Assembly (NCBI RefSeq): GCF_032878975.1
Contig: NZ_CP043875.1
Coordinates: 1,108,370-1,172,369 of the forward strand
DNA length: 64,000 nucleotides
Direction of reading: 5' to 3'
Source: Methanoplanus sp. FWC-SCC4
GTDB lineage: Archaea; Halobacteriota; Methanomicrobia; Methanomicrobiales; Methanomicrobiaceae
Shown here: positions 1 to 64,000 of the stretch, piece by piece
Position numbering within the stretch: position 1 is the stretch's first letter
Layout of the letters: every line of letters starts with the position of its first letter
Position numbers and translations under genes: made by a program
Notes under the pieces: model-generated
Seen by the model: the letters and a program-made list of their open reading frames with translations, nothing else
The model's database searches: none
What the model was told of the DNA's origin: nothing

Positions 1-190
1 TTGGTTCAGCCAGATCATCATAGAAAATATGGAGTGCATAATAATCTGCATATTCGGGATATACGCCATATACAGCATATCCTGCACCCTCACCACTGCC
101 TCTTTCATCCATTAAAGAAAGCGCATTTTTAATCGACTCACCGTTCATCTTATTTCGGGAGCGATCGATTACACTAATAATTCCACACAT
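1..190 (-). CDS. Glutamate synthase glutaminase domain (partial, 5' end only)
   Basis: The reverse complement reads MCGIISVIDRSRNKMNGESI and stays open to the left edge of the window, so only about the first 63 residues are seen. Cys2 directly after the start Met is the hallmark of class II (Ntn-type) glutamine amidotransferases, where it becomes the N-terminal nucleophile. The following residues, including DERGSGEGAGYAVYG, match the stand-alone glutaminase subunit of the archaeal split glutamate synthase, which releases ammonia from glutamine for the FMN-binding subunit. That partner domain is encoded separately at 13139-14731. The neighbouring glnA remnant, amtB and glnK support a role in nitrogen assimilation. 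Exact subunit naming is an inference because the rest of the gene is missing. Confidence 0.8.
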   Translation of the reverse strand, partial: MCGIISVIDRSRNKMNGESIKNALSLMDERGSGEGAGYAVYGVYPEYADYYALHIFYDDLAEP

Positions 191-271
191 TATTAACACA
201 AACCTTGATATTACGAAAATAAAAATTATTTGTAATTCCCTTTGTACGTTATTAATTATCTATATAGTTAT

Positions 272-302
272 CATATATAGTACTATGTAGAAAATCTTTT
301 CC
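272..302 (+). promoter_or_regulatory. Relict promoter with near-consensus NrpR operator before dead glnA
   Basis: A TATA-like CATATATAG (272-280) is followed by AGAA-AATCTT-TTCC (289-302), one base away from the NrpR consensus GGAA-N6-TTCC. The arrangement of TATA then operator is the same as in front of amtB. It lies about 55 bp upstream of the decayed glutamine synthetase start, so it is probably the remains of the glnA nitrogen-control promoter. The mismatch means binding is uncertain. Confidence 0.45.
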
Positions 303-357
303 ACCAAAGATCCCGCAGTCCCGATAATTAAAATGCAAAAAATAAAATTCATAGTTA

Positions 358-1537
358 ATGACTAAAAATGACATTTCGCCAATTTTAAAAGAAATAGAAA
401 ATGACGGAGTTAAATTTGTCCGCCTTTAGTTTTCAGACATACAGGGGCAGCCAAAAAATGTTACAATACCAGTAAAACAGGCAGAAAAAGCATTAAAAAA
501 CATTATTTCATTTGACTGATACTCAATAAAAGATTTGCGAGAATTGAGGAATCAGAAATGGTCCTAAAGCCGGATCCCGCAACATATACAGTCATACAAT
601 AACGCATCAAAAGATGCCACCGCCGCAAGATTCATCTGAGATGTCTGCATGCCTGACGGAAGTTCTTTTAAAGGCGATCCATTAATATATTCTAAAAAAA
701 TCACCTGAAGATGCGGCAAAGAATTGTTTCACATTTAATACAGGATAGGAACCTGAATTTTTCCTGTTTAAAATAATTAATGACGAGCCAGGTATTGAAT
801 TTAAAGGATCACGGCGGATACTTTGATCCCGCACCAACAGAACATGCGGAAGATGTTAGACGCGACATTATCCTTGCCCTGACCAAAATTTGTTGGCATT
901 GAAACCCTCACCACGAAGTCGCAGAAAGCCAGCATGAAATTGATTTCAAATATGGTGATGCATTGCGTACTGCCGACAATGTGGTTACATTCAAATTTGC
1001 AACCAAAACAATTGCACATATAAACAATCTTCATGCGACATTCATGGGAAAACCGATTTACGGCATATGTGGAAAACGGCATGCATGTCAACTGTTCACT
1101 TTTTAAAGACGGTAAATATTCATTTTATAGCCCTGATGAAAAACTACAGCTTTCAGATACAGCACTTATCAGAGTTTTGTCACCAGGAGGAAACAGTACA
1201 AGAGTATAACTGAGCCGGATCCAACATGCGATCCTTATCTGACATTTGCTGCTATCATTGCAGCAGGAATGGAAAGGAGTACGAAAAAATAATTGAACTC
1301 CGACAGGCTGTGATCTGAATATTTTTGAGATGACACCCGGAGAAAATCAGCAGGCAAAGACACCCTCCCAGGAGACCTGTACAGCGCCAACAAGTACTTT
1401 TAGAGGGTCCGCTGTTATGCAAAACCCAGGGAAAACATGTTACTAAAGGATTGGACAATATTTAAAGGATAGAATGGGAATCCTACGAAACTGCGGTTCA
1501 CCCGTGGGAAATAAACCAACAAATTACAAAATATTAA
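358..1537 (+). pseudogene. glnA: Decayed glutamine synthetase type I
   Basis: Reading across frames recovers most of a GlnA protein. It starts MTKNDISPILKEIENDGVKF, then meets a TAG where the family has a sense codon, and continues FSDIQGQPKNVTIPVKQAEK. Further on come [114 protein letters not shown] and finally TAVHPWEINQQITKY with a TAA stop. There are several in-frame stops and frameshifts. About 40-50 codons of the conserved core (the NSYKRLVPGYEAPVY region of the family) are missing near 1164, where ALQ... is joined to IRV. The gene cannot make an active enzyme. It lies between the glutaminase gene and amtB-glnK, as expected for a nitrogen-assimilation locus, so a functional glnA would have to be elsewhere in the genome. 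Confidence 0.92.
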
Positions 1538-1563
1538 TTTTTAAAATTTTTTTATTAGATACT

Positions 1564-1589
1564 TTTAAATACGGTGGAAGATAACTTCC
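1564..1589 (+). promoter_or_regulatory. amtB-glnK promoter: TATA box plus NrpR operator
   Basis: TTTAAATA (1564-1571) is a good archaeal TATA box. Five bases later lies GGAA-GATAAC-TTCC (1576-1589), an exact match to GGAA-N6-TTCC, the operator bound by the archaeal nitrogen repressor NrpR. A repressor at this spot would block transcription initiation, so the operon is expected to be released when 2-oxoglutarate is high (nitrogen limitation). No nrpR gene lies in the window. Confidence 0.8.
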
Positions 1590-1655
1590 TTCTATCACTT
1601 CGATGATCAACTTTAATATTTTTAAAGTGATTACAGGAGTGGAGTTGGATAAGCT

Positions 1656-2849
1656 ATGATTAACAGTGGAGATACCGCATTTATCATCATCTGTACAGCA
1701 ATGGTAATGCTGATGACACCTGCTGTCGGGCTGTTCTACGGAGGAATGGTTCGAAAAAAGAGCATCATCTCAATGATTGCAATAGCATTCATCGCATTTG
1801 CCATAGTCTGTATACAATGGGTATTATTTGGATACTCGCTTGCATTTGGAACCGATATAGGCGGATTCATAGGAGGGCTGGATTATGTCGGCCTTTCGGG
1901 AGTTGGACTTGACGGAGACGGGATACCGGACATCCTGTTCATGGTCTTCCAGATGGTCTTTGCAGGACTTACGCTTGCAATATTGACATCAGGATTTGCA
2001 GAACGTGTAAAACTAAGTGCATTCATATTATTCGGATTGCTCTGGACAACACTTGTTTACGATCCGCTTGCACACTGGGCATGGGGCGGAGGATGGGCTT
2101 CACAACTAGGAGCTCTTGACTTTGCAGGAGGAACAGTGGTTCACATAAGTTCCGGATTCGGAGCACTTGCTGCAGCACTTGTTATAGGGAAACGTCTTGG
2201 ATTCGGACAGGATTCAATGGAACCTTCCAACATTCCTTTAACTCTGCTGGGTGGTGCACTGCTGTGGTTTGGATGGTTTGGATTCAACGCAGGAAGTGAG
2301 CTTGCAGCAGACGGAATTGCAGCAAATGCTTTTGTTGTAACAATCGTCGCAGCATCGGCAGGTGCACTTGCATGGATGGGAGCATCATGGATTTATGGAA
2401 AACCAAGTTCGCTTGGGATGATCTCAGGTGCAATTGCAGGCCTTGTTGCAATCACCCCCGCCTGTGGATTTGTTGATTCAATCTCAGCCATATTCATAGG
2501 AATTATTGCCGGATTAATCTGTTACGGAGCACTCCTGTTCCGTGTCAGAAAAGGCCTTGATGAATCACTTGACGCATGGGCCATCCATGGAGTCGGAGGA
2601 TTCTGGGGAGCCATTGCAACAGGAATATTCTGTATTGCAGCAATCGGAGGTGTAGACGGGTTAATTTACGGAAACGTAAATCAGTTCATCATTCAGACAA
2701 TAGATGCATTTGCAGCAATGGCATACGCATTCATTGTAACATACATACTTGCATTAGTAGTAGACAAGACAATAGGTCTGCGTGTAGATGAGGATGAAGA
2801 ATATGTGGGTCTTGATATCTCACAACATGGGGAATCAATCCATACATGA
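1656..2849 (+). CDS. amtB: Ammonium transporter
   Basis: A 397-residue polytopic membrane protein of the Amt/MEP/Rh family, about 11 transmembrane helices, conducting ammonium/ammonia across the cytoplasmic membrane. The pore twin histidines are visible in [11 protein letters not shown] and [10 protein letters not shown], and [12 protein letters not shown] near the N-terminus is typical of the family. No signal peptide extension is seen. The ATG start is preceded by GGAG at 1636-1639 and 1641-1644. It is followed after 9 bp by glnK, the usual amtB-glnK pairing in which GlnK plugs the channel when nitrogen is plentiful. Expression is likely controlled by the NrpR operator just upstream. Confidence 0.97.
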
Positions 2850-2858
2850 GGTTATTAA

Positions 2859-3173
2859 ATGAAGAAAATCGAAGCAATCATACGGCCGGAAAAACTCGAA
2901 CGTGTTTCTGACGCACTTATCGAAGGCGGACATCACGCGATGACTGTAACTGAAGTAAGGGGACGGGGAGCCCAGAAGGGAATTGCACTCCAGTTCAGAG
3001 GAAAAGAAATAATTGTAGATCTCATCCCTAAAGTGAAAATCGAAATGGTTGTCGAGGACAAGGATGTTGAAGCCATTATATCAATCATAAAAAATAAAGC
3101 CCATACAGGCAAAAACGGAGACGGAAAGATCTTCACTTACAATGTAGACAGCTGCACAAGTGTGAGAAATTAA
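2859..3173 (+). CDS. glnK: Nitrogen regulatory protein P-II
   Basis: A 104-residue PII-family signal protein; trimers bind ATP/ADP and 2-oxoglutarate and block AmtB. The core shows MKKIEAIIRPEKL, the T-loop region GRGAQKGIALQFRGKE, IPKVKIE and the B-loop/C-terminal HTGKNGDGKIF. Position 51, the uridylylated Tyr in many bacterial PII proteins, is Ile here, so control by covalent modification at that site is not possible; regulation by ligand binding alone is the likely mode. It is co-transcribed with amtB, with 9 bp between them. Confidence 0.96.
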   Translation: MKKIEAIIRPEKLERVSDALIEGGHHAMTVTEVRGRGAQKGIALQFRGKEIIVDLIPKVKIEMVVEDKDVEAIISIIKNKAHTGKNGDGKIFTYNVDSCTSVRN

Positions 3174-3266
3174 AAAGATATGACATCATTCATATTTTTT
3201 TATGAAAACCATAAATATCCTCTAATCCTAACAAAATCTGAGCTTGCATGATCACCATTCATTAAC

Positions 3267-3302
3267 AAAAAGACCGGTTTCAAACCAATCCCCGGTCTTT
3301 TT
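3267..3302. terminator. Hairpin terminator after glnK
   Basis: The 11-bp perfect inverted repeat AAAAAGACCGG / CCGGTCTTTTT with a 14-nt loop ends in a T-run. It is the clearest element in the roughly 500-bp gap between glnK and the next gene; the rest of the gap is AT-rich and I see no convincing gene in it. Confidence 0.75.
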
Positions 3303-3679
3303 GAAAAGAAATTAAACCAGATATCTACAATTAGTTATTCAGATATTATTTGTGAAACTTCTTTGCTTATTGATATTATCCGGATTATTTCATGGATTTA
3401 AGTACTTTTTTAAGACAGGATAATTAAATCCGGATTTTCATTTTTAATTATTTCCAGGATATTTAATGTAAATTACAAAATCAGATAGAAATAATCATTT
3501 TTTAAAATAAATCACAGATTAATATAAAAAATGTTTTTCATCTAACCTTTTGGTTAGCCCATATATCAACACTTTACAGAGCAGGTATCAGAGCAATCTC
3601 TGCTTCTTAATAAATTAAACCTCCATTTTTGTAATCAGGCACTGGTTCCTAAAAATAAATTTATAAAAAGTTGATTAAA

Positions 3680-4915
3680 ATGAGAGAGTCTTTGATTAAA
3701 AATAAAAAAAGAATTTTCACCATTCTTATCTTTGCTATGTTTTTTGCGGCAGTACCTCTGGTCTCGGCATCTGATATTTCAACAATCCAGACCGGCAGCA
3801 ATGCAAAAGACTTCATATCAGTTACTGATGTCAAAGTTTCACCTGAAGTCTTCATGCCGGGAGATTCCGGCACTATCAAAGTAACTATCCAAAACACAGG
3901 AATAAACAGTGTGGATATTAACCGTGCAAAAATTTACAGCAAAGATGTTTCGGTAATGTCTGACGGGGAATATGATACCGTAGGATCTCTCGGACCGGGA
4001 AACAAAATGGATTTCACATTTACAATAAAGGCAAAACAATCCAATGGAATCAATTACCCGGATTTTTATCTTGATTTTTCAGGAAGCGGAAGTCTGAATT
4101 ATCCGGTTCCCGTAAAAGTTGAAGATAAAGAAATTCTCATTTCAGTCACGGAAAAACCGGATACATTCTCAAAAGGAAAAAAAGATAAAATCATTCTGAC
4201 TATTGCAAATCCACGGGAAAATGAAATAAACGGGATAAACATACTACCCTCTTCAGACTCGGCAGAATTTTCACAGACAGGCAGATTTATTGGATCTCTA
4301 AAACCAGACGAGTCAAAAACAATAGAATTTGAGATTACACCTGAAAATGAAGGAGAAGCAGTTTTTTTTGCAAATTATAAAAACGGAATGAATGATCACA
4401 TCTCAAAAATTAATATTCCACTGAATTTTGGAAAAGACAAAAAAAGTGCGGAACCTGTTTTAAACAACATAATCACAGAATACGGACGAATGACAGGAGA
4501 TATTACAAACAGCGGACTTGAGGAAGCAAAATCGGTTATAGTAACAGTAAAAGAACCGGCAGTTCCAAAAGAGCCGTACCCCGTATATGTTGTAGGATCG
4601 CTCGAACCGGACGATTTCTCAGGATTTGAAATTACTTATGACTCCAATGGAGAATCAAAAATCCCGCTGGTTGTAAAATACAAAGATAAAGACGGCAACA
4701 ACTATGAATTTGTTCAAAATATCAACACAGACCAGTCAGAACTAACAATGGCTGTATCTAAAAATTCACAGGAAAATTCTGCATCAGCCAAAGCCGAACA
4801 AAGCGGAGGATCTCCAATAGTTCTGCTCATCTTAACGGCAGTAGTTGCTGGTATCGGGTACTGTGCTGTAAAAAAAACCGGGTTACTAAGTAAAAAAAGG
4901 TGTAAACCCGAATGA
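3680..4915 (+). CDS. Exported CARDB/S-layer-like surface protein
   Basis: About 411 residues with an N-terminal signal peptide (MRESLIKNKKRIFTILIFAM, cleavage likely after VSA), a long extracellular part and one C-terminal membrane helix (SPIVLLILTAVVAGIGY) followed by a basic tail. The extracellular part holds repeated beta-rich units such as DSGTIKVTIQNTGINSVDI and KGKKDKIILTIANPRENEI, like the CARDB/COG1361 domains of archaeal surface proteins. A TTG nine bases upstream is also in frame, but the ATG at 3680 is the better start; no strong ribosome-binding site is seen. A TATA-like TTTATAAAA lies close upstream. The stop overlaps the ABC ATPase start, so it probably works with that transporter as the external component. 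Substrate unknown. Confidence 0.75.
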   Translation: MRESLIKNKKRIFTILIFAMFFAAVPLVSASDISTIQTGSNAKDFISVTDVKVSPEVFMPGDSGTIKVTIQNTGINSVDINRAKIYSKDVSVMSDGEYDTVGSLGPGNKMDFTFTIKAKQSNGINYPDFYLDFSGSGSLNYPVPVKVEDKEILISVTEKPDTFSKGKKDKIILTIANPRENEINGINILPSSDSAEFSQTGRFIGSLKPDESKTIEFEITPENEGEAVFFANYKNGMNDHISKINIPLNFGKDKKSAEPVLNNIITEYGRMTGDITNSGLEEAKSVIVTVKEPAVPKEPYPVYVVGSLEPDDFSGFEITYDSNGESKIPLVVKYKDKDGNNYEFVQNINTDQSELTMAVSKNSQENSASAKAEQSGGSPIVLLILTAVVAGIGYCAVKKTGLLSKKRCKPE

Positions 4916-5592
4916 CAAACAATTCAGAACCGGCCATCAGGCTTGAAAATGTGATTAAGGTTTATCCCCTCCCCTCAGGAGATGTGACTGCCCTTAAAGG
5001 AATCAATATCTCAATTAAAAAAGGAGAGTTCGTTGCAATCATGGGTCCGTCAGGTTCCGGTAAATCAACTCTCCTAAACCAGATTGGAAGCCTCGATGTC
5101 CCCACATCAGGAGACCTCTACATAGGAGGCATCAATATCAGAGAGATGAGCGATGATGAATTAACTGAAATGAGAAGGGATAATATCGGGTTCATATTTC
5201 AAAAATTCAATCTGATTCCTCTGTTAAGCATCTATGAAAATGTGGAATATCCACTCATTCTCCAAAAGAGAAAAAGGGATTCGGAAAGAAAAGCGGAAAA
5301 ACTTCTGGAAATGGTCGGACTTGCCGGTTCAATTATAAATCACAAACCCACCGAAATATCCGGAGGACAGCAGCAGCGTGTGGCAATCGCAAGGGCGCTA
5401 ATAAACGATCCGAAAATTATCCTTTGTGACGAACCTACCGGAAACCTGGATTCTGCAACAAGCGAACAGATTATGGAAATATTAACGAGGTTAAACAGAC
5501 AGGGCAAAACAGTAATAATGGTAACTCATGATCCTGAAACCGCCGGATATGCCACTCGGACAATTGTAATCAGAGACGGACTGGTAGCATGA
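4912..5592 (+). CDS. ABC transporter ATPase, MacB/LolD type
   Basis: A 226-residue cytoplasmic ABC ATPase. Walker A is GPSGSGKST, the signature is [14 protein letters not shown] and Walker B is [15 protein letters not shown], followed by the H-loop MVTHDPE. The sequence pattern is that of the LolD/MacB/FtsE group, which power mechanotransmission transporters rather than classic importers. It overlaps the preceding surface-protein gene by 4 bp and the permease gene by 4 bp, so the three genes form a translationally coupled unit. Confidence 0.93.
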
Positions 5593-6779
5593 TATTCACC
5601 GATATCTTTTTTGACCTCTCTTTAAGAAATGTCAGGCTGAATTTTGTCAGATCTATTCTGGCGGCAACAGGCATTGTGATAGGTGTTATTGCAATAACAT
5701 CCATTGGAATTCTCGGGGCGAATATGTCCTTGTCAGTCACACAGAGCCTTTCAGATTCAGGAAATGTCTTAAGCATATACCCAAACGGAGCATATGATCC
5801 GGATGAAACATACATATCAAAATCCGATCTTAAAACAATAGAACGAGTCTCAGTTCCAAACACTGTAATTCCTTTTTATGTCAACTATGACTCAATAACT
5901 ACCGGTTCTGAAAAATCATCTGCACAGATATATGGAATTGAAGAGTCCGACATTCAAAAGCTTATAGAGAAACTTGACGACGGATATTATCCAAAAAGTT
6001 CAAACTCTGTATTAGTCGGGCATTCACTTGCAGAAACTTATAAACTCAAAGCAGGGAGCAGAATAAAAATAGGAAGCAGAGATAAGGGAAACCAAAAAAA
6101 TGTCAGGGTTAGCGGAATTATCTCGGAAACAGGAATGTCACTGGGACTTGGAACGGACAATGCAGTTGTCATAACAGACAAAATATACAACCAGATGTAT
6201 GACAAAGAAGGGAAATACGATCAGATAAACGTAATCCTGAGAGATATTGAAAGTGTTGACGAAGTAAAGGAAAAAATTGAGAATGCAATAAACAAAAACA
6301 AAAAAGACAGTGCAGTCGACAAAATCTATGTCTTCGATGCAGCAGGATTCCTTGAGGGAATAAAAGACGTACTTGGAGCAATCACCGGATTTTTAAGCGC
6401 AATTGGCGGAATATCACTCCTTGTTGCCGCAGTATCCATATTCAATGTAATGATGATGTCAGTCACCGAAAGAATCAAAGAAATAGGGATTTTAAGAAGC
6501 ATAGGCACAAAACGAAAAGAGATAAGGCGGATGTTTTTATATGAGGCATTCATCCTGGGTCTTGGCGGATCAATAATCGGTGCTTTGATAAGTGTCATTT
6601 TTGGTTATCTTGCAGTATTACTGCTTTTACAGGACACAAATTATTTCTTTACAATAGACAGCCTGTTATCTGTCCCAATTGGAATATTTATAGGTACTTT
6701 TGTCTGCGTATTATCAGGTGTTTACCCTGCATGGAAAGCATCAAAGCTTGATCCAATAAAAGCACTGGCAACAGAATAA
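5589..6779 (+). CDS. ABC transporter permease, MacB/FtsX type
   Basis: A 396-residue permease with the MacB topology: one N-terminal helix (about residues 20-40, SILAATGIVIGVIAITSIGI), a large external domain (about 45-265) and three C-terminal helices (about 270-390). The conserved FtsX-domain segment VTERIKEIGILRSIGTKRKE and the end segment YPAWKASKLDPIKAL are diagnostic. With the ATPase and the CARDB-like protein it probably exports or repositions a surface molecule, or transmits a signal across the membrane. Substrate cannot be read from sequence. Confidence 0.92.
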   Translation: MIFTDIFFDLSLRNVRLNFVRSILAATGIVIGVIAITSIGILGANMSLSVTQSLSDSGNVLSIYPNGAYDPDETYISKSDLKTIERVSVPNTVIPFYVNYDSITTGSEKSSAQIYGIEESDIQKLIEKLDDGYYPKSSNSVLVGHSLAETYKLKAGSRIKIGSRDKGNQKNVRVSGIISETGMSLGLGTDNAVVITDKIYNQMYDKEGKYDQINVILRDIESVDEVKEKIENAINKNKKDSAVDKIYVFDAAGFLEGIKDVLGAITGFLSAIGGISLLVAAVSIFNVMMMSVTERIKEIGILRSIGTKRKEIRRMFLYEAFILGLGGSIIGALISVIFGYLAVLLLLQDTNYFFTIDSLLSVPIGIFIGTFVCVLSGVYPAWKASKLDPIKALATE

Positions 6780-6810
6780 TAATACTTCAAATAAACTATA
6801 TTGAACAATT

Positions 6811-7593
6811 ATGTCTGAAGATGAAGATCCAAAAACAATTTTTATTGAAAGTGATGATGAGTTTTTCGAAGAACTTTCAGACTACCTTGATGCATTATCA
6901 AACCCGACAAGACTTAAAATTTTAAAGTCTATCGAAAAAAAGCCAAAAGATGTCAGGGAGATATCTTACGATATCGGAATAAGCTATGAAAATACAAAAA
7001 AACATATTCAAAAACTTCATCTTGCAGGAGTTATCAAAAAGGAAACCGGTCTTTCAGGGAGGAAATCAAAAGGAGTCCACCCCGTATGGAAATATTCCAT
7101 TATGCCAGGAGGTCTGGACTCAATTTTTAAAAATCTTCAGATCTTCGGGGACATAAATCTAATACCGAATAGCCAGGTTTTCGAAAATAAAATTAAAGAT
7201 CTTAAGGCAAAACTCTCCGAAGAGTTAACAACGGAAAATCCAGTAATATTCATAGTGGGAGGGCCTGAAGATGGAACAGCATATCCAATAAATGCCGGAA
7301 AAATAAGAATAGGGCGTTCCAATTCAGATCAGACATATCTGCAGGAAAAAGGAGACATTGTATTTTCGGAATTTTACGGGGCGGTATCAAGAATTACAAA
7401 GCCTCATTGCTATATCCACAAAGAAGCCAGTTCATGGTATATTGAAGACGTGGCAAGTACTGGCGGCACTTATCTGAATGATAAACTCCTCGAAAAGGAA
7501 ATCCGTTATGAATTATCTGACGGAGATGTCATAGAACTCTCCAGAGGCGCAAGAAGCGGCAGATTCATTTTTTCAAATCCCAAATCAGAATAA
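6811..7593 (+). CDS. Winged-helix transcription regulator with FHA domain
   Basis: 260 residues. Residues about 22-90 form an ArsR-like winged helix (LSNPTRLKILKSIEKKPKDV, then YENTKKHIQKLHLAGVIKKE). Residues about 145-255 form a forkhead-associated domain: IRIGRSNSD, then SRITKPHCYIH, then STGGTYLND, which gives the Gly-Arg-Ser, Ser-Arg, His and Asn positions of the phosphothreonine pocket. FHA domains bind phosphothreonine peptides, so this regulator is probably controlled by a Ser/Thr kinase, and one is encoded next on the same strand. HTH-FHA fusions are uncommon; the coupling to the neighbouring kinase is an inference from context. Confidence 0.85.
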   Translation: MSEDEDPKTIFIESDDEFFEELSDYLDALSNPTRLKILKSIEKKPKDVREISYDIGISYENTKKHIQKLHLAGVIKKETGLSGRKSKGVHPVWKYSIMPGGLDSIFKNLQIFGDINLIPNSQVFENKIKDLKAKLSEELTTENPVIFIVGGPEDGTAYPINAGKIRIGRSNSDQTYLQEKGDIVFSEFYGAVSRITKPHCYIHKEASSWYIEDVASTGGTYLNDKLLEKEIRYELSDGDVIELSRGARSGRFIFSNPKSE

Positions 7594-7704
7594 GTTAAAT
7601 CAAAAAATTATCATTCACAGTTCATTTTTTTATAATTAAGTTACAAATAACTAAAGCAGATATATCCATGTGGTGTTATTCTGTCATTTGAAAGAAAATT
7701 ATAT

Positions 7705-9231
7705 TTGGATTTTTTTTTACTGTTGACAATACTAGCACTGGCTGTCATTCCCGTATCTGCAGAAGAAAGTGTCGATAATTACGGATTTTCAGTTAAGATG
7801 GACAACAATTCTCTAAACATTACCTCTTCGGATGATGATTACCAGAAATATATGCAGAACTTTAGTTCAAACATACTTCTTCTGGTCATTTTATGTCTCT
7901 CAGGAGTATTCCTATACGCAATAAATGCTCTGGGAAATAAATATTCATCAAGATTCAGATATAAAGAAAGATTTTCCCTGAGGGTTTTTTTAATACCTGT
8001 CTATTCCATAATGGGAATATTATTGCTGATATCATCGCTTTTTTCAATAGCTTCAGTCGGAACGGTCAGTGATACAACAGAGAATTCTATAATGTTTATG
8101 TATTCCCTGATGCTCTTTTTATATGCCATAACTTCGATATGGATGGCATATTCAATTGTCAAAAAAAAGCCGTATATTTTCATATTAATTTTTGAAATAG
8201 CAATTCCTGTACTAATCCAGATTTTATTCATAGGAGACGGATACAAAGATTCTCTCGAACTTGCATCAGATGCAGGTATAACCTTCATTTTACTAATGAT
8301 TCCTGTAATTCACACAAGAATGCTGGAATTAAAACCAGAGTACAAACTAAAAAATAAAAAAATCAGTGATGAGGACAAAAACAAAACACTGACAATTGAT
8401 AAAAACGAAGCCGCAATATTAATGCAGACAAAAAAAAGCAATTACCTGCCTGCCGAATTAACCGAAAGATACATGGATGCCAGATACATCAAAAGAGGAG
8501 GAACCGCAAGAGTATTTTTTGCTAAAACAAGAGATACCGGAAAGACTGTTGCGGTGAAAATCCCGATAAGCTTTGATGAAAGAACAGGGCGAAGCTTTCT
8601 AAAAGAGATGAATATATGGGAAGAACTATCTCATGAAAATATTGTAAGGGTATTTTCAGTAAACATACTTCCTGTCCCTTATGTAGAGATGGAATACTTC
8701 AAAAATTCCCTTGCTGACGTTTCAAAACCGGTTGAACCTGATTTTGCACTTAAAATAATAAAAGGAATTGCAGAAGGCCTCTCTTATGCACATAATGCAG
8801 GAATTATCCACAGAGACATCAAGCCTCAGAATATTCTGTTGTCTGATGAAAACATTCCAAAAATCACCGACTGGGGCCTTGGTAAAATTCTGGGAGATTC
8901 TGCCGAGACAAGAACACTTGCTTTCTCACTGAATTATGCCGCTCCGGAACAGGTAGCTCCAAAAACATTTGGAAGAAGCGACAACAGAACAGATATATTC
9001 CAGCTTGGAATTTTATTCTACGAACTTATGACAGGCTCACTCCCCTTTTCAGGAGAAGGTATAGGAGAGTTCAGCAATGCGATTATTAATGACAACCCTA
9101 AAAAACCATCACAAATAAATCCGGAAGCAAAAAAGTTTGACAGGATTATTTTAAAATGCCTTCATAAAAATCCTGATGAGCGTTATCAGACAATAAATGA
9201 TCTGATAAGAGATCTTGATAAATTAAAATAA
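7705..9231 (+). CDS. Membrane-bound Ser/Thr protein kinase
   Basis: 508 residues. The N-terminal 210 residues contain about five to six membrane helices, including a signal-like first helix ending VSA. The kinase domain starts near residue 258: glycine-rich RGGTARVF, catalytic Lys in VAVKIP, the catalytic loop HRDIKPQN, DWG in place of the usual DFG (KITDWGLGKIL), and the activation/P+1 segment LNYAAPEQ. It ends at residue 508 without the extracellular PASTA repeats of bacterial Hanks kinases. The start is a TTG; no ATG is in frame nearby, and no stop separates it from codons further upstream, so the true start is unsure. It follows the HTH-FHA gene and its stop lies 1 bp from the stop of a convergent gene. 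Confidence 0.88.
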   Translation: MDFFLLLTILALAVIPVSAEESVDNYGFSVKMDNNSLNITSSDDDYQKYMQNFSSNILLLVILCLSGVFLYAINALGNKYSSRFRYKERFSLRVFLIPVYSIMGILLLISSLFSIASVGTVSDTTENSIMFMYSLMLFLYAITSIWMAYSIVKKKPYIFILIFEIAIPVLIQILFIGDGYKDSLELASDAGITFILLMIPVIHTRMLELKPEYKLKNKKISDEDKNKTLTIDKNEAAILMQTKKSNYLPAELTERYMDARYIKRGGTARVFFAKTRDTGKTVAVKIPISFDERTGRSFLKEMNIWEELSHENIVRVFSVNILPVPYVEMEYFKNSLADVSKPVEPDFALKIIKGIAEGLSYAHNAGIIHRDIKPQNILLSDENIPKITDWGLGKILGDSAETRTLAFSLNYAAPEQVAPKTFGRSDNRTDIFQLGILFYELMTGSLPFSGEGIGEFSNAIINDNPKKPSQINPEAKKFDRIILKCLHKNPDERYQTINDLIRDLDKLK

Positions 9232-9232
9232 A

Positions 9233-9790
9233 TCAGATTAAAGAGATAATAAAATTTTTTAAAACCCACTCATTTCGGACTTCGGGATGGAAAACAACAC
9301 CATAAACAGATTTTTCTTTATGTTTTATCGCCTGAATACCATCATCCGACCTTGCAATTTCAATAAAACAATCCGGAACAGTTACTGAATAATTATGGAG
9401 TTCATATGCCTCAAATTCCTCTTTTTTAGAAATAACCGGATCATCTGCAACACAGGATACTTTTGTCATTCCTATTTTTTTGTCTTTGACAACTTTACCT
9501 CCAAAAACTCCGGATATTACCTGTATCCCCGCACAAACACCCATTACAGGAATATTTATTGTTTTTATCCAGTCGAACAATTTGATATCATTTAAAAATT
9601 CATTGTCTTTAAGAGCCGTCCCACACAAAATAGCCCCATCTGCTTTATTTATATCCTCACATGAGATCTCTTTATAATGCATAATTTTAAAAATTACACC
9701 GCATGAATCCACAATCTCAGCAACGGGGTTCACAAATTCCGTTTTTGACAAAGAATCCGGTTTTCGGCACAAATCTATTATCAGAATCAT
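9233..9790 (-). CDS. Class I glutamine amidotransferase
   Basis: A 185-residue single-domain GATase, similar to the glutaminase subunit of archaeal GMP synthase (GuaAA). The full triad is visible: Cys86 in GVCAGIQ, His168 and Glu170 in FHPEV. Such proteins hydrolyse glutamine and pass ammonia to a synthetase partner. No GMP synthetase gene is near. Instead its start overlaps by 4 bp the end of dph6, whose product is an ATP-pyrophosphatase that uses ammonia. A dedicated ammonia supply for Dph6 is therefore possible, but this is inference; a remote role in GMP synthesis is the alternative. Confidence 0.8.
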   Translation of the reverse strand: MILIIDLCRKPDSLSKTEFVNPVAEIVDSCGVIFKIMHYKEISCEDINKADGAILCGTALKDNEFLNDIKLFDWIKTINIPVMGVCAGIQVISGVFGGKVVKDKKIGMTKVSCVADDPVISKKEEFEAYELHNYSVTVPDCFIEIARSDDGIQAIKHKEKSVYGVVFHPEVRNEWVLKNFIISLI

Positions 9791-10467
9791 TTTTCCTCCA
9801 GATGTGCCCCAATAATATTAAAAGTCCCGTTATAATTTCTGCATGACGCCAGATATTCATCAATTACAATTTTTTTACTAAAAAAAGGTGCATCGTAAAC
9901 AAATGTTTCAAATTCACCGCCTTCTCCGGTCAGTGTAATCCTGCATTTTTCAGAAATCCTTTCAAGCTCAGAAAGGGTTTTTTCATCAATCGTCCTTCCA
10001 AGCCAGGTTTCATCAAAAGGATAAGAAAATACGCCGGTTATCATAACCTTAAATCCGGAAGAAATTATCTCTTCCATATACTTTTTCTGATTGACATACC
10101 AGAGCGGATTAAAACACCACAAATCAAGTTCACTGCATATCCGCTGTACACGGGATGCCTGGTAAACAGACATTATCGCGCCTGTAACAATACCTTCAAT
10201 TCCGTATTTTTCTTTGGCAACCAGAATTGCGGTTTTAAGATCATCAAGTTCCTTTTCTTTCTCACCATTTGTTTCAACTTCAACAAGAGGAATGTTTGCC
10301 GCCTCTGCCTGAAGGGCAGAAAGGTTCACATTAGGGGTGTGAAACATATAACTTTCCTTATTTTTTGAAAGAATAGTAATCAGACAGGAAACTTCCTCTT
10401 TTGCCATCGCCATCCGGCATGCAAAAACCGAATCCTTCCCTCCGGAAAAAAGTACACCCAGCTTCAT
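9787..10467 (-). CDS. dph6: Diphthine-ammonia ligase
   Basis: 226 residues with the PP-loop SGGKDS at residues 8-13, typical of ATP pyrophosphatases, and the downstream family motifs EVETNGEKEKE, VTGAIMSVYQASRVQ and GEGGEFETFVYDAPFF. This is the Dph6/ATPBD4 family, which amidates diphthine on the elongation factor 2 histidine in the last step of diphthamide synthesis. It acts in the cytoplasm. Stop and start overlap with the amidotransferase gene, suggesting one operon. Confidence 0.9.
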   Translation of the reverse strand: MKLGVLFSGGKDSVFACRMAMAKEEVSCLITILSKNKESYMFHTPNVNLSALQAEAANIPLVEVETNGEKEKELDDLKTAILVAKEKYGIEGIVTGAIMSVYQASRVQRICSELDLWCFNPLWYVNQKKYMEEIISSGFKVMITGVFSYPFDETWLGRTIDEKTLSELERISEKCRITLTGEGGEFETFVYDAPFFSKKIVIDEYLASCRNYNGTFNIIGAHLEEK

Positions 10468-10472
10468 AAAAA

Positions 10473-11231
10473 TCAGTTATTATTGTAAATCTTATTCTCT
10501 TCAGGCATAATCAACAGAAATTCATCCGAATAGTCAAGAGAAATAAAACCTGTCTCAAAAGTAAAGTCAATTATATGACCTCCGAATTCTCTTTTTTCAT
10601 CAATAAAATGAAGATGAAAACCCTGAGCATTTAAACCCGACATATAATCAGGATGCCAAAAGCCGGTTGCCGTACCTGTAATTTCCTTTGCTTCAAAAAT
10701 ATTTTCACTCATGCTTAATGCCTCACTTAAAGGCACATAAGGCATCTCCTGACGGGCAACACTTCTGGCCTTAACTTCCGAATATTTCCCATCTATTCTT
10801 ATTGTGCAAATCCTGTTATTCAATGTGAGATTTTCCTGCATAAGATTTTTTATCTCTGAAAAATTCATTGAATCTCTTATCTCAAAAACAGAATCAGGAT
10901 TAAAACGGGTAACCTCTGCAAAAGGAGATGTCTCTTTTGAATCAACCAGGGTAACACTCCCATCACTTTTTATCTGAAAATATTCCCCGCCTGCTGCAAC
11001 CATCTCCCCGTCAAGATGATCAAATGTTCCAAGACCTGTATCGCCCATATTCATAATAGCGCCGTATGAAACAGTACCGTTGTAATTTCCTTCAATCAGA
11101 TTTTCAAGAGTTGAAACCTGACAGATTCTGTCCTCATCCGGTACTCCCGACGGATTAAATGTAATTACAGCAGATACAAAAAAAATCACTGCCACCGCTG
11201 CACCAAAGCCAAGGAGGTACTGTTTTTGCAT
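10473..11231 (-). CDS. budA: Alpha-acetolactate decarboxylase, membrane anchored
   Basis: 252 residues. Residues about 7-25 form an N-terminal signal/anchor helix (LLGFGAAVAVIFFVSAVI). The rest matches acetolactate decarboxylase, which turns 2-acetolactate into acetoin and CO2. Motifs include GTFDHLDGEMV and the zinc-ligand set His206, His208 and His219 (GFHLHF, then GGH). The predicted active domain lies outside the membrane, which is odd for an enzyme whose substrate is an intracellular branched-chain amino acid intermediate. It lies 5 bp downstream of dph6 in the minus-strand sense of the region, and may be co-transcribed with it. Confidence 0.88.
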   Translation of the reverse strand: MQKQYLLGFGAAVAVIFFVSAVITFNPSGVPDEDRICQVSTLENLIEGNYNGTVSYGAIMNMGDTGLGTFDHLDGEMVAAGGEYFQIKSDGSVTLVDSKETSPFAEVTRFNPDSVFEIRDSMNFSEIKNLMQENLTLNNRICTIRIDGKYSEVKARSVARQEMPYVPLSEALSMSENIFEAKEITGTATGFWHPDYMSGLNAQGFHLHFIDEKREFGGHIIDFTFETGFISLDYSDEFLLIMPEENKIYNNN

Positions 11232-11326
11232 AATCCTATATATCAGACTCCTGAATTTATCAGTTTATTTGAAAAAAGACAACAACAGATACTAAAATTC
11301 TGCAAAAATTTGTGGATTATCAGGGA

Positions 11327-13009
11327 TTATTTATCAATCATAGCCATCTTTCTGCTGTTCAGACGCTTTTGATTTTTTTCAGAATGAACAGGTTCACCGC
11401 TTTTTGGATCATATCCAAGATAATACATTGCAGTTGAACGTGTCATCGGTGTGGGTGTAAATACCTGAAACTGCTTCCCCCTAAGATTATTTTTATCCAG
11501 GAAATTCTTTGTTTTTTCTGCCTCTATGTCATCCTCACCAGGATGGCCTGTAATTATGTAGGGAATTACAAATTTTCTTATACCCTCTTCTTTTTTTATT
11601 TTATTAAACGTCTTCAGGAATTTTTCAAAAACCTCTTTTGAGGGTTTATTCATGTAACCCAGTACTTTATCCGAGCCGGACTCAGGTGCAACCTTCATCT
11701 GACCAGATATATTGTTTTTGAGAATTTCACACAGAAACGTTTCATCAAGAATAGCCGGATCAAAACGAATGCCGGAATTTATAAAGACATGTTTTACACG
11801 CCCGATATTCCCTGCATCAATTAATAATGAGAGATATTCGTCCGTTCCGGAAATCAGATTTTTACACCCGTAACCATCTTTCAGGCAGTTATGTTCAGTG
11901 CAACCCCCCACACTACATGAAGATGCATACATGTTTGCAGAAGGTCCCCCGATATCTGAAATTGTTCCCTTAAAATCAGGTTGTGAGGCAATTTTCCTGA
12001 TTTCTTTAATTACAGACTCACGGCTTCTTGAAATAACGGATTTTCCCTGATGAGAAGCTATGGCACAAAATGAACAGTCTCCATAACATCCTCTATGCGA
12101 ATTAACTGAAGTTTTTATCATTTCAAATGCCGGAACATTTTCAAATCGCGGATGAGGACATCTTTCAAAATCTGTATCATATATGAAATCCAGTTCCTTT
12201 TGTGTAATATTCATACGTGGATTCTGAAAATAATATCTTGAATCCTGCATCTGTGCGAGATATTTATTGTCCCCGTTTTTCTCAAACAAATTTTGGGCTT
12301 TTGCAAACTCGGATTTTTGAGATTTTACTTCTTCAAATGAGGGAAGTGTGACAACATCACTAAAACCATCAATATTTTTTATAATTATCCCGGTACTTTC
12401 CACATCAAGTTCATCTATGGTAATTCCTGATTCCAGTTTTTCTATAGTTCTCAGTAAAGGATATTCACCCATCCCGTAAATGAGAATATCAGCTTTTGAA
12501 TCAAATAATACACTTCGCCTTATTTTATTGGTCCAGTAATCATAATGGGCGATACGCCTCAAGGATGCCTCAATACCTCCGATAATTATTGGGACATTTT
12601 TTGAGACAGAGCGTATCTGACTGCAATATACATTTATGCATCTGTCAGGGCGAATCCGGTATTTTTTCAAATCCCCTTTTTGTGAAAAAAACGGATTTTT
12701 ATTCTCACAAAATAAGTCTTCTTTTCGGGGAATATTGGTGGCAGTATAGTTTAAAACCATAGAATCCATCTGACCGCCTGAAACCGCAAATGCTATTCTT
12801 GGAATTCCAAGCTCAAGGAAATTTTTTGGTTCCTTCCATTTGGGCTGGGACAGAATTCCCACTTTATATCCGTTTTTTTCTAAAAACCTGCCCAGTATAG
12901 CCATTGCAAAAGACGGATGGTCAACATAGGCATCAGGCGTTACGATTATTACATCGCATGCATCCCACCCCATTTTGTCCATCTCTTTTTTAGAAGTAGG
13001 AAGAAACAT
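11327..13009 (-). CDS. ygiQ: YgiQ-type radical SAM protein
   Basis: 560 residues. The radical SAM cluster motif is Cys308-x3-Cys312-x2-Cys315 in RGCYGDCSFC. The N-terminal half contains the B12-binding-like/UPF0313 segment (GYKVGILSQPKWKEPKNF) and SLRRIAHYDYW, both typical of YgiQ. A second Cys cluster (SSCSVGGCTEHNCLKDGYGC) follows. The conserved tail FTPTPMTRSTAMYYLGYDP is present. The reaction of this family is not established. The gene stands alone on the minus strand. Confidence 0.9.
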   Translation of the reverse strand: MFLPTSKKEMDKMGWDACDVIIVTPDAYVDHPSFAMAILGRFLEKNGYKVGILSQPKWKEPKNFLELGIPRIAFAVSGGQMDSMVLNYTATNIPRKEDLFCENKNPFFSQKGDLKKYRIRPDRCINVYCSQIRSVSKNVPIIIGGIEASLRRIAHYDYWTNKIRRSVLFDSKADILIYGMGEYPLLRTIEKLESGITIDELDVESTGIIIKNIDGFSDVVTLPSFEEVKSQKSEFAKAQNLFEKNGDNKYLAQMQDSRYYFQNPRMNITQKELDFIYDTDFERCPHPRFENVPAFEMIKTSVNSHRGCYGDCSFCAIASHQGKSVISRSRESVIKEIRKIASQPDFKGTISDIGGPSANMYASSCSVGGCTEHNCLKDGYGCKNLISGTDEYLSLLIDAGNIGRVKHVFINSGIRFDPAILDETFLCEILKNNISGQMKVAPESGSDKVLGYMNKPSKEVFEKFLKTFNKIKKEEGIRKFVIPYIITGHPGEDDIEAEKTKNFLDKNNLRGKQFQVFTPTPMTRSTAMYYLGYDPKSGEPVHSEKNQKRLNSRKMAMIDK

Positions 13010-13093
13010 CAGAATTCAACAACCAGGAAATTATTCCTGTATATTATTAATTTTTAATTAGGTAAAATACCTGACAAAAAGGTATAGTTATGA

Positions 13094-13117
13094 AGTGGTG
13101 GTTTAAAAACCTCCACT
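13094..13117 (-). terminator. Hairpin downstream of glutamate synthase gene
   Basis: AGTGGTGGTT-TAAA-AACCTCCACT forms a 10-bp stem with one mismatch and a 4-nt loop, 22 bp past the stop of the minus-strand gene. A CTTTTTG run follows on that strand, so termination is plausible. Confidence 0.5.
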
Positions 13118-13138
13118 ACAATTATCTGGTGAAATGGA

Positions 13139-14731
13139 TTATTCGAGAAGGATGTCAAGTGCTTCTTCTTTGTAGGATTCCATGATGTAAGGAATACCGG
13201 AGACTTCTGCCGACTCAGGCGTAAGTGCCATGAGATCGTTTCTTGATATTGAAGAGAGACTGAAGTTTCTGCTTCCGGCCATGATCTGCTGCATTCCTGT
13301 TCTGAAACGCTGTGTGTAGGTGTAAATGCCTATTGCACCAAGAGGAATATCTTTGATTCTCTCTCCGTATTTTTCCCTGAGCTCTTCATATGTTACAAAG
13401 ATCTCTTCAACAGTTGTTCCGTATCTTGAAACTGTCTTTGGAAGTTCACCTGCAGCAAGCCACTTCTGAATGTTCTTTCCAAGCATTCCCGGGATCATGA
13501 GACCACGACCCATGCATACAGCCTTAAAGTATGGAGCACCCATGCAAAGTGCCTTGAATGCATTTGCCTCATCCGCAAATCCGCCTGCAATTGCGAGGTC
13601 CGGAACACGCATTCCTTTCTTCTCAAGCTTTGTTGCAAAGTCATAAGCCATTGACTGAAGATAAAATGTAGGAATACCCCATTCGTTCATCATCGGCCAT
13701 GGACTCATACCTGTTCCTCCGGGTGCACCATCTATTGTAAGAAGGTCAATCTTTGCCTCAGAAGAGTAACGGATTGCCATTGCAAGCTCTTTCATTGAAT
13801 ATGCACCGGTCTTTAATGTGATACGCTTGTAGCCGATATCACGAAGGCGATCTACTTCCTCTAAGAATCCTTCCTTTGTAACAAAACCGAGACGTGAGTG
13901 GCGCTCAAATTCTTTTATTGCCCCTGCCTTAAATGCTTCCTGAACATCATGTCGGGTCGGGTCCGGGAATACAATATATCCACGGTTTTTTAGTTCAATT
14001 GCACGTTCAAGTGAGTTTACTTTAATCTCTCCGCCAATGCACTTTGCTCCCTGTCCCCATTTAAGTTCAAGGGTTTCGAGTTCATGCTTTGAAGATACAT
14101 ATTCAGCTGTGCCAAGGCGTGTGTCCTCGACATTCATCTGGACAAGAATCTCACCATATCCCTCATGGAATTTTCTATATATCTCGATCCTTCTGTCCAT
14201 CTCTGGTGATTCAACGACTTTGCCGTTTTTGTCAAGCTGAAGCTTTGGATCAACCCCACAGACATTTTCTCCACATACAAGTGTAATACCTGAAATTGCC
14301 GCACCGATTGCAAAGTGTTCCCAGTTAGCACGTGCAATTTCTGTTGAGCCAAGTGCACCTGTAAAGATTGGAACCTTCATTGGAACTTTTTTGTCCCATC
14401 CATATTCTGTTTCAGTGTCAACATCCTCAAAAACAGCAGTGTCAGGAGTACCTGTTACGCCTTTTAAAAGTCCTCTTGCACCGACTGCATATCCGTGAAT
14501 ATTGATATGTGAATAATCAATTGGATAGTCTTTGTCTGCACCTGCGGTTACTTCTCCAAAAGGACCGGGATATAATACTTCACGGCCTCTGAATGAAGAA
14601 AGCCAGATATCACAGTTCCCCTTACATCCGTCTAAACAGCGTGAACAAAGTCCGGACATAGGGACTACATTCCTTGAACGGTTTGATGTATGAACCGCCT
14701 CATTTGCATTTGGTCTCTTAAGATTTGCCAT
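13139..14731 (-). CDS. Archaeal glutamate synthase, FMN-binding subunit
   Basis: 530 residues matching the alpha-2/FMN domain of glutamate synthase as found free-standing in archaea. The N-terminus has four cysteines (CSRCLDGCKGNC) that probably bind an Fe-S cluster. Glutamate-synthase-type elements include GGTGMSPWPMMNEWGIP, GGFADEANAFKALCMGAPYF and LKTGAYSMKELAMAI. It makes glutamate from 2-oxoglutarate and ammonia released by the separate glutaminase subunit, whose gene starts at position 190. The ATG is preceded by GGAGGAG. A complete enzyme also needs the GXGXG-domain protein, which is not in the window. Confidence 0.9.
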   Translation of the reverse strand: MANLKRPNANEAVHTSNRSRNVVPMSGLCSRCLDGCKGNCDIWLSSFRGREVLYPGPFGEVTAGADKDYPIDYSHINIHGYAVGARGLLKGVTGTPDTAVFEDVDTETEYGWDKKVPMKVPIFTGALGSTEIARANWEHFAIGAAISGITLVCGENVCGVDPKLQLDKNGKVVESPEMDRRIEIYRKFHEGYGEILVQMNVEDTRLGTAEYVSSKHELETLELKWGQGAKCIGGEIKVNSLERAIELKNRGYIVFPDPTRHDVQEAFKAGAIKEFERHSRLGFVTKEGFLEEVDRLRDIGYKRITLKTGAYSMKELAMAIRYSSEAKIDLLTIDGAPGGTGMSPWPMMNEWGIPTFYLQSMAYDFATKLEKKGMRVPDLAIAGGFADEANAFKALCMGAPYFKAVCMGRGLMIPGMLGKNIQKWLAAGELPKTVSRYGTTVEEIFVTYEELREKYGERIKDIPLGAIGIYTYTQRFRTGMQQIMAGSRNFSLSSISRNDLMALTPESAEVSGIPYIMESYKEEALDILLE

Positions 14732-15165
14732 ATTATTCTCCTCCGTGGAATCCGATTCTCAGAAAAATCGTATCATCACCCTGTAACTCGACATGAAACC
14801 ATCACCCGACATTTCATGACAGTACATTTTTTTCTGAATCCAGTCTTCATAGGGTAGATCATGGATAAATAATTATTCCATCAATGAAATTGAACTGCAT
14901 TTATGCAAATGCCTACACATATCTTCCTTCTAACAGTTTATAAACATTTCTAGGTACTATATAGTAACTATCTTCACCACAATAGTAATTCAGGATATAA
15001 TATTCACATAAATTCTTTAAAAATCCATATTTACTGAATCATTCAGGCAGGGTTTTGAATAAATTCGGACATACAATATTCATGTAAAATTTGCAAAAAT
15101 ATAAGGGGCATCATTTCTCCTCAATAACCCTTATTTTTAGAGTATTAATATCCACACAAAAATAC
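14732..15165. other. 434-bp intergenic region upstream of glutamate synthase gene
   Basis: No gene is seen. On the minus strand a TATA-like TTTATAAAC lies near 14938-14946, which would give a leader of nearly 190 nt. Inside this leader is CATGAAA-N13-TTTCATG (14792-14818), a small inverted repeat. A GGAATCCGATTCTC at 14745-14758 only partly resembles the NrpR site and is not claimed as one. Confidence 0.4.
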
Positions 15166-15816
15166 TCAGACAAATTTTATTCCAACATCCTTAAGCTTAT
15201 TATAGCGTGCAATATTCAGAACAAGAGGCGTTACACTCTCAACAATCGATGAAACAGCGAGCGGTCCCGCATCAAACGCTTTTAATTTTGAGACCTCATT
15301 AACAAGATCCATTACAATCTTTTTGGCCTCAGCGTCATCACTGCATACTGCAACGGAATAATCAAGTTCTGTATCAATTTCTTTCCACCGGTTGGCAGCT
15401 ATGTTATTAAAAGCCGAAACAACACGTGCACTTTCAGGAAGAAGTTTTTTTACTGCTAGTGCCGCCGATCCCTCCGGAGGCGGATCATGATAAAAGTGAT
15501 CAGACCTTCCGATAGGATTTATTGGAGTTATTACAATTTTATCTTCAAATCCTGTCAAGGTGGACAGCGTCGATTCAAGATGTTTGTAGTTTATCGACAA
15601 TACAATGATATCACCTGCATCAACTGCTTCCTGATTTGTAGCCCCGCAGCACAATGACTTGATGGAAACCTTACCCAGTTCCTCAATTGTACATTTACTT
15701 ATATCACATGCTTTGTCCTTATCTCTTGAACCAAGATATACCTCATGGACATGTGAAAGCCTGTGAGAAAGCCCCTGACCAATTTCCCCGGTCCCACCTA
15801 CAATCCCGATTTTCAT
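15166..15816 (-). CDS. npdG: F420H2:NADP oxidoreductase, paralogue 1
   Basis: 216 residues, the usual length of Fno/NpdG. The NADP-binding loop is GIVGGTGEIGQGL, followed by YLGSRDKDKA, where the Ser-Arg pair contacts the NADP phosphate. NPIGRSDHFYHDPPPEGSAA lies in the F420 side, and SAFNNIAANRW is conserved. The enzyme passes hydride between F420H2 and NADP+. It stands downstream of an alcohol dehydrogenase and close to a second npdG copy, so it probably links NADPH from alcohol oxidation to F420, or makes NADPH for biosynthesis. A TATA-like TTTATATAC lies about 30 bp upstream of the start. Confidence 0.93.
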   Translation of the reverse strand: MKIGIVGGTGEIGQGLSHRLSHVHEVYLGSRDKDKACDISKCTIEELGKVSIKSLCCGATNQEAVDAGDIIVLSINYKHLESTLSTLTGFEDKIVITPINPIGRSDHFYHDPPPEGSAALAVKKLLPESARVVSAFNNIAANRWKEIDTELDYSVAVCSDDAEAKKIVMDLVNEVSKLKAFDAGPLAVSSIVESVTPLVLNIARYNKLKDVGIKFV

Positions 15817-15979
15817 GAAGGTTCAATAAAGGCAATGTTGTATATAAATCTATGTTCAACAATGACAATTTATCACTTTTTGAATAAGATCCAACTTATA
15901 TATCCCTGATATTTAAAAAATACCCGCTTTTTGGAATATATTCTATCCAAAAAAATTTGAAAAATAAATGTAGCCTTAA

Positions 15980-17128
15980 CTACATCGCATTTTTATAAAT
16001 GGCAATTATCTCATCAACTTTGGCCTGCTTAGGGTTTGTCAAACCACAAACATCTTTTAAGGCATTCTCAGCAAGAACAGGGAAATCCTCTTCTTTTGCA
16101 CCAATTTCCTTCAGACCAGAAGGAATACCAATCTTAGCTGAAAGTTTTTTGATTTCTTCAATTGCAGCATCTGCCCCGGCTTTTGTATCCATTCCCGAGA
16201 CATCAACACCCATTGCTTTTGCTATCGGAACAAATTTTTCCGGAACAATCTCTTTATTGAAAGACTCTACGTGAGGCAGCAGGATTGCGTTGCAGACACC
16301 ATGTGGAAGATTGTAAAATCCACCAAGCTGGTGTGCCATTGCATGTACATAACCAAGACTTGCATTGTTAAATGCCACTCCGGCAAGATACTCGGCATAA
16401 GCCATCATCTCACGTGCCTCAATATCTTTTCCATTCTCAACTGCCTTTGGCAGATATTGTGTAATAAGCTCAATTGCCTTTATGGCTGCAGAATCGGTCA
16501 TCGGAGTTGAAATTGTTGAAACATAAGCCTCAACTGCATGTGTTAATGCATCCATACCGGTTGCGGCAGTAAGAGCCGGAGGCATGCTGATCATAAGTTC
16601 CGGATCATTTATCGCAACATCAGCAGTAAGTCTCCAGTCAACAAGTGCCATCTTAATATGACGGGAAGTGTCTGTAATTACAGCAAAACTTGTCATTTCA
16701 CTTGCAGTACCTGCTGTTGTGTTGACAGTGATTAACGGAGGCAGTGGTTTTAGATCATGGCCTGCACCCTCATAATCCTGAATCTTCCCCCCGTTTGTCG
16801 CAAGAATACCAATACCTTTTGCACAGTCCATCGGACTTCCACCACCAACCGCAATAATCATATCACAATTCTGGCTTTTGTACATATCAGCGCCTTTATG
16901 GACATTGATATCAGTCGGATTAGGTTCAGCTCCTGCATAAATTACAAAATTAACACCGCTTGATTTTAAGAGTTCTCCGATATCTTTTGCAAGTTCTTCT
17001 CCGTGTTTTGACACCCCGCTTACGATCAAAGCTTTTGTGCCACCAATCTGTTTAGCCTGTGTTCCAATATCTTTTACACAGCCTGCGCCCATTAAGGCGA
17101 CTTTCGGGTTATAAAAAGTGTATGTCAT
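15980..17128 (-). CDS. Iron-containing alcohol dehydrogenase
   Basis: 382 residues counted from the ATG at 17128, which has a GGGGGG ribosome-binding site; a GTG 18 bases upstream is also in frame but less likely. The group III iron-ADH signature is clear: GGGSPMDCAKGIG for NAD(P) binding, NDPELMISMPPALTAATGMD, DALTHAVEAY and AHQLGGFYNLPHGVCNA, giving the Asp and three His metal ligands. Possible substrates are ethanol, 2-propanol or other short alcohols. Some Methanomicrobiales grow on alcohols using NADP-dependent dehydrogenases with F420:NADP oxidoreductase; the two npdG genes on either side fit that scheme. Cofactor choice is inferred, not read. Confidence 0.9.
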   Translation of the reverse strand: MTYTFYNPKVALMGAGCVKDIGTQAKQIGGTKALIVSGVSKHGEELAKDIGELLKSSGVNFVIYAGAEPNPTDINVHKGADMYKSQNCDMIIAVGGGSPMDCAKGIGILATNGGKIQDYEGAGHDLKPLPPLITVNTTAGTASEMTSFAVITDTSRHIKMALVDWRLTADVAINDPELMISMPPALTAATGMDALTHAVEAYVSTISTPMTDSAAIKAIELITQYLPKAVENGKDIEAREMMAYAEYLAGVAFNNASLGYVHAMAHQLGGFYNLPHGVCNAILLPHVESFNKEIVPEKFVPIAKAMGVDVSGMDTKAGADAAIEEIKKLSAKIGIPSGLKEIGAKEEDFPVLAENALKDVCGLTNPKQAKVDEIIAIYKNAM

Positions 17129-17144
17129 TCTTTCCCCCCAAGAC

Positions 17145-17159
17145 ACACCTGTCAGGTGT
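17145..17159 (-). promoter_or_regulatory. Palindromic operator at the alcohol dehydrogenase promoter
   Basis: ACACCTG-T-CAGGTGT is a perfect 7-1-7 inverted repeat. On the minus strand a TATATATC box lies at about 17185-17192, so transcription should begin near 17160, and the palindrome covers the first transcribed bases. This position suits a repressor. Regulator unknown. Confidence 0.6.
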
Positions 17160-17418
17160 TCAGGTATCTAATACTAAAAAGTAAGATATATAGTTTACCC
17201 TCCAAAAAAAGGCAGCGAATATTTCGGGTATTTCTTAATATATATAATATGGATTATTCAAAAATTATTTATTGCCAATTTCTTATCAAAACTGCAAAGT
17301 ACATACAGTATATCTATAAAAATCATCATAAATTAAAATTTATCCATACCCGCGAGTGCTTTAAAATACAATAATTTTGAACAATAACACATATAACAAA
17401 AAATCAGGAATGGGGGTA

Positions 17419-18069
17419 TCAAAAGAATCTGACGCCAACATCCTTCATTTCGTTATATTTTGCAATATTTAAAATAAGGGGAGTAATACTCTCAACTATT
17501 GAGGACATCTGAAGAGGGCCTGCATCGACAGCATTTAAATTTGAAACTTCATTTACAAGCCCCATAACAATATTTTTGGCTTCTGCATCATCACTGCATA
17601 CAGCAACAGAATAATCAAGTTCGGTGTCAAGCTGTTTCCACCTGTTTGCTGCAATATTATTGAAAGCAGAAACTATCCGTGTACTCTCAGGCAGTAGTTC
17701 CTTTAGGGAAAGTGCCGCCGAACCTTCCTTTGGAGGATCATAATAAAAACAATCCGACTTTGAAATAGGATTTATCGGAGTGATAACAATCTTGTTTTCA
17801 AAACCGGTTAGAGAATCCAGGGTTGATTTCAGATGCCTGTAATTTATTGAAAGAACAATAACATCCCCAAAATCAACTGCTTCCTGATTTGTTGCACCTT
17901 TGCATTTTGCCTCTATTCCATTCTCATAAAGAGTTTTTACCGTACATTCACTCACAATACAGGCTTTCTCCTTATCCCTTGAGCCAATAAATATCTCATG
18001 ATTATGCGAAAGGCGATGGGCAAGACCCTGCCCGATATCCCCGGTGCCACCAACAATTCCGATTTTCAT
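17419..18069 (-). CDS. npdG: F420H2:NADP oxidoreductase, paralogue 2
   Basis: 216 residues, a close paralogue of the protein at 15166-15816. The NADP loop is GIVGGTGDIGQGLAHRLSHN and the SAFNNIAANRWKQLDTELDY segment is almost the same as in the other copy. Changes cluster in the first third (IFIGSRDKEKACIVSECT) and in the F420-side segment NPISKSDCFYYDPPKEGSAA, which could change partner or direction preference. It has its own upstream region with a TATTTATAATG element. The two copies flank the alcohol dehydrogenase and all read the same way, but 350-bp-class gaps suggest separate promoters. Confidence 0.93.
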   Translation of the reverse strand: MKIGIVGGTGDIGQGLAHRLSHNHEIFIGSRDKEKACIVSECTVKTLYENGIEAKCKGATNQEAVDFGDVIVLSINYRHLKSTLDSLTGFENKIVITPINPISKSDCFYYDPPKEGSAALSLKELLPESTRIVSAFNNIAANRWKQLDTELDYSVAVCSDDAEAKNIVMGLVNEVSNLNAVDAGPLQMSSIVESITPLILNIAKYNEMKDVGVRFF

Positions 18070-18233
18070 ACTGGATACATTCCCATTATAAATAATTAAT
18101 AAAATTGTACCTTTAATAACAGTTAATTATTTCATTTTAAGACGCATGACAAGAAATGTCAAAAAAATATAATCGGAAAAATATTTAGGTTCCTTTCATC
18201 GAAACCAATGATGAAAAAAGAAATAATAAAAAT

Positions 18234-19859
18234 TTAAGTTTTGAATTTGTCCATTTCAGCTTTTAACGCCTTTGCAAGTTCACTGACTTCATGAACCGCA
18301 CTTCCGATCTCCTCAACAGATGCACTGGCCTCTTCTGCAAGTGCGGCAAGTTCTTCTGTCTCTTTTTGAGCCTTCTTGGTCATATCAGCTCCCTCTTCGG
18401 TGACTGAAACAACTGCATTTGCAATATTTGCCTGATTCTCTATTGCGTGAGTAATTTCACCAATATCATGGCTTACCTGTTCTGCATCCTTTATGATAAT
18501 ATTTAAAGCATCGATTGCAGTATTTACGCTCTTTACGCCTTCCATTATCTCAGTGTTTGCAGATTTAATTGCAGTTGCTGTCTTTTCGCTGCTTGACTGA
18601 ACTGTTGAGACCACTTTCTCAATATTTTCAGTTGCTTCACGGGCCTCTGCTGCAAGATTCTTAACTTCACCTGCCACAACTGCAAAGCCTCTTCCATGCT
18701 CACCTGCTCTTGCCGCCTCTATAGCAGCATTGAGTGCAAGAAGATTAATCTGACTGGTAATATCATTGATAAGTTTTACAACATTGTTTACTTCTTTTAT
18801 CTTCTCTGTGAGATCACTTATTTCAACAACCGATTTTTGGGCAATATCCTCAACAAGAACCATCTTTTTGTTGGCATCATCACCGGCCTTCTGGGCATCT
18901 TTTCCTATCTCCACAACATTATTTGCTGCATTGAAGACTTCCTGTGAAGTACCTGCAATTTCTTCATTGGATGCTGAAAGGTCTGCAATCTGATAATTTA
19001 TCTCTTCCATTTTCTTAAGAAGCTGCCCTGTCAAATCAGCAGTCTTCTGGCTGGACATCGCAACACCCTCTGCTGCACGCGAGACTTCATCAGTCCCTTT
19101 ACTTACCTCGTTTGAATTTATTGAAACCTGTTCGGAAATTGAATTTGCCTGATTCACCGCATTTGAAACCTGAACTCCGATGTTGTCGACAGCCTCTTCA
19201 AAATTTATAAAATCACCGGAAATTTTAATTTTTTTGTCGAACCCTGCACTAAAATCGCCCATGGCATATATTCCACACACCCTTATTGCTTCATTCATCG
19301 GAATTATAAACGCCTCTACCGCATGATTTACAGACTCCACAACTTCACTAAATGCCCCCCTGTGCTTTGAAACGTCACCACGGTAACCCAGATTTCCTAA
19401 AACCGCATTTTCACCCAGAGTTTCAACCTCATCAACAACACCCCGGATTGACTCCATCATTGCAATAAAGGCAGGGAGTATTTTATCATTTGCACTCCTT
19501 TTACCAGTTCCTCCACCAATGTTTTTGAAATCCTGAAGTTTTGAGAGATCACCATCTCCAATTTTTTCGGCAACATCCTGAAGATTCAGCAATCTGTCCT
19601 GAACAATATTGATAGATTCAGCGATTCTTAAGAAAATCCCTTCATATTTGCCATTTACACGCTCTGTATAATCGTTCTCTGCCATTAAGGAAAGAACCCT
19701 GTCACCCTCATGCAATGCCTCAAAGCCTTTGACAACTTCAGCAATCTCAACTATGATGCCACGCAATTCAGGATTAAAATCCTCAGGGTCCGGCCTTTTG
19801 ATAATGTCGCCACTGTTAATACTCTTGAGAATACTCTCGATATCTGATATGTCTTTCAT
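18234..19859 (-). CDS. Soluble methyl-accepting chemotaxis protein
   Basis: 541 residues without any membrane helix. The N-terminal 220 residues hold two to three HAMP-like repeats (for example [16 protein letters not shown] and [10 protein letters not shown]-like [17 protein letters not shown]). The C-terminal half is a long coiled coil with the universally conserved signalling tip [20 protein letters not shown] followed by [15 protein letters not shown]. It should control CheA from the cytoplasm, sensing an internal signal or redox state through the N-terminal part. The ATG is preceded by GGAGG. No other che genes are in the window. Confidence 0.93.
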
Positions 19860-20027
19860 CGTCAGACCTCCGTTATGTATACTTACCGTGTCGGGAATGG
19901 TATTTATAATTTTATCCTGTTTTCAAAAAACCAAAAATTTATCGATTATTACGAAAAAAAAGGCAACATGGAGCACTTAATGATAATTGATGAGTATAAA
20001 AAAAAGATTTGATTTTAATTATTTGTT

Positions 20028-20921
20028 TTAATTATTTATCTGTAAAAGAATATTTTCCATTACTTCATCGACATGCTTCCATGTCTCTTTATTCTGTTCT
20101 GTTCCGTCCCTGCGCATGATAAAAGGCTTCCCTTCGTCACCGGCTTTTCGCATATCCGGATCAATCGGTATTCTGCCAAGGTAAGGTACACTTAATTCAT
20201 CAGCAGCTTTCTTTCCACCACCGATTCCAAAAATATCGATGGTATCCCCACAATGCGGGCAGATAAGACCGGACATATTTTCAATAATTCCAAGGACCTT
20301 AAGACCAAGTTTCTCAATAAATTTAACAGATTTTGTTGAATCCAGAATTGCAACTTCCTGGGGCGTTGTAACGATAACGGCTCCGGCAATATTTGGTGCG
20401 AGCTGTGCAATTGAAAGTGCCTCGTCACCGGTTCCGGGGGGTAAATCAACTACAAGGTAATCAAGATCTCCCCAGTTGACATCTTCAAGGAACTGACGAA
20501 TAGCAGTATTCTTCATTGATCCACGCCAGATAATCGGACTGCTCTTGTCAGGGAGCAAAAATGCCATAGAAACAACGCCGAGTTTTCCTGTAAGCATTAC
20601 AGGCTCAATGTGTTTTCCATCGTATGAATTAAGTTTTTCGTCTTCAATTCCAAGCATTTTTGGGATATTTGGCCCGTGAATATCAGCATCTGCGATACCT
20701 GTCTTATATCCCTTATTGGAAAGTGCCATAGCAAGATTTACTGCAACTGTACTCTTACCTACACCACCCTTGCCGCTTAAAACAAGAATAACATTTTTTA
20801 CGTTCATCTCAACCTTTTGCTGCATGCCGGATGCTGCTTTCTGCGAATCATTGCATGAAGTTGCAGAAGCACATCCTTTGCAGTTTCCATCACATTCTGA
20901 GTTTGAATTGTTATCAGTCAT
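20028..20921 (-). CDS. apbC: Mrp/ApbC iron-sulfur cluster carrier ATPase
   Basis: 297 residues. A short Cys-rich N-terminus (CDGNCKGCASATSC) is followed by the deviant Walker A GKGGVGKST, then PPGTGDEALSIAQ and the cluster-bridging CxxC in LICPHCG. This is the Mrp/Nbp35 family of scaffold or carrier proteins that deliver [4Fe-4S] clusters to apoproteins. Methanogens depend heavily on such clusters. The gene is alone with 170 bp before the MCP gene downstream. Confidence 0.95.
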   Translation of the reverse strand: MTDNNSNSECDGNCKGCASATSCNDSQKAASGMQQKVEMNVKNVILVLSGKGGVGKSTVAVNLAMALSNKGYKTGIADADIHGPNIPKMLGIEDEKLNSYDGKHIEPVMLTGKLGVVSMAFLLPDKSSPIIWRGSMKNTAIRQFLEDVNWGDLDYLVVDLPPGTGDEALSIAQLAPNIAGAVIVTTPQEVAILDSTKSVKFIEKLGLKVLGIIENMSGLICPHCGDTIDIFGIGGGKKAADELSVPYLGRIPIDPDMRKAGDEGKPFIMRRDGTEQNKETWKHVDEVMENILLQINN

Positions 20922-21275
20922 TTTTTTACTCCCAAATATGTAAAAAAATTCAGTTTATATGTAGAAATATTCAAAATTAGTTAAAGATAAATGTATCAAT
21001 TGTGCCACCTGAGATGAAATTTGGATTTTATCACAGATTTTCTTATTTTATCCACTTTAAATTCCATAAACTCCAAATTTTTAAAATAATATATTATGCT
21101 AAAAAAATTATCAGAATTTCAAAAATCAACATAACGCCAAAATTCTCCTGACAAAACAGAGAAAAATTAAAAATTCATTCAAAAAAAATTCTTCTGATTA
21201 TTAGTCGGGCTCTTTGGATAAAGAATAAATAATGAGAAATTAGTATAGGTCATTTAAAAAAAGGGGGCAAACATC
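20922..21275. other. AT-rich divergent intergenic region
   Basis: 354 bp between two divergent genes. Very AT-rich, with several TATA-like stretches. AGGGGGC just before 21276 is the ribosome-binding site of the next gene. I see no further gene or structured element. Confidence 0.5.
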
Positions 21276-21746
21276 ATGCAAAAAGAAATTCAAAAACTAA
21301 GTGTAAGTATATCGGTCTTAAAACTGCCATACAATTACACCTGTGACGGAAATGACATTTCACCCGAAATCTCAATCGGCGGTGTAAGTAAAGATGTCAA
21401 AAGTATGGCAGCAATAATGCTTGATCAGACTTCTCCTAAAGGAGGCAACTTTGTTCACTGGATCATGTGGAATATTGATCCTGCAATAATGATACCAGAA
21501 GATATTCCTAAAAAAGAAGTCATTGATTTCCCGTTCAATGCAGTTCAGGGAACAAACGGATTTGGGAAAATCGGTTACAACGGACCATGCCCGAAACCTG
21601 GTGAAAACCACAGATACCTGCTCAAAATATATGGCCTTGACACCCTTCTTGACTTAAAACCGGGTTCAAATTACACCGACCTTCAAAATGCAATTCATAA
21701 TCATGAAGTTGCCTATGGCGAAACATTTGTCCTTTATGGAAGATGA
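21276..21746 (+). CDS. YbhB/YbcL family (PEBP-like) protein
   Basis: 156 residues of the phosphatidylethanolamine-binding protein fold. Signature parts are YTCDGNDISPEI, HWIMWNID, GPCPKPGENHRYLLKIYGLD and the C-terminal LYGR. No signal peptide, so it is cytoplasmic. The cellular role of the bacterial and archaeal members is not settled. It is preceded by AGGGGGC. Confidence 0.9.
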   Translation: MQKEIQKLSVSISVLKLPYNYTCDGNDISPEISIGGVSKDVKSMAAIMLDQTSPKGGNFVHWIMWNIDPAIMIPEDIPKKEVIDFPFNAVQGTNGFGKIGYNGPCPKPGENHRYLLKIYGLDTLLDLKPGSNYTDLQNAIHNHEVAYGETFVLYGR

Positions 21747-21809
21747 AATTCTGCCATTTCTTTTTTTAGATTTAATTATAAATATTGAAATTTTATATCT
21801 TATATTATC

Positions 21810-22985
21810 TTGAATGAAAATGAAATTATAAATGATTGTAAAGGTTATGTAAATTCCTTTGAAAAACTGTATTCTCCATTTGCAACCAGGGATGCTGATG
21901 CCATACGAAGGCATAATCTTAAAAAACCGGATATAAGAACTAATTTTTCAAGAGATTCCGACAGGATAATTCACTCCCGTGCATTTGCACGTTATATTGA
22001 CAAAACACAGGTATTCTACCTTGTAAAAAATGACCATATTACACATCGTTCTCTTCATGTTCAGCTGGTCTCTAAAATCGCAAGAACGATCGGCCGTGCC
22101 CTTCATTTAAATGAAGATCTAATTGAGGCAATTTCCGCAGGGCATGACATAGGCCATCCGCCTTACGGGCACACAGGAGAAGAATTTCTCTCAGATTTAT
22201 GCTTAAAAAACAGTGCAGGAAAATTCAGGCACAGTGTTCAGAGCATACAGTTCCTGGAAAAAATAGAAAATACTGATCTTTCAATACAGGTTCTTGACGG
22301 AATAGTCTGCCATAACGGAGAAAAATATGATACTCACATTTCACCTCAAAAATGCGGTTCATGGAAAGAATTTGATGAGAGGGTAATAAAAATTAGAGAT
22401 AAGGAGGAAGATATCCACCCGATGACCCCTGAAGGATGTGTTGTCAGATTTGCAGACACAGTTGCCTACATAGGCAGAGACATCCAGGATGCTAAGGAAG
22501 TTGGTTTAATTCAGAAAGATCATCAGTTGCCCGAGAGTGTTTCAAAAATTCTTGGCAATGAAAACCGTGATATTGTAAATATGCTGATAATGGATCTGAT
22601 CTCCAACAGCGATATGGAAGAATCCTGTTCTGTCTCTTACAGTGAGGACGTATCTGCCGCACTTAATGAATTAAAAGAATACAACTATGAAAAAATATAT
22701 AATAATCCGGTTCTGACATCACAAAAGAATAAAATAAAAAATATGTATGAATGTCTCTTCAGTGAATACTTAAAAGACCTCGAATATGAAAATAAAAAAT
22801 CAAAAATATATACTGATTTTCTAAATAATCACTGGAATACAGGAATAAATTCAGGATATGCAGAATCGTCAGAACCGCCTGAAATAGTACGCGATTTCAT
22901 AGCAGGAATGACAGACAATTACTTTGAAAGCAGATTTTATGAAACCGTTATTCCCTCAAAAGTTGAAGGCAGATTCGGCAGATAA
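21810..22985 (+). CDS. dgt: dGTPase-like deoxynucleoside triphosphate triphosphohydrolase
   Basis: 391 residues. The HD-domain metal ligands are in RSLHVQLVSKIART and AGHDIGHPPYGHTGEEFLS, and RFADTVAYIGRDIQDA completes the set. The segment SRDSDRIIHSRAFARYIDKT is typical of the Dgt family. It would cleave dNTPs to nucleoside and triphosphate. The chosen start is TTG because no in-frame ATG occurs before the conserved part; the upstream TATATTATC is TATA-like and very close, so the message may be leaderless. Confidence 0.88.
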   Translation: MNENEIINDCKGYVNSFEKLYSPFATRDADAIRRHNLKKPDIRTNFSRDSDRIIHSRAFARYIDKTQVFYLVKNDHITHRSLHVQLVSKIARTIGRALHLNEDLIEAISAGHDIGHPPYGHTGEEFLSDLCLKNSAGKFRHSVQSIQFLEKIENTDLSIQVLDGIVCHNGEKYDTHISPQKCGSWKEFDERVIKIRDKEEDIHPMTPEGCVVRFADTVAYIGRDIQDAKEVGLIQKDHQLPESVSKILGNENRDIVNMLIMDLISNSDMEESCSVSYSEDVSAALNELKEYNYEKIYNNPVLTSQKNKIKNMYECLFSEYLKDLEYENKKSKIYTDFLNNHWNTGINSGYAESSEPPEIVRDFIAGMTDNYFESRFYETVIPSKVEGRFGR

Positions 22986-22998
22986 ACTATAACAGATC

Positions 22999-23021
22999 GG
23001 GAATAAAACACTATTTTTCCC
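22999..23021. terminator. Possible weak hairpin between convergent genes
   Basis: GGGAA-N13-TTCCC with T-rich right arm, 13 bp after the dgt stop and 80 bp before the stop of the convergent regulator gene. The stem is short, so it is a weak call. Confidence 0.3.
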
Positions 23022-23100
23022 TTATTTGTAAGCAATCTGATAAAAATATAAAAATCACAAAAAAGTATTTTTTCCTGATGGCATACAGGTAGTGGTGGAA

Positions 23101-23421
23101 TTATTTCTGGTTATTATTCATTACGCTGACACACTGACAGATATCGCAGATAGTAACGGATCCTTCTCCGCTGACTACACCTTCCGCCCATGCATCAATA
23201 ATTTCATTCAGTTCAGCGGAAATGGGTATTTCACCAAACCCTCTTTTTTTACTGACGTACTGGGATACTGCAGCTCTTGATATCCCCATCCATCTGGCTA
23301 CCTTAGCCTGAGGTATACCATTATCAACTACAAGACGGCAGACAAGCTCTGCCCTCACCTGCGGAAGATAAAGACGTACAACCTCGTCACATTTCATTAT
23401 GTCACATAATGAGTATGTCAT
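23101..23421 (-). CDS. Small HTH regulator with C-terminal Cys motif
   Basis: 106 residues. Residues about 30-60 form a helix-turn-helix (NGIPQAKVARWMGISRAAVS followed by QYVSKKRGFGEIPI), resembling the archaeal COG2522-type XRE-like proteins. The C-terminus has closely spaced cysteines (CDICQC) and there is another Cys pair near the start (CDIMKCDE), which might hold metal or an Fe-S cluster. The gene overlaps the preceding winged-helix gene by 4 bp, so both are made together. Target unknown. Confidence 0.75.
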   Translation of the reverse strand: MTYSLCDIMKCDEVVRLYLPQVRAELVCRLVVDNGIPQAKVARWMGISRAAVSQYVSKKRGFGEIPISAELNEIIDAWAEGVVSGEGSVTICDICQCVSVMNNNQK

Positions 23422-23687
23422 GCTGCAGCCATTTCCGTTGAATCGTCAGATTTTTTTAATTCGCTTTTTTGATAAAGCACCTGCCTTGCATCTCTGAAAT
23501 TAAACTTCTCGATAATCATACCGTTTTCTTTCAGACGTTTTAGTGCATAGCGTATAGTTCTTGGAGCAATTTCCGCTTCATTAGTCATGTCCTTAAAGGT
23601 TCGTGGTTTACCGTCTTCAAGGAGTTCAAGGACTGCCCTCGCTGACGGGGGTAGTCGAATTTTGTTCACGCTGTTAACGACTGGCAT
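23418..23687 (-). CDS. Small winged-helix regulator
   Basis: 89 residues with one winged-helix domain: ARAVLELLEDGKPRTFKDMT, then APRTIRYALKRLKENGMIIE. It is likely a transcription repressor. Its start codon lies at about the predicted transcription start, so the message appears leaderless. Two GTTAAC-type palindromes overlap the promoter and the first codons, which suggests self-regulation, probably together with the overlapping downstream HTH gene. Confidence 0.8.
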   Translation of the reverse strand: MPVVNSVNKIRLPPSARAVLELLEDGKPRTFKDMTNEAEIAPRTIRYALKRLKENGMIIEKFNFRDARQVLYQKSELKKSDDSTEMAAA

Positions 23688-23718
23688 ACTATCTTGTTAA
23701 CACTGTTAACATATATAA
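23664..23718 (-). promoter_or_regulatory. Promoter with two palindromic operator sites
   Basis: On the minus strand a TATA box (CTTATATATG, plus-strand 23710-23719) is followed directly by GTTAACAGTGTTAAC (23696-23710). A second, similar site GTTAACAGCGTGAAC lies at 23664-23678, inside the first codons. The centres are 32 bp apart, three helical turns, so two dimers could bind on one face. This fits autoregulation of the two-gene regulator operon. Confidence 0.7.
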
Positions 23719-23855
23719 GTTTCGTCTTTTTACATCAATATAAATAATATCAGATATAACCCCAATATGAAAAATATTCATTTAGAGACGTATTTTCTAA
23801 AATTTAAAGGTTAAAAATAATTTTTAAACACTGGTTAATCATAAGAAGAAATGGA

Positions 23856-25037
23856 TTAATTATTTGGTTTGCATGAGTATGATTTGATAATAGATTTATA
23901 GATTTTTACAGCTTTTTTTAATTTTTCAACGGAAACCCTTTCGTCAATACTATGCAGGGTTTCAATCTCACCGGGGCCGTATTCAATTACATTGAATCCC
24001 TTTTCACGAAGACACCTCGCGTCACTTGCAGCCCACTGGACAATCGGATAAGATTTGGCACCATAAACAGAACTGATACTCTCACATGCAGTTTTTACCA
24101 GACTGATGTCAGCGCGGGTAATAGTCGGATCACTGCACTCTTCAATATTTACTGATGCATTAACGCAGACATCCTTAATATTCTCAATGAGCAGCGTACT
24201 GTCACATCCCCAGGGAATTCTCATCTCAAAGTCCAGGTAACACTTCTGGGCAACAATATTGAGCTCTTCGCCGCCTGATATCTTACCGGGGTTATATGTA
24301 ATTCTCGCAAGAATATTCTCCGGATTACAGATGTCAAAAAATTCTGATATAACTTTTGAGGAATCTGAAATAATGCAGGCAATGTCGTCATCAACATCAT
24401 ATATTATTTCATTTAGGGATTTTGCAAATGCCAAAAAATCGGTTGCATTCATAATTGCACTTTTCCCGATTTCCGGATACAGCGAACCGTGACCGGGAGT
24501 TCCGGTAAATTCAAAATTTAGCCTGACCAGGCCTTTTTGACCTACACAAGGATTTAAGTGCGGAGTAGGCTCTGCAACAATACAGTCACAGGGTTCAATC
24601 ATGCCTTCCCTTAAAAGATGCCTGACTCCCAAAGGCCCTCCGTTTTCCTCATCACAGACAAAACAAAGATTTGCATTTGGTGTAATTCCTTCCTTTAAGG
24701 TCTCTGAAAAAGCAGTGAGCAAAGCAGCACAGCCGCCCTTCATATCAGTTGATCCACGTCCATAGACAAATCCGTCTTTAATAATACCTGAAAAAGGATC
24801 ATGGGACCATCCGTCCGCAATTGCCGGAACAACGTCAACATGCCCAAGCAATAAAAGATCTTTTGGACCATAACCGGTAAGTATGTTGCATCTGCCATCA
24901 TCTCCGCCGGTAAGACTTACAGGAACATCAATATCCTCAAGATAATCCCTGATATAGCCAATAACATCCCGGGTATTCCCCGGAGGATTTACACTTTTTA
25001 TCCGGACAAGTTCCGAACAGAGCTCTGCAACATCCAT
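23856..25037 (-). CDS. M20 family metallopeptidase, ArgE/DapE-like
   Basis: 393 residues of the M20 zinc amidohydrolase family. LLLGHVDVVPA gives the first metal His and Asp, GRGSTDMKGG the bridging Asp, and CDEENGG the catalytic Glu pair. GTPGHGSLYPEIGKSA marks the dimerisation domain. Possible activity is desuccinylation or deacetylation of an amino acid precursor (DapE or ArgE). The presence of dapA, dapB and asd in the window makes lysine synthesis attractive, but methanogens commonly use the aminotransferase route that needs no DapE, so the substrate is left open. It may be co-transcribed with the 169-residue gene 13 bp upstream. Confidence 0.8.
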   Translation of the reverse strand: MDVAELCSELVRIKSVNPPGNTRDVIGYIRDYLEDIDVPVSLTGGDDGRCNILTGYGPKDLLLLGHVDVVPAIADGWSHDPFSGIIKDGFVYGRGSTDMKGGCAALLTAFSETLKEGITPNANLCFVCDEENGGPLGVRHLLREGMIEPCDCIVAEPTPHLNPCVGQKGLVRLNFEFTGTPGHGSLYPEIGKSAIMNATDFLAFAKSLNEIIYDVDDDIACIISDSSKVISEFFDICNPENILARITYNPGKISGGEELNIVAQKCYLDFEMRIPWGCDSTLLIENIKDVCVNASVNIEECSDPTITRADISLVKTACESISSVYGAKSYPIVQWAASDARCLREKGFNVIEYGPGEIETLHSIDERVSVEKLKKAVKIYKSIIKSYSCKPNN

Positions 25038-25050
25038 AATTACTTAAAAA

Positions 25051-25560
25051 TTAATTTTTTGTTTTAAGAAATTCCTGGAATATAGCATCAAGTGAGGATT
25101 CTTTATACAGACTCCTGATAAATTTCAGGTCAAACAACTCATCAATCCATTTGTTAAATGAACTGACCGAATTTGGCTGAGTGTCATCGGGATGTTGTGA
25201 AATCCTGAAACTCCTGTATGATGCAGGGGCTGAGACATCATAGATATTCCTCCATAAAGAAGGAAGACTATCAAACTTTTCTCTATGGTTTTCCTTAAGC
25301 CAGTTGATAAATTCAGGGAAATATGCCTTGTCACCAACCTTTTCCTCATCAATACGCCACCTGAGATATTCCATATTCATTTTATTTCTTACATTATGGT
25401 AATTGTAAGCAAGAATGCATATTGAAAAATCCACATGCGCTATTGTATCCATGAAATAGAAATAGAAAACCGGATTAAAATCACTTACAGATTCAAGAAC
25501 AAGTGACTTGGAATAAAGTTTATCAAGAACAACCTGATATTCATTTTTTTCCTGAAGCAT
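25051..25560 (-). CDS. Hypothetical protein, 169 residues
   Basis: Not recognised. It is a soluble, aromatic-rich protein (YFYFMDTIAHVDFSIC, YLRWRIDEEKVG, SLPSLWRNIY) with no signal peptide, membrane helix or obvious metal motif. It starts 60 bp after moaA in the minus-strand direction and ends 13 bp before the M20 peptidase gene, which suggests a shared transcript. Codon usage looks like that of its neighbours. Confidence 0.6.
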   Translation of the reverse strand: MLQEKNEYQVVLDKLYSKSLVLESVSDFNPVFYFYFMDTIAHVDFSICILAYNYHNVRNKMNMEYLRWRIDEEKVGDKAYFPEFINWLKENHREKFDSLPSLWRNIYDVSAPASYRSFRISQHPDDTQPNSVSSFNKWIDELFDLKFIRSLYKESSLDAIFQEFLKTKN

Positions 25561-25620
25561 ATTTAAGTATTAACCAGGATACAAAAAAATATTTGCTAAA
25601 TTACAGTAAAAATTGGATTT

Positions 25621-26499
25621 TTATTTAAAAAATGGTTCGCGTCTTCCAACTGCAACCCTGAAAAGCTCTTCGAGTTCTTCTCCCCTCTTACCCCTGACAT
25701 TCACATGATTGTCATGTCTTAACAGACATGGCTTTAATTCGCCATCAGAAGTAACTCTCAGACGATTGCAGTTTGCACAAAATTCTTTGTTATGCATCGG
25801 TCTTACAACCTCAACCTCGGCACCCTCAAGGCAGTATTTCTTCCTGTGATGCATTCTTCTTGTAATTATGGTCTTTGAGCGTTTCTTTAAATCTTCTTCA
25901 AGTTCACTGACATTGCTTACGCCTTTATCCACATCTAAATCCATAAGTTCAATAAACTGAAGAATTATTTCCTTCCTGCCGCCTGCAAACCTTATGAAGT
26001 TTTCAACCTCATCTTCATTGACCCCTTTTAATACAACAATGTTCAGCTTAACAGGAGTGAGACCTGCATCAACAGCCGCCTCAATGCCTTCAAGAACCTC
26101 CGGAAGCATATCCTTACCACTGATTTGTTTGTATCTTTCACGATCCAGACTGTCAATGCTGATATTTACTCTTGAAAGCCCCGCTTCTTTTAGATCTTTT
26201 GCGATAGGTGCAAGGAGAGTACCGTTTGTCGTCATTGAGGCTTCCATACCTTCGGGAATTGCCTTAATTATATCAATTATATCCTTTCGGATAGTAGGCT
26301 CACCGCCGGTGAGCTTTACACTATTAATTCCAAACTTTTTGGCAACTCTCAATATCTCTGCAATATCCTCAAGACTCATCTCCTCTTTTGGTTCAAATTC
26401 ACCTTCGCGGTGACAATATGTACACCTGAGATTACATTTTGAGGTGAGACTTATTCTTAAATTTGTAACATTTCGCCCATAGGTATCAATCAGATGCAT
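25621..26499 (-). CDS. moaA: GTP 3',8-cyclase (molybdopterin/tungstopterin synthesis)
   Basis: 292 residues from the ATG at 26499, which has GAGGG eight bases upstream; an in-frame start 30 bases earlier would lie deeper in rlmE and is less likely. Radical SAM Cys22, Cys26 and Cys29 are in KCNLRCTYCH. The second cluster is in EFCANCNRLRVTSDGELKPC. LTGGEPTIRKDI is also typical. It makes cyclic pyranopterin precursor from GTP, the first step to the Mo/W cofactor of formylmethanofuran and formate dehydrogenases. It overlaps rlmE by 14 bp. Confidence 0.93.
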   Translation of the reverse strand: MHLIDTYGRNVTNLRISLTSKCNLRCTYCHREGEFEPKEEMSLEDIAEILRVAKKFGINSVKLTGGEPTIRKDIIDIIKAIPEGMEASMTTNGTLLAPIAKDLKEAGLSRVNISIDSLDRERYKQISGKDMLPEVLEGIEAAVDAGLTPVKLNIVVLKGVNEDEVENFIRFAGGRKEIILQFIELMDLDVDKGVSNVSELEEDLKKRSKTIITRRMHHRKKYCLEGAEVEVVRPMHNKEFCANCNRLRVTSDGELKPCLLRHDNHVNVRGKRGEELEELFRVAVGRREPFFK

Positions 26500-27085
26500 C
26501 CCTAAACCCTCTGAAATTTTTGGCAACAATATATGCTTCAGAACTACCCCTTCTTGTTGCTTTCGTTCTGTAAACTTTAACAGAGTAAAAATTCCTTCTG
26601 GCCTCGTCTAAGAGTTCCTTAAACATTTCACCCTGGAAGGATTTTACAACGAAATTGCCACCCGGCTTTAAGATAAGGCAGGCATACTTTAGCGCCAGTT
26701 CTGAAAGAGCAATTGCACGCGCCTGATCATAAGATTTCTGGCCGGATAATTTTGGGGATGCATCACATACTACCACGTTTACAAAATCCACATGGGAAAG
26801 AATCCGGGACTGAATCTTTTCGGTTGTGAAATCTCCCTTTATTGTAATTACACCTTCAACCGGGGCAATCGGATTTAGATCCACTCCGATTACTTTCCCG
26901 TCTGTTAAATCGCGCAGAACCTGAAGCCAGCTGCCTGGTGCCGCTCCCAAATCCACAACATTGTCATCAGAGCGTATAATCTCAAACCTTTTCTGAATAT
27001 CCAGCAATTTGTATGCTGCACGCGAACGATAGCCTTCCCTTTTAGATTTTTTATAAAATCTGTCTGCATCCCATTGAGAACCCAT
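26486..27085 (-). CDS. rlmE: 23S rRNA (uridine-2'-O-)-methyltransferase
   Basis: 199 residues of the FtsJ/RrmJ family. The SAM motif is VVDLGAAPGSWLQVL. Lys from SKREGYRSRAAYKL, Asp from VVCDASPKLSG, Lys from GGNFVVKSFQG and Glu from SSEAYIVAKNF form the K-D-K-E catalytic set of 2'-O-methyltransferases. It modifies the ribosomal A-loop uridine. It is the first gene of a minus-strand run continuing into moaA. Confidence 0.94.
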   Translation of the reverse strand: MGSQWDADRFYKKSKREGYRSRAAYKLLDIQKRFEIIRSDDNVVDLGAAPGSWLQVLRDLTDGKVIGVDLNPIAPVEGVITIKGDFTTEKIQSRILSHVDFVNVVVCDASPKLSGQKSYDQARAIALSELALKYACLILKPGGNFVVKSFQGEMFKELLDEARRNFYSVKVYRTKATRRGSSEAYIVAKNFRGFRDASD

Positions 27086-27331
27086 ATTTTTTCCTTTTTG
27101 ATGATTTTGTTATTCTAAAATTTATAAACAGTTTGGGTTATAATCTTCCCTTTAATTTCAGTAACTTTTGAAACTCCATAAATCATATGAAGTCAAAACA
27201 TCAGATATAATTAAAAATTATGCTCATATAGTTTATAATAGAGTTAGATGAAAACATAATTGTGAACAAGCTTGCATATAGCACACAATAATCTACTTAT
27301 AGAGCGTTTGATTCAAAAACGGGGTAAATAA

Positions 27332-28075
27332 ATGTTAAAGGCAGCTATTGATACAGAAATTTTTAAAGAAACGGTTGATGTTATTTCCGCGATGGTAACT
27401 GAATGCCGCCTGCATATAAATGAAGACAGTTTCTCGACACGTGCAGTAGATACTGCTAATGTCGCGATGATTTCACTCGATCTTTCAAGCAGCGCGTTTT
27501 CTTCATACGAAGGAACAGATACCGAGATTGGTCTTGATATCAACAAGATGAAAAATATCGTCAGCATGATGGGAAAGGAAGATACTCTGAGTCTGGATCT
27601 TCCGGAAGGCGGATATAAAATGGAAATGTCCTTTGGAGGATATAAATATTCAATAGCCCTTCTGGATGTAAACACTGTCAGAAAGGATCCAAACCCGCCA
27701 AACATCGAACTTCCGGGAAAAGTTATAATCTCAGGTACAGCTTTAAACAATGCAATAAAAGCGGCAGCACTTGTTTCTGATAAAATTGCTTTTGGGATTA
27801 ATCCGGAAAAGGGAACTTTTTACATGGAAGCAGACGGTGACACTGATCACATCAACCTCGAACTCGGAACAGATGAACTTATTTCACTGGTACCGGCAGA
27901 AGCGCGCTCCATGTTCTCACTTGACTACCTAAAAGACATGGGTAAAGTGATGAGCAAAGCAGACGAGGTTGAGATCCAGATAGGTATTGATCATCCAGTT
28001 AAATTTGTATTCAACATTGCAGACGGAAACGGACATGTTGAGTATCTTCTTGCACCACGCATTGAAGCAGACTGA
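27332..28075 (+). CDS. pcn: DNA polymerase sliding clamp (PCNA)
   Basis: 247 residues, the normal length of archaeal PCNA. It begins MLKAAIDTEIFKETVDVISA and contains the interdomain region and the C-terminal LAPRIEAD. It forms a ring trimer that tethers polymerase, ligase and FEN1 to DNA. Only 2 bp separate it from priL, so replication genes are coupled. The start follows GGGG with a normal gap. Confidence 0.97.
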   Translation: MLKAAIDTEIFKETVDVISAMVTECRLHINEDSFSTRAVDTANVAMISLDLSSSAFSSYEGTDTEIGLDINKMKNIVSMMGKEDTLSLDLPEGGYKMEMSFGGYKYSIALLDVNTVRKDPNPPNIELPGKVIISGTALNNAIKAAALVSDKIAFGINPEKGTFYMEADGDTDHINLELGTDELISLVPAEARSMFSLDYLKDMGKVMSKADEVEIQIGIDHPVKFVFNIADGNGHVEYLLAPRIEAD

Positions 28076-28077
28076 TT

Positions 28078-29130
28078 ATGTCAGTTGAATTTGACAAAAA
28101 AGATCTGGCAAAATACCCTTTTTTAAAAGAAGCCCAGAACCTTGTTAGTGAACGGGCATATTCACTTGACAGCCTCTTAAACAGCAAATCAGGCGCATTG
28201 ATTGCTAAAAAAGCATCTGACAGAGTTAAAGATGCACTAAACAGCAATTTTGTTTTTGAAGAGATCAGACTTGATTTTCCGGAAGGAGAAATTCTTTCCT
28301 ATGCAATAGCAAGAATTATTGTCTCATGCATGAAGGAAAGGCAGATTACAGACAGGTTATGCCGCTACGAATCAGAAAGAGCGACTTTTTTCCTACAGAC
28401 CGAAAAGCAGGACAATAAAAAATACATCGCAGAAACTCTGGGCCTTGATCTTGATGCAGAAAAAATACCTGTAGCCAAATATGTCGAATTAACAGCGCAT
28501 CTTAGAAGTTCAAAATGGCAGCTTGTAAACCGTGATCTTGATTCAGGGTGTGTTTACATACATAAAGATGAGTCAGAAGAGCTGCTAAAAGAGAGAATTA
28601 AATCAGTTCTTCAAAGCCAGCTTCCCCTCCCTGTCACTGATGATATCTGCAAAATGCTTGAAATTTTTATTACAGGTATTTCAACAGCATATCAGGAGAA
28701 GGTTCTCGAACAATTCGGGGATATTGATGAGGGATCTTTTCCGCCATGCATGAAAGCAATAATTCAGGCAGTAACAACAGGAACAAACATCCCGCACACC
28801 GCCAGGTTCTCGCTAACTGCCTTTATGCACACAATTGGAATGGATATAAACCAGATTGTAGAGGTTTATACCCGTGCTCCGGATTTTGATGTTGAGAAGA
28901 CAATGTACCAGGTAGAACACATATCCGGAAGAGGAGGAACAGAATATACACCCCCCGAATGTGCAACCATGAAAACATACGGACTCTGTGTAAATCAGGA
29001 TCAAATCTGTAAAAATAAAAACATAAATCATCCGCTAAGCTATTACAAATTCAAAAAGAAGAAAGCAGGTTATAATAAAAAAGAAAACAGCTCCTCTAAA
29101 AAATCAGATGAAAATAAAGAAACCGGATAA
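28078..29130 (+). CDS. priL: DNA primase large subunit
   Basis: 350 residues. Four cysteines for the [4Fe-4S] cluster are in FPPCMKAII, PECATMKTYGLC and QICKNK, in the order expected for PriL. The N-terminal helical part binds the small subunit PriS. The C-terminus is a Lys/Ser-rich tail. Together with PCNA directly upstream it marks a replication locus. Confidence 0.94.
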   Translation: MSVEFDKKDLAKYPFLKEAQNLVSERAYSLDSLLNSKSGALIAKKASDRVKDALNSNFVFEEIRLDFPEGEILSYAIARIIVSCMKERQITDRLCRYESERATFFLQTEKQDNKKYIAETLGLDLDAEKIPVAKYVELTAHLRSSKWQLVNRDLDSGCVYIHKDESEELLKERIKSVLQSQLPLPVTDDICKMLEIFITGISTAYQEKVLEQFGDIDEGSFPPCMKAIIQAVTTGTNIPHTARFSLTAFMHTIGMDINQIVEVYTRAPDFDVEKTMYQVEHISGRGGTEYTPPECATMKTYGLCVNQDQICKNKNINHPLSYYKFKKKKAGYNKKENSSSKKSDENKETG

Positions 29131-29209
29131 ATAAATTCCGGCAACCTGTTTTTTGCAAATATAATTTATTAAAATAGTGATTTTCCAAAATATATTAAAG
29201 AAATTGTAT

Positions 29210-29407
29210 TTATTTGTAATTTTTGCTTATGTAGTGCCCTCCGCCGCTCATAAATATAATAAACAAAACTATTGCGACCAGAGTGGCATAGCCTGCAGGC
29301 ATTAATGCAGGAAGTGCAAAAAGCGCCGCAATCAAAACAATAAGGCTCACTAATGCAGTTGAACAGTCAAGAACCACAGAATTCATATTATTATTTTTAC
29401 ATTTCAT
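29210..29407 (-). CDS. Small two-helix membrane protein
   Basis: 65 residues (or 58 from the second Met) with two hydrophobic helices, ALVSLIVLIAALFALPALM and ATLVAIVLFIIFMSGGG, and a short tail. Not recognised. A TTTTTAAAA element about 40 bp upstream on the minus strand could be its promoter. It stands opposite to the flanking genes. Real but of unknown role is the most likely status. Confidence 0.55.
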   Translation of the reverse strand: MKCKNNNMNSVVLDCSTALVSLIVLIAALFALPALMPAGYATLVAIVLFIIFMSGGGHYISKNYK

Positions 29408-29512
29408 ATGGTATAGCAGTTATCTATTCTAAACCCTGATTTTTAAAAAAACCCTTATTATAGATCCCTATAATGAAGAATAAAATAAATTATTCTCCAC
29501 CAAATAAACAAT

Positions 29513-30064
29513 ATGGATTCTGAAAACAGGGAGGAAGTTATCAAAAAACTCTCTCTGGCTTTACAAAAAATATCTCAGCAGATGCCTGTCTCCTTCATAC
29601 CGGAAGTGGGTATGAATATAGTCTTTGCATTGCCTGATGCCAAAACAAACATGGATGTGGCAGGTGTGGAGGGCAGGATTGTAAAAAAAGGTGACAGGGT
29701 ATTTCCGGTAGGAGATATTAAATTCGGTGCAAGCGATCATATTGCGAGGATTGTCCTTACAGCAATGAAATTTGATCCCGAGGTGAGAAGCGCTGCAAAT
29801 ATAAGATTTTCAGAAGAGGCCGTATCAAAGCTTGAAGAACTTTTATTTGAAGTCAGATCATTTGACAGGGAAAAAGAGCCGGCGGGCGTCAGTACGATGG
29901 ACTGGGGAGTTGCTTTCTGCTGTAAATTGGATGACGTTCCCGACATCATATTTGATCGCGGGGCTATGGGCAAAGAACCTATGATAAGATTTTTAGCTGA
30001 TGATCCTCAAACAATAGCCAATAATATTATTATGCTATTCGAACGCATAAATAATAAAAACTAA
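29513..30064 (+). CDS. Stand-alone ThiN-domain protein
   Basis: 183 residues that align throughout with the ThiN domain: FIPEVGMNIVFALPDAKT, VEGRIVKKGDRVFPVGDIKF, GASDHIARIVLTAMKFDPEV and IFDRGAMGKEPMIRFLADDP. ThiN joins the pyrimidine and thiazole halves to give thiamine phosphate, usually as the C-terminal part of ThiDN. In ThiR regulators it serves as a ligand-binding domain behind an HTH. Here there is neither ThiD nor HTH. Whether it is an enzyme or a ligand sensor cannot be told by eye. The next gene, rps17e, starts 13 bp later, so they are probably co-transcribed. Confidence 0.82.
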   Translation: MDSENREEVIKKLSLALQKISQQMPVSFIPEVGMNIVFALPDAKTNMDVAGVEGRIVKKGDRVFPVGDIKFGASDHIARIVLTAMKFDPEVRSAANIRFSEEAVSKLEELLFEVRSFDREKEPAGVSTMDWGVAFCCKLDDVPDIIFDRGAMGKEPMIRFLADDPQTIANNIIMLFERINNKN

Positions 30065-30077
30065 AGGGATAGTAAAA

Positions 30078-30269
30078 ATGGCAATTAAACCAACATACAT
30101 AAAGGCACTTAGCCAGGAACTGCTTGCAAAGCATGGGAACAGATTTTCAAACGATTTCGACGCAAACAAGATTGCTGTCGAGGAAGTAGCTGTCATCAAC
30201 TCAAAGAGTGTACGCAACAGAGTTGCCGGCGCAATTACAAGAAAGGTAAATAGAAGAAAAGTCATATAA
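30078..30269 (+). CDS. rps17e: 30S ribosomal protein S17e
   Basis: 63 residues, beginning MAIKPTYIKALSQELLAKHG and containing the basic VRNRVAGAITRKVNRRK tail. This archaeal/eukaryotic-type small-subunit protein is commonly found near dapA in Methanomicrobiales. A GGGATAG-type ribosome-binding site precedes the ATG. dapA begins 6 bp after the stop. Confidence 0.95.
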   Translation: MAIKPTYIKALSQELLAKHGNRFSNDFDANKIAVEEVAVINSKSVRNRVAGAITRKVNRRKVI

Positions 30270-30275
30270 ATCCTC

Positions 30276-31151
30276 ATGTTTGAGGGTGTATATCCAGCAT
30301 TAATCACTCCTTTTAAGGATAATTTTCAAAAGGATCTTGACCTTGATGGTCTGGCATCCAATATTGATTTTCTAATTTCAGAAGGTGTTCACGGGGTAGT
30401 CCCATGTGGTTCTACCGGTGAATCAGCCACTTTGACTTTTGAAGAGCACGAAGAGGTCATAGGTAAGACCATAGATGTTGTAAACGGCAAGATTCCGGTT
30501 TTGGCAGGAACGGGTTCCAACAACACTGCCGAAGCAGTTCGTTTTACAAAAGCCGCCAAAGACCTTGGTGCAGACGGAGTTCTTGTTTTAAGCCCTTATT
30601 ACAATAAACCAAACCGTTCAGGGCTTGTAAAACATTACAATATGCTGGCAGACCTTGACATTCCGGTCATCATTTACAATGTTCCGGGAAGGACAGGCCA
30701 GAATCTTTTGCCCGACCTGATTATTGAACTTGCAGAACACCCTAATATTTTCGGCATCAAAGAAGCAAGCGGAGATATTGTTCAGATGTCAAGAATCATC
30801 GAAGGAACACTTGATATGGACTTCAAACTTATGTCCGGCGACGATGCTATGACATACCCTGTTCTTGCCCTTGGAGGAAGCGGTGTCATCAGTGTTACCG
30901 CAAATATCGAACCGGCAAGAATGGTTTCGATGTATGATAAATTCGTATCAGGGGATCTTGAAGGTGCAAGGAAAATCCACTATGAACTCTCAAATATATT
31001 CAGAACGATGTTCATAGAAACAAATCCGATACCTGTCAAAAAGGCATCAGGGCTGCGCGGACATGCCGCGGGACCTGTGAGACTGCCTCTTGATGAACTG
31101 GATGAGATAAAAACAAAACAGCTGCATGAGGTTTTGAAAACATATGATTAA
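30276..31151 (+). CDS. dapA: 4-hydroxy-tetrahydrodipicolinate synthase
   Basis: 291 residues, class I aldolase fold. VPCGSTGESATLTFEEH binds pyruvate, YNVPGRTGQNL carries the catalytic Tyr and IFGIKEASGD the Schiff-base Lys. It condenses pyruvate with aspartate semialdehyde in lysine/diaminopimelate synthesis. It overlaps dapB by 8 bp. asd, which makes its substrate, lies about 1 kb downstream. Confidence 0.97.
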   Translation: MFEGVYPALITPFKDNFQKDLDLDGLASNIDFLISEGVHGVVPCGSTGESATLTFEEHEEVIGKTIDVVNGKIPVLAGTGSNNTAEAVRFTKAAKDLGADGVLVLSPYYNKPNRSGLVKHYNMLADLDIPVIIYNVPGRTGQNLLPDLIIELAEHPNIFGIKEASGDIVQMSRIIEGTLDMDFKLMSGDDAMTYPVLALGGSGVISVTANIEPARMVSMYDKFVSGDLEGARKIHYELSNIFRTMFIETNPIPVKKASGLRGHAAGPVRLPLDELDEIKTKQLHEVLKTYD

Positions 31152-31911
31152 AGTTGTAATGTGCGGCGCACTTGGCCGCATGGGGACAAAAATAGGGGGC
31201 CTTGTCGTCGATTCGCCGGACCTTGAACTGGTCGGCGGCGTAGACATAAAATCCGGATCATTTTACGGCGTGGAAGTAGTTGAATCATCAAATATTGACA
31301 ACTTCTTAAAAGAGAAAAAACCGGATGTCTTAATTGACTTCACAGTAGCCTCCGCCGCCGTTGAAAACATCAAGGCAGCATCCAGAAACGGCGTTGCTGT
31401 AATTGTCGGCACAACAGGCTTTTCAGAGGCACAGGCTGAAGAAATCAGCAATGCAATTGAAGGAAAAATTCCGGCAGTTATATCAAGCAATTTCAGTCTT
31501 GGCGTAAACATCTTCTGGAAACTGGTAAGAGAAGCCGCAAAACAGCTTAAAGACTATGACATTGAAGTGATAGAAGCACACCACCATTTCAAAAAAGATG
31601 CACCCAGCGGCACTGCCAGGACAATCATTGACATAATCAAAGAAGAAGTCGGTGAACGTGATGAAATGTACGGCAGGAAAGGCATGGTCGGTGAGCGCGG
31701 GAATGAAATCGGTGTTCATGTGATCAGAGGAGGCGACATTATCGGAGATCACACTGTTCTTTTCGCCGGAAACGATGAAGTAATTGAACTTACCCACCGC
31801 GCATATGACAGAACAGTGTTTGCACATGGCGTAATCAGATCAGCTTCATGGATTTACAACAAACAGCCAGGCGTATATTCCATGGAAGACGTGATGGGAT
31901 TCAAAGAATAA
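31144..31911 (+). CDS. dapB: 4-hydroxy-tetrahydrodipicolinate reductase
   Basis: 255 residues. The nucleotide-binding loop is CGALGRMGTKIGG, GTTGF is the nicotinamide-side element, and EAHHHFKKDAPSGTA carries the catalytic His and Lys. It reduces the DapA product with NAD(P)H. Translationally coupled to dapA by an 8-bp overlap. Confidence 0.97.
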   Translation: MIKVVMCGALGRMGTKIGGLVVDSPDLELVGGVDIKSGSFYGVEVVESSNIDNFLKEKKPDVLIDFTVASAAVENIKAASRNGVAVIVGTTGFSEAQAEEISNAIEGKIPAVISSNFSLGVNIFWKLVREAAKQLKDYDIEVIEAHHHFKKDAPSGTARTIIDIIKEEVGERDEMYGRKGMVGERGNEIGVHVIRGGDIIGDHTVLFAGNDEVIELTHRAYDRTVFAHGVIRSASWIYNKQPGVYSMEDVMGFKE

Positions 31912-31924
31912 AGCCCAAATCAGA

Positions 31925-31940
31925 CTTTTTTTATTTTTTT
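31925..31940 (+). terminator. T-rich terminator after dapB
   Basis: CTTTTTTTATTTTTTTC begins 14 bp after the dapB stop. Oligo-T tracts without a hairpin are sufficient for archaeal RNA polymerase termination. Confidence 0.5.
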
Positions 31941-32010
31941 CAACTTAGTGAAGCAATCGAAATCTATTTCAGTTATACTGATAACTTAAAACGAGAGGTT
32001 TAGATTTACT

Positions 32011-32184
32011 ATGGTAGCAGTAGTTGACGCAGAAAAATGTACTGGATGTGAAACCTGCGTAGATGTCTGTCCATCTGAGGCAATTTCGATGGATGACGGC
32101 ATTGCAGTGGTCGATTCAGACATGTGTGTGGACTGTGAGGCCTGTGTGGACGAGTGTCCTGCAGAAGCAATCCACATGGAATAA
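32011..32184 (+). CDS. 2[4Fe-4S] ferredoxin
   Basis: 57 residues, encoded from the ATG after GAGAGG. Two CxxCxxCxxxCP motifs are complete: CTGCETCVDVCP and CVDCEACVDECP. Both clusters are therefore low-potential [4Fe-4S] type. A typical small electron carrier of methanogens, acting in the cytoplasm with hydrogenases or oxidoreductases. It is flanked by terminators and is probably a single-gene transcript. Confidence 0.95.
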   Translation: MVAVVDAEKCTGCETCVDVCPSEAISMDDGIAVVDSDMCVDCEACVDECPAEAIHME

Positions 32185-32210
32185 AAGGGTATTAAAAAAA
32201 AACCCTTTTA
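32182..32210 (+). terminator. Hairpin terminator after ferredoxin gene
   Basis: TAAAAGGGT-N11-ACCCTTTTA, a perfect 9-bp stem that starts in the stop codon, with an A-rich loop. Confidence 0.7.
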
Positions 32211-32240
32211 TACATAAATAACCGTATTCTCTTCTAATCC

Positions 32241-33257
32241 ATGATCAATGTAGGAGTTCTAGGTGCAACTGGCGCCGTTGGGCAGCGTTTTGTACAACTT
32301 TTGGCTGAACATCCCTGGTTTAACCTGGAAACACTCACCGCTTCAGAGCGCAGTGCAGGAAAAACATATCGCGATGCTGTAAACTGGCGTCTTGATAAAC
32401 CATTTCCTGAAAGTACAGGTGATATCACTGTCAGCCATACAGATGTGGCAAGTTTGAAAGGACTGGATCTCGTATTTTCAGCATTACCCGCCAATCTAGC
32501 CACTAAACTTGAATCAGATATTGCAGATGCAGGGATTGCCGTATGCAGCAATGCTTCATCGCACAGGATGGACAAAAACGTACCTCTTGTAATTCCTGAA
32601 GTAAACCAGGAACACCTTGGTCTGATTGATGTCCAGCGTGACTCAGGGAGAGACGGCTTTATTGTCACAAATCCCAATTGTTCAACAATTGTTATGGCAA
32701 TGGCCCTTAATCCAATCAGATCACGCGGTCTTTCAGACATAAGGGTTGCTACAATGCAGGCAATGTCGGGGGCAGGTTTTGACGGGGTTGCGGCAATGGC
32801 AATATACGACAATGTTATTCCTTACATTGGCTCGGAAGAAGAAAAAATGGAGAATGAAACCCTGAAAATAATGGGTCAGTTTGATGGCGCAGAGATTTTG
32901 CCTGCAGAGTTTTCTGTAAGTGCAAGCTGCCATCGTGTTCCCGTTATTGATGGACATACTATGGCCATATGGGCATCAGTAAATGCATCTCCTGAGGAAT
33001 TGAAAGCTGACTACAGAAACTACAGTGCACCTTTTAGCGGCCTTCCAACACAACCTGAGAAATCGGTCCAGTTGCTTGAAGAGAGCGATCGCCCTCAGCC
33101 GAGGCTTGACAGAAACCGTGGTGATGGCATGACAGTCTCTGTCGGGAGAATTCGTGAAGGCATACGCTTTATAGCTATGGGACACAATACCATACGTGGT
33201 GCTGCAGGAGCTTCAATCCTAAATGCAGAACTCATTGTCAGTAAAAAGTATATTTAA
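32241..33257 (+). CDS. asd: Aspartate-semialdehyde dehydrogenase
   Basis: 338 residues of the archaeal/fungal Asd type. [17 protein letters not shown] binds [14 protein letters not shown] contains the catalytic Cys, and [12 protein letters not shown] carries the catalytic His. It makes aspartate semialdehyde, the branch point to lysine (DapA/DapB here), threonine and methionine. A TATA-like TTTTATACATA lies about 30 bp upstream. Confidence 0.96.
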
Positions 33258-33274
33258 ATGGAGGGGTAGACAAA

Positions 33275-33544
33275 ATGTCAGATAATACAGTATTCGTCGG
33301 TAACAAACCGGTAATGAATTATGTTCTAGCAGTTGTTACACAATTTAATCAGGGGGCGGAAGAGGTTTCCGTAAAAGCCCGGGGTAAAGCGATTTCACGC
33401 GCTGTCGATACAACTGAGATTGCCATGAATCGCTTTTTGGAAAATGTCACCAAATCAGAGATCATTACATCGACTGAAATTGTTGACACAGAAAGCGGCA
33501 AGACAAACGTATCAAGTATTGAAATCACTTTGTCTAAAATCTAG
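33275..33544 (+). CDS. albA: DNA/RNA-binding protein Alba
   Basis: 89 residues. [19 protein letters not shown] contains the lysine acetylated in Sulfolobus Alba, and [20 protein letters not shown] is the conserved core. Alba dimers coat chromosomal DNA and bind RNA. It begins 17 bp after asd with GGAGGGG as ribosome-binding site. Confidence 0.95.
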
Positions 33545-33602
33545 ACAAATTTCTTTTTTTGATCAGAAACAATTTATCAGTTAAACAGCAATAAATAAAC
33601 TT

Positions 33603-34064
33603 ATGAGAAAAGTATCCTTTCTTGTCCTTCTGATGCTGGTTATTTCATTATCAGCTCCGGCTATGGCAGGTGAACCGGGAAGGTACAGCTATGTAACAAT
33701 TGAGTCAGTCAATATTACAGTATTGGATTTCAATAAAGCCGGTTTTGAGGTCGATTATTCAGTCGATGAAAATGTTCAGTTTCTGGTTTTGCTTTTGGGA
33801 AAAGGAGATCTTAAAGATAAATTATCAGAGATTTTTGGTTATGATGATTACACATTTGATAATGTGGACATGGACCATGCATCATTTAAGGTAAATATCA
33901 GATCATATAACAACGGCGACGGAACATACTGGTTCCCGGAACAAAAATTCAAAATTGAAATTCCAAATATTACAATACAGGCACAGGACAATTACAAAAT
34001 ATTCCCACAGGTGAAGGATTTTCCAGGGATTGGATATTATGTTAATCCACAGGACGAAAAATAA
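33603..34064 (+). CDS. Secreted protein of unknown function
   Basis: 153 residues with a clear signal peptide (MRKVSFLVLLMLVISLSAPA, cleavage after AMA). The mature part is about 130 residues, rich in beta-strand patterns and acidic/aromatic residues, without cysteines. No family recognised. It follows albA by 58 bp with a T-run between, so it probably has its own promoter. Confidence 0.65.
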   Translation: MRKVSFLVLLMLVISLSAPAMAGEPGRYSYVTIESVNITVLDFNKAGFEVDYSVDENVQFLVLLLGKGDLKDKLSEIFGYDDYTFDNVDMDHASFKVNIRSYNNGDGTYWFPEQKFKIEIPNITIQAQDNYKIFPQVKDFPGIGYYVNPQDEK

Positions 34065-34082
34065 AATAAAGCAATAATATAA

Positions 34083-34097
34083 TTTTTTTTCTTTTTT
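34083..34097 (+). terminator. T-rich terminator
   Basis: T8-C-T6 tract 18 bp after the secreted-protein stop; a plausible archaeal oligo-T terminator. Confidence 0.45.
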
Positions 34098-34227
34098 GGA
34101 TTTTTAAAAAATATAAACTTAAAATCAGTAATTTCACCAGAATAAGTATCTTCACTTTTTGAAATTAATTGAAATTAGATTAACAGCATTTCTGGTTAAA
34201 TCCATAATAAAAGACCTAAAAAACGAG

Positions 34228-34300
34228 TGCTGATATGGGGATTTGAACCCCAGTCGCCGGCGTGAAAGGCCGGCATGATTGGCCCCTACACTATATCAGC
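34228..34300 (-). tRNA. tRNA-Glu (anticodon TTC)
   Basis: 73 nt. The acceptor arms GCTGATA / TATCAGC pair perfectly with discriminator A. The anticodon arm is CCGGC-CTTTCAC-GCCGG, giving TTC. The T-arm is TGGGG-TTCAAAT-CCCCA. CCA is not encoded and no intron is present. A TATA-like AATATATACA lies about 20 bp upstream on the minus strand. Confidence 0.95.
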
Positions 34301-34542
34301 AATTTATTGTGCCTGTATATATTGGATCTTTGATTTCTTAAAAACTATTATTTGTGTTTATGATATTTTTACAGAAAATTTTTTTATAATTTTTTTAATT
34401 CAGCATTTTTTTACCAGATTTTGAGAATTTGGGATTTTATGAAATGATGTCGTGATTTAAATTAAACAAATATGATTGATGCAAAAAACGGACTGCTTTT
34501 TCTTGTTATTAACACGAGAGGGCTTAAATTTCATCGTACGAT

Positions 34543-35163
34543 TCATGTATCCTGTGTTAGTCCCGGGGAAACCACTTTCTTTTCAAGGTATGTCAGTGAG
34601 AACTCCAAAAACAATGCAATAATGATTGCAGGAATTACCGCTGACATCATTTTTGAAATATTCATATTTGCAAGCCCTTCAAATATTATTGATCCAAGTC
34701 CTCCGCTGCCGATAATCGCAGTGAGTATTGCAATACTGTTTGCAAGTATGGCTGCAAACTTGACTCCGGAGAATATTGCCGGATAAGCATATGGAAATCT
34801 GATATACTTTATAATCTGCCAGTCTGTAAGCCCGCTTCCCATTCCGGAATCAATAAGAGAATAATCAATATCAGAAAGACCTATCCATGTATTTTTGACA
34901 ATCGGAAGCAATGCCCTGAGCATAATTGCAATAATTGCAGGCCAGAATCCGATTCCGATAAGAGGTACAACGATTGCCACAATGGCAAATGTGGGTACTG
35001 CCTGTGCAAGATTTGCAAAAGTCATTATTGTCTTTGCAAATATCTTGCTGTATAATGAAATAACCGCGAGAAATATTCCAAGAACAACACTGATTAATAA
35101 TGCAGTATACACAAGCAAAATCTGTTGAACTGCCGCCCCCCAAATAGTCATCAGGACTGCCAT
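34543..35163 (-). CDS. Osmoprotectant ABC transporter permease 2
   Basis: 206 residues, about five to six membrane helices. The BPD-permease loop ALLPIVKNTWIGLSDIDYSLIDSG matches the OpuC/ProW-type permeases for glycine betaine, choline or carnitine. GGAGGT precedes the ATG by seven bases. It overlaps the other permease gene by 13 bp and ends the four-gene uptake operon. Confidence 0.9.
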   Translation of the reverse strand: MAVLMTIWGAAVQQILLVYTALLISVVLGIFLAVISLYSKIFAKTIMTFANLAQAVPTFAIVAIVVPLIGIGFWPAIIAIMLRALLPIVKNTWIGLSDIDYSLIDSGMGSGLTDWQIIKYIRFPYAYPAIFSGVKFAAILANSIAILTAIIGSGGLGSIIFEGLANMNISKMMSAVIPAIIIALFLEFSLTYLEKKVVSPGLTQDT

Positions 35164-35795
35164 GTTCCATACCTCCGGGTGAGATATTTTTCAATAAATC
35201 CTGCAAAACCATCAAGAATGACAGCCAGAATGCCAACCCATATCCCTGCAACATATATTATATCCGGCCTTATCAGGTTGATTCCGGTCTGAAGAGGTGC
35301 ACCAAGACCCCCCGCACCAAATATTCCCCCGAGAGTTACTATACCCATTGTAAAGACAATTGCAATCCTTATTCCCCCGGCTATCATAGGCATGGCAAGA
35401 GGCAGCCTGATTTTATAGAGAATCTCATTATCCTTAAAACCGATTGCCCGTGCTATCTCCAGAAAAGCTGAATCAACATGTTTAAGTCCGGTGTACACAT
35501 TTCGTGAAACCGGCAGAACTGAATAAATAACACATGCGATAATGGTGGGGATTTCACCAATCCCGACAAGAGGAAGCAGGAGAATTAAAAGTGCAATATC
35601 AGGGAAAGTTTCCAGAATATTAAGAAAATTCAGGGTTGAAAATGCAAATCTCTCATTTTTGAACAAAAACATTCCCAGCAGTATCCCGATTAATATTGCA
35701 AAAAAGATGGCTGTAAAAAACATTGAGAGGTGTTCAAGGGTTCTTTCTGTCAGGCTGTAGCTGTTCCATATCTCTATGATATCTCCAAAAACCAT
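35151..35795 (-). CDS. Osmoprotectant ABC transporter permease 1
   Basis: About 214 residues from the ATG at 35795, with GAGAGG nine bases upstream; a TTG three codons earlier is the less likely start. The EAA-type loop is VLPVSRNVYTGLKHVDSAFLE. It pairs with the second permease to form the membrane channel of an OpuC-like importer. It lies 18 bp after the ATPase gene. Confidence 0.9.
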   Translation of the reverse strand: MVFGDIIEIWNSYSLTERTLEHLSMFFTAIFFAILIGILLGMFLFKNERFAFSTLNFLNILETFPDIALLILLLPLVGIGEIPTIIACVIYSVLPVSRNVYTGLKHVDSAFLEIARAIGFKDNEILYKIRLPLAMPMIAGGIRIAIVFTMGIVTLGGIFGAGGLGAPLQTGINLIRPDIIYVAGIWVGILAVILDGFAGFIEKYLTRRYGTWQS

Positions 35796-35813
35796 AAAAC
35801 ACAACCTCTCACA

Positions 35814-36947
35814 TTATATCAGCCGCATCATAATCTCATCCGGTATTAAAAACCCAAAAACAGTCCCCTTATCCATAGAAAGCCCAAACGGGGCTTTTAT
35901 TTTTTTAATTTCTCTTAGTGCAGCCATAGCATCGTCTTCCGGGGAGAAAACCGGTAAATCTGTTAATTGATCGGCAAGAGTCGTATCAGTTTTTTTTAAC
36001 GGATAGAGCTCCCTTCTCATTACAATACCCCGATAATCCCCGTTTTCCATGACAATTGCTATATGAATATCATCTTTTATCATATTGTCAAGTGCAGTTT
36101 CACAATTTTGAGAGGATTCATAGTAATATTTCCTTAAAACCGGAGAAACCAGATCTTTTACCTTCATGCTTTCAATATGCCTGAATTTTTTGTCAGCCTC
36201 CACAAGGCCCGATACAATACTGTTTTTTGGATTGAAAATAAGCTCTTCAGGAGTCCCGGTCTGGATTAATTTAGAGTCATGCATTATTCCAATCCGGTCT
36301 CCAAGTTTGAAGGCTTCGTTTATGTCATGTGTTACTAAAATAATTGTTCTCCCTATATTTTTTTTAATTTCAAGAAATTCATCCTGCAGCTGTTTTCGAA
36401 GTATAGGATCAAGTGCCCCGAAGGGTTCATCCATGAGTAGCAGGGGCGGGTCCATTACCAGAGCCCTTGCAAGACCTATTCTCTGCTGTTGTCCGCCTGA
36501 GAGTTCTTTTGGATAGCGGTTAATAAAATAGTCCGGCGGAAGATCCACAAGTTCAAGAAGCTCTTCTACTTTTTTGGTTATTTCACCCGATTTCCATTTT
36601 TCAATTTTGGGCAAAAGACCAATGTTGTCTTTTACAGTCATGTGGGGGAAAAGGCCAATCTGCTGGATAACGTATCCAATATTTCTTCTAAGTTCAACTT
36701 CGTTTAAGTCTGCTATGTTGAGTCCGTTTATCTCTATATGCCCGGAGTCCGGAACAATAAGGCGGTTAATCATTTTGAGAGCTGTTGTTTTCCCTGCACC
36801 TGACCCTCCGATTAATATTAGAAGTTCTCCGCCCCTGATATCCAGATTTAAATCATCAACTGCAAAATTATCTCCGTATTTTTTTGACAGATTACTTATT
36901 TTGATCTCTTCAATTCTGTCAAAGAGACGTTTTGATCTCACATGCAC
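35814..36947 (-). CDS. Osmoprotectant ABC transporter ATPase with CBS domains
   Basis: 377 residues. Walker A is GGSGAGKT, the signature LSGGQQQRIGLARAL and Walker B LLLMDEPFGALDP. After residue 250 come CBS-type repeats (MKVKDLVSPVL, then DIHIAIVMENGDYRGIVMRR), as in OpuA/OpuC ATPases that sense ionic strength. The start is uncertain: GTG at 36947 or at 36941, both beside an AGAGGTG sequence. Confidence 0.92.
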   Translation of the reverse strand: MHVRSKRLFDRIEEIKISNLSKKYGDNFAVDDLNLDIRGGELLILIGGSGAGKTTALKMINRLIVPDSGHIEINGLNIADLNEVELRRNIGYVIQQIGLFPHMTVKDNIGLLPKIEKWKSGEITKKVEELLELVDLPPDYFINRYPKELSGGQQQRIGLARALVMDPPLLLMDEPFGALDPILRKQLQDEFLEIKKNIGRTIILVTHDINEAFKLGDRIGIMHDSKLIQTGTPEELIFNPKNSIVSGLVEADKKFRHIESMKVKDLVSPVLRKYYYESSQNCETALDNMIKDDIHIAIVMENGDYRGIVMRRELYPLKKTDTTLADQLTDLPVFSPEDDAMAALREIKKIKAPFGLSMDKGTVFGFLIPDEIMMRLI

Positions 36948-37126
36948 CTCTTATTTGAAAAAGGGTTTTTTTCATTAATTAAAATTTGCCAGAATATATG
37001 CAATTATAATTTATAATATAATCAAACATCTCATTTATTTGGAGAATTATTTTTCAAAAAAATGTGCATGACAATAATATTTCAGTCACTGTCTGATTAA
37101 AATGTAACTTTCATTTTCAAAAAATT

Positions 37127-38059
37127 TTATTGATTTGATATCAGGCCTTCTGACATCAGGTACCTTTTTGCAATGTCGTTTGCATCTTTTTTGTCAATAT
37201 CAAATTCCAGATTCAGTTCCCTCATTTTATCGGTATCAATTCTTTCATTTAAAACATTCAGTGCTGAGACTATCTCTTTGTTTTCAGCGAGTTCGCTTCT
37301 TATCAGAAGCATGGTCTCATAAGGTGGCATTGCAGCTTTGTTGTCCTCTAATATTTTCAGATTATAAAGGGTGACCCTTGCATCGGTGGTATATGGAGGA
37401 ATTGCACTCACCTGATCTTTGTCAATTGCCTCATACATCAGAGTTGGCGACATCGGCTTTATATCCATAAATTCGATGTTATAAACTTCTTTTAATCTTA
37501 AAAGACCATCTTCCCTTTCATGGAAAACAAGATCGCTTCCGAATGTCATATCCGGTGCAAAGGTGATCAGATCCTCGATTGTGTTAACATTATTATCTTC
37601 TGCCCAGTCTTTTTTTACGGCAATAGCATAGTCGTCACGAAATCCGATCTTAAAAAGAGGAGTTATCCCGTTTTCTTTTAAGCCTTCATTGACTTTTGAA
37701 TAGACTGTATCAGTATCCCATGTTTCAAGCGGTTCTAATTTCAGGAGTTGTGAATAGGCTGTCCCGGTATATTCGATATAAATATCAATCTGCCCTCTTT
37801 TTATTCCTTCATATAATGTTGCATCATTCATTCCGGATTTGATTTCCGTATCAAAGCCTTTGTCTTCAAGGAGGATTGCAACCATTTCTGAAAGAATATA
37901 CTGCTCATTAAATGGTTTTGCTCCGATAACAATTTTTGAAACCTTTTGTTCGTCTGAATTGTTGTTTGCCTTTAAATTTGAATCTGATGTACAGCCGGCA
38001 ATAATGCAGCAGGAAATACATAAAAATATAACAAAAATTGTCAGGTAACTGGATTTCAT
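37127..38059 (-). CDS. Osmoprotectant-binding lipoprotein
   Basis: About 310 residues from the ATG at 38059 (AGGTG six bases upstream; a GTG three codons earlier is also in frame). A lipoprotein signal ends in CIIAGC. The body matches OsmF/OpuCC substrate-binding proteins: VIGAKPFNEQYILSEMVAIL, DIYIEYTGTAYSQLL and YAIAVKKDWAEDN. It would capture glycine betaine or choline outside the membrane. A strong TATA stretch TTTAAATAATATAATA lies upstream, so it may be transcribed on its own as well as with the ABC genes 180 bp downstream. Confidence 0.9.
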   Translation of the reverse strand: MKSSYLTIFVIFLCISCCIIAGCTSDSNLKANNNSDEQKVSKIVIGAKPFNEQYILSEMVAILLEDKGFDTEIKSGMNDATLYEGIKRGQIDIYIEYTGTAYSQLLKLEPLETWDTDTVYSKVNEGLKENGITPLFKIGFRDDYAIAVKKDWAEDNNVNTIEDLITFAPDMTFGSDLVFHEREDGLLRLKEVYNIEFMDIKPMSPTLMYEAIDKDQVSAIPPYTTDARVTLYNLKILEDNKAAMPPYETMLLIRSELAENKEIVSALNVLNERIDTDKMRELNLEFDIDKKDANDIAKRYLMSEGLISNQ

Positions 38060-38104
38060 AGATGACACCTTTTTTTCATATTCTCAGTATTATATTATTT
38101 AAAC

Positions 38105-38367
38105 TTATTTCCGGACCGTCTTAGAGGTGTCTTTTTGTAAAGGAAATCCCTTATTTATGGTTGTTTCAATTTGTCTGTCTTCTGATACAGTGTATGAATA
38201 AACAATTTCCCCGTTTTCAAAAAGAACATAATATTTCTAAAAGAATATTAGGTTGTTCCTGACTTTATAGAGGATTTTTTGTCGTTTTCAAAATATTTAT
38301 GCTCATATTTTGTGAGTGCATTTTTTGTCTTTTCAGGCGTTAATTCGAAACCTTCATGCCCTGGTTC
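38105..38367 (-). pseudogene. Broken gene fragment downstream of the propeller gene
   Basis: Directly after the double stop of the propeller gene, and in its frame, the minus strand reads EPGHEGFELTPEKTKNALTK then YEHKYFENDKKSSIKSGTT and a stop. After a frameshift it reads YYVLFENGEIVYSYTVSEDR then QIETTINKGFPLQKDTSKTV and a final stop at 38105. Both stretches have protein-like composition and neither has a start. They look like the pieces of one gene, or a lost C-terminal part of the propeller protein. Family not recognised. Confidence 0.55.
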
Positions 38368-38370
38368 TCA

Positions 38371-39357
38371 TTATCCTGAAAAGTGATAAAGCAAAAAGCA
38401 AAACCGGAAAAAAAGGAGGTGGTTTCCGGATTTTATTGGTTTTGTTTGTTTTAGGTTTTTTTCGGGAGTTTTCTCCTCAACCATTCCGGAGATATTTGTA
38501 TAATAGAGGTCTCCGCCATATGTGGTCCATGCCACAATATTGCCATCAACGGAGCAGTCATATTGTGAAAAATACTGTGGAGCAATCAGGTATTCTTGGT
38601 TTCCTTTTAGATCAAACATATAAATCTGTGAATAGCCCAAACGGCAGTCCTCCCAGAAAATCCTGTCTCCATAAAGCTGAGGGCATGCATATTCTAGATA
38701 GGGCCCGGATGCCAGCAGGGTTTTGTTACCGGAATCCGGATCGATGTAGTACATATAGAGATCAGATGTGCCGGTATCACCCTGAACAACTTCAGTCAGA
38801 TTTGAAGAAAACTCCGGCCTTTTAATTTCATTAAAACCATAAAGGATTTCTCTTCCGGGAGAAACATCCGGTTTCAACAGCGAATAATTCTCTGCTGTCT
38901 GTGGATTTATCCGCTCAATTGGAACTGAATATATAAAGAGATCAGCAGGGTTTGGATCCCCCGGATCATAATATGCAGGAGAAAATCTGTCCTCATACCA
39001 ATATACTGTATCATCTTCAATCCATGGAAAACTGCTTCTGCATACGCTTTTGTAAACAGGACTTGTTTCATTAGAGGATATATTATACAGATATGTATTT
39101 CCTATCGGGATAGGGCGAAATCCTGGTTTTCCTCTGACTATTCCATATCTGCCCCACACAGGCTCCCTTCCAAAAGGGTCATCCTTAAAGTCAGTATATA
39201 CAATATAATCCCCACTGACATAAGGATCATATGAATGCCCTTCACTGAAGAGTACCGGTTCTCCGGCTGATGCAAAGACAACAACTGATAATGAAGCAAT
39301 AATAAAAAATACAGAAATTAACGGAAATATTTTTTTTATCTTTGCTATGCCCCACAT
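38371..39357 (-). CDS. Secreted TolB-like beta-propeller protein
   Basis: 328 residues with a signal peptide ending VVFASAG. Repeats such as HSYDPYVSGDYIVYTDF, SFPWIEDDTVYWYEDRF, CPQLYGDRIFWEDCRLGYSQ and DCSVDGNIVAWTTYGGDLYY are the blades of a TolB/YWTD-like propeller, common in methanogen surface proteins. The end (KSGNHLLFFRFCFLLYHFSG) does not look like a normal membrane anchor or blade, and a protein-like reading continues after the stops. The C-terminus may therefore be damaged. Confidence 0.75.
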   Translation of the reverse strand: MWGIAKIKKIFPLISVFFIIASLSVVVFASAGEPVLFSEGHSYDPYVSGDYIVYTDFKDDPFGREPVWGRYGIVRGKPGFRPIPIGNTYLYNISSNETSPVYKSVCRSSFPWIEDDTVYWYEDRFSPAYYDPGDPNPADLFIYSVPIERINPQTAENYSLLKPDVSPGREILYGFNEIKRPEFSSNLTEVVQGDTGTSDLYMYYIDPDSGNKTLLASGPYLEYACPQLYGDRIFWEDCRLGYSQIYMFDLKGNQEYLIAPQYFSQYDCSVDGNIVAWTTYGGDLYYTNISGMVEEKTPEKNLKQTKPIKSGNHLLFFRFCFLLYHFSG

Positions 39358-39592
39358 TAAGCCAAGTCCCCCTGATAATAGATTTTAATATGAGAATAAT
39401 AGACCATAAATACCTCTCACCATGTAATTGAATATGTCTCTGATTATGATCTTCAAAAAGCATGGCGGGGTATATTTTGAGAAAGAATCTGGAGTTTAGT
39501 TCAATTCAACTATTTTAATTAGGAATACCTAAATTGAGATGGATAAAAATTTGATGAAGTTAATCTGTTTTTATATTTCCATGAAAAAATTG

Positions 39593-40615
39593 TCACCGCA
39601 AATCCATCCTCATAAACCTGACATATGCGATTCCGAAAAAGACCACAGGATACGCAATTAAAATCAGTAAATTGCCCCATATCTTTCCAAAGATATCATC
39701 AAAATCAATTCCCATCTGTGAATAATCAAGAAACTGAAATTCATCAGCACCTTTAAAAGCCCAAAAAAATGAGGGTTTTGTCAAAGCTGTTCCAATGGTG
39801 TAATAATTATTTTTTATCGAAAGATATTCTATAGTATTTTCAATCATTTTTTGATTGGTGTAATATTTTCTTTCCTCTTCGAGATTTGCAAAACCAAATC
39901 CATTATTATCAACAGATGACGGTTCCGGACCAAGTATCAGAATACTTACAGAAGGTGCAATAATGGATGCAATATATGTAAAAATAAAAAATAATATCAG
40001 CGAATAAATCAGTGATGTTCCGCTGTTTTTTGTCAGTGACGAGACCATAAGGGCCATTGCAAAAATACCTGTAAGGAAAATAATTGTCACTGCACATAAT
40101 CCTGAAATTGAGATAAAATCATCCATTGAAGGAACTATACTCAATAAAAGAAGCGAGGCAGTAACAATAACAAAAAGACCAACAGTAGCAAAAGACAATG
40201 CTGCAATACCACCAATTGCCTTTCCATTGATCAGTTCATCCCTATAGAGAGGATGTGAAAGTACAGATTTTATTGATCCTGATTCCCTCTCTTTTGTAAT
40301 CAGATTAAAACCGGCTGCAATTGCAATAAGAGGGCCAAAAATATAGCCCCCAAGTCCGGAGACAATCCCATAATAAATATTCACAGGAGAAGGATTGTAC
40401 ATAGCTCCCCCATAATGCATGACCCCGTTCTCATCGATATATGTACTTCCGGAATTGGCATATGATTCCAGTTCATTATTATAGGTCTGAACTTCACTAA
40501 TTACTGAAACTCCGGCGATAATAACAAGCATAGCAAAAAGTATGAGAAACTTTCTGCCCGAAACCTGATCAAAAAATTCTTTTTTTGCAACTGTAATTAA
40601 TCTTTCAACATTCAA
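39593..40615 (-). CDS. Cassette A: ABC-2 permease of NosY type (permease B)
   Basis: About 340 residues. The start chosen is TTG at 40615, eight bases after GGGAGG, giving MNVERLITVAKKEF, which lines up with permease B of the other cassettes. About six membrane helices with one larger external loop before the last. The NosY-like signature is FNLITKERESGSIKSVLSHP followed by YRDELINGKAIGG. The C-terminus FFGIAYVRFMRMDLR is almost unchanged among the copies. It probably pairs with the neighbouring permease A and ATPase. Last gene of its cassette. Confidence 0.88.
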   Translation of the reverse strand: MNVERLITVAKKEFFDQVSGRKFLILFAMLVIIAGVSVISEVQTYNNELESYANSGSTYIDENGVMHYGGAMYNPSPVNIYYGIVSGLGGYIFGPLIAIAAGFNLITKERESGSIKSVLSHPLYRDELINGKAIGGIAALSFATVGLFVIVTASLLLLSIVPSMDDFISISGLCAVTIIFLTGIFAMALMVSSLTKNSGTSLIYSLILFFIFTYIASIIAPSVSILILGPEPSSVDNNGFGFANLEEERKYYTNQKMIENTIEYLSIKNNYYTIGTALTKPSFFWAFKGADEFQFLDYSQMGIDFDDIFGKIWGNLLILIAYPVVFFGIAYVRFMRMDLR

Positions 40616-40629
40616 TTTAACAACCTCCC

Positions 40630-41643
40630 TCACCTCAGATCAAGTCTCATAAACCGCACATATGCAATCCCAAAAAAAATGACCGGAAACATAACCAAAG
40701 CAGATATTTTTAGCCAGACATCTCCCAGTATTTCATAAACAGAAGGCTCCTCTGCCAGAAGATTCAGATTATCTCCCCCGGCCATATTCAGGCGATACAG
40801 ATAGGAGGTTGTTCTTGTAAACGGTTCTGTCAGTCCTGAAAAAACCCTTTGTATTGAAAATACTGAGAAAGCATCATTCATAGCCATTTTTTGATTGAGG
40901 TATTCGATTCTTAGATCCTGGTAATACTGAAGTTCACTGGCTGACATATCAGATCCATCAGCCAGGTAGACAGTTTTTGGTTCATCTCCAAGAACCAGAT
41001 GACTCAGCAGTTCAGGTCCGGCAACAGGAAGCAGATATGATACTACAAAAAGTATAAACAGGGAAATAATCAAAGCTCCACTGCTGCTTTTGCAAACTGC
41101 CGAGGCCATTAATGCAAGAGAAAAGTTAGCAATGAGAAATAACAAGATCAAAAACCAGATTACACAGATTTTTCCTAAAGAATTTATATCCGGAACAATT
41201 CCACCGAGAAGCATTAACGCAAATATAATTACAAATACTATTGTTTCTGCAAATATCAATGAGATTATTCCGCCAAGGGCTTTTCCATTTATCACCTCAT
41301 CACGATAGACCGGATGTGAAAGAAGAGATTTTAATGAACCTGACTCTCTCTCACCTGAAATTAGGTTAAAACCCAGTGCTATGGCAACTATTGCCCCAAA
41401 ACCATAATATCCCAGATTTTCAGTTATATTTCCAAATATAATCACCGGTGTCGGGGGGATCTGGAATATCTGATCGTTTCCGGACTTATATAATTCAAGA
41501 GCATTATAATATTCATTTATCCCGTCAAATGCACCAATTCCAACTGCAAGTGAAAGGAGAAGGAGAAGAAGAAAAAATTTTCTGCTTACAAGGTTACCAA
41601 TGAACTCCTTTTTCGCAACAATAAGAACTCTATCGGCATTCAA
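40630..41643 (-). CDS. Cassette A: ABC-2 permease of NosY type (permease A)
   Basis: About 337 residues from the TTG at 41643 (MNADRVLIVAKKEF), nine bases after GGAGGG. Paralogue of permease B; the diagnostic difference is LISGERE in place of LITKERE (FNLISGERESGSLKSLLSHP). About six membrane helices; the external loop before the last helix is long. Ends FFGIAYVRFMRLDLR. Begins 4 bp after the ATPase stop. Confidence 0.88.
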   Translation of the reverse strand: MNADRVLIVAKKEFIGNLVSRKFFLLLLLLSLAVGIGAFDGINEYYNALELYKSGNDQIFQIPPTPVIIFGNITENLGYYGFGAIVAIALGFNLISGERESGSLKSLLSHPVYRDEVINGKALGGIISLIFAETIVFVIIFALMLLGGIVPDINSLGKICVIWFLILLFLIANFSLALMASAVCKSSSGALIISLFILFVVSYLLPVAGPELLSHLVLGDEPKTVYLADGSDMSASELQYYQDLRIEYLNQKMAMNDAFSVFSIQRVFSGLTEPFTRTTSYLYRLNMAGGDNLNLLAEEPSVYEILGDVWLKISALVMFPVIFFGIAYVRFMRLDLR

Positions 41644-41647
41644 AACA

Positions 41648-42553
41648 TCACTCCCTCCTGTAAACATTTAAGAATAATTCTTCGAGTGCAGGACTCTCAA
41701 GATGCATCTCAATTATCCCGAAATCTTTTCTCAACAGATCGGACAGCTCATTTCTGATATCTTTCTGCGTATAAATTACAGCATGGTTGCCATCAATCTC
41801 AATTTTCTCAATATTGGGATCTTTTATTTCAGGAAGTGTTTCTTTTGTCTCTAAAATTATCTTTAATGGAATCTTACTCTTTTCGATAAGCTGTTTTTCA
41901 ACTTCTTCAACCGATCCCCTTGCAACAAGTTCACCCTGGGACAATATCCCAAGGGTTTTGCAGACCTGTTTTATTTCTGACAAAACATGGGAGCATATCA
42001 GTATGGTTTTTCCCTCTTCTGACAGCTGCCTTATAATTTCTCTGAACTGAAATACTCCTTCCGGATCAAGATTGGCTGTCGGTTCGTCAAGAATTACCAC
42101 TTTAGGATCGTTTAAAAGCGCCTGTGCAAGGCCGAGGCGCTGGTTCATTCCCCTGGAATAACCACCAACAGTCTGGGTGACGTCCTTTAACCTGACAAGT
42201 TCAAGAAGAGAAGCTATTCTTTCTCTTCTTATTTTAGAAGACATAGGGTAAAACTTACCAACATAGTCCAGATTCTGCTCAGCGGTTAGATTCCCATAAA
42301 ATCCCACATCTTCAGGCAAATAACCGATTATCTCTTTTGCTTTTAATGGATTTCGTGCAACATCTATCCCGTCAACAAGGCAGTTTCCGGATGTGGGCTC
42401 AATCATTCCTGTAAGCATCAGAATTGTCGTACTTTTTCCGGCACCATTCGGGCCCAAAAACCCGAATACTTCACCGTCCCCAACTTCAAGATTTAGATTA
42501 TTTACAGCTGCCTTTTCCCCGTAAACTTTTGTTAGATTTCTGGTTGTGATCAT
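41648..42553 (-). CDS. Cassette A: ABC transporter ATPase
   Basis: 301 residues. Walker A GPNGAGKSTT, signature YSRGMNQRLGLAQAL, Walker B VVILDEPTANLDPEG and H-loop CSHVLSE. This is the CcmA/NatA group that drives ABC-2 exporters such as NosFY and bacteriocin or antibiotic immunity pumps. The last 90 residues form a C-terminal domain ending in SPALEELFLNVYRRE. Homologous ATPases are in cassettes B and D. Confidence 0.93.
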   Translation of the reverse strand: MITTRNLTKVYGEKAAVNNLNLEVGDGEVFGFLGPNGAGKSTTILMLTGMIEPTSGNCLVDGIDVARNPLKAKEIIGYLPEDVGFYGNLTAEQNLDYVGKFYPMSSKIRRERIASLLELVRLKDVTQTVGGYSRGMNQRLGLAQALLNDPKVVILDEPTANLDPEGVFQFREIIRQLSEEGKTILICSHVLSEIKQVCKTLGILSQGELVARGSVEEVEKQLIEKSKIPLKIILETKETLPEIKDPNIEKIEIDGNHAVIYTQKDIRNELSDLLRKDFGIIEMHLESPALEELFLNVYRRE

Positions 42554-42619
42554 AAAACCCCTGCTCCGAAATTATTCAATTTAATTTTTATTTCTAAAGT
42601 TATTATCACAAACAACCCC

Positions 42620-43759
42620 TCACTGGAAATATTTTTTAAGATAATCTATCTGAATACCCTTGTAACTAAGGCGAAGAACCTCTCCTGTATGGGCATCAAC
42701 AATTGAATACGAGTTATAATAAGAATTATCTCCCACATTACCTGTTTTCGATTCCATTTCCAAAAACCAGATTAAACGAACAGGTAAGGTATTATCGCTG
42801 TAGACCGGCATTCCTGTGTCCCAAAAAGGATCTGCAGTTCCAGATTTCTCTTCTTTGTATATCCCACCAGTCTTATCTTTACATGTAATGTCTAAATTTT
42901 GTGCTTCACCGGGATATTCTTCATTTATCTGTGATTCAACTATTTTTTTTGCTTCATCAAATGTGACGTCAGGAACTTCTGATGCAAATGTAAGATTTTG
43001 AAGATCAGGAATAGTAAAATGACATTCCACTACTTTTCCGGTAATAGAATCAATAAAAACTAATAATGTTGCTGCATGACAAGGCAGTTCGTTATGAGTA
43101 ATCAGATAATGTACCAGTATCTCCGGGGCTTTTCCTTTCTGCTTTAGTTCTGTAAGATTTTCTGTATATCCCGACGAAATTATAGCTGGAAAAAGATTTC
43201 CCGGGCTTTCTCCAAGTGCCTTTGTTATAAAGGTCTTTGCAATAGATTCTGCATCATCAAATGTGATATTGACACTGCCGTCTGGATAAACAAAGCCCGA
43301 GGATCTATATACTGTACGTATTTTACCTGTTTCAGCATTGATTCTTGCTGTATATACAGTAGATGATGACTTTGTTTTGATATGTTCATATGTATAAATG
43401 GTTTTATTTGGAAATGTAGCGTCTGCACCTTCCCATGGAATAGTATTTTCTACTGTTTTTGGAATAAAATCAGGGAATAATTCCAGAATATATTCGCTAT
43501 AACCACGGAAGGTTTCTTTTAAGCTTTTAGATTCTCCTGTGCTTTTTTCAGGAGCAACTGTTTCATCCAGTTTCTTATCATAAGTATTGGTTAATTCATC
43601 AGGAGTAACTGTCCCTTTATCTAAGGTATTATTTTCATTATTAGTCCAGGAAGTGCAACCGGAACAGAGGCAGAAAAATATCATCAGTATAAATAAGAAC
43701 AGATGCACAAAAGGTATCCATCCGTTTTTTTTGATCAAATGTGTAAATTTTATTAACAT
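42620..43759 (-). CDS. Cassette A: PepSY-like lipoprotein
   Basis: About 379 residues from the ATG at 43759, eleven bases after GGAGG; an ATG six codons upstream overlaps that site. The signal ends in CLCSGC, a lipobox-like sequence. The outer part has two related halves with PepSY/YcdB-like units: VNITFDDAESIAKTFITKAL, DVTFDEAKKIVESQINEEY and the terminal VDAHTGEVLRL. Such domains often inhibit proteases or bind envelope partners. It lies between the small secreted protein and the ATPase. Function here unknown. Confidence 0.8.
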   Translation of the reverse strand: MLIKFTHLIKKNGWIPFVHLFLFILMIFFCLCSGCTSWTNNENNTLDKGTVTPDELTNTYDKKLDETVAPEKSTGESKSLKETFRGYSEYILELFPDFIPKTVENTIPWEGADATFPNKTIYTYEHIKTKSSSTVYTARINAETGKIRTVYRSSGFVYPDGSVNITFDDAESIAKTFITKALGESPGNLFPAIISSGYTENLTELKQKGKAPEILVHYLITHNELPCHAATLLVFIDSITGKVVECHFTIPDLQNLTFASEVPDVTFDEAKKIVESQINEEYPGEAQNLDITCKDKTGGIYKEEKSGTADPFWDTGMPVYSDNTLPVRLIWFLEMESKTGNVGDNSYYNSYSIVDAHTGEVLRLSYKGIQIDYLKKYFQ

Positions 43760-43825
43760 AACATCAATATCCTCCATATTGTAATTGTTTGACTTATGCC
43801 CTCATATTTAAAAAAAGGATTAAAA

Positions 43826-44212
43826 TTAAGTATTAATTCTGAAATAAGCAGTGTCACTGTAAGCAGGACCTACACTTGATGCATATACTTTATCTGTATA
43901 ATATGTACCTGATATAGCAGAATAATAATAATGACTACTTGTTGAAACAAAATTTGTGTTTGATAATGTGTAAGTTCCTGTATTAGCTACTGATCCCCCG
44001 CCACTGTTAAGTAAAGTAGCGCTTACACTTATACGATCAAAACTGTCATACAAAGAACCCGCCTGTCCGTAATAAGTAATTACGCTACCGGAAAAACTAC
44101 CTCCACCCAATGCATCAATACCAACTGCACTAGCAGGTCCGACAAGAGCAGCACCTGCAACAAGCATCATCGCAAGGAGGATGCCAATTTTTTTGAAGTT
44201 AAATTTCTTCAT
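43826..44212 (-). CDS. Cassette A: small secreted cargo-type protein
   Basis: 128 residues from the ATG at 44212, preceded by GGGTGAAG; an ATG five codons earlier would remove that site. The signal peptide MKKFNFKKIGILLAMMLVAG-AALVGPASA is shared with four other genes in the window. The mature part, about 100 residues, is rich in Gly, Ser, Tyr and Thr with alternating beta patterns (SVITYYGQAGS, RISVSATLLNSGG, SSHYYYSAISGTYYTD) and no Cys. It resembles the mature part of the cassette C protein but is strongly diverged. Family not recognised. Confidence 0.75.
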   Translation of the reverse strand: MKKFNFKKIGILLAMMLVAGAALVGPASAVGIDALGGGSFSGSVITYYGQAGSLYDSFDRISVSATLLNSGGGSVANTGTYTLSNTNFVSTSSHYYYSAISGTYYTDKVYASSVGPAYSDTAYFRINT

Positions 44213-44590
44213 TTTTTCTTCACCCATTTAAGATTTTTCCTATGCTTTTTTAAATTCTGAAGAGATTTTAAATTAGGATTTGTGTATGCCTCGTGCATAT
44301 CCCTTTTTGTAATTTTAAAAATCCCAGAGTATCACAGGAGTATCTCTGAGATATCTTAAGAGATTTTAAAGACGGATGCACAAAATCCCTTCAGCACGGG
44401 GGGCTTTTGTTTTTCAGCCAAAAAGAAAATATACAAGTGAGTGTAAAATAAAGTAAATTTGATCTATTAATTTACACTTACAGATCCAAACTTTCTTTTT
44501 GAACAATGAAGAGACTGGTACTCTCCTCACTGTTCCCCGGTTAAAACTTGAAAGTATTTATTTAAACGTCTTACGCCACAATACTTTACA
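44213..44590 (-). repeat. Conserved leader/promoter repeat, copy 1
   Basis: About 370 bp of non-coding DNA that recurs, nearly unchanged, before all five secreted-protein genes (copies start at 44213, 49151, 51231, 56475 and 59226). It contains short inverted repeats (ATCTCT...AGAGAT; GGATATGC...GCAT...ATCC; GAGA...TCTC) and runs from the shared promoter to the ribosome-binding site. With the TATA box at 44557-44566 the transcript would carry a leader of about 320 nt. Such a long, conserved leader suggests an RNA-level function, or recent duplication, or both. Confidence 0.85.
44557..44590 (-). promoter_or_regulatory. Cassette A promoter: TATA box and 22-bp shared motif
   Basis: On the minus strand the motif with core TGTAAAGTATTGTGGCGTAA (44569-44590) is followed directly by TTTAAATAAA (TATA, 44557-44566). 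The same motif stands in front of five other genes. Its place just upstream of the TATA box suits an activator. Confidence 0.75.
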
Positions 44591-44802
44591 TATTTTTTTA
44601 TTGGGATTTTTTTATTGTGAGGGATTTTTTTAATGTGTTTTCAAAATACGGGAATATCATCAAAAAATATAATTCACATCCCTAATTTAAGGAAAAATTC
44701 CGGCCGTACAGATAAAAATACTATTTATGCCATATTTATTAGAGACAAAAAAAGATATCTCTAAAAAAATATTTGCGGTGAAAATTAGTCGGACAGATAA
44801 TT
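44591..44802. repeat. Inter-cassette spacer
   Basis: About 210 bp between permease B of cassette B and the promoter of cassette A. Parts recur at 51608-51802 and partly at 56850-57060 (for example AATTCACATCCCTAAT, ACAGATAAAAATACTATTTA and AAAAAAATATTTGC). The spacer therefore was duplicated together with the genes. Confidence 0.7.
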
Positions 44803-45789
44803 TCACCGCAAATCCATCCTCATAAATCTGACATATGCGATTCCGAAAAAGACCACAGGATACGCTATTAAGAAGAGAATATTGCCCCATACTCTACCAA
44901 GCATATCTAAAATATCCGGTTCAAAATCCGGATTATTCTGCCCGTTTGCCTGATTCTGAATATACCGTTTTGGTTCAGTCAGGGCTGTTGAGAGTTTCCG
45001 GTAATTGGTATCATATGACACATAAAAAACCAGGTTTGTAAGCTCCATCTGTTTTTGATAGTAGGTATTTGACTGCTCATAAAATTCACTTATTTCCAAA
45101 GCATCCATATTTTCTATGTTAATTGACGGCCTGGGACCTGTTATTACATCAACTGCAAAACTACCTGTTGAATATATTACACTTGTCAGGATCAAAAGCA
45201 GCAGCAGTGAATATATAAACGACATTCCACTTGTACTGGAAAATGACGAAACCATAACGGACATAACAAAAATTCCGGTCAGGTAAAGAATGGTTACAAG
45301 CCAGAATGCAAATATGAATACCAGTTCATCTAATCCCGGAACTATGCCGTAAAGGAGAAGAAGACCAAGGGTAAGCATAAAAACAACAGTCACTGCAAAT
45401 ATGATTGCAATAATTCCGCCCAGGGCTTTTCCGTTTATAATTTCATCCCTGTAGACAGGAACTGAAAGCATGGCTTTCATTGAACCGGTTTCTCTCTCTT
45501 TTGTAATCAGGTCAAAGCCGAGTACAACCGCAATTATTGATCCGAATATTGAGCTGCCTGCAATCCCAAGCATTATTCCGCTGAATATATTCATGGCACG
45601 GGGCATTCCAAAAAGAGAATAGCCAACAGAACTGTATTTTTCAATGTCTTCAAAATAACTCACGATATCCTTAAACACATATATTCCTGCGATTGTAAGC
45701 ATCAGGAAGAGAAGTGCAAGAAAACGCCGGCTGGTTACATGATCCTGAAACTCTTTTAATCCAATCAGGGTGATTCTCTTAAAATTCAT
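44803..45789 (-). CDS. Cassette B: ABC-2 permease (permease B)
   Basis: 328 residues, ATG preceded by GAGGTG. FDLITKERETGSMKAMLSVP and YRDEIINGKALGG identify it as the permease B type. About six membrane helices. Ends FFGIAYVRFMRMDLR. The last 15 codons and the following bases are almost the same as in cassettes A and D, which points to recent duplication or gene conversion. Starts 3 bp after the permease A stop. Confidence 0.88.
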   Translation of the reverse strand: MNFKRITLIGLKEFQDHVTSRRFLALLFLMLTIAGIYVFKDIVSYFEDIEKYSSVGYSLFGMPRAMNIFSGIMLGIAGSSIFGSIIAVVLGFDLITKERETGSMKAMLSVPVYRDEIINGKALGGIIAIIFAVTVVFMLTLGLLLLYGIVPGLDELVFIFAFWLVTILYLTGIFVMSVMVSSFSSTSGMSFIYSLLLLLILTSVIYSTGSFAVDVITGPRPSINIENMDALEISEFYEQSNTYYQKQMELTNLVFYVSYDTNYRKLSTALTEPKRYIQNQANGQNNPDFEPDILDMLGRVWGNILFLIAYPVVFFGIAYVRFMRMDLR

Positions 45790-45792
45790 AGT

Positions 45793-46809
45793 TCACCTCA
45801 GATCCATCCTCATAAATTTCACATACGCAACAGAGAAGAACAGAACAGGCCACATGATAAAGACAATAATTTTGATCCATTTATCCCCGATAATCTCCCA
45901 AAAGGTCGGTTTTTCAACATTTTCAGCAAGATCAGGATTAAGTGCAAAATCAACGTGTCCTATTTTTTCAGTAATTACGTAATGAGAAGGCAGGGTTATT
46001 GCACTTGCAATATTATTATACACACTTCTTACTGAGAACATATTAAAAAAATCGTGAATTTCTAACCTTTTTTGTTCATATTCTGCCTGAATACTTTCAA
46101 AAGAATCCTTTTGAAACTGCGAGCCTGAATTATAACTGCTATCTGACGGTTCTGCCCCAAGAAGAAGAGACGAACCAAATGCACCTCCACCTACAGGTAT
46201 TATGTACGTCAATGTAACAAAAATCAGAATTGAAAGAATAAGTGCTCCGCTGCTTGTTTTAGCAAGAACAGATGACATTAATGCAAGTGAAAAACTGTAA
46301 GCCATAAAAAGCATTGTAAGAAGCCAGATTACACCAATTAAAAATATTTCATCAAGAGAGGGAACAATTCCAAGTATGAGTAAAATTGCAACAACAATCA
46401 AGAATCCAAGAAAAGAAATAATTCCAATAGTGGCTATACCCCCAATTGCTTTTCCGTTTATAAGTTCGTCCCGATACATGGGGCGGGACAATATAGTTTT
46501 TAATGTTTTGCCTTCTCTTTCACCTGAAATCAGATCAAACCCTATTGCAATACCAATAACGGCTCCAAGGCCATAAAGACCAAAGGAATTTGTAATCTCT
46601 CCAAATGCTCTAAGTACTGAAGGAAAGAACAAAAAACCAACTTCTCCGTTTTTATAGCTTTCAAGTGCATTATTGTAGTTGTTAACCCCATTTGCAGCCG
46701 CGATTCCTAGAACAAGACAGGTTATTACAAGAATTAACAGGAATCTTCTGCTGGTTATATGATCGGACATTTCCTTATGTGAGATTGTTGCCAGGCGGGT
46801 AAGGTCCAA
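45793..46809 (-). CDS. Cassette B: ABC-2 permease (permease A)
   Basis: 338 residues, starting at TTG (MDLTRLATISHKEMSDH) eight bases after GGAGGG. The LISGERE type is confirmed by FDLISGEREGKTLKTILSRP. Six membrane helices; long loop between the fifth and sixth. Ends FFSVAYVKFMRMDLR. It follows the ATPase by 3 bp. Confidence 0.88.
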   Translation of the reverse strand: MDLTRLATISHKEMSDHITSRRFLLILVITCLVLGIAAANGVNNYNNALESYKNGEVGFLFFPSVLRAFGEITNSFGLYGLGAVIGIAIGFDLISGEREGKTLKTILSRPMYRDELINGKAIGGIATIGIISFLGFLIVVAILLILGIVPSLDEIFLIGVIWLLTMLFMAYSFSLALMSSVLAKTSSGALILSILIFVTLTYIIPVGGGAFGSSLLLGAEPSDSSYNSGSQFQKDSFESIQAEYEQKRLEIHDFFNMFSVRSVYNNIASAITLPSHYVITEKIGHVDFALNPDLAENVEKPTFWEIIGDKWIKIIVFIMWPVLFFSVAYVKFMRMDLR

Positions 46810-46812
46810 TTT

Positions 46813-47736
46813 CTACTCCCTCCTGTATACTTTAAGGAATAAATCTTCAAGACCGGGCCTGTCAAGGTACATCTCAGTAATTCCGAAGCATTTGTCTTTT
46901 AGCTCTTCTGCAAGAGATTCTCTGATGTCTTTTTTTACCCGGATTTCAACTCCGTTTTCAATTCTTTCAACTCCTAATATTTCAGGGTTTGATATTGATT
47001 CTATGAAGCTGTAAACTTCCGGGTTTATAGATCTGATTACAATCTTCTGAGAAGTATTACTCTGTAAAATGAGTTCATCCTCAACCTCTTCAACTGAGCC
47101 CCTTGCAACGAGTGTTCCCTGCGAGATTATTCCAAGTGTTGTGCAGACCGCACGAACCTCTGAGAGGATATGTGAACAGATAAGGACAGTTTTACCTTCT
47201 TTTTCAAGTTTTTTTATTATCTCACGGTATCTTAATACACCTTCTGGATCAAGGTTTGCAGTCGGTTCATCAAGAATTACTACTTTTGGGTCATTTAGTA
47301 AAGCAAGAGCAAGACCAAGACGCTGGTTCATTCCACGTGAATATTCACCAACTTTTTGCGGCACATCATTTAATCTTACACTTTTCAGGAGGATTTCGAT
47401 TCTCTCTTCCCTCTCACTTTTTGTCAGGGGGTAGAATTTACCCAGGTAATCGAGGTTTTCATATCCGGTGAGATTTTTGTAAAAACCGACATCCTCAGGA
47501 AGATATCCTAAGATTTCTTTTCCTTTAAGAGGATTTAATGCAACATTTACGCCTTGAATTGTGCAGTTTCCCGATGTCGGCTCAATCATTCCGGTGAGCA
47601 TAAGAATTGTTGTACTCTTACCCGCACCGTTCGGCCCTAAAAAGCCGAATACTTCTCCGTCTCCAACCTCTAAATTGAGATTATCAACAGCTTTTTTCTC
47701 GTTATACTCTTTTACAAGATTTTCAGTTTTTATCAT
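46813..47736 (-). CDS. Cassette B: ABC transporter ATPase
   Basis: 307 residues, closest to the cassette D ATPase. Walker A GPNGAGKSTT, signature YSRGMNQRLGLALAL, Walker B VVILDEPTANLDPEG. The middle and N-terminal parts are almost the same as in cassette D, whereas the C-terminal 80 residues differ more. GGGGG precedes the ATG. Confidence 0.93.
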   Translation of the reverse strand: MIKTENLVKEYNEKKAVDNLNLEVGDGEVFGFLGPNGAGKSTTILMLTGMIEPTSGNCTIQGVNVALNPLKGKEILGYLPEDVGFYKNLTGYENLDYLGKFYPLTKSEREERIEILLKSVRLNDVPQKVGEYSRGMNQRLGLALALLNDPKVVILDEPTANLDPEGVLRYREIIKKLEKEGKTVLICSHILSEVRAVCTTLGIISQGTLVARGSVEEVEDELILQSNTSQKIVIRSINPEVYSFIESISNPEILGVERIENGVEIRVKKDIRESLAEELKDKCFGITEMYLDRPGLEDLFLKVYRRE

Positions 47737-47901
47737 TGTTTCCCCCTTCTTCCCCCGTCTTTCCTTTTATTCGGGCATGATCAATCTTACAATTCCCTAT
47801 TATTTTTTAATTTCATAAAACGATTATAAGTCAAAAGCCAAACGGAAAGTCTAATTGAATAATTTTCAAAACAACTTTTAAAATAAAGGAAATTAACCAT
47901 T

Positions 47902-49038
47902 TTATGAAATCCTGAGATCCCTGAATAAAAGGGAAATTATCTCACCGGTGTGTGCATTTATAATTGCAGTAGTTGTCATCCGGGCATCTAGTCTTCGCAT
48001 CTCATTATCGTTGAATGATAAGTACCATATCAGCCTTATTGGCTCTGGGTTGTTGGAATAAACAAATTCATTTAGATCATACCAGTTGAGAGAGTTTTCA
48101 TGGTCATTTTCACTATAGTACTGTATATTCAGTTCTTCATCAGGATAGCTCTCTTTTAATTTATCTTCCAGGATTTTTTTCGCCTTGCCTAGCGGAATAG
48201 TTGGTACTGCTGAAAGGGTCATGAGATCCTTCATCAATTCAGGTTCCTTTAACTCATCCCAGTATCTGAAGACTCTGTCTTCAATAAGGTCATAATGAAC
48301 ATATATCTGATCATTCAAGCAAGGTACATCCTGATACATTTTATAGTACAGTAACACAGAAAGTCCATCGCCAATTGTTGAATCTGTATCTGCTTTATAG
48401 AGAGAAAACTCATCCATATTTTCTTCAACAAAATCGTTTCCTTTTACCTCCCTTATAAATTCCAGGGCTCTTTCTTCAGCTTCGTTTAAAGAGACAGCCC
48501 TTATCTCCTCTTTCTTAGGAGGGACTCTGGATTGAGGTCCATAAAACACTATATCTCCGGATACCGGACTAACTTTGATAGTCACAATATTATTTTGAAT
48601 ATTTTGCTCAAGTCCCTTCCATCTGATCTTTTGGGTTTCCAGGAATTTTTCGGATGTATCGTCCACGTTATAGAAAACAATTACAGGAGGGCCATTAATT
48701 CCGACATAGGAATATTTTGAGTAACGATCTTCCCAATTCCCTTCAAGTGTCGAACTGTCCACATTGGGAAATATTCTTACGATTTCATCTTTTGCCTTTT
48801 CTATCAGTTCCTGTTTTGTCTGTTCATCATATTCGGGAGAGTAATCCTTCGATGATACAACTGGTTTTGTGTTTTCTGACATAACCTGTTGAATTGTTTC
48901 ATTTGCTACTAATTCTGGCGACAAAACCTGATTGTTCTCCGGCTGGTTCGAATTAATCGTACATCCAGAAACCAGAACTGTAAAGAATAAACATAAGGCT
49001 ATCATAAAAATTCTTTTTTTTTTAAATTTTTTCTTCAT
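47902..49038 (-). CDS. Cassette B: PepSY-like lipoprotein
   Basis: About 378 residues from the ATG at 49038; a longer in-frame start overlaps the remnant gene upstream. The lipobox is VLVSGC. Related to the other cassette lipoproteins: YDEQTKQELIEKAKDEIVRI, SSTLEGNWEDRYSKYSYVG, VSLNEAEERALEFI, IPLGKAKKILEDKLKESYPD, then INAHTGEIISL. About 165 bp separate it from the ATPase gene. Confidence 0.82.
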   Translation of the reverse strand: MKKKFKKKRIFMIALCLFFTVLVSGCTINSNQPENNQVLSPELVANETIQQVMSENTKPVVSSKDYSPEYDEQTKQELIEKAKDEIVRIFPNVDSSTLEGNWEDRYSKYSYVGINGPPVIVFYNVDDTSEKFLETQKIRWKGLEQNIQNNIVTIKVSPVSGDIVFYGPQSRVPPKKEEIRAVSLNEAEERALEFIREVKGNDFVEENMDEFSLYKADTDSTIGDGLSVLLYYKMYQDVPCLNDQIYVHYDLIEDRVFRYWDELKEPELMKDLMTLSAVPTIPLGKAKKILEDKLKESYPDEELNIQYYSENDHENSLNWYDLNEFVYSNNPEPIRLIWYLSFNDNEMRRLDARMTTTAIINAHTGEIISLLFRDLRIS

Positions 49039-49042
49039 AAAA

Positions 49043-49150
49043 TCATCTTTTCCGCTTGTAATTGAAAACATAACGCCCTACAAGAGCAGCACCTGCAACA
49101 AGCATCATCAAAAGAAGGATGCCAACCTTTTTGAAATTAAATTTCTTCAT
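49043..49150 (-). pseudogene. Cassette B: truncated secreted-protein gene (signal peptide only)
   Basis: Reads MKKFNFKKVGILLLMMLVAG-AALVGR and then YVFNYKRKR before a TGA, 35 residues in all. The shared signal peptide is kept, but the cleavage site and the whole mature part are gone; its end lies 5 bp before the lipoprotein start. Its leader and promoter remain nearly intact. Most likely a deletion removed the mature part; a functional micro-peptide or a leader reading frame for coupling is possible but unproven. Confidence 0.8.
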
Positions 49151-49519
49151 TTTTTCTTAACCGATTTAAGATTTTTTCTATGCTTTTTAAAATTCTGAAG
49201 AGATTTTAAATTCGGATTTGTGTATGCCTCGTGCATATCCCTTTTTGTAATTTTTAAAATCCCCGGTTATCTCTGAGATATCTTAAGAGATTTTAAAGAC
49301 GGATGTACAAAATCCCTTCAGCATGGGGGACTTTTGTTTTTCAGTCAAAAAGAAAATATACAAGTGAATGTAAAATAAAGTAAATTTGATCTATTAATTT
49401 ACACTTACAGATATCCAAATTTTCTTTTTGAACGGTGAAGAGACTGGTACTCTCATCACTTGTCCCCGGTTAAAACTTGAAAGTGTTTATTTAAACGTCT
49501 TACGCCACAATACTTTACA
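49151..49519 (-). repeat. Conserved leader/promoter repeat, copy 2
   Basis: The second copy of the non-coding leader, now in front of the truncated gene. It is still highly similar to copies 1 and 4 except for a short loss in the CCCGG-TTATCTCTGAG stretch. Its conservation despite loss of the cargo part suggests it still drives the lipoprotein and ABC genes. Confidence 0.82.
49486..49519 (-). promoter_or_regulatory. Cassette B promoter: TATA box and shared motif
   Basis: Same layout as in cassette A: the motif (49498-49519, TGTAAAGTATTGTGGCGTAA core) is followed by TTTAAATAAA (TATA, 49486-49495). Confidence 0.75.
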
Positions 49520-49671
49520 CATTTTTTGCTGACTGAGCTTTTAGAAATGTGTTGTAAAATCATTTACATGTTGGATCTGCTAGAAAAAATGTGAAAATAA
49601 AAGAATATTGTTTTTTAAATTAATTTTATCAAAGAAAATAAGGTTACGAGTGTTCCTTAAAAACTAGTGAA

Positions 49672-50820
49672 TTATGAATCTTGTTCAGGAATTCTGATAT
49701 CTCTATATATAAGTGAAACAATTTCACCCGTATGAGCATCAACGAATACAGCCTGTCTCTTGTTGGGATTTTCTTCCCGCATTTCTTTGTCATTAAACTG
49801 GAGATACCATGTTAGAGGGATAGGTTTTGGATCATCAGCAAAAACATACCTGCTGTAATCATTGAACCAGATTAGCGAATCACCATAACGATAGCTATCA
49901 AGAGGAACATAATTAAGCTCAAGATCTTCTCCAGGATACTCCTCAGCCAGTCTTGTTTCAAATATTTTTTTAGCTTCAGTAAGAGATACATCAGGAACCG
50001 GGGATAATGTAGTCAGAACGTTAAGTAGATCAGGATTTGTCATTGAATTAGAATATCGTGACAGCTTATCTGCATATGCATTATACATGACTGAAATTCC
50101 ATTCCCTAAATACGGTATACCCTTGTATTTGCTATAAATTGAATAAGTAATAAGGCCTCCGCGATAATTATCATAATTATCTCTTTTGTCAACAATCAGA
50201 TTAGCACTGTTTTCATCAATATAACTTTCTCCTTTTATTTTCTTCAACATGTTCTCTGATCTCTGTATCCCTTCATCAAATGTTAATGACTTATCAATGC
50301 CTGAAGACGGGCTGCTATAACCCGCTGGTTTATAGTTTATAATCTCATTTGTACTGGGATCAACAAGAATCTGAACAATGTTTTTACTTCCGTAAATTGT
50401 GATATATTTATCAGAAGTATCATCCACGTTTGTAAATTTGATTACCGGTAAGCCATATGTGCCGGTTGAATATGTATATTGATGATCCAGCCAGCTTCCT
50501 TCAAGTTTTGATCTGTCAACATCAGGAAACACTCTTACGATCTCATCTTTTGCACTTTCAATCAGCTTTTGTTTTGTCTGTTCATTATAATTCGGGTAGA
50601 AATCCTTCCATGAAACTGAGGGTTTTAGATCTTCTAACTGTGAAGGTTTCTGTGGTTCTGCTTTAGCTTCAACTGGCTTTTCAGTTAATGCGGCTGTTGG
50701 TGCAGTTGCTGTAGCTGGTGTGTTATCAGTCAAATCAGTGTTTATACTTGTGCAGCCCGATATCATAATTGTAAAAATTATACTAATAACCATAATAGGA
50801 ATTGAAATTTGTTTTTTCAT
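49672..50820 (-). CDS. Cassette C: PepSY-like lipoprotein
   Basis: 382 residues; lipobox MISGC after a short basic start. Segments shared with the other lipoproteins are YNEQTKQKLIESAKDEIVRV, VSLTEAKKIFETRLAEEYPG and VDAHTGEIVSL. Closest to the cassette B lipoprotein. The ABC genes that normally follow are missing; the next sequence is the leader of cassette B. Its start codon overlaps the stop of the small secreted-protein gene by one base. Confidence 0.82.
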   Translation of the reverse strand: MKKQISIPIMVISIIFTIMISGCTSINTDLTDNTPATATAPTAALTEKPVEAKAEPQKPSQLEDLKPSVSWKDFYPNYNEQTKQKLIESAKDEIVRVFPDVDRSKLEGSWLDHQYTYSTGTYGLPVIKFTNVDDTSDKYITIYGSKNIVQILVDPSTNEIINYKPAGYSSPSSGIDKSLTFDEGIQRSENMLKKIKGESYIDENSANLIVDKRDNYDNYRGGLITYSIYSKYKGIPYLGNGISVMYNAYADKLSRYSNSMTNPDLLNVLTTLSPVPDVSLTEAKKIFETRLAEEYPGEDLELNYVPLDSYRYGDSLIWFNDYSRYVFADDPKPIPLTWYLQFNDKEMREENPNKRQAVFVDAHTGEIVSLIYRDIRIPEQDS

Positions 50821-51230
50821 TATATCACCAAATATGAAAAATAATTATAGCAATAATCAAAATATTTTATGATAGAAAAAAAGGGTTGATTGTTGATAGT
50901 ATAACCTGGATTAGTAAATTCACTTGCTTCTTTGAAGTTTGTATTGAACTGACTTCCGGTTACATCATCTACAAAAGCATTTCCATTATGAAATATTTCA
51001 GCCTTTACATAAATATAAGATGCAGTGCTACTGTCTGTTGTTCCAGCCTGTACATAATATGTTGCCGCATTGCCTCCGATTAGATTCCCCCCAGCATATA
51101 CATCATAACTACCCGCATCAGAGTATCCATGAGTCTCAGCATAAGCACTAACCGGCCCTACAAGAGCAGCACCTGCAACAAGCATCATCGCAAGCAGAAT
51201 GCCAATCTTTTTGAAGTTAAATTTCTTCAT
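50820..51230 (-). CDS. Cassette C: small secreted cargo-type protein
   Basis: 136 residues with the shared signal peptide (cleavage after VSA). The mature part has NAATYYVQAGTTDSSTASYI and YVKAEIFHNGN, which align with SVITYYGQAGSLYDSF and ISVSATLLNSG of cassette A, so the mature parts form one diverged family. After NTNFKEASEFTNPGYTINNQ the C-terminus (FSIIKYFDYCYNYFSYLVI) is unlike the others and runs straight into the lipoprotein start. A frameshift or deletion may have replaced the original end. Confidence 0.7.
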   Translation of the reverse strand: MKKFNFKKIGILLAMMLVAGAALVGPVSAYAETHGYSDAGSYDVYAGGNLIGGNAATYYVQAGTTDSSTASYIYVKAEIFHNGNAFVDDVTGSQFNTNFKEASEFTNPGYTINNQPFFSIIKYFDYCYNYFSYLVI

Positions 51231-51607
51231 TTTTTCTTTACCATTTTATGATTTTCTTTGTTTTTTTTAAATTCTGAAGAGGTTTTAAATCCGGATTGGT
51301 GTATGCCTGTTGCATATCCTTTTTTGTAATTTTTAAAATCCCTAGGCTTCTCAGGAGAATCTCTGAGAGATCTTAAGAGATTTTAAAGACGGATGCACAA
51401 AATCCCTTCAGGACAGAGGTCTTAGGTGTTTCAGACAAAAAGAAAATATACAGGTGAGTGTAAAATAAACTAAATTGGATCTACTAATTTACACTTACAG
51501 GTCCAAATTTTCTTTTTGAACGGTGAAGAGACTGGTACTCTCCTAACTGTTCCCCGGTTAAAACTTGAAAGTGTTTATTTAAACGTCTTACGCCACAATC
51601 CTTTACA
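51231..51607 (-). repeat. Conserved leader/promoter repeat, copy 3
   Basis: The third copy. It differs from copies 1 and 4 at scattered bases (for example CTGTTGCATATCC in place of CTCGTGCATATCC and GAGAGATCTTAAG in place of GAGATATCTTAAG). Such changes can be used to test RNA pairing. Confidence 0.82.
51574..51607 (-). promoter_or_regulatory. Cassette C promoter: TATA box and shared motif
   Basis: Motif (51586-51607; G in place of T at the variable position) followed by TTTAAATAAA (51574-51583). Confidence 0.75.
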
Positions 51608-51802
51608 CATTTTTTTATTGAGAGGGATTTTTTGAATGTGTTTTAAAAATATTGGAATATCATAAAAAAGTCTAATTCACATCCCTAATTAAAGGAAAAA
51701 TGCCGGCCGGACAGATAAAAATACTATTTATGAGCGTATTTATTTGATATGATAAGAGAGATCTCTAAAAAAATATTTGCAGAAAATGAGGAGCAGTTAA
51801 TT

Positions 51803-52807
51803 TCACCTCAAATCCATCCTCATAAACCTGACATATGCTATACTGAAAAAAACCACAGGATAAACAATTAAAAACAGAATGTAGCCCCACATAGGTGCAA
51901 GAACCTCAAAAACGGGCGGAAGTGTCCGGTCATCTCCCTGCATGCCAAATGAAGAATATAAAGAATCATCCTTAGAATCCTGCGGCCTTGTAAGAACTCT
52001 TGAAAGTATGAAATAATTTGTATTTAACGATGCACATCTGCTTATGTCTAAAATCAGGCCCTTATTTGCTGAATATTGAGAAGATAATTCATAGAGAACA
52101 TCAGGATCATAATTATCCATATTCTGGTATTCCATCAAGGGGTTCTGACCAAGAATAAAATCAGGCGCAACGTTTCCAACTGTAGATATAACACTTGTTA
52201 AAAGCAGCAATGCCAGAAATGAAGCTATCAGTGACATTCCGCTTGTCTTTGCAAAAGTTGAGATCATCATGGACATGATAAAAATTCCTGACAAAAATAA
52301 ATTTGTGAATAACCAGAACATGAAAAGATAACTCAGCTCACTGATTTCAGGAACAATTGAATTTATCAAAAGAATCCCAAAAGCCAGGATAAAAACAACA
52401 GTTGTTGCAATCGCAATGACAATAATACCGGCAAGAGCTTTCCCATTTATCAGTTCATCCCTGAAAACAGGCACTGAAAGAATGGCTTTAAGAGAGCCTG
52501 ACTCACGCTCTTTTGTGATTAGATCAAAACCAAGCGCTATTGCAATGATTGAACCGAATATGGAACTTCCACCAATCGCAGTTCTGATACCTCCGAATAT
52601 GTTAAGAGTATATGGGAGGTAATCCAAAGGGTAATAATAATCACCACTACTGTACTTACCTATCTCCTCAAGATAAATTCCTGTCTCTTTCAGAAGAAAT
52701 ATTGCACAGATTGTCATCATCAGAAATAAAAGGCATATAAAACGGAAACTGGTTATATGGTCCTGAACCTCCTTTAACGCTATAAGGTTTATTCGTTTAA
52801 AATTCAT
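51803..52807 (-). CDS. Cassette D: ABC-2 permease (permease B)
   Basis: 334 residues from the ATG at 52807, ten bases after GGAGG. FDLITKERESGSLKAILSVP and FRDELINGKALAG show the permease B type. Ends FFSIAYVRFMRMDLR. Six membrane helices; external loop of about 90 residues before the last. Last gene of cassette D, followed by the leader of cassette C. Confidence 0.88.
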   Translation of the reverse strand: MNFKRINLIALKEVQDHITSFRFICLLFLMMTICAIFLLKETGIYLEEIGKYSSGDYYYPLDYLPYTLNIFGGIRTAIGGSSIFGSIIAIALGFDLITKERESGSLKAILSVPVFRDELINGKALAGIIVIAIATTVVFILAFGILLINSIVPEISELSYLFMFWLFTNLFLSGIFIMSMMISTFAKTSGMSLIASFLALLLLTSVISTVGNVAPDFILGQNPLMEYQNMDNYDPDVLYELSSQYSANKGLILDISRCASLNTNYFILSRVLTRPQDSKDDSLYSSFGMQGDDRTLPPVFEVLAPMWGYILFLIVYPVVFFSIAYVRFMRMDLR

Positions 52808-52824
52808 AATCAAAAATCCTCCAA

Positions 52825-53835
52825 CTATCTCAAATCAGACCTCATAAATTTAACATAGGCAATTCCAAAAAACAGAAAAGGCCACATTAAAAAAATTATA
52901 ATTTTTATCCATTTATCTCCAATAATTGTCCAGAAATCAGGTTTTTCAATAGAATTGGCAACATCAGGATTTGTGACGAATTCAGTAAGTCCCACTTTAT
53001 CAATTATATAACTTGAAGGTGATGTTATCGGGATAGCGATATCCTGATAAACACTTTTTATCGAAAAATCATTAAATAAATCGTAGACTGAATTACTTAC
53101 TTTCAGATATTCTCTTTGCTGATCCTGGTATGCAGAGTACTGGGCTTCCGATACGGAATTAGGTGGCTCCTGGGGAGTTGATCCAACCAGAATGTATGTT
53201 CCAAGATCTCCCCCCCCCACAGGGATGATGAATAGCATCATGAATATTATTACAAGAGAAAGCAGCAATGAACCACTATTCGTATTTGCAATAACCGATG
53301 TCATTAGTGAAAGAGAAAAAGAGGTAGCTATGAACAATAATGTTAAAATCCATATAATGCAAACACCAAGAATTTCATTAAAATCCGGAACGATTCCCAA
53401 AATTAGCATTACTGAGAATACGCCAATAAAACCGATGAGTGTGATTATTGCTATGGCAAACAGTCCACCCAGAGCTTTACCATTTATAAGTTCATCACGG
53501 TAGACAGGTCTTGACAATATCGTCTTCAAAGACCTTCCCTCTCTTTCACCTGATATCAGATCAAAACCCAGAGCAAGGCCAATAACAATTCCAAGACCAT
53601 TAGAACCAATGGAATTTACAATACTTAAAAATACATACACAGCTGAAGGCTGATATATTTTCATTGAATCCCCGTTTTTATACTGTTCAAGCACCAAATT
53701 ATATGAAGAAACCCCATTAGCAGCTTCAATTCCCAATATCAGGCAAAAAATAATCAGTAGGAATAAAAAGCGTTTACTTCTGATATGATCCGAAAACTCT
53801 TTTTGGGATATTAAGGAAAGTCTTGCAAAATCCAA
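52825..53835 (-). CDS. Cassette D: ABC-2 permease (permease A)
   Basis: 336 residues from a TTG start (MDFARLSLISQKEFSDH) after GGAGGG. FDLISGEREGRSLKTILSRP gives the permease A type. Ends FFGIAYVKFMRSDLR. Starts 3 bp after the ATPase. Confidence 0.88.
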   Translation of the reverse strand: MDFARLSLISQKEFSDHIRSKRFLFLLIIFCLILGIEAANGVSSYNLVLEQYKNGDSMKIYQPSAVYVFLSIVNSIGSNGLGIVIGLALGFDLISGEREGRSLKTILSRPVYRDELINGKALGGLFAIAIITLIGFIGVFSVMLILGIVPDFNEILGVCIIWILTLLFIATSFSLSLMTSVIANTNSGSLLLSLVIIFMMLFIIPVGGGDLGTYILVGSTPQEPPNSVSEAQYSAYQDQQREYLKVSNSVYDLFNDFSIKSVYQDIAIPITSPSSYIIDKVGLTEFVTNPDVANSIEKPDFWTIIGDKWIKIIIFLMWPFLFFGIAYVKFMRSDLR

Positions 53836-53838
53836 TCT

Positions 53839-54762
53839 CTATTCCCTCCTGTATACTTTGAGGAAAAGCTCTTCAAGACCGGGCCTGTCAAGGTACATCT
53901 CTGTAATTCCTGAGCATTTATCCTTTAATTTTTCCGCAATAACCGGCCGGATGTCTTTTTCAACCGAGATCTCTATACCATTCTTTGTCCTTTCAATCTC
54001 AAGAACATCAGGATTTTTAATGGACTCTATTTCGGTGTAAAGTTCCGGATTAACAGATTTAATTATGATTTTCTGGTGGGTACCACTTTGCCTTATCAGT
54101 TCATCTTCCACTTCCTCAACAGATCCCCTTGCAACAAGCCTTCCCTGTGAAATTATGCCAAGTGTTGTGCAGACAGCTCTTACTTCCGATAAAATATGAG
54201 AGCAGATAAGAACAGTTTTTCCTTCTTTTGCAAGCTGGTTCACAATTTTTCTGTATCTCAAAACACCTTCAGGATCAAGATTTGCTGTAGGTTCATCCAG
54301 AATTACAACTTTTGGATCGTTTAGAAGAGCGAGTGCAAGGCCAAGTCGCTGGTTCATTCCCCTTGAATATTCACCGACCTTTTGTGTCACACCGTTTAAC
54401 CTTACACTTTTGAGAAGAATCTCGATTCTTTCTTCTCTCTCATTTTTCGCCATAGGGTAAAATTTACCCAGGTAATCGAGGTTTTCATATCCGGTCAGAT
54501 TTTTATAAAATCCTACATCTTCTGGGAGGTATCCTAGAATTTCCTTCCCCTTAAGAGGATTTATTGCAACGTTAACACCATCTATTGTACAGCTTCCGGA
54601 TGTGGGCTCAATCATTCCGGCAAGCATCAATATTGTTGTACTTTTCCCCGCACCATTTGGACCAAGAAATCCGAAGACTTCCCCATCCCCTACTTCTAAA
54701 CTTAAGTTGTCAACAGCTCTTTTTCCATTGTATTCTTTTACAAGGTTTTCTGTTTTAATCAT
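53839..54762 (-). CDS. Cassette D: ABC transporter ATPase
   Basis: 307 residues. Walker A GPNGAGKSTT, signature YSRGMNQRLGLALAL, Walker B VVILDEPTANLDPEG, end GLEELFLKVYRRE. Very close to the cassette B ATPase. It starts 9 bp after the lipoprotein stop, so lipoprotein and transporter are co-translated here, whereas gaps of 66-165 bp separate them in cassettes A and B. Confidence 0.93.
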   Translation of the reverse strand: MIKTENLVKEYNGKRAVDNLSLEVGDGEVFGFLGPNGAGKSTTILMLAGMIEPTSGSCTIDGVNVAINPLKGKEILGYLPEDVGFYKNLTGYENLDYLGKFYPMAKNEREERIEILLKSVRLNGVTQKVGEYSRGMNQRLGLALALLNDPKVVILDEPTANLDPEGVLRYRKIVNQLAKEGKTVLICSHILSEVRAVCTTLGIISQGRLVARGSVEEVEDELIRQSGTHQKIIIKSVNPELYTEIESIKNPDVLEIERTKNGIEISVEKDIRPVIAEKLKDKCSGITEMYLDRPGLEELFLKVYRRE

Positions 54763-54771
54763 ATATGCCCC

Positions 54772-55941
54772 CTATCTTATATCGGCAGGAATGCTGATTC
54801 CCGCATATCTTAGATAAACAATCTCTCCCGTGTGTGCATCAACATATACCGGACGGACAGTTTCTTCGGGATTGTTTCGCATATCTTCAGTATTGAAATA
54901 AAAACGCCATACAAGCTTTAAGGGTTCACGTACATAACCGTCAGTGATATTCATATAACCAGGAGAATCCATCCAATAGAGAGAACTATAATAGTCTGAA
55001 GGCAAAACCGCTCCTTCATAATTCTCATGAAATTCTACCTTAAGATCCTTTTCAGGGAAATTCTCATTCAATTTCGCTTTAAGAATCTCTTTTGCTTCAT
55101 CAAGCGTTACATCGGGTACAGGTGACAATGTGGTTATTTCTGCAAGAAGAACAGGGTCTTTGATCCTAGACTTATAGAAAATAATTGCATCATTTGCCAG
55201 ATCATACAGTATTTCTACTTTATCATTCAGGTACTTAACTCCATTATGAGAATTATGAATTAACAAAAGAATGGTAAGATCCGCATCGTTCCTATATGCA
55301 ATTTTGTTATTCATTGTATAAATGAAATATTTATCTTTGTTCTCATTGTAATGCTCTTCTCCCATTACGTTTGTAAAGATACTCATAGCATGGTCTTTTG
55401 CCTCCTCATATGATATGATCTCTTTGGGAGTACCAGAAGAACCTGATGAACCTTTATAGTATTTTATATACCCGGTATCAGGATTAACAGCAATTCTAAC
55501 GATGTTTTCAGTAAACCATTCATTACTTTCAAGCCTTTCTTTTAGTTTTGATTCATCGATTGCATTTTCAAATAAAATTGCAGGAGCAAAATATCCGCCA
55601 TAATCTTCTTCACTCCATTTATAATTGTCAAGTGAAGACTCAATCACATCAGGAAATACTCTTAAAATCTCTTTTTTTGCATTATCGACAAGTATTTGTT
55701 TGGTATTCTCATCATAAGAGAGAGGATCTGCCGGAGGCTTTACTGGTCCGGGCCATTTCACTTTAAGAGTCCCGTCCACTCCGGAATTATCAGGACCATT
55801 TGTATGCTCCGTCGTAGGTACAATAGTAGCTGAGTCCTCTAAACCGGATTTATCCCCACTGCTTATACACCCTCCAGAGAATATGGCAATGAGAATAACT
55901 GCCGATAAAAAGAGAGAAGACAACTTTAAATTACAATTCAT
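54772..55941 (-). CDS. Cassette D: PepSY-like lipoprotein
   Basis: 389 residues; lipobox FSGGC. Shared segments are YDENTKQILVDNAKKEILRV, DVTLDEAKEILKAKLNENFP and VDAHTGEIVYL. The end is ISIPADIR. It is preceded by the small secreted-protein gene with a 134-bp gap. Confidence 0.82.
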   Translation of the reverse strand: MNCNLKLSSLFLSAVILIAIFSGGCISSGDKSGLEDSATIVPTTEHTNGPDNSGVDGTLKVKWPGPVKPPADPLSYDENTKQILVDNAKKEILRVFPDVIESSLDNYKWSEEDYGGYFAPAILFENAIDESKLKERLESNEWFTENIVRIAVNPDTGYIKYYKGSSGSSGTPKEIISYEEAKDHAMSIFTNVMGEEHYNENKDKYFIYTMNNKIAYRNDADLTILLLIHNSHNGVKYLNDKVEILYDLANDAIIFYKSRIKDPVLLAEITTLSPVPDVTLDEAKEILKAKLNENFPEKDLKVEFHENYEGAVLPSDYYSSLYWMDSPGYMNITDGYVREPLKLVWRFYFNTEDMRNNPEETVRPVYVDAHTGEIVYLRYAGISIPADIR

Positions 55942-56075
55942 TTTTTCACCTTGATTTCTTAAATTTTTCAGAGTCGTGAATATGCATGGACTTCTGAATT
56001 TACTTAGTTTTTAATGTGATAACCGGTAGAGACACTTCAAAAAAATGGAAGTAAGAATTTTTCATTACTTCCAAA

Positions 56076-56474
56076 TTATAATGTATATGTAGTCGTACCT
56101 GATTGTCCGCCTGCATTAAAAGTAGCCCTTACATAAGTACCTGTAGAGACAGGATTGGGATCATAGTAAGTATGCCAGCCAGTGCTAACCTGCCAGTTAT
56201 TAGAAGTACTGGCTGTCTTAGGAGATTGATAAACATCAACATTGTGGAGTTGAACTGTGATCTCCATTGAACCGTAATTTCCGTTTACTTCTTCAACAGA
56301 ACCCAAATACTGTATTCCATTAGGATAACTATAATATTCTCCGGTGGCTTTGACCTCATAAGGGTACTGATATAAGGTGCTCGAACCTGCACTAACAGGC
56401 CCTACAAGAGCAGCACCTGCCACAAGCATCATCGCAAGGAGGATGCCAATCTTTTTGAAGTTAAATTTCTTCAT
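56076..56474 (-). CDS. Cassette D: small secreted cargo-type protein
   Basis: 132 residues with the shared signal peptide and cleavage after VSA; GGGTGA precedes the ATG. The mature part is about 105 residues, beta-rich, and matches the cassette A protein only in pattern: NYGSMEITVQLHNVDVY, STGWHTYYDPNPVSTGTYV and a short terminal strand TTTYTL. No Cys. An intact member of the diversified family. Confidence 0.75.
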   Translation of the reverse strand: MKKFNFKKIGILLAMMLVAGAALVGPVSAGSSTLYQYPYEVKATGEYYSYPNGIQYLGSVEEVNGNYGSMEITVQLHNVDVYQSPKTASTSNNWQVSTGWHTYYDPNPVSTGTYVRATFNAGGQSGTTTYTL

Positions 56475-56849
56475 TTTTTCTTCACCCTTTTAAAATTTTT
56501 CTTTGTTTTTTTATTCTGAAGAGATTTTAAATTCGGATTTGTGTATGCCTCGTACATATCCCTTTTTGTAGTTTTAAAAATCCCAGAGTATCTCAGGAGT
56601 ATCTCTGAGATATCTTAAGAGATTTTAAAGACGGATGCACAAAATCCCTTCAGCACGGGGGGCTTTTGTTTTTCAGCCAAAAAGAAAATATACAAGTGAG
56701 TGTAAAATAAAGTAAATTTGATCTATTAATTTACACTTACAGATCCAAACTTTCTTTTTGAACAGTGAAGAGACTGGTACTCTCCTCATCGTTCCCCTGT
56801 TAAAACTTGAAAGTGTTTATTTAAACGTCTTACGCCACAATACTTTACA
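56475..56849 (-). repeat. Conserved leader/promoter repeat, copy 4
   Basis: The fourth copy, nearly the same as copy 1 over more than 350 bp although the two mature coding parts hardly match. This inverted pattern of conservation is the strongest sign that leader and signal are kept or copied while the mature part changes. Confidence 0.85.
56816..56849 (-). promoter_or_regulatory. Cassette D promoter: TATA box and shared motif
   Basis: Motif (56828-56849) followed by TTTAAATAAA (56816-56825), as in the other cassettes. Confidence 0.75.
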
Positions 56850-57493
56850 TATCCGTTACTTGAAAAAATTTTTTTGTTTTACAAATTTTTTGAAATGTAT
56901 TGTAACATTCTGGAATTTTTGTAAAACGGATAGCTCACATCCCAAATTTAAAAGATAAATCACAGGCCAAATGTATAATTCTGCCACTTATGGCTTGATC
57001 AATCTGTTTTTTTAAAAGATATCTAAAAAAAATATTTGCGGCGAAAATTAGTTTGAGCAGATATATTTTTTATTCGCGCAATTGTATTATTAGATGCCAT
57101 TTGAAAATTATAAGATAAAATTGGATTTACCCTGATTTAATTTATAGTGCTTTTCAACCGGTAAAATAAATTATCGATGTCTCATAATTTCAGACTGAAA
57201 TAAGCTATTAACATTGTCAGAGGCAATGCATAAATAACTCTGATTAAAATCCTTGGATCAGGTTCAACCAGGATTTGGATTAATAGCCTGCTCAGGTAAC
57301 AATCAGATTGAAATCAGATTAATAACCCAAAATCGACACTGGTACCTTAAAATCAGCTCCTTCTATAAATCCCTATTATCGCTGGTAGTTTCAACACGGA
57401 TACTGGTAGGATCTGCTCAATACAATTATTATAAAAAGAATTTCTGATTGAAAAATCAGGTTAAAGTTTAAATACCGGTTAATATTTGACAGA
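56850..57493. other. Degenerate inter-cassette region
   Basis: About 640 bp without a convincing gene. The first 210 bp resemble the other inter-cassette spacers (AGCTCACATCCCAAAT, AAAAATATTTGCGGCGAAAA). The rest is AT-rich; AAATCCTTGG-N11-CC-AGGATTT (57247-57276) is a bulged hairpin. It probably holds the eroded end of cassette E. Confidence 0.5.
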
Positions 57494-57956
57494 ACACCAC
57501 AAATCCATCCTCATAAACCTGACACAGGCAACGCTCATAAACAAAAAAAGGGCATGCAATAAAAAACAAGATGGACTCAAATGTGACTCTAAATTATTTT
57601 AAAGGAGTTCCATTTCTTATACCAAATTTGAATTCTCACCATATCCGGAGGAATCATAATCAAAAAAATGGTTTGCCCGAAGGATTACTAAAGCATACAA
57701 ATGATAATAGCTGTAATCATATGAGATCGTGTGAAACATATTTAGAAGATTTTTCTTATCTTTAAAATACAATTTATATTCGGCTTTAATTTCCTCATAA
57801 TTAATGGTATCAAAATAATTTGGATCCATTTCAGGTCTGGAACCCGGAAGATTATCTATAACAGATGTACCAACAGAATTCACAAAATCTGTTATCAGCA
57901 ACAGAAGTAAGAGATAATTAATCAATGAAATAACACTTGTTTTTGGAAAAGTAGAT
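57494..57956 (-). pseudogene. Cassette E: decayed permease B
   Basis: On the minus strand, STFPKTSVISLINYLLLLLL followed by GTSVIDNLPGSRPEMDPNYF matches the last third of permease B (compare SFSSTSGMSFIYSLLLLLIL and VITGPRPSINIEN in cassette B). After a gap and frame changes, the terminal FLFMSVACVRFMRMDL is still readable near 57500. The first two thirds and the stop are gone. It shows that cassette E once had the same ABC genes. Confidence 0.8.
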
Positions 57957-58018
57957 TAAAATGATTTTTTACATAAGGAACTAAATTTTGATATATCCAA
58001 GATCAAATAATATTTTGA

Positions 58019-58348
58019 TTAAGTTATTAATAGGAATATCTTTAATAACGGGAAGATAAAATCCAGACAAAATAATATCAGTAAGAGAAGGATAATCACC
58101 TCGCAAAATCTTACACCATCTTCCCATTCAGATTCCGGATTGAAAAAACCGCCCTTAAATGCCTCATATATAAAAAAAACAGAGATTACAAGAAAAACAA
58201 AACCAAACCCTATAAACGAATACTGAACATAAGAAAATCCTCCGATGAACAATGTGTGCCCGGAGTTTAGAATACTATTATTCAGACTAAGATTGATAAA
58301 AATCATGCCAGCAGCTGCGCAAGCCAGAGATGCAAACAGACTTATCAT
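58019..58348 (-). CDS. Cassette E: small 3-TM membrane protein
   Basis: 109 residues with three membrane helices (about 3-20, 40-62 and 85-107). Not recognised. It takes the place of the lipoprotein/ABC genes downstream of the cassette E secreted protein, 109 bp after its stop. A partner or immunity role is conceivable from position alone. No clear ribosome-binding site. Confidence 0.55.
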   Translation of the reverse strand: MISLFASLACAAAGMIFINLSLNNSILNSGHTLFIGGFSYVQYSFIGFGFVFLVISVFFIYEAFKGGFFNPESEWEDGVRFCEVIILLLLILFCLDFIFPLLKIFLLIT

Positions 58349-58457
58349 TTTTCTGGCAGGAATACCACATATTTTTTCTCCATAAATCTTTACCTCAACT
58401 TAGATTTTTTAATTATCACACATAGATTATAAAATAAAAAAATGATTATTTAAATTT

Positions 58458-59225
58458 CTATAGCGCAGTCAATGAATTAGTCCATGTTGATGTAAGTGAT
58501 TGACCAGCAGGAATATCTATATGCATGGCACCGTGAACCTCCTGGGGATTGCCATAGAAACCGTTCCATTCAACGGCATATTTCCCGCCATAACCAACCT
58601 GACAATCTCCTGATTTCGGTCTGACTACATCCTGATGAAGAACAAAATCTCCCCCGATACTAAACGAAGTTCCGGAATAACCTGTCGATAAGCCAATATT
58701 TACGGTTTGTTCATTGCCTGTAATCGTAGAACCCGGACTATAAGTTATCAACCGGGCATTTAAATTTGTCAGCTGAACTTTATTCCAAAAATTGGTAAGA
58801 TCAAACCATGGGTTTGGCTGAGCTGAAGTCCATTGCCAGTAATAATAATGCTCCTTTCCACTCAGGTCAACCTCATTGAATTTATACAGCAACAGTGCAT
58901 TATCAGAACTTGCAGAACCAGTACTCAAATGATCAGTCCATGCACCAACATAACTTATACCTGAGGTGCGATCAGGTTCTCCGGTTATACTTTCTAACAT
59001 TTCAATATTCTTAGAACCATATTTTTCATTCATTTCCTGTACATACATTCTGAATTCTGATTGTGTCATTTGAGGCATACTTGAATTAATTTCAATTGAA
59101 TGTTCAATTGTATTAAGCCCCTGCAAAATTTCCTGATTTGCACTAACAGGCCCTACAAGAGCAGCACCTGCAACAAGCATCATCGCAAGAAGGATGCCAA
59201 TTTTTTTGAAGCTAAATTTCTTCAT
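58458..59225 (-). CDS. Cassette E: larger secreted protein with the shared signal peptide
   Basis: 255 residues. The signal peptide MKKFSFKKIGILLAMMLVAG-AALVGPVSA is the same as in the small proteins, but the mature part of about 226 residues is unrelated to theirs. It has a helical N-terminal segment (QMTQSEFRMYVQEMNEKYGS) and a beta-rich C-terminal domain with many Trp and Gly (EHYYYWQWTSAQPNPWFD, GGKYAVEWNGFYGNPQEVHG). One Cys (GDCQVG). Family not recognised. GGGGAAG precedes the ATG. Confidence 0.75.
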   Translation of the reverse strand: MKKFSFKKIGILLAMMLVAGAALVGPVSANQEILQGLNTIEHSIEINSSMPQMTQSEFRMYVQEMNEKYGSKNIEMLESITGEPDRTSGISYVGAWTDHLSTGSASSDNALLLYKFNEVDLSGKEHYYYWQWTSAQPNPWFDLTNFWNKVQLTNLNARLITYSPGSTITGNEQTVNIGLSTGYSGTSFSIGGDFVLHQDVVRPKSGDCQVGYGGKYAVEWNGFYGNPQEVHGAMHIDIPAGQSLTSTWTNSLTAL

Positions 59226-59604
59226 TTTATCTTCCCCTACTTAAGATTTTATTCTATACTTTTTTTAAATTCTGAAGAGGTTTTAAATCCGGATTGGTGT
59301 ATCTCTGGTGCATATCCTTTTTTGTAATTTTTAAAATCCCCAGGCTTCTCAGGAGTATTTCTGAGATATCTTAAGAGAGTCCAAAGAAGATGCACAAAAT
59401 CCCTTCAGCACGGGGAGCTTTTGGTTTTCAGCCAAAAAGTAAATATATAAGTGAGTATAAAATAGAACTTATTTGATCTATTAACTTACACTTACAGATC
59501 CAAACTTTCTTTTTGAACAGTGAAGTGACTGGTACTCTCCTCACTGTTCCCCGGTTAAAACTTGAAAGTGTTTATTAAAACATCTTACGCCACAATCCTT
59601 TACA
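59226..59604 (-). repeat. Conserved leader/promoter repeat, copy 5
   Basis: The fifth and most diverged copy (for example GTATCTCTGGTGC and AAGAGAGTCCAAAG). It still keeps the order of all short inverted repeats except that GCAT in one arm is changed to AGAT. It precedes an unrelated cargo type, so leader and signal travel independently of the mature part. Confidence 0.8.
59571..59604 (-). promoter_or_regulatory. Cassette E promoter: TATA box and shared motif
   Basis: Motif (59583-59604) followed by TTTTAATAAA (59571-59580) on the minus strand. 79 bp away lies an inverted copy of the motif serving the opposite strand. Confidence 0.75.
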
Positions 59605-59683
59605 TATTCCTTTTTCCAGGCATATTTGTCTGATGTCATTTTTCTCAGATATCAATTAAATTGTTTTTTTGATTCATTTAACG

Positions 59684-59705
59684 TGTAAAGGATTGTGGCG
59701 TAAGA
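59684..59705 (+). promoter_or_regulatory. Sixth shared motif, plus strand
   Basis: TGTAAAGGATTGTGGCGTAA plus GA matches the cassette motif exactly (same as copies C and E) but points to the plus strand. Only 24 bp separate it from the ATG at 59730, so this gene should have a very short leader or none, unlike the cassettes. The sequence outside the motif is not conserved, which argues that the motif itself is under selection. Confidence 0.75.
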
Positions 59706-59729
59706 TATTTGTAATGCTAATAAAAATTC

Positions 59730-60206
59730 ATGTATATGAAAAGAATATATCTATTACTAACAATTGCCTTTGTGGCGTTGCTTATTCTGACAGGTTCTGT
59801 TAGTGCAAAGATAATTGAGACAAAATCAGGTTATGTAGTAAGATCAGGTTATGATGTGGAAAATTCAGCAGATATTTTCCCTTCAATAAACAGCATAACA
59901 CGATCCCTCTATTCAATAACGGATGGAGAGATTAATTATCATAATTATTATGTTAGCTCTGGAAAGACAAAAATAACATATGATGTCGACTGGGGAGATT
60001 CTAATAATGACTTGGGTCTTAAGATTATAACCCCTGATACAACCCTGGGATATTATCATGACTCAATTGACGGGAGAACTGATGGGAAAATTTATATCCA
60101 GATATCCAATTCCATGGGACTTCCAACAGGTACCTGGGACAGTTTTGTAATGGGATATACAGTATCAGGTACGGAGTATTATAACTTTGGAGTAAGTTCA
60201 ATATAA
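59730..60206 (+). CDS. Secreted protein under the shared motif
   Basis: 158 residues (or 156 from the second ATG at 59736). Signal peptide MYMKRIYLLLTIAFVALLIL with cleavage after VSA. The mature start KIIETKSGYVVRSGY closely matches KIIQVRNGYVVTSAY in the regulator encoded next. The C-terminal half (YDVDWGDSNNDLGLKIITPD, DSIDGRTDGKIYIQIS) looks like a PPC-type beta-sandwich as found in archaeal exported proteins. Possibly a ligand or co-sensor for the adjacent regulator; this is inference. Confidence 0.7.
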   Translation: MYMKRIYLLLTIAFVALLILTGSVSAKIIETKSGYVVRSGYDVENSADIFPSINSITRSLYSITDGEINYHNYYVSSGKTKITYDVDWGDSNNDLGLKIITPDTTLGYYHDSIDGRTDGKIYIQISNSMGLPTGTWDSFVMGYTVSGTEYYNFGVSSI

Positions 60207-60256
60207 AATGAAATATAATATTATTTTATTTACCATATAAGAGGTCTAACTAATAT

Positions 60257-61108
60257 ATGACTCTTTTTCCGGCTAAGATTACAGTGCTATCAACACTATT
60301 ACTTCTTTTAATACTATTGTCAGGCTTTGCAAGTGCAGAAGATAAAATAATACAGGTTCGTAACGGATATGTCGTAACATCAGCTTACGGAGAAAATCTT
60401 TCGGGAGGAGAAGAACTTAAAAGCAAACAGGTGGAATTCTCGGAACTGGGACTCCGGTCAAAATTAGAAGTAATTATTACTGAAAATATCCCCATTGCTG
60501 GTGATTTTATAATGGTTATTATCAGTTTGGCAATGACTTTTGGTCTTACATCATACTTTGGATGTAAATATATTAGCAAAAAAACTATACTCAAAAACGA
60601 AATCCGCAATGATATTTTTAAAATTATTAAAAAAAATCCGGGGATTAACTTCTCGGGGATTGTAAAAGAACTAGGAATAACGAAAACAATGGTCAAATAC
60701 CACCTTGAAAAACTTGTCTCATTTGGAATTATCAGACGATTCTCCGAAAACGGCCGTATTGGGTACTTTAAAAACAATGATACTTTTACAGTTTCTGAGA
60801 TGAAACTTTCACTTGTTCAAAAAAACCTGAAAGATAAACTAATACTTGATATTTTAACAACTCAGCCGGGAATAACAAGAAAAGAAATTTCATGCAAAAC
60901 AGATCTGTCTGGACCGGCGATTACATGGCACATGAAAAGACTGGAAAAAACAGGCTATATTGAAATTGTAAGGGATGGCCGAAATACCAGGTATTTTCTG
61001 AAACAGAATCCTGAGATTGCAAAAGCGGATGAAGAATATTCAATTTTCAAATCAGGATTATTAAATCAAACGTTTGATCAGGGGGAGATAATAAATGAAA
61101 CAAAATAA
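60257..61108 (+). CDS. Membrane-anchored double winged-helix regulator 1
   Basis: 283 residues. A signal/anchor (about 8-27), a short external segment with the GYVV motif shared with the preceding secreted protein, a second membrane helix (about 78-98), then two cytoplasmic winged helices: IFKIIKKNPGINFSGIVKEL with KTMVKYHLEKLVSFGIIRRF, and ILDILTTQPGITRKEISCKT with PAITWHMKRLEKTGYIEIVR. It looks like a one-component system that senses outside and binds DNA inside. The shared 22-bp motif near by is a candidate target. It overlaps the next gene by 14 bp. Confidence 0.82.
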   Translation: MTLFPAKITVLSTLLLLLILLSGFASAEDKIIQVRNGYVVTSAYGENLSGGEELKSKQVEFSELGLRSKLEVIITENIPIAGDFIMVIISLAMTFGLTSYFGCKYISKKTILKNEIRNDIFKIIKKNPGINFSGIVKELGITKTMVKYHLEKLVSFGIIRRFSENGRIGYFKNNDTFTVSEMKLSLVQKNLKDKLILDILTTQPGITRKEISCKTDLSGPAITWHMKRLEKTGYIEIVRDGRNTRYFLKQNPEIAKADEEYSIFKSGLLNQTFDQGEIINETK

Positions 61109-62549
61109 CAGAATTAAAAGATTTTTTGTATTCAACATTTTGATATTATTGGTTCTTGGAATTGTAGCAAATCCCGTTACAGGGGGCGGATCAGAATCAT
61201 CAAATATAAAAATTTCATGTAAATATCCCGGAATGATTATAGAAGCAGGCGAGACTGTAAAATTTGATCTTGTTATTGAAAATTCAGGGGGCAACAACTA
61301 TCCAAAAAAACTTCGTGTCGATACATTCAAAGGTGAGGATGACTGGGAATTCAGGTTTTTAACAGATGACAGAGAAATAGACAGAATTGCATTTTTACAG
61401 GGAGAATCAGAGACAATCCAGCTTGAAGTAAAGACAGCGGGAGACACTCCCGTAGACACCTATCAGTTCAGGGTGTGTGTTGATGATGGAAGTTTATGGC
61501 TTTATCTTGTAATTGAAAAGACACATGCAGGCGAAGATGGTGTCTTAAAAATGGAAGTAGTGAATGAACAGGGTGAAAACATTAAGGGGGCAATGGTTTC
61601 AGCATTTCGTGATAAAAGCACAACTGCATATACAAAGGTTTTCTCAACAGCAGACGGACAGGTAAGAACCGAACTTGATCAGGGAGAATACATACTCTTA
61701 ATCGAAAAAAATGGATATTTATGCAGGGAAATTGATAACGTAAATATCCAGAGCGGATATACTGCAGATATCGGGACTGTAATGCTTGAAAGGAAAAATT
61801 TTGGTCTTGATATCGATGTAAAATCTCCGGTAGTGACATCTTTGATTGGGCAGAAACCCCTTTATGAAATGAAACTTATGAACGTAGGCAAAAGCGATGA
61901 TGTTTTTGTTTTTTCATCAAAGAATATGTCTGAAGGCTGGTATGGCCGGTACAAGGAAATTCTGGATTCAAAAAGTGAATTATCCGAGGTGTTCATAAAA
62001 GCCGGTGATGAAAAAACCGTATTTCTTGAAATAATACCTCCTTATTCAATTACAAAAGGGGATTATATTTTTGAATCAGTAATCAGATCATCAGATGACC
62101 TGGAATATGTAACAGAACTTAAGGCAACAATCAAAGGAAGCTCTGATCTCCAGGTATTCTCTGAAAAATATCTTTATGAGATTACTAAAGGTGATTCTGT
62201 CGAAATTCCGGTAAAGGTTCTAAACAACGGAAACGGTGTTGCACTGACAAACATAAAATTAGAGGTATCTGCACCCGAGGGATGGAAAGTTACGACTTTG
62301 CCTGAGACAATACCTGTCATTGCCCCCGGTGAGAGGAAAACGGTTTCTCTCAGGGTTGTTCCGCCTTCAAATATTGCGGCATCAGAGTACAAAATAACCG
62401 CAAAAGTGATATCTGATCAGGAGGAGGTTTCAGACAGTTTGAGGATTGTTGTAAATGAAAGCTCCATAATAGGTATTTTAGGAATCATGCTCATGTTTGT
62501 TGTTGCAGGAGGAGTATATTATATGTACAGAAAGTATGAGAGACGCTGA
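61095..62549 (+). CDS. Surface-anchored NEW3/CARDB-like protein
   Basis: 484 residues. Signal peptide with cleavage after VTGGG, an extracellular beta-rich N-terminal domain (KFDLVIENSGGNNYPKKLRV), a carboxypeptidase-regulatory-like domain (NIKGAMVSAFRDKSTTAY, then RTELDQGEYILLIEKNGY), NEW3-type domains (SVEIPVKVLNNGNGVALTNI, then PGERKTVSLRVVPPS) and a C-terminal membrane helix with a basic tail (VAGGVYYMYRKYERR). It is translationally coupled to the regulator before it. It may be an external partner of the regulator or an envelope protein. Confidence 0.78.
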   Translation: MKQNNRIKRFFVFNILILLVLGIVANPVTGGGSESSNIKISCKYPGMIIEAGETVKFDLVIENSGGNNYPKKLRVDTFKGEDDWEFRFLTDDREIDRIAFLQGESETIQLEVKTAGDTPVDTYQFRVCVDDGSLWLYLVIEKTHAGEDGVLKMEVVNEQGENIKGAMVSAFRDKSTTAYTKVFSTADGQVRTELDQGEYILLIEKNGYLCREIDNVNIQSGYTADIGTVMLERKNFGLDIDVKSPVVTSLIGQKPLYEMKLMNVGKSDDVFVFSSKNMSEGWYGRYKEILDSKSELSEVFIKAGDEKTVFLEIIPPYSITKGDYIFESVIRSSDDLEYVTELKATIKGSSDLQVFSEKYLYEITKGDSVEIPVKVLNNGNGVALTNIKLEVSAPEGWKVTTLPETIPVIAPGERKTVSLRVVPPSNIAASEYKITAKVISDQEEVSDSLRIVVNESSIIGILGIMLMFVVAGGVYYMYRKYERR

Positions 62550-62666
62550 TATGGTGAATCGCAGGGTCTTAATCTGATATTATTTTTCTCTCTCTTTTAG
62601 CTTTTACCAACCCTTTATCTGCAGCTCATCTTTTTAGAACCGCTAAAAAAGTATTTAAAAAAAAAG

Positions 62667-62701
62667 CAGTAAGCCCGATAATGATTCGGTCTTTTTTACT
62701 G
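62667..62701. terminator. Nested hairpin between convergent genes
   Basis: CAGTAA...TTACTG encloses CCGA...TCGG, with an A-run before and a T-run inside the right arm. It lies between two convergent genes and could stop transcription in both directions. Confidence 0.55.
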
Positions 62702-62758
62702 TTACATGTATGGACAGATTGTTGATAGTAAAGATTCAAAACAAAATTCATCACAAAA

Positions 62759-63520
62759 TTAAGCGATGCATTTGGAATTTATTTTATTCATCACACCAAG
62801 AGCAGACGGAGACAACCGGTACCTGACAACCCTGCCACACTTTGTTGAGAAGATAACACCTGCATCACAGAGTCTTCCCATGTGCCATGAAACCGTGGAA
62901 CATGATGTTTGTATCATTCCGGCTATGTCATCTCTTGAAGCATCCGGAGAGTCAGAAAGATATTCACAGATCAAAAATTCGGTTTCATTTCGGAGACTTA
63001 CAAAAATCTTCATCTCAGAGTCGGAATAACTGCCGGAATTTTCAAAATAAAAGCTTCTGTTGTTCTTTAAAAAAACAGTGATTAAATGCTCCTGTTTAAG
63101 CATCCTGAGATGATAATCAAGTGTACCCCTGTTTACAGAAAGGCGGTTTTCAATATCAGTAAAACATGTTCCCGGATTATGGATGATAAACCGGTAGATC
63201 CTGTTGCGGAAATTATTCTCAAGTATCGTCTTTTTATCAATCCTGCGGAAATTAAGTGTAACCAGACCGGCACCTGCCAGAATTATCTGGGCCGGCAACA
63301 AGAAAGCGGGAGAGATTAACACAAGCATAACGGCAATAACTGCCAGCGGTTGTACTTCCCATAAGTCAAGTGGCACAGGTGCTTTTGCTTCACTTACCGG
63401 GGGACTCTCGTCCCACCCCTGAACAGAATATGACACGGATTGTGCAGATGCAGGAAGAACCAGGAACATCGCTGCCAAAAAAAAGATCAATACAATTGCC
63501 GCTTTTCTGTAAATTGCCAT
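62759..63520 (-). CDS. Membrane-anchored double winged-helix regulator 2
   Basis: 253 residues with the same design as regulator 1: signal peptide (cleavage after ASA), short external loop, membrane helix pair (about 55-90), then two winged helices: IYRFIIHNPGTCFTDIENRL with GTLDYHLRMLKQEHLITVF, and ICEYLSDSPDASRDDIAGMI with STVSWHMGRLCDAGVIFSTK. GGGGGG precedes the ATG, and CTTATATACTTAAAATA upstream is TATA-like. It has no copy of the shared motif. It may control the next lipoprotein-containing locus or the cassettes. Confidence 0.82.
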   Translation of the reverse strand: MAIYRKAAIVLIFFLAAMFLVLPASAQSVSYSVQGWDESPPVSEAKAPVPLDLWEVQPLAVIAVMLVLISPAFLLPAQIILAGAGLVTLNFRRIDKKTILENNFRNRIYRFIIHNPGTCFTDIENRLSVNRGTLDYHLRMLKQEHLITVFLKNNRSFYFENSGSYSDSEMKIFVSLRNETEFLICEYLSDSPDASRDDIAGMIQTSCSTVSWHMGRLCDAGVIFSTKCGRVVRYRLSPSALGVMNKINSKCIA

Positions 63521-63635
63521 TTATACCCCCCCGATTACTTTTAATCTTTTTATTTTAAGTATATAAGTTTTCTGTGACATGACCTTAAATATCGACAGTT
63601 GTGAAAAATATATATTAAAATAATTGATCTCTTTA

Positions 63636-64000
63636 TCATTCCCCGGGCATATAACCAAATGTCTGAATCCAGATGTCGCCATAAACAAGTCTGTAGATTT
63701 CTCCGGTATGGGCATCTATCCTTAATACGCCTATTTTAGGAGTGTCCCCGGTCTTTTCATGCACCTCACGGCTCTCCTTATCGCTGCATGCAATGTACCA
63801 GACAAGCGAAAGAGGTTTGGGATCATCGGCATAAACATATTCATCCGGGTCCCACCACAGAAGATAACTGTCATGTGTCCAGACTTCTGAGAACTCTAAG
63901 CCCAGATCATCAATATTGTATTTTTCTGAAATTTTGTCCTTAAATATCTGTTTTGCTTCTTCAAGTGTTATTTCAGGTTCAGGTGAAAGGGTTGTCAGTC
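63636..64000 (-). CDS. PepSY-like lipoprotein, C-terminal part (runs off window)
   Basis: The last 121 codons of another cassette-type lipoprotein. The reading ends in IDAHTGEIYRLVYGDIWIQT and FGYMPGE with a TGA stop; upstream are LTTLSPEPEITLEEAKQIFK and DDPKPLSLVWYIACSD, the same segments as in cassettes B and C. Its 5' end and any further cassette genes lie beyond the right edge. No ABC gene follows it on this side; instead regulator 2 does. Confidence 0.85.
   Translation of the reverse strand, partial: LTTLSPEPEITLEEAKQIFKDKISEKYNIDDLGLEFSEVWTHDSYLLWWDPDEYVYADDPKPLSLVWYIACSDKESREVHEKTGDTPKIGVLRIDAHTGEIYRLVYGDIWIQTFGYMPGE

Follow-up and report, generated by a model that had tools for sequence, protein, structure and literature searches.

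A membrane Hanks-type kinase and a paired FHA-winged-helix regulator as a candidate phosphorylation switch in Methanomicrobiales

The route from euryarchaeal Hanks kinases to transcription is largely open, and a five-gene locus in Methanoplanus sp. FWC-SCC4 (NZ_CP043875.1; genome of 2.31 Mb, one contig) raises the question of whether a membrane kinase could reach genes through a dedicated FHA-winged-helix protein, and whether the transporter genes beside it are the output. The locus lies at 3680-9231 (+) of the window, as the whole 64,000-nucleotide stretch of DNA analysed is called here. Its genes encode a CARDB-domain surface protein (3680..4915, within an open reading frame from TTG 3671; Pfam CARDB, E = 3.6e-8) with a signal-like N-terminus and a C-terminal transmembrane (TM) segment, both read from the sequence, an ABC ATPase of the LolD/MacB type (4912..5592; ABC_tran, 8.7e-36), a permease (5589..6779; MacB_PCD, 1.3e-24, and FtsX, 5.6e-25), an ArsR-type winged helix fused to an FHA domain (6811..7593; 260 aa) and a Hanks-type Ser/Thr kinase (7705..9231; 508 aa; Pkinase, 5.8e-44), all on the same strand. 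Overlaps of 4 nt join the CARDB, ATPase and permease genes, gaps of 31 nt and 111 nt separate the permease from the FHA gene and the FHA gene from the kinase gene, and this spacing makes a single operon plausible for all five. The initial annotation had listed a kinase with a DWG motif, an FHA-winged-helix protein, a MacB-type ABC transporter and a surface protein on one strand, and each of these was recovered with Pfam and NCBIfam profiles and from the sequence itself. The MacB_PCD-FtsX domain type is present in the permease; the scores against the NCBIfam MacB equivalog were 231.9 bits for the ATPase and 91.2 bits for the permease against a cut-off of 966, and the lolCE equivalog gave 84.5 bits against 362, so that "MacB-type" denotes a domain type here. 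Elsewhere in the window, an acetolactate decarboxylase gene, in a methanogen, adjoins a diphthine-ammonia ligase gene (10473-11231, -), and ABC-2 type transporter gene sets occur in three repeats (39593-55941, -), each with an ATPase gene, two genes of permease size and one for a protein of 385-389 aa that mostly lacks a Pfam match.

The regulator consists of a winged-helix domain (residues 29-97; 6895..7101, +) and an FHA domain (residues 145-255; 7243..7575, +), both delimited by Pfam, alignment and the AlphaFold model, the latter also by fold matches. The Pfam matches cover residues 31-77 (HTH_5/ArsR, 7.4e-8) and 165-243 (FHA, 1.7e-12), and winged-helix residues S58-H65 (SYENTKKH) are identical in 83/83 aligned sequences. 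The FHA assignment rests on a Pfam score over the cut-off, fold matches and conservation of the contact residues except position 218: R169, S/T193 (Ser in the window regulator), H199, S216, T217 and N223, the residues expected for phospho-Thr contact, are kept, and the usual STNGT loop is replaced by STGGT, with Gly for Asn at 218 in 62 of 66 non-redundant regulators, a change by which phosphopeptide affinity may differ. Using Foldseek, GarA, OdhI and, together with its phosphorylated N-terminal peptide, the FHA domain of DgcB were found among the best matches to the regulator FHA domain. The EmbR structures 2fez and 2ff4 and the ArnA structure 5a8i were matched in both a solved-structure profile search and a fold search, the profile aligning EmbR in its FHA part only. 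EmbR carries an OmpR-type winged helix and a BTA domain; in the window regulator the DNA-binding part is HTH_5 of the ArsR type and no BTA domain was found with Pfam, which places it outside the EmbR/SARP family.

The window kinase has the sequence features of a Hanks-type (ePK) Ser/Thr kinase, with all catalytic residues present (K285, E301, D371 of HRDIKPQN, N376 and D389) and with DWG at 389-391, i.e., Trp for the Phe of DFG, a replacement common to 71/71 paired kinases examined. According to the structure model, a membrane part of five predicted TM helices (residues 42-204; 7828..8316, +) is followed by a disordered juxtamembrane linker (residues 213-243) and, as also given by Pfam, the catalytic domain (residues 256-506; 8470..9222, +). 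This membrane part stands in place of PASTA repeats; against the PASTA-kinase (PknB/Stk1) profile of NCBIfam the protein scored 194.9 bits, the cut-off being 450, and matched in the kinase domain only.

Association of kinase and FHA genes beyond this locus had been named at the outset as the observation on which the proposal would stand or fall, and it was found throughout the order. In 60 genomes of Methanomicrobiales, each at least 95% complete, all 72 FHA matches are followed on their own strand by a Hanks kinase, the two domains being 413-4968 nt apart (median about 1030), and 71 of the 83 kinase matches below the threshold of E < 1e-30 are paired with an FHA gene. Both occur in 46 of the 60 genomes, FHA alone in none and kinases alone in one. 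The winged-helix-FHA profile matches all 72 FHA hits, 71 of them nearly over full length; the exception is a shorter, diverged tandem copy at L154. In the window genome there are exactly three FHA matches and three strong Hanks kinases (E < 1e-38), forming three adjacent pairs, besides three weaker kinase matches. The second pair, near 43 kb, comprises a PP2C phosphatase, an FHA regulator and a kinase with a beta-helix N-terminal part, and the third, near 332 kb, an FHA regulator and a short kinase. A conserved one-to-one pairing of kinase and regulator genes is thus near certain, and a chance neighbourhood of unrelated genes, practically out of the question, was rejected on the 72/72 same-strand pairs in 60 genomes and the three pairs in one genome. 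The pattern was the same at 80 further loci on named contigs, almost all of which carry the label of this order, the kinase-less cases among them being mostly at contig ends; the scan seeds included a winged-helix motif, and more distant relatives could have been missed. In a wider phylum sample, 38 of the 42 FHA-bearing genomes belong to this order, and in three of the other four (G194, G240, G247) FHA and Hanks kinase share one open frame, whereas here they are separate genes with the FHA domain on the winged-helix regulator. Two observations stand beside these counts: in another genome of the phylum a 589-codon frame carries three FHA domains (G069:C36:15349-16365), and L154:5516-12000 (the same as locus L018) combines a single PP2C and a single kinase with a tandem of winged-helix-FHA genes, of which the second has diverged strongly and may be a decoy or a specialised copy.

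A DNA site for the regulator was sought in the flanks of these pairs. The palindrome TGAACC-N4-GGTTCA was first spotted by inspection of the regions upstream of the transporter cassette, and in the window a perfect 16-bp copy, CTAACCTTTTGGTTAG (3542..3557; core AACC-N4-GGTT), stands 122 nt before the CARDB ATG. In a ranking of all 256 four-base palindromes with an N4 spacer, made without prior use of this one and counting 400 nt upstream of the operon and 600 nt after the kinase, AACC-N4-GGTT ranked first with 34 of 71 loci, the next best reaching 9; the loci in these counts are related, not independent. Among non-redundant loci it was found in 23 of 45 (next best 5), and with one genus (g2) left out in 22 of 43, where 27 sites in 44.5 kb at the loci compare with 19 in 720 kb, a ratio of about 23. 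TGAACC-N4-GGTTCA with at most one mismatch gave 33 matches, permuted half-sites at most 8. The examined sites stand about 93-140 nt before start codons of CARDB or small secreted-protein genes, usually with a TATA-like sequence in between. In the window genome KAACCN4GGTTM has 13 sites (control 4), with at least one at each of the three FHA-kinase loci. About half of the loci lack the palindrome in the flanks examined; GATCTC-N4-GAGATC shared first place, by number of loci, among exact six-base dyads, and counts of upstream seven-mers gave nothing clear apart from A+T-rich words.

The palindrome could instead be an RNA hairpin or a repeat element beside a genuine kinase-regulator pair. Several copies stand right at a kinase stop codon, and in genus g2 TGAACC-N4-GGTTCA is dispersed like a repeat element with a near-constant spacer (16 copies in G001, 22 in G024). 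Against this explanation, copies lie about 93-140 nt before the starts of unrelated genes even where the upstream stop is distant (L119 and the window), and a conserved core with variable flanks recurs in several families; it is considered unlikely, if a serious competitor. A role as terminator is countered by the distance to the downstream starts and by the 368 nt that separate the window copy from the preceding glnK stop. As a genome-wide FHA marker the palindrome count failed, owing to the dispersed repeat of genus g2 and to three copies in the FHA-less genome G054. The balance of these sequence data leans modestly towards the palindrome being an operator of the FHA regulator. Small secreted proteins, some with Cys and with no clear Pfam family, are encoded just behind candidate operators and adjoin FHA-kinase pairs (L177:1657-1968 in the window genome, L128:10802-11086, L016:10232-10513 and L119:6441-6857, the last on the minus strand). 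At L098:11212-12366 a TnpB-like gene (IS200/IS605-type, by eye) separates the kinase gene from a secreted-protein gene at which operator-like sites occur.

The candidate phospho-sites were located by alignment, pLDDT and motif enrichment. One Thr of the regulator tail (T9 in the window regulator; codon 6835..6837, +) is kept in 150 of 152 regulators, a set of two overlapping samples that reduces to 66 at 80% non-redundancy; of the two without it, one is a truncated sequence and the other a diverged tandem copy. The positions around it vary freely (2-3 bits entropy), and it is followed by three mostly hydrophobic residues and then acidic ones. Since residues 1-14 have pLDDT under 50 in the AlphaFold model, the invariant Thr falls in a predicted-disordered stretch, and a location within a structured strand was unsupported. 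This tail is 11-fold enriched in the motif T-phi-phi, phi standing for I, L, V, M or F, and the juxtamembrane linkers of the kinases are 5.2-fold enriched in it, with 35 of 63 non-redundant sequences carrying it (500 shuffles: mean 7.2, maximum 16). S-phi-phi is not enriched in the same 63 linkers (5 against 8.4 expected), nor is T-phi-phi in the remaining regions of regulator and kinase. This preference for Thr over Ser is what FHA recognition would demand. The strict motif is absent from 28 of the 63 linkers, among them that of the window kinase (TLTI), where Thr228 in NKTLTID (8386..8388, +) is, from motif enrichment and the structure model, the candidate autophosphorylation and FHA-docking site.

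Similar tails are known from GarA, OdhI and the Bdellovibrio protein DgcB, which likewise combine a disordered tail, a conserved Thr, a mostly hydrophobic +3 residue and an FHA domain of similar fold. The residue bound in the DgcB tail is Thr14, with a hydrophobic residue at +3 (PMC6733907). The effector parts differ, GarA and OdhI acting on metabolic enzymes of 2-oxoglutarate and DgcB carrying GGDEF, whereas in the present regulator tail and FHA flank a DNA-binding domain; and while all three bind their own tails, for the window regulator we infer such binding. It could also be that the FHA domain only docks the regulator on the autophosphorylated kinase, DNA binding being set by phosphorylation elsewhere or by membrane sequestration and the tail Thr being otherwise employed. 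The T-phi-phi enrichment in kinase linkers is consistent with this, as is EmbR, whose phospho-site T209 lies in the BTA domain and not in a tail (PMC4601284). Against it stand the invariant Thr within a disordered tail and the motif common to tail and linker, and it is judged improbable, though credible. Phosphorylation of the regulator by its partner kinase appears likely, and Thr9 is slightly favoured as the site.

The preferred explanation, considered rather probable, is a linear phosphorylation switch made up of a membrane Ser/Thr kinase and a transcription factor dedicated to it, the FHA-winged-helix protein. Computed support for it comes from the domains, the genomic pairing, the invariant tail Thr, the Thr-specific linker motif and the palindrome enrichment. 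In this switch, the membrane part of the kinase would sense a signal and the kinase would autophosphorylate a Thr of its disordered juxtamembrane linker (T228 here), on which the regulator FHA domain would dock. The kinase would then phosphorylate the invariant Thr9 of the disordered regulator tail, and the FHA domain would bind phospho-Thr9 of its own chain or of a dimer partner, as in GarA, OdhI and DgcB, and thereby change winged-helix binding to DNA. The regulator would act at AACC-N4-GGTT near its own operon, in the window at 3542-3557 upstream of the CARDB-ABC-FHA-kinase genes; in relatives it would also act at sites ahead of genes for small secreted proteins. A PP2C phosphatase would reset the switch; such genes adjoin or stand close to many pairs, including the paralogous pair at 43 kb, and no PP2C gene adjoins the pair at the window locus. 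Away from FHA genes, a second, stronger PP2C gene precedes a partial kinase-like domain at G000:C1:1285048-1286738 (L143, L007, L013), perhaps another phosphorylation locus.

Whether the transporter belongs to the switch has a narrower answer. The initial annotation had proposed a chain that ends in control of the transporter operon, with conservation of the set as a check. Conservation holds for the kinase-FHA pair (72/72) and fails for the CARDB-ATPase-permease cassette, which stands next to the pair, on its strand, at 8 of 72 loci: at five it is upstream (the window, L096, L098, L111, L160) and at three downstream (L100, L108, L112). It is upstream also in the contig loci L017, L049 and L090. 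The closest relative found (L015; 67% identical, with the same amt-glnK context) lacks it, and a constant ABC island was rejected, the cassette standing at a minority of pairs. Similar permeases occur in 60/60 genomes of the order, so the cassette is common and the informative part is that it recurs beside the pair, in two gene orders. Members with an upstream cassette group together in the regulator tree, with weak support, and are not resolved in the kinase tree. Control of the transporter is plausible at this locus, where, as in relatives, a putative operator ahead of the cassette supports the transcription step; it does not extend to the family at 8/72. The transporter operon in the window is probably a target of its own kinase-regulator pair.

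It may also be proposed that the kinase acts directly on the transporter or another protein, the winged helix being a constitutive autoregulator and the palindrome belonging to another factor. Adjacency of cassette and pair in two gene orders would suit this, as would the loose genome-wide tracking of FHA by the palindrome. It is quite improbable, given that the kinase has the FHA regulator, not the transporter, as its one invariant partner, and that the palindrome is concentrated at FHA-kinase loci. The kinase and FHA regulator are read here as a general module with changeable outputs, the window transporter operon being one of them.

Among known systems, PknH-EmbR of M. tuberculosis likewise combines a Hanks kinase with a transcription factor that has an N-terminal winged helix and a C-terminal FHA domain; phosphorylation of EmbR by PknH requires the FHA domain, a PP2C-type phosphatase reverses it, and the targets are envelope genes (PMC4601284). 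The invariant N-terminal tail Thr, the order-wide multi-copy pairing and the archaeal host are features found here and not there. Judged on its anatomy, the locus fits what would be a kinase-to-transcription-factor switch like PknH-EmbR with a tail like that of GarA or DgcB. The Sulfolobus Arn system (ArnA-ArnB/ArnC-ArnD) likewise links an archaeal FHA protein to Hanks kinases in a network with effects on gene expression, but ArnA works with the vWA protein ArnB, the kinase substrates being ArnA and/or ArnB (PMC10470591, PMC4858521), and the system lacks the winged-helix fusion and the one-to-one kinase gene pair present here. An archaeal winged-helix-FHA regulator was not found described in the open-access literature, and prior mention elsewhere is possible; the pairing suggests a complete phosphorylation switch for genes, apparently not yet described. 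The M. hungatei FHA protein Mhun_1501, found at higher abundance in a bi-culture (PMC9275234), is probably a family member.

FHA proteins in archaea have been said to be conserved only in Crenarchaeota (PMC10470591). In contrast, genes for them are present in 46 of the 60 genomes sampled from this methanogen order, and each one in the sample encodes a winged-helix fusion and has a kinase gene next to it. One candidate phospho-site, one docking motif and one DNA site are now named, each testable with purified proteins. On an evenly balanced estimate, the module would be an order-wide counterpart, based on Ser/Thr phosphorylation, of two-component systems: a family in which each sensor kinase has its dedicated FHA-winged-helix regulator, often with a PP2C as well, and in which a tail phospho-Thr switch and the shared operator AACC-N4-GGTT would control envelope genes such as transporter cassettes and small secreted proteins.

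Follow-up and report, generated by a model that had tools for sequence, protein, structure and literature searches.

For NADPH and F420, the outline of the electron route from alcohol to methane in the few ethanol-using methanogens is known. Berk and Thauer are said to have described, in 1997, the NADP-dependent alcohol dehydrogenase (ADH) and the F420-dependent NADP reductase of alcohol-using methanogens. The locus presented here, from Methanoplanus sp. FWC-SCC4, resembles that system in its predicted chemistry, namely NADP-linked alcohol oxidation followed by transfer through NpdG to F420; set beside those enzymes by description and not by sequence, it differs in the gene linkage, in the duplicated npdG around the ADH gene and in an unlinked relative of the complex Wor-Bfu. 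The enzymes themselves are of known kinds, and the arrangement and the companion genes are the new part.

Iron ADHs have been proposed for secondary alcohols, and in the passages of a 2020 review that deal with them (PMC7374477) they appear as a bioinformatic description alone; the same source lists iron ADHs and aldehyde dehydrogenases for M. ethanolicus. The Acetomicrobium mobile complex Wor-Bfu (BfuABCSL) is described with five subunits (PMC9304861), as many as are found in the cluster discussed below, which is archaeal. Among the open-licence papers listed we recognised no publication on Wor-Bfu together with ADH and npdG in methanogens, which lends weak support to novelty.

The duplicated npdG locus

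The window, that is, the whole stretch of 64,000 nucleotides that was analysed, contains npdG2, an iron-type ADH gene and npdG1 as consecutive genes of a Methanomicrobiaceae genome, all on the minus strand. The sequence-only reading had described two npdG paralogues enclosing an iron ADH at these same positions, and the coordinates, the strand and the matches to TIGR01915 and to the Fe-ADH domain bear it out. The features of the locus are the following:

13139..14731, minus strand: glutamate-synthase-like gene, one border of a conserved slot (PF01645; synteny)
15166..15816, minus strand: npdG1, F420:NADP oxidoreductase of 216 aa, one of two local copies (TIGR01915, 205.2 bits)
15980..17128, minus strand: iron-type alcohol dehydrogenase of 382 aa (PF00465 and PF25137)
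17015..17017, minus strand: codon for Gly38 of the ADH, the cofactor-specificity position, in the motif LIVSG (from alignment)
17419..18069, minus strand: npdG2, F420:NADP oxidoreductase of 216 aa (TIGR01915, 217 bits; best PDB match 1JAX, Fno)
18234..19859, minus strand: methyl-accepting chemotaxis-type protein, also within the ancestral npdG slot (PF00015, HAMP_2)
20028..20921, minus strand: the other border of the conserved slot (synteny), which we take from its sequence to be an Mrp/NBP35-like ATPase

Both NpdGs are full-length and score above the curated TIGR01915 cut-off for npdG (149.8 bits); they are predicted to be NpdG/Fno enzymes, transferring hydride between NADPH and F420. The ADH reached 162.8 bits for the Fe-ADH domain and 252.2 bits for the C-terminal domain. 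Its start is likely the ATG at 17128; an alternative longer frame, from a GTG at 17146, overlaps the palindrome described below. The gaps among npdG2, ADH and npdG1 measure 290 and 163 bp, which suggests that each gene is transcribed on its own and that they do not form an operon. Among the loci compared, the chemotaxis-type protein forms a separate cluster of its own.

The two NpdGs are 75% identical (dN 0.17, dS 1.87) and sisters in the tree (94/83), and they were the only npdG copies found in the 2.31-Mb genome. They are local duplicates and would differ at most in dose or timing. Residues Ser31, Arg32, Lys36 and Ile135 of the A. fulgidus enzyme are all kept in both proteins, the first three presumably being those that bind NADP. 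The source for Ile135 in the A. fulgidus NpdG/Fno is PMC5614548.

The proposal that the two NpdGs work in different directions, so that one supplies F420H2 from the NADPH of alcohol oxidation and the other supplies NADPH to biosynthesis, has in its favour that two diverged copies were both retained, with intergenic gaps that give space for separate promoters. However, when residue differences were sought at the cofactor positions none appeared among those checked, and of the positions that 90% or more of 44 relatives conserve, just two are altered, both in NpdG1 (A17S and G51S). A single npdG was found in five other ADH-positive genomes (G009, G031, G039, G049 and G079, at E 1e-20), G051 being excluded from this list for its two npdG pieces at contig ends; besides, the enzyme is described as reversible (PMC5614548). 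The different directions were therefore given up, and a specialisation of this kind is in our opinion unlikely.

The alcohol dehydrogenase and its relatives

By sequence, the nearest solved structure to the ADH is PDB 8ZRL (469 bits), an NAD-dependent methanol dehydrogenase that we take to be of the Bacillus methanolicus type. At the cofactor position 8ZRL has Asp, whereas the ADH of the window has Gly38, which aligns with Asp in the four closest solved enzymes. Glycine occupies this position in all 22 Methanomicrobiales orthologues found. Of the 78 closest bacterial rows among the matches listed, 76 have Asp; of the 27 distant rows that the alignment also includes, 7 have Gly. Gly38 is presumably the residue at which an Asp-to-Gly change was made in AdhE. 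After that change, AdhE gained NADPH activity (PMC6370804). In the rule given for this position, Gly goes with NADP and Asp with NAD, and some enzymes with Gly accept NAD too (PMC5125639). Gly in place of Asp thus leads us to predict NADP as the cofactor of the ADH, shared with NpdG. The metal ligands D193, H197, H262 and H276 are present, as judged by motif and spacing, matching the iron ADH pattern of one Asp and three His (PMC12821551). The middle gene is predicted to encode an NADP-type iron ADH acting on a primary alcohol.

The closest ADHs are the Methanogenium orthologues (78-81% identity), followed by those of Methanofollis (69-74%). The archaeal ADHs form a single group in the tree (SH-aLRT 98), and the gene is of bacterial affinity, which suggests to us a transfer from bacteria. 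The ADH gene lies near npdG in two of the three genera: npdG is within 1.3 kb in 16/16 Methanofollis copies found (in two of them merely as pieces at a contig end), and beside the ADH gene in none of the five Methanogenium loci compared. The neighbouring npdGs of Methanofollis fall in other parts of the npdG tree than those of the window. In the Methanofollis clusters ADH, npdG, NuoEFG and AOR stand together, with an orthologous ADH and a homologous aldehyde complex; in the window genome, in contrast, the same genes are divided over two loci. As to origin, npdG is a single housekeeping gene in the family; here it was duplicated in place, and the ADH gene would have come to lie between the copies.

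The leader of the ADH transcript

Upstream of the ADH start the following elements were identified by sequence:

17134..17139, minus strand: G-run 5' of the ADH start, likely Shine-Dalgarno
17145..17159, minus strand: 15-bp palindrome ACACCTGTCAGGTGT with 7-bp arms and a 1-bp spacer, or leader hairpin of the ADH transcript
17186..17192, minus strand: TATATAT, likely TATA box of the ADH gene, at -64 to -58

Across the 2.31-Mb genome no second exact copy of the palindrome occurs, and allowing two mismatches gives 14 more sites. When the 100-bp ADH leader is shuffled by dinucleotides, 2% of the shuffles contain a palindrome of this size somewhere; the whole window holds 34 palindrome centres against 16-34 in five shuffles, with no clear excess. 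By itself the palindrome is weak evidence; a position common to orthologues is stronger. As it begins about 31 nt past the centre of the TATA-like box, it would lie just inside the transcript.

The sequence-only reading had seen here a palindromic operator at the transcription start of the ADH gene, and an inducible module. The palindrome stands; its role as an operator is uncertain, and the inducible character of the module conjectural. A binding site for an ADH repressor would agree with the perfect symmetry in the window, with a place just downstream of the predicted transcription start, and with the TetR-type gene that adjoins the ADH gene divergently in Methanogenium; moreover, RNAalifold on the sequence alignment of 22 leaders returned no consensus structure. 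On the other hand, the orthologous leaders form hairpins in which arms and spacing vary between and within genera and the pairing is kept, G-U pairs included (GGCAC-N7-GTGCC in 4/5 Methanogenium leaders). Since the arms differ and still pair, an RNA stem fits at least as well as an operator, and we regard the operator as a tentative possibility. Support for RNA structure comes from the per-sequence leader stability of the orthologues and from hand-aligned arms, whose ends were picked for pairing and are thus biased towards it; for the ADH leader of the window, stability does not exceed that of shuffled versions (z +0.20). In several Methanofollis leaders the predicted hairpin extends over the ribosome site. 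A dedicated TetR, the one regulator searched for, was considered and rejected: at E 1e-12 nothing in the window genome matches the Methanogenium TetR, which is also present in genomes that lack the ADH.

The aldehyde complex and the proposed role of the module

About 206 kb from the ADH locus, the same genome carries a five-gene NuoE-NuoF-NuoG-ferredoxin-AOR cluster which, its NuoG being short, comprises all five Wor-Bfu subunits and is 58-71% identical to the Methanofollis cluster. The best PDB match of each subunit falls in one complex, 9MQX (chains A-E), which we take to be the A. mobile enzyme. The cluster appears to be a relative of the electron-bifurcating tungsten aldehyde oxidoreductase Wor-Bfu, with bifurcation and cofactor putative. 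Of 15 ADH-positive genomes, 13 have a NuoF relative at least 67% identical (all but G009 and G049), against none of 134 ADH-negative ones, with the best eight candidates per genome scored and one fragmentary genome left out; as this co-occurrence spans three genera, the genomes are less independent than the Fisher p of 6e-17 implies. A nucleotide switch in NuoF, GES for GEE, was dropped as a candidate, GES being found also in the solved relatives 9MQX_B and 8A6T_B.

We consider it probable that the locus gives a CO2-reducing methanogen an alcohol-oxidising branch, with ethanol as the probable substrate and electrons passing to F420 via NpdG. The ADH would oxidise a primary alcohol, most likely ethanol, using NADP; NpdG would move hydride on from NADPH to F420, giving F420H2 for methanogenesis. 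The unlinked Wor-Bfu relative may oxidise the aldehyde to the acid, ethanol giving acetate overall, and reduce ferredoxin and NAD(P). Of the alcohol module suggested from the sequence alone, the NADPH-F420 link is thus upheld by the NADP-type Gly, the proximity of npdG and the co-occurrence of Wor-Bfu. The search for luciferase-like F420 proteins (PF00296, E 0.001) in the window genome recovered Mer alone and no Adf-type secondary ADH, which makes 2-propanol a less likely substrate. It should be mentioned that the Methanogenium ADHs without npdG beside them and the lack of linkage between the Wor-Bfu relative and the ADH are points against this role, and that alcohol formation is also compatible with the sequence.

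Two other explanations were weighed against this one. The ADH gene could have fallen by accident into a duplicated npdG locus and have another partner, as might be thought from its closest orthologues, which lie away from npdG, and from window genes that do not resemble an operon; nevertheless, a genome of this size with just two npdGs, both here, the similar neighbourhood in Methanofollis, whose npdGs belong elsewhere in the tree, and the NADP-type residue make chance quite improbable. Still less credit is given to a module running in reverse, in which acids and aldehydes would be turned into alcohols to dispose of electrons or of toxic compounds, since CO2 reduction is generally a better electron sink for a methanogen than alcohol formation. 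In Clostridium autoethanogenum AOR starts ethanol formation (PMC12727526), which favours the reverse direction; against it, ethanol and CO2 support growth of Methanofollis ethanolicus (PMC7374477).

Going beyond the alcohol-oxidising branch, the three methanogen genera might share a complete, H2-independent ethanol module with a bifurcating aldehyde step and a hairpin in the ADH mRNA, a broader proposal about which we are rather more doubtful than confident. A recruited bacterial iron ADH, switched from Asp to Gly, would feed F420 through NpdG, and the bifurcating tungsten aldehyde oxidoreductase would make reduced ferredoxin and NAD(P)H from the aldehyde, so that both carriers for CO2 reduction would come straight from ethanol; the 5' hairpin may control translation.

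The analysis names a gene set that can be tested (ADH, NpdG and the Wor-Bfu relative) together with the residue of the cofactor switch, and it points out the genomes for which growth on ethanol is to be expected. Bifurcation at the aldehyde step, if it takes place, would mean that ethanol yields reduced ferredoxin as well as F420H2, and this would alter the energy balance of alcohol-driven methanogenesis.

Arrangement and origin of the npdG-ADH-npdG row

The sequence-only reading had described an iron-type alcohol dehydrogenase (ADH) enclosed by two paralogues of npdG, encoding F420:NADP oxidoreductase, and this row was indeed present, with all genes on the minus strand and unambiguous family assignments. 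In order of transcription, the genes are:

18234-19859, minus strand, chemotaxis-type protein gene (HAMP_2 and MCP signalling domains)
17419-18069, minus strand, npdG2
17128-15980, minus strand, iron-type ADH
15166-15816, minus strand, npdG1

The window genome is a single contig of 2.31 Mb, in which npdG1 and npdG2 were the only npdG genes found. Two more proteins of the iron-ADH family are encoded elsewhere in it; for one of these two, a stretch had the ErcA-type model as its best match, below the model cut-off. Within the window, a tRNA gene (34228-34300) was the single Rfam match at gathering cut-offs.

The npdG slot was compared in ten npdG regions (L155-L164) of nine genomes from the same family, Methanomicrobiaceae. 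A lone npdG lies directly between a glutamate-synthase-like and an Mrp-like gene in five of them (L155, L156, L158, L159 and L160), a sixth (L163) has two genes between npdG and the Mrp-like gene, and gene order is more divergent from this pattern in L157, L161, L162 and L164. None of the ten regions carries an ADH beside npdG. In the window, the same slot contains npdG1, ADH and npdG2 together with the chemotaxis gene. Among the genomes compared, the latter is found there only in this one; its product might report on the alcohol or have no connection with it. A tree built from 47 NpdG proteins joins the window copies as sisters (ultrafast bootstrap 94, SH-aLRT 83), which indicates a local duplication, with two relatives from genus g3 nearest to the pair. 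Since 55 of 216 residues differ between NpdG1 and NpdG2 (dN 0.17, dS 1.87), the duplication is not a recent event, and purifying selection acts on the pair.

A gene for NpdG was detected in 142 of the 150 genomes of the order (E 1e-20), as a single match in 117 and as two or more in 25. The cofactor residues examined are kept in both window copies, and only two of the positions at least 90% conserved among 44 relatives are altered, both in NpdG1. One enzyme seems to be enough, given that five ADH-positive genomes show a single npdG (G009, G031, G039, G049 and G079); G107, 81% complete, showed none at the threshold used, and G051 has npdG in pieces only. The simplest reason for two NpdGs would be extra dose or separate timing.

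Relatives of the ADH, its coenzyme residue and its neighbours

The closest relatives of the window ADH include five intact copies from Methanogenium (78-81% identity) and 16 copies from 9 of 12 Methanofollis genomes (69-74%). Together with the window protein they form one group of 22 (SH-aLRT 98), in which the window protein adjoins Methanogenium (support 99). The neighbouring group comprises 78 bacterial rows, including Peptococcaceae and relatives, drawn from the best 80 loci among the matches listed. This tree, rooted at midpoint only, suggests that the ADH was likely acquired by transfer from bacteria. In G131 (G131:C6:37160-38280, L050 plus flank), the ADH was recovered as two fragments that overlap, one of them interrupted by a TAA; either the gene is broken or the assembly is at fault.

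According to a survey of the family, coenzyme preference is governed mainly by one residue, which is Gly in NADP-type and Asp in NAD-type enzymes (PMC5125639). At this position the window ADH has Gly38, and Gly is present in all 22 archaeal ADHs; Asp is found in 76 of the 78 bacterial rows from those best 80 loci, the exceptions being L097 (Gly) and L096 (Asn). The alignment also includes 27 distant rows, which showed Asp (19), Gly (7) or a gap (1).

In Methanofollis, npdG is near the ADH for all 16 copies found, separated by 146-1215 bp in 14 cases and present as pieces at a contig end in the other two. The NpdG tree includes 12 of these ADH-linked npdGs and that of G009. The 12 cluster on a long branch that also includes an npdG of one Methanogenium genome, and the G009 gene takes a separate position; the Methanofollis genes are thus no orthologues of the window pair. 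This leaves two readings: the ADH-npdG link arose more than once, or npdG was replaced. In Methanogenium, G075 carries an npdG of the Methanofollis ADH-linked branch type (L161:7121-7768), and that of G031 (L010) groups with genus g6. No npdG was found at the five Methanogenium ADH loci compared, where the ADH has a divergently oriented TetR-type gene beside it. Relatives of this TetR-type gene (L152:6531-7232) also occur in genomes of the order without ADH, including two Methanofollis, G062 (82% identity) and G027 (59%).

The leader of the ADH gene

The 15-bp palindrome ahead of the ADH (17145-17159) had been read as an operator; we lean towards an RNA leader rather than a DNA operator. Among shuffled leaders, 2% contained a palindrome whose arms reach 7 bp or more, and such palindromes were not clearly in excess in the window. 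For each of the 22 ADH leaders a hairpin could be drawn, although this proves little by itself, since the program always selects the best stem available. The hairpin starts 23-33 nt past the midpoint of the best TATA-like box (27-33 in 20 of the 22); the exceptions are a Methanofollis leader (25 nt) and the window leader, where the program's longer overlapping hairpin starts at 23 nt and the palindrome itself at 31.

In favour of RNA, the 22 leaders are more stably folded than shuffles (mean z -2.21, 12 under -2) when set against 44 other leaders of Methanofollis loci (mean z -0.13, 9% under -2) and 83 leaders from the window and other family loci (mean z -0.11, 4%), the controls being restricted to genes that were longer, lay in clusters and had an SD-like motif. 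Arm sequence and spacing vary between and within genera, and the outer six pairs (132 cells) comprise 113 Watson-Crick, 15 G-U and 4 mismatched, a count to be read knowing that the ends were picked for pairing and that several rows are close relatives. Pairing kept despite differing arms suits an RNA stem, and several Methanofollis leaders have an outer stem that, by prediction, pairs with the ribosome-binding site. However, RNAalifold on the sequence alignment of the leaders gave no consensus structure, and the window's own leader has a z of +0.20.

The aldehyde oxidoreductase cluster and the proposed route

The Methanofollis ADH clusters compared contain varying sets of NuoE-, NuoF- and NuoG-like proteins, ferredoxin and aldehyde:ferredoxin oxidoreductase; the G009 locus is without the NuoF-like gene. 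A five-gene relative lies in the window genome, outside the window and about 206 kb from the ADH:

G000:C1:1331272-1336734 (L173:4273-9735), five-gene relative of Wor-Bfu, the electron-bifurcating tungsten aldehyde oxidoreductase

Its genes are 58-71% identical to the Methanofollis cluster, the NuoE frame used being possibly truncated at its start. The best PDB matches of all five came from one complex, 9MQX, each from a different chain. In make-up, the cluster matches Wor-Bfu. For the Acetomicrobium mobile enzyme, PMC9304861 shows aldehyde oxidation in which NAD and ferredoxin are reduced jointly. Of the 15 genomes with an intact ADH, 13 had a NuoF relative of at least 67% identity (G009 and G049 being the exceptions), versus 0 of 134 without ADH (best 8 candidates scored per genome; G131, fragmentary in both, omitted). 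This co-occurrence gave a Fisher p of 6e-17, though the trait is confined to three genera.

Growth on ethanol and CO2 has been reported for Methanofollis ethanolicus, and ethanol use for one of three strains in a set including Methanogenium organophilum, according to PMC7374477. Mer was the only luciferase-like F420 protein found, so no route turned up by which secondary alcohols would reduce F420 directly.

The npdG-ADH-npdG row is a real, sensible neighbourhood of known enzyme kinds. As far as searched, the in-place npdG duplication around an ADH, the Asp-to-Gly pattern and the tie to the Wor-Bfu cluster are new, as is a possible hairpin in the ADH leader. The module would most likely work as follows: the ADH would oxidise ethanol or another primary alcohol with NADP, NpdG would transfer the hydride from NADPH to F420 (a first half that repeats the scheme which Berk and Thauer, 1997, reportedly name in their title), F420H2 would feed CO2 reduction, and the Wor-Bfu relative would convert the aldehyde to the acid.

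What the first reader, a model, noticed from the sequence alone, without database searches (positions are those of the whole stretch)
57494..59225. Cassette E: new cargo, new 3-TM partner, dead permease
Under the same leader and signal, cassette E encodes a 255-residue cargo of a different fold, then a 109-residue 3-TM protein, and then the remains of permease B. It looks as if a new cargo/partner pair replaced lipoprotein and ABC genes. In an antagonism model the 3-TM protein would be the specific immunity factor.
Basis: partly seen in the sequence, partly recalled or inferred. Interest (0 to 1): 0.65.

Follow-up and report, generated by a model that had tools for sequence, protein, structure and literature searches.

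The report
Swapped secreted-protein and membrane-partner cassette
In a methanogenic archaeon, one slot of a multi-cassette locus holds a secreted protein of an undescribed family plus a small membrane protein, and next to it lie the ruins of a related secreted protein with an unrelated membrane partner, so the pair seems to have been exchanged as a unit, as rival microbes do with toxin and antidote genes; no activity has been shown.

Summary
The anatomy is confirmed. A 255-aa secreted cargo (58458-59225, -) carries the locus leader, a 109-aa three-helix membrane protein (TM3) follows (58019-58348, -), then a broken permease B (57494-57955). E2 pairs stand at the same place in two Methanogenium genomes. 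So cargo and partner appear to be exchanged together behind a constant promoter-leader block (28/29 leader residues shared with sister cassettes, while the mature part matches another genome at 178/226). Cargo E and TM3 are linked far above chance (Fisher p about 1e-6), but not obligately: 11 of 19 cargo genomes lack TM3, and 10 of 18 TM3 genomes lack cargo E. For E2 the partner is present wherever cargo is (4 of 4) and occurs without it in 9 genomes. This is the pattern expected of secreted antagonist plus immunity, the likeliest reading (about 45%). An export, assembly or surface-display partner remains nearly as good. No Pfam, NCBIfam, PDB or convincing fold match was found. The cargo family and the slot exchange look new to me.

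The parts
58458..59225 (-). cargo E: 255 aa, locus leader (residues 1-29) plus a mature domain of an undescribed family
   Evidence: no Pfam, NCBIfam or PDB-sequence match; AlphaFold model pLDDT 67, pTM 0.69, two helices then a beta-sandwich-like domain
58019..58348 (-). TM3: 109-aa membrane partner with three hydrophobic segments, 110 nt downstream of cargo E
   Evidence: no Pfam family
57494..57955 (-). remains of ABC permease B, C-terminal 45%, two in-frame stops; includes the open 102-aa stretch 57617-57925
57283..57390 (-). relic of an E2-type cargo: its last 36 codons (residues 221-255 of the Methanogenium E2 cargo)
   Evidence: 53% identity, E = 1e-3; collinear DNA
57173..57280 (-). relic of the 2-TM E2 partner: residues 32-67, one in-frame stop; about 128 nt lost between it and the cargo tail
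   Evidence: E = 2.3e-8 for the whole genome; 76% DNA identity over 91 nt to G007, E = 1e-13
59226..59560 (-). promoter and long 5' leader of cassette E, shared with four other places in the locus
   Evidence: five copies in the genome, all in this locus
59583..59604 (-). 22-bp signal TGTAAAGGATTGTGGCGTAAGA upstream of cassette E
   Evidence: six copies in 2.3 Mb at up to 3 mismatches, all in this locus
59684..59705 (+). same 22-bp signal ahead of the divergent regulator operon
59730..60206 (+). 158-aa secreted protein, first gene of the divergent operon
   Evidence: similar proteins beside the cassettes in G022, G007, G101 and Methanoculleus-like genomes
60257..61108 (+). 283-aa membrane-tethered regulator with two winged helices (Pfam HTH_24), candidate controller of the locus

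Best explanation
Cassette E is an exchangeable 'secreted cargo + cognate small membrane partner' module placed behind the constant signal-promoter-leader block of a multi-cassette locus. Shown by sequence: the leader/mature mosaic, the linkage of cargo and partner, and the decayed older pair (E2 plus unrelated 2-TM partner) in the same slot. Inferred: the divergent membrane-tethered winged-helix regulator acts on the 22-bp signal; the leader sends the cargo through Sec; the cargo acts outside the cell against related archaea; the membrane partner protects the producer, which is why cargo and partner change together and why partners outlive their cargo. The modular exchange itself I hold at about 0.85; the antagonist/immunity function at about 0.45.
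For: Leader and upstream DNA are those of the sister cassettes (28/29 residues; 87% over about 450 nt), while the mature cargo matches G016 at 178/226, where the leader is another (9/26) and no upstream DNA is shared. Cargo E and TM3 are neighbours on one strand in G000, G016, G022, G083, G406 and G502, and 4.7 kb apart in G073; Fisher p = 1.6e-6 for co-occurrence among 393 genomes. Relics of an E2 cargo and its unrelated 2-TM partner lie just downstream, at the place where E2 pairs stand in Methanogenium G007 and G013, just ahead of the next leader cassette and, in G007, beside the divergent regulator. The two partner families show no detectable relation (hhalign probability 0.2%), although their cargos are homologous (27%). 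Partners are found without cargo: G022 (TM3 intact, cargo only a tail), G009 and eight other genomes with E2 partner but no E2 cargo, five of them at the very site where G101 has both. No E2 cargo was found without its partner (4 of 4). Published parallel: Bacillus SdpC/SdpI and YitM/YitQ, homologous toxins with unrelated membrane antitoxins, some strains keeping only the immunity genes (PMC6818787).
Against: Eleven of 19 genomes with cargo E lack TM3, among them complete Methanoculleus-like genomes. Haloarchaeal relatives look like lipoproteins and two Methanogenium copies keep an N-terminal anchor, which fits a surface protein better than a diffusible toxin. No toxin domain, catalytic motif or fold match is seen. 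Cargo is better conserved than partner (pN 0.13 against 0.24). TM3-like proteins also sit behind an unrelated lipoprotein in four Methanosarcinaceae-like loci. Partner-only loci can also arise by neutral loss.
Confidence: 0.45

Rival explanations
1. Surface-protein module: the cargo is an envelope or S-layer-associated protein, and the small membrane partner helps its export, anchoring or quality control. Replacement reflects turnover of cell-surface proteins (virus or niche pressure), not antagonism.
For: Lipoprotein and N-anchored forms without partner; weak structural resemblance only to adhesin-like and carbohydrate-binding beta-sandwiches, none significant; the same leader strategy carries many unrelated secreted proteins in Methanoculleus-like genomes; TM3-like genes also follow an unrelated lipoprotein.
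Against: Homologous cargos have unrelated partners and exchange with them; partners persist without any cargo, which a dedicated export or anchoring helper has no reason to do.
Confidence: 0.33
2. Signalling module: the cargo is an extracellular ligand and the partner part of its receptor or of a relay to a winged-helix regulator.
For: TM3 lies next to ArsR-type regulators in G014, G015 and G022, a membrane-tethered winged-helix regulator stands beside cassette E, and the 22-bp signal ties regulator and cassettes into one regulon.
Against: Cassette E has no ArsR gene of its own; regulators next to immunity genes are equally expected under antagonism (SdpR/SdpI).
Confidence: 0.12
3. The cassette is decaying: cargo E and TM3 are passengers in a locus graveyard, linked by chance and shared ancestry.
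For: Permease, E2 cargo and E2 partner remains beside it; the homologous start codon of TM3 upstream is not in frame here (one search compared).
Against: Both genes are open and look to be under purifying selection against G016, and the pair recurs in three separate cargo clades.
Confidence: 0.1

Closest known systems
SdpC/SdpI (and YitM/YitQ) systems of Bacillus subtilis (PMC6818787)
   Same: Secreted protein with a small integral-membrane partner gene nearby; homologous secreted proteins with unrelated membrane partners; strains that keep only partner genes; ArsR-type regulator next to the partner in some relatives (G014, G015, G022).
   Different: No sequence match to a described toxin or immunity family; no SdpA/SdpB-like processing genes seen; cargo lacks a C-terminal hydrophobic toxin segment; activity untested.
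Polymorphic toxin systems (PMC3482391)
   Same: Constant export/leader part with exchangeable cargo and cognate partner, and remains of displaced pairs.
   Different: Here whole small proteins change behind a promoter and leader block, not C-terminal toxin domains behind a long carrier; no known toxin domain.
VARTIG modules of Thermococcales (PMC8416519)
   Same: Archaeal hypervariable loci of secreted proteins followed by small membrane proteins, function unknown, antagonism among the hypotheses.
   Different: VARTIG centres on a large Ig-domain protein; no homology was tested or seen.
Lactococcin 972-type bacteriocin loci (from memory)
   Same: Sec-secreted small beta-rich protein with ABC genes, as in the sister cassettes.
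   Different: No Pfam match of the sister cargos to that family; cassette E has no working ABC genes of its own.
ABC2_membrane_2 permeases (NosY/NatB-like)
   Same: The permease remnant is homologous to permease B of the sister cassettes, which match Pfam ABC2_membrane_2.
   Different: Broken here, so cassette E has no permease of its own.

Membership tests
Polymorphic toxin / effector-immunity modules | constant delivery part with exchangeable cargo | tested here: met
   leader and upstream DNA constant, mature parts unrelated or swapped; decayed older pair in the slot
Polymorphic toxin / effector-immunity modules | cognate partner encoded next to the cargo and changing with it | tested here: inconclusive
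   met for E2 (4 of 4) and for six E1 loci; not met for 11 of 19 genomes with cargo E
Polymorphic toxin / effector-immunity modules | cargo is toxic and partner protects | not testable with these tools
   needs experiment
SdpC/SdpI | sequence match to a described toxin or immunity family | tested here: not met
   no Pfam or NCBIfam match for the cargo family and no Pfam match for TM3
SdpC/SdpI | ArsR-type regulator adjacent to the membrane partner | tested here: inconclusive
   absent in cassette E; present in G014, G015 and G022
ABC2_membrane_2 permease (remnant) | sequence match to an intact member | tested here: met
   permease B residues 181-327, E = 2e-9, with stops: a pseudogene
Lactococcin 972-type bacteriocins | match to the family profile | tested here: not met
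   sister cargos and cargo E have no such Pfam match
VARTIG | large Ig-domain secreted protein heading the operon | tested here: not met
   no Ig-domain match above cut-off in cargo E or its family; operon headed by a 255-aa protein

The most novel reading that the evidence does not exclude
An undescribed archaeal antagonism system in which short secreted proteins and unrelated small membrane immunity proteins are exchanged as pairs in a fixed, regulator-controlled slot behind one promoter-leader block, spread over methanogens with distant cargo relatives in haloarchaea.
Probability: 0.4. Interest if true: 0.82.

Novelty: new variant of a known kind. Interest (0 to 1): 0.62.

Why it matters
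Weapons between archaea are poorly known. If right, this gives a compact, testable case: one slot, two cargo/partner generations, a defined leader and a regulon signal, with relatives in cultured methanogens (Methanogenium cariaci, Methanohalophilus euhalobius). Even if the cargo is only a surface protein, promoter-leader capture with paired partner replacement is a clear way for archaea to change secreted proteins.

Tried and rejected
Rfam on the shared 5' leader: nothing above threshold, so no known RNA element. PDB and viral fold searches with the cargo model: only TM-scores below 0.3 by query length, treated as no match. The single-domain antibody hit by sequence (E = 0.02) and the Peptidase_M24 hit (E = 0.002, below the cut-off) are taken as chance. 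A common origin of TM3 and the E2 partner was tested and not found. Broken frames of the Methanogenium cariaci E2 cargo were not counted as decay, since that draft shows repeated small frame shifts. Leader-only hits of the broad cargo profile were not counted as cargo. The long inverted repeat at 59578-59710 was first taken for a transposon end; it is two copies of the regulon signal facing each other. The paper by Makarova and others on archaeal toxins (2019) is not held and could not be checked.

Full report
What is there. The window lies in a complete 2.31-Mb archaeal genome whose nearest named relatives with this cargo are Methanomicrobiaceae and Methanogenium. After a gap the next leader cassette begins.

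The leader block. The region from about 360 nt upstream of the start to the end of the signal peptide is 87% identical in five places of the locus, and its upstream part is found nowhere else in the genome. The identity stops at the end of the leader. One of the five, at about 49077-49470, is a relic fused in front of a lipoprotein gene. A 22-bp signal stands ahead of each block and, turned round, ahead of the divergent operon with a 158-aa secreted protein and a membrane-tethered winged-helix regulator. These are the only six copies in the genome at up to three mismatches. The same signal, cassettes and regulator occur in another genus of the family, G022. A regulon is the natural reading; binding is not shown.

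A mosaic gene. Cargo E shares 28 of 29 leader residues with the sister cassette at 56076-56474. Its mature part matches G016 at 178 of 226 residues, where the leader is different (9/26) and no upstream DNA is shared. So this mature cargo has come under this leader, or the leader under it, most simply by recombination at the leader end.

Two cargo subfamilies, two partners. Profiles find the E family in 19 genomes (E1 sense) and, with a broader profile, a second subfamily E2 in G007, G013, G015 and G101. E1 loci often carry TM3. E2 loci carry a 67-73-aa protein with two membrane segments that shows no relation to TM3. In G007 and G013 the E2 pair stands just ahead of the next leader cassette (and in G007 beside the divergent regulator), the place where the window has its ruins of E2. 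The plain reading is that an E2 pair held the slot, that the E1 pair came in, and that the E2 pair decayed. How the permease B fragment came to lie between the two is not explained.

Is the pair obligate? No. Cargo E without TM3: 11 of 19 genomes (two of the 11 hold only cargo fragments). TM3 without cargo E: 10 of 18. But the two co-occur far above chance (related genomes are not independent, so the p-value is a guide only) and are then nearly always neighbours, in three separate clades of the cargo tree, where unpaired cargos are mixed in (several forks weak). For E2, all four genomes with cargo have the partner, while nine genomes have the partner alone, five of them at the same chromosomal site where G101 has both. 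In G009 the partner is whole and the cargo seems reduced to its tail (read by eye); in G022 TM3 is whole and the cargo is a tail. Partners outliving cargos is what immunity predicts. It is not proof, since neutral loss, or gain of cargo beside an older partner, also makes such loci.

What the cargo might be. No library knows it. The AlphaFold model (six sequences, pTM 0.69) has two helices followed by a beta-sandwich-like body and a badly predicted stretch at 164-202; no solved or viral structure matches convincingly. Haloarchaeal relatives look like lipoproteins. This leaves a surface protein open.

Verdict. The displaced unit seems to be an older cargo/partner pair. Antagonist plus immunity is my first choice at about 45%, a surface-protein module second at about a third. 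What is well supported is the paired exchange in a fixed slot behind a constant leader.

Noticed in passing
window 44569, 49498, 51586, 56828, 59583 (- sense) and 59684 (+ sense): 22-bp signal TGTAAAGGATTGTGGCGTAAGA, six copies in the genome, all in this locus; four copies in G022 and one in G017. Likely operator of a cassette regulon.
   Followed up: partly
window 49077-49473: A promoter-leader block whose cargo is lost; the leader runs into the lipoprotein gene 47902-49071.
   Followed up: partly
window 59515-59549: Inverted repeat GAACAGTGA...TCACTGTTC inside the leader block, upstream of the TATA-like stretch.
   Followed up: no
window 58349-58400: TM3 relatives in G014-G016 begin about 12 residues further upstream; in the window the matching codons have no in-frame ATG.
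   Followed up: no
L032, L033, L029: Recurrent module: TM3, ArsR-type regulator, membrane coiled-coil protein and a 68-aa protein, and in L032/L033 a 249-aa multi-TM protein with the motif FIINWETWFFG; the last family also follows cargo in L026 and a leader protein in L139.
   Followed up: partly
L100-L103: Short TM3-like proteins behind a 364-aa lipoprotein in three of four loci of one further family (all but L102), and directly followed by a 174-aa membrane protein in three.
   Followed up: no
L071-L079: Methanoculleus-like genomes also have a repeated leader with different secreted proteins, next to ABC2 permeases and M28 peptidases.
   Followed up: partly
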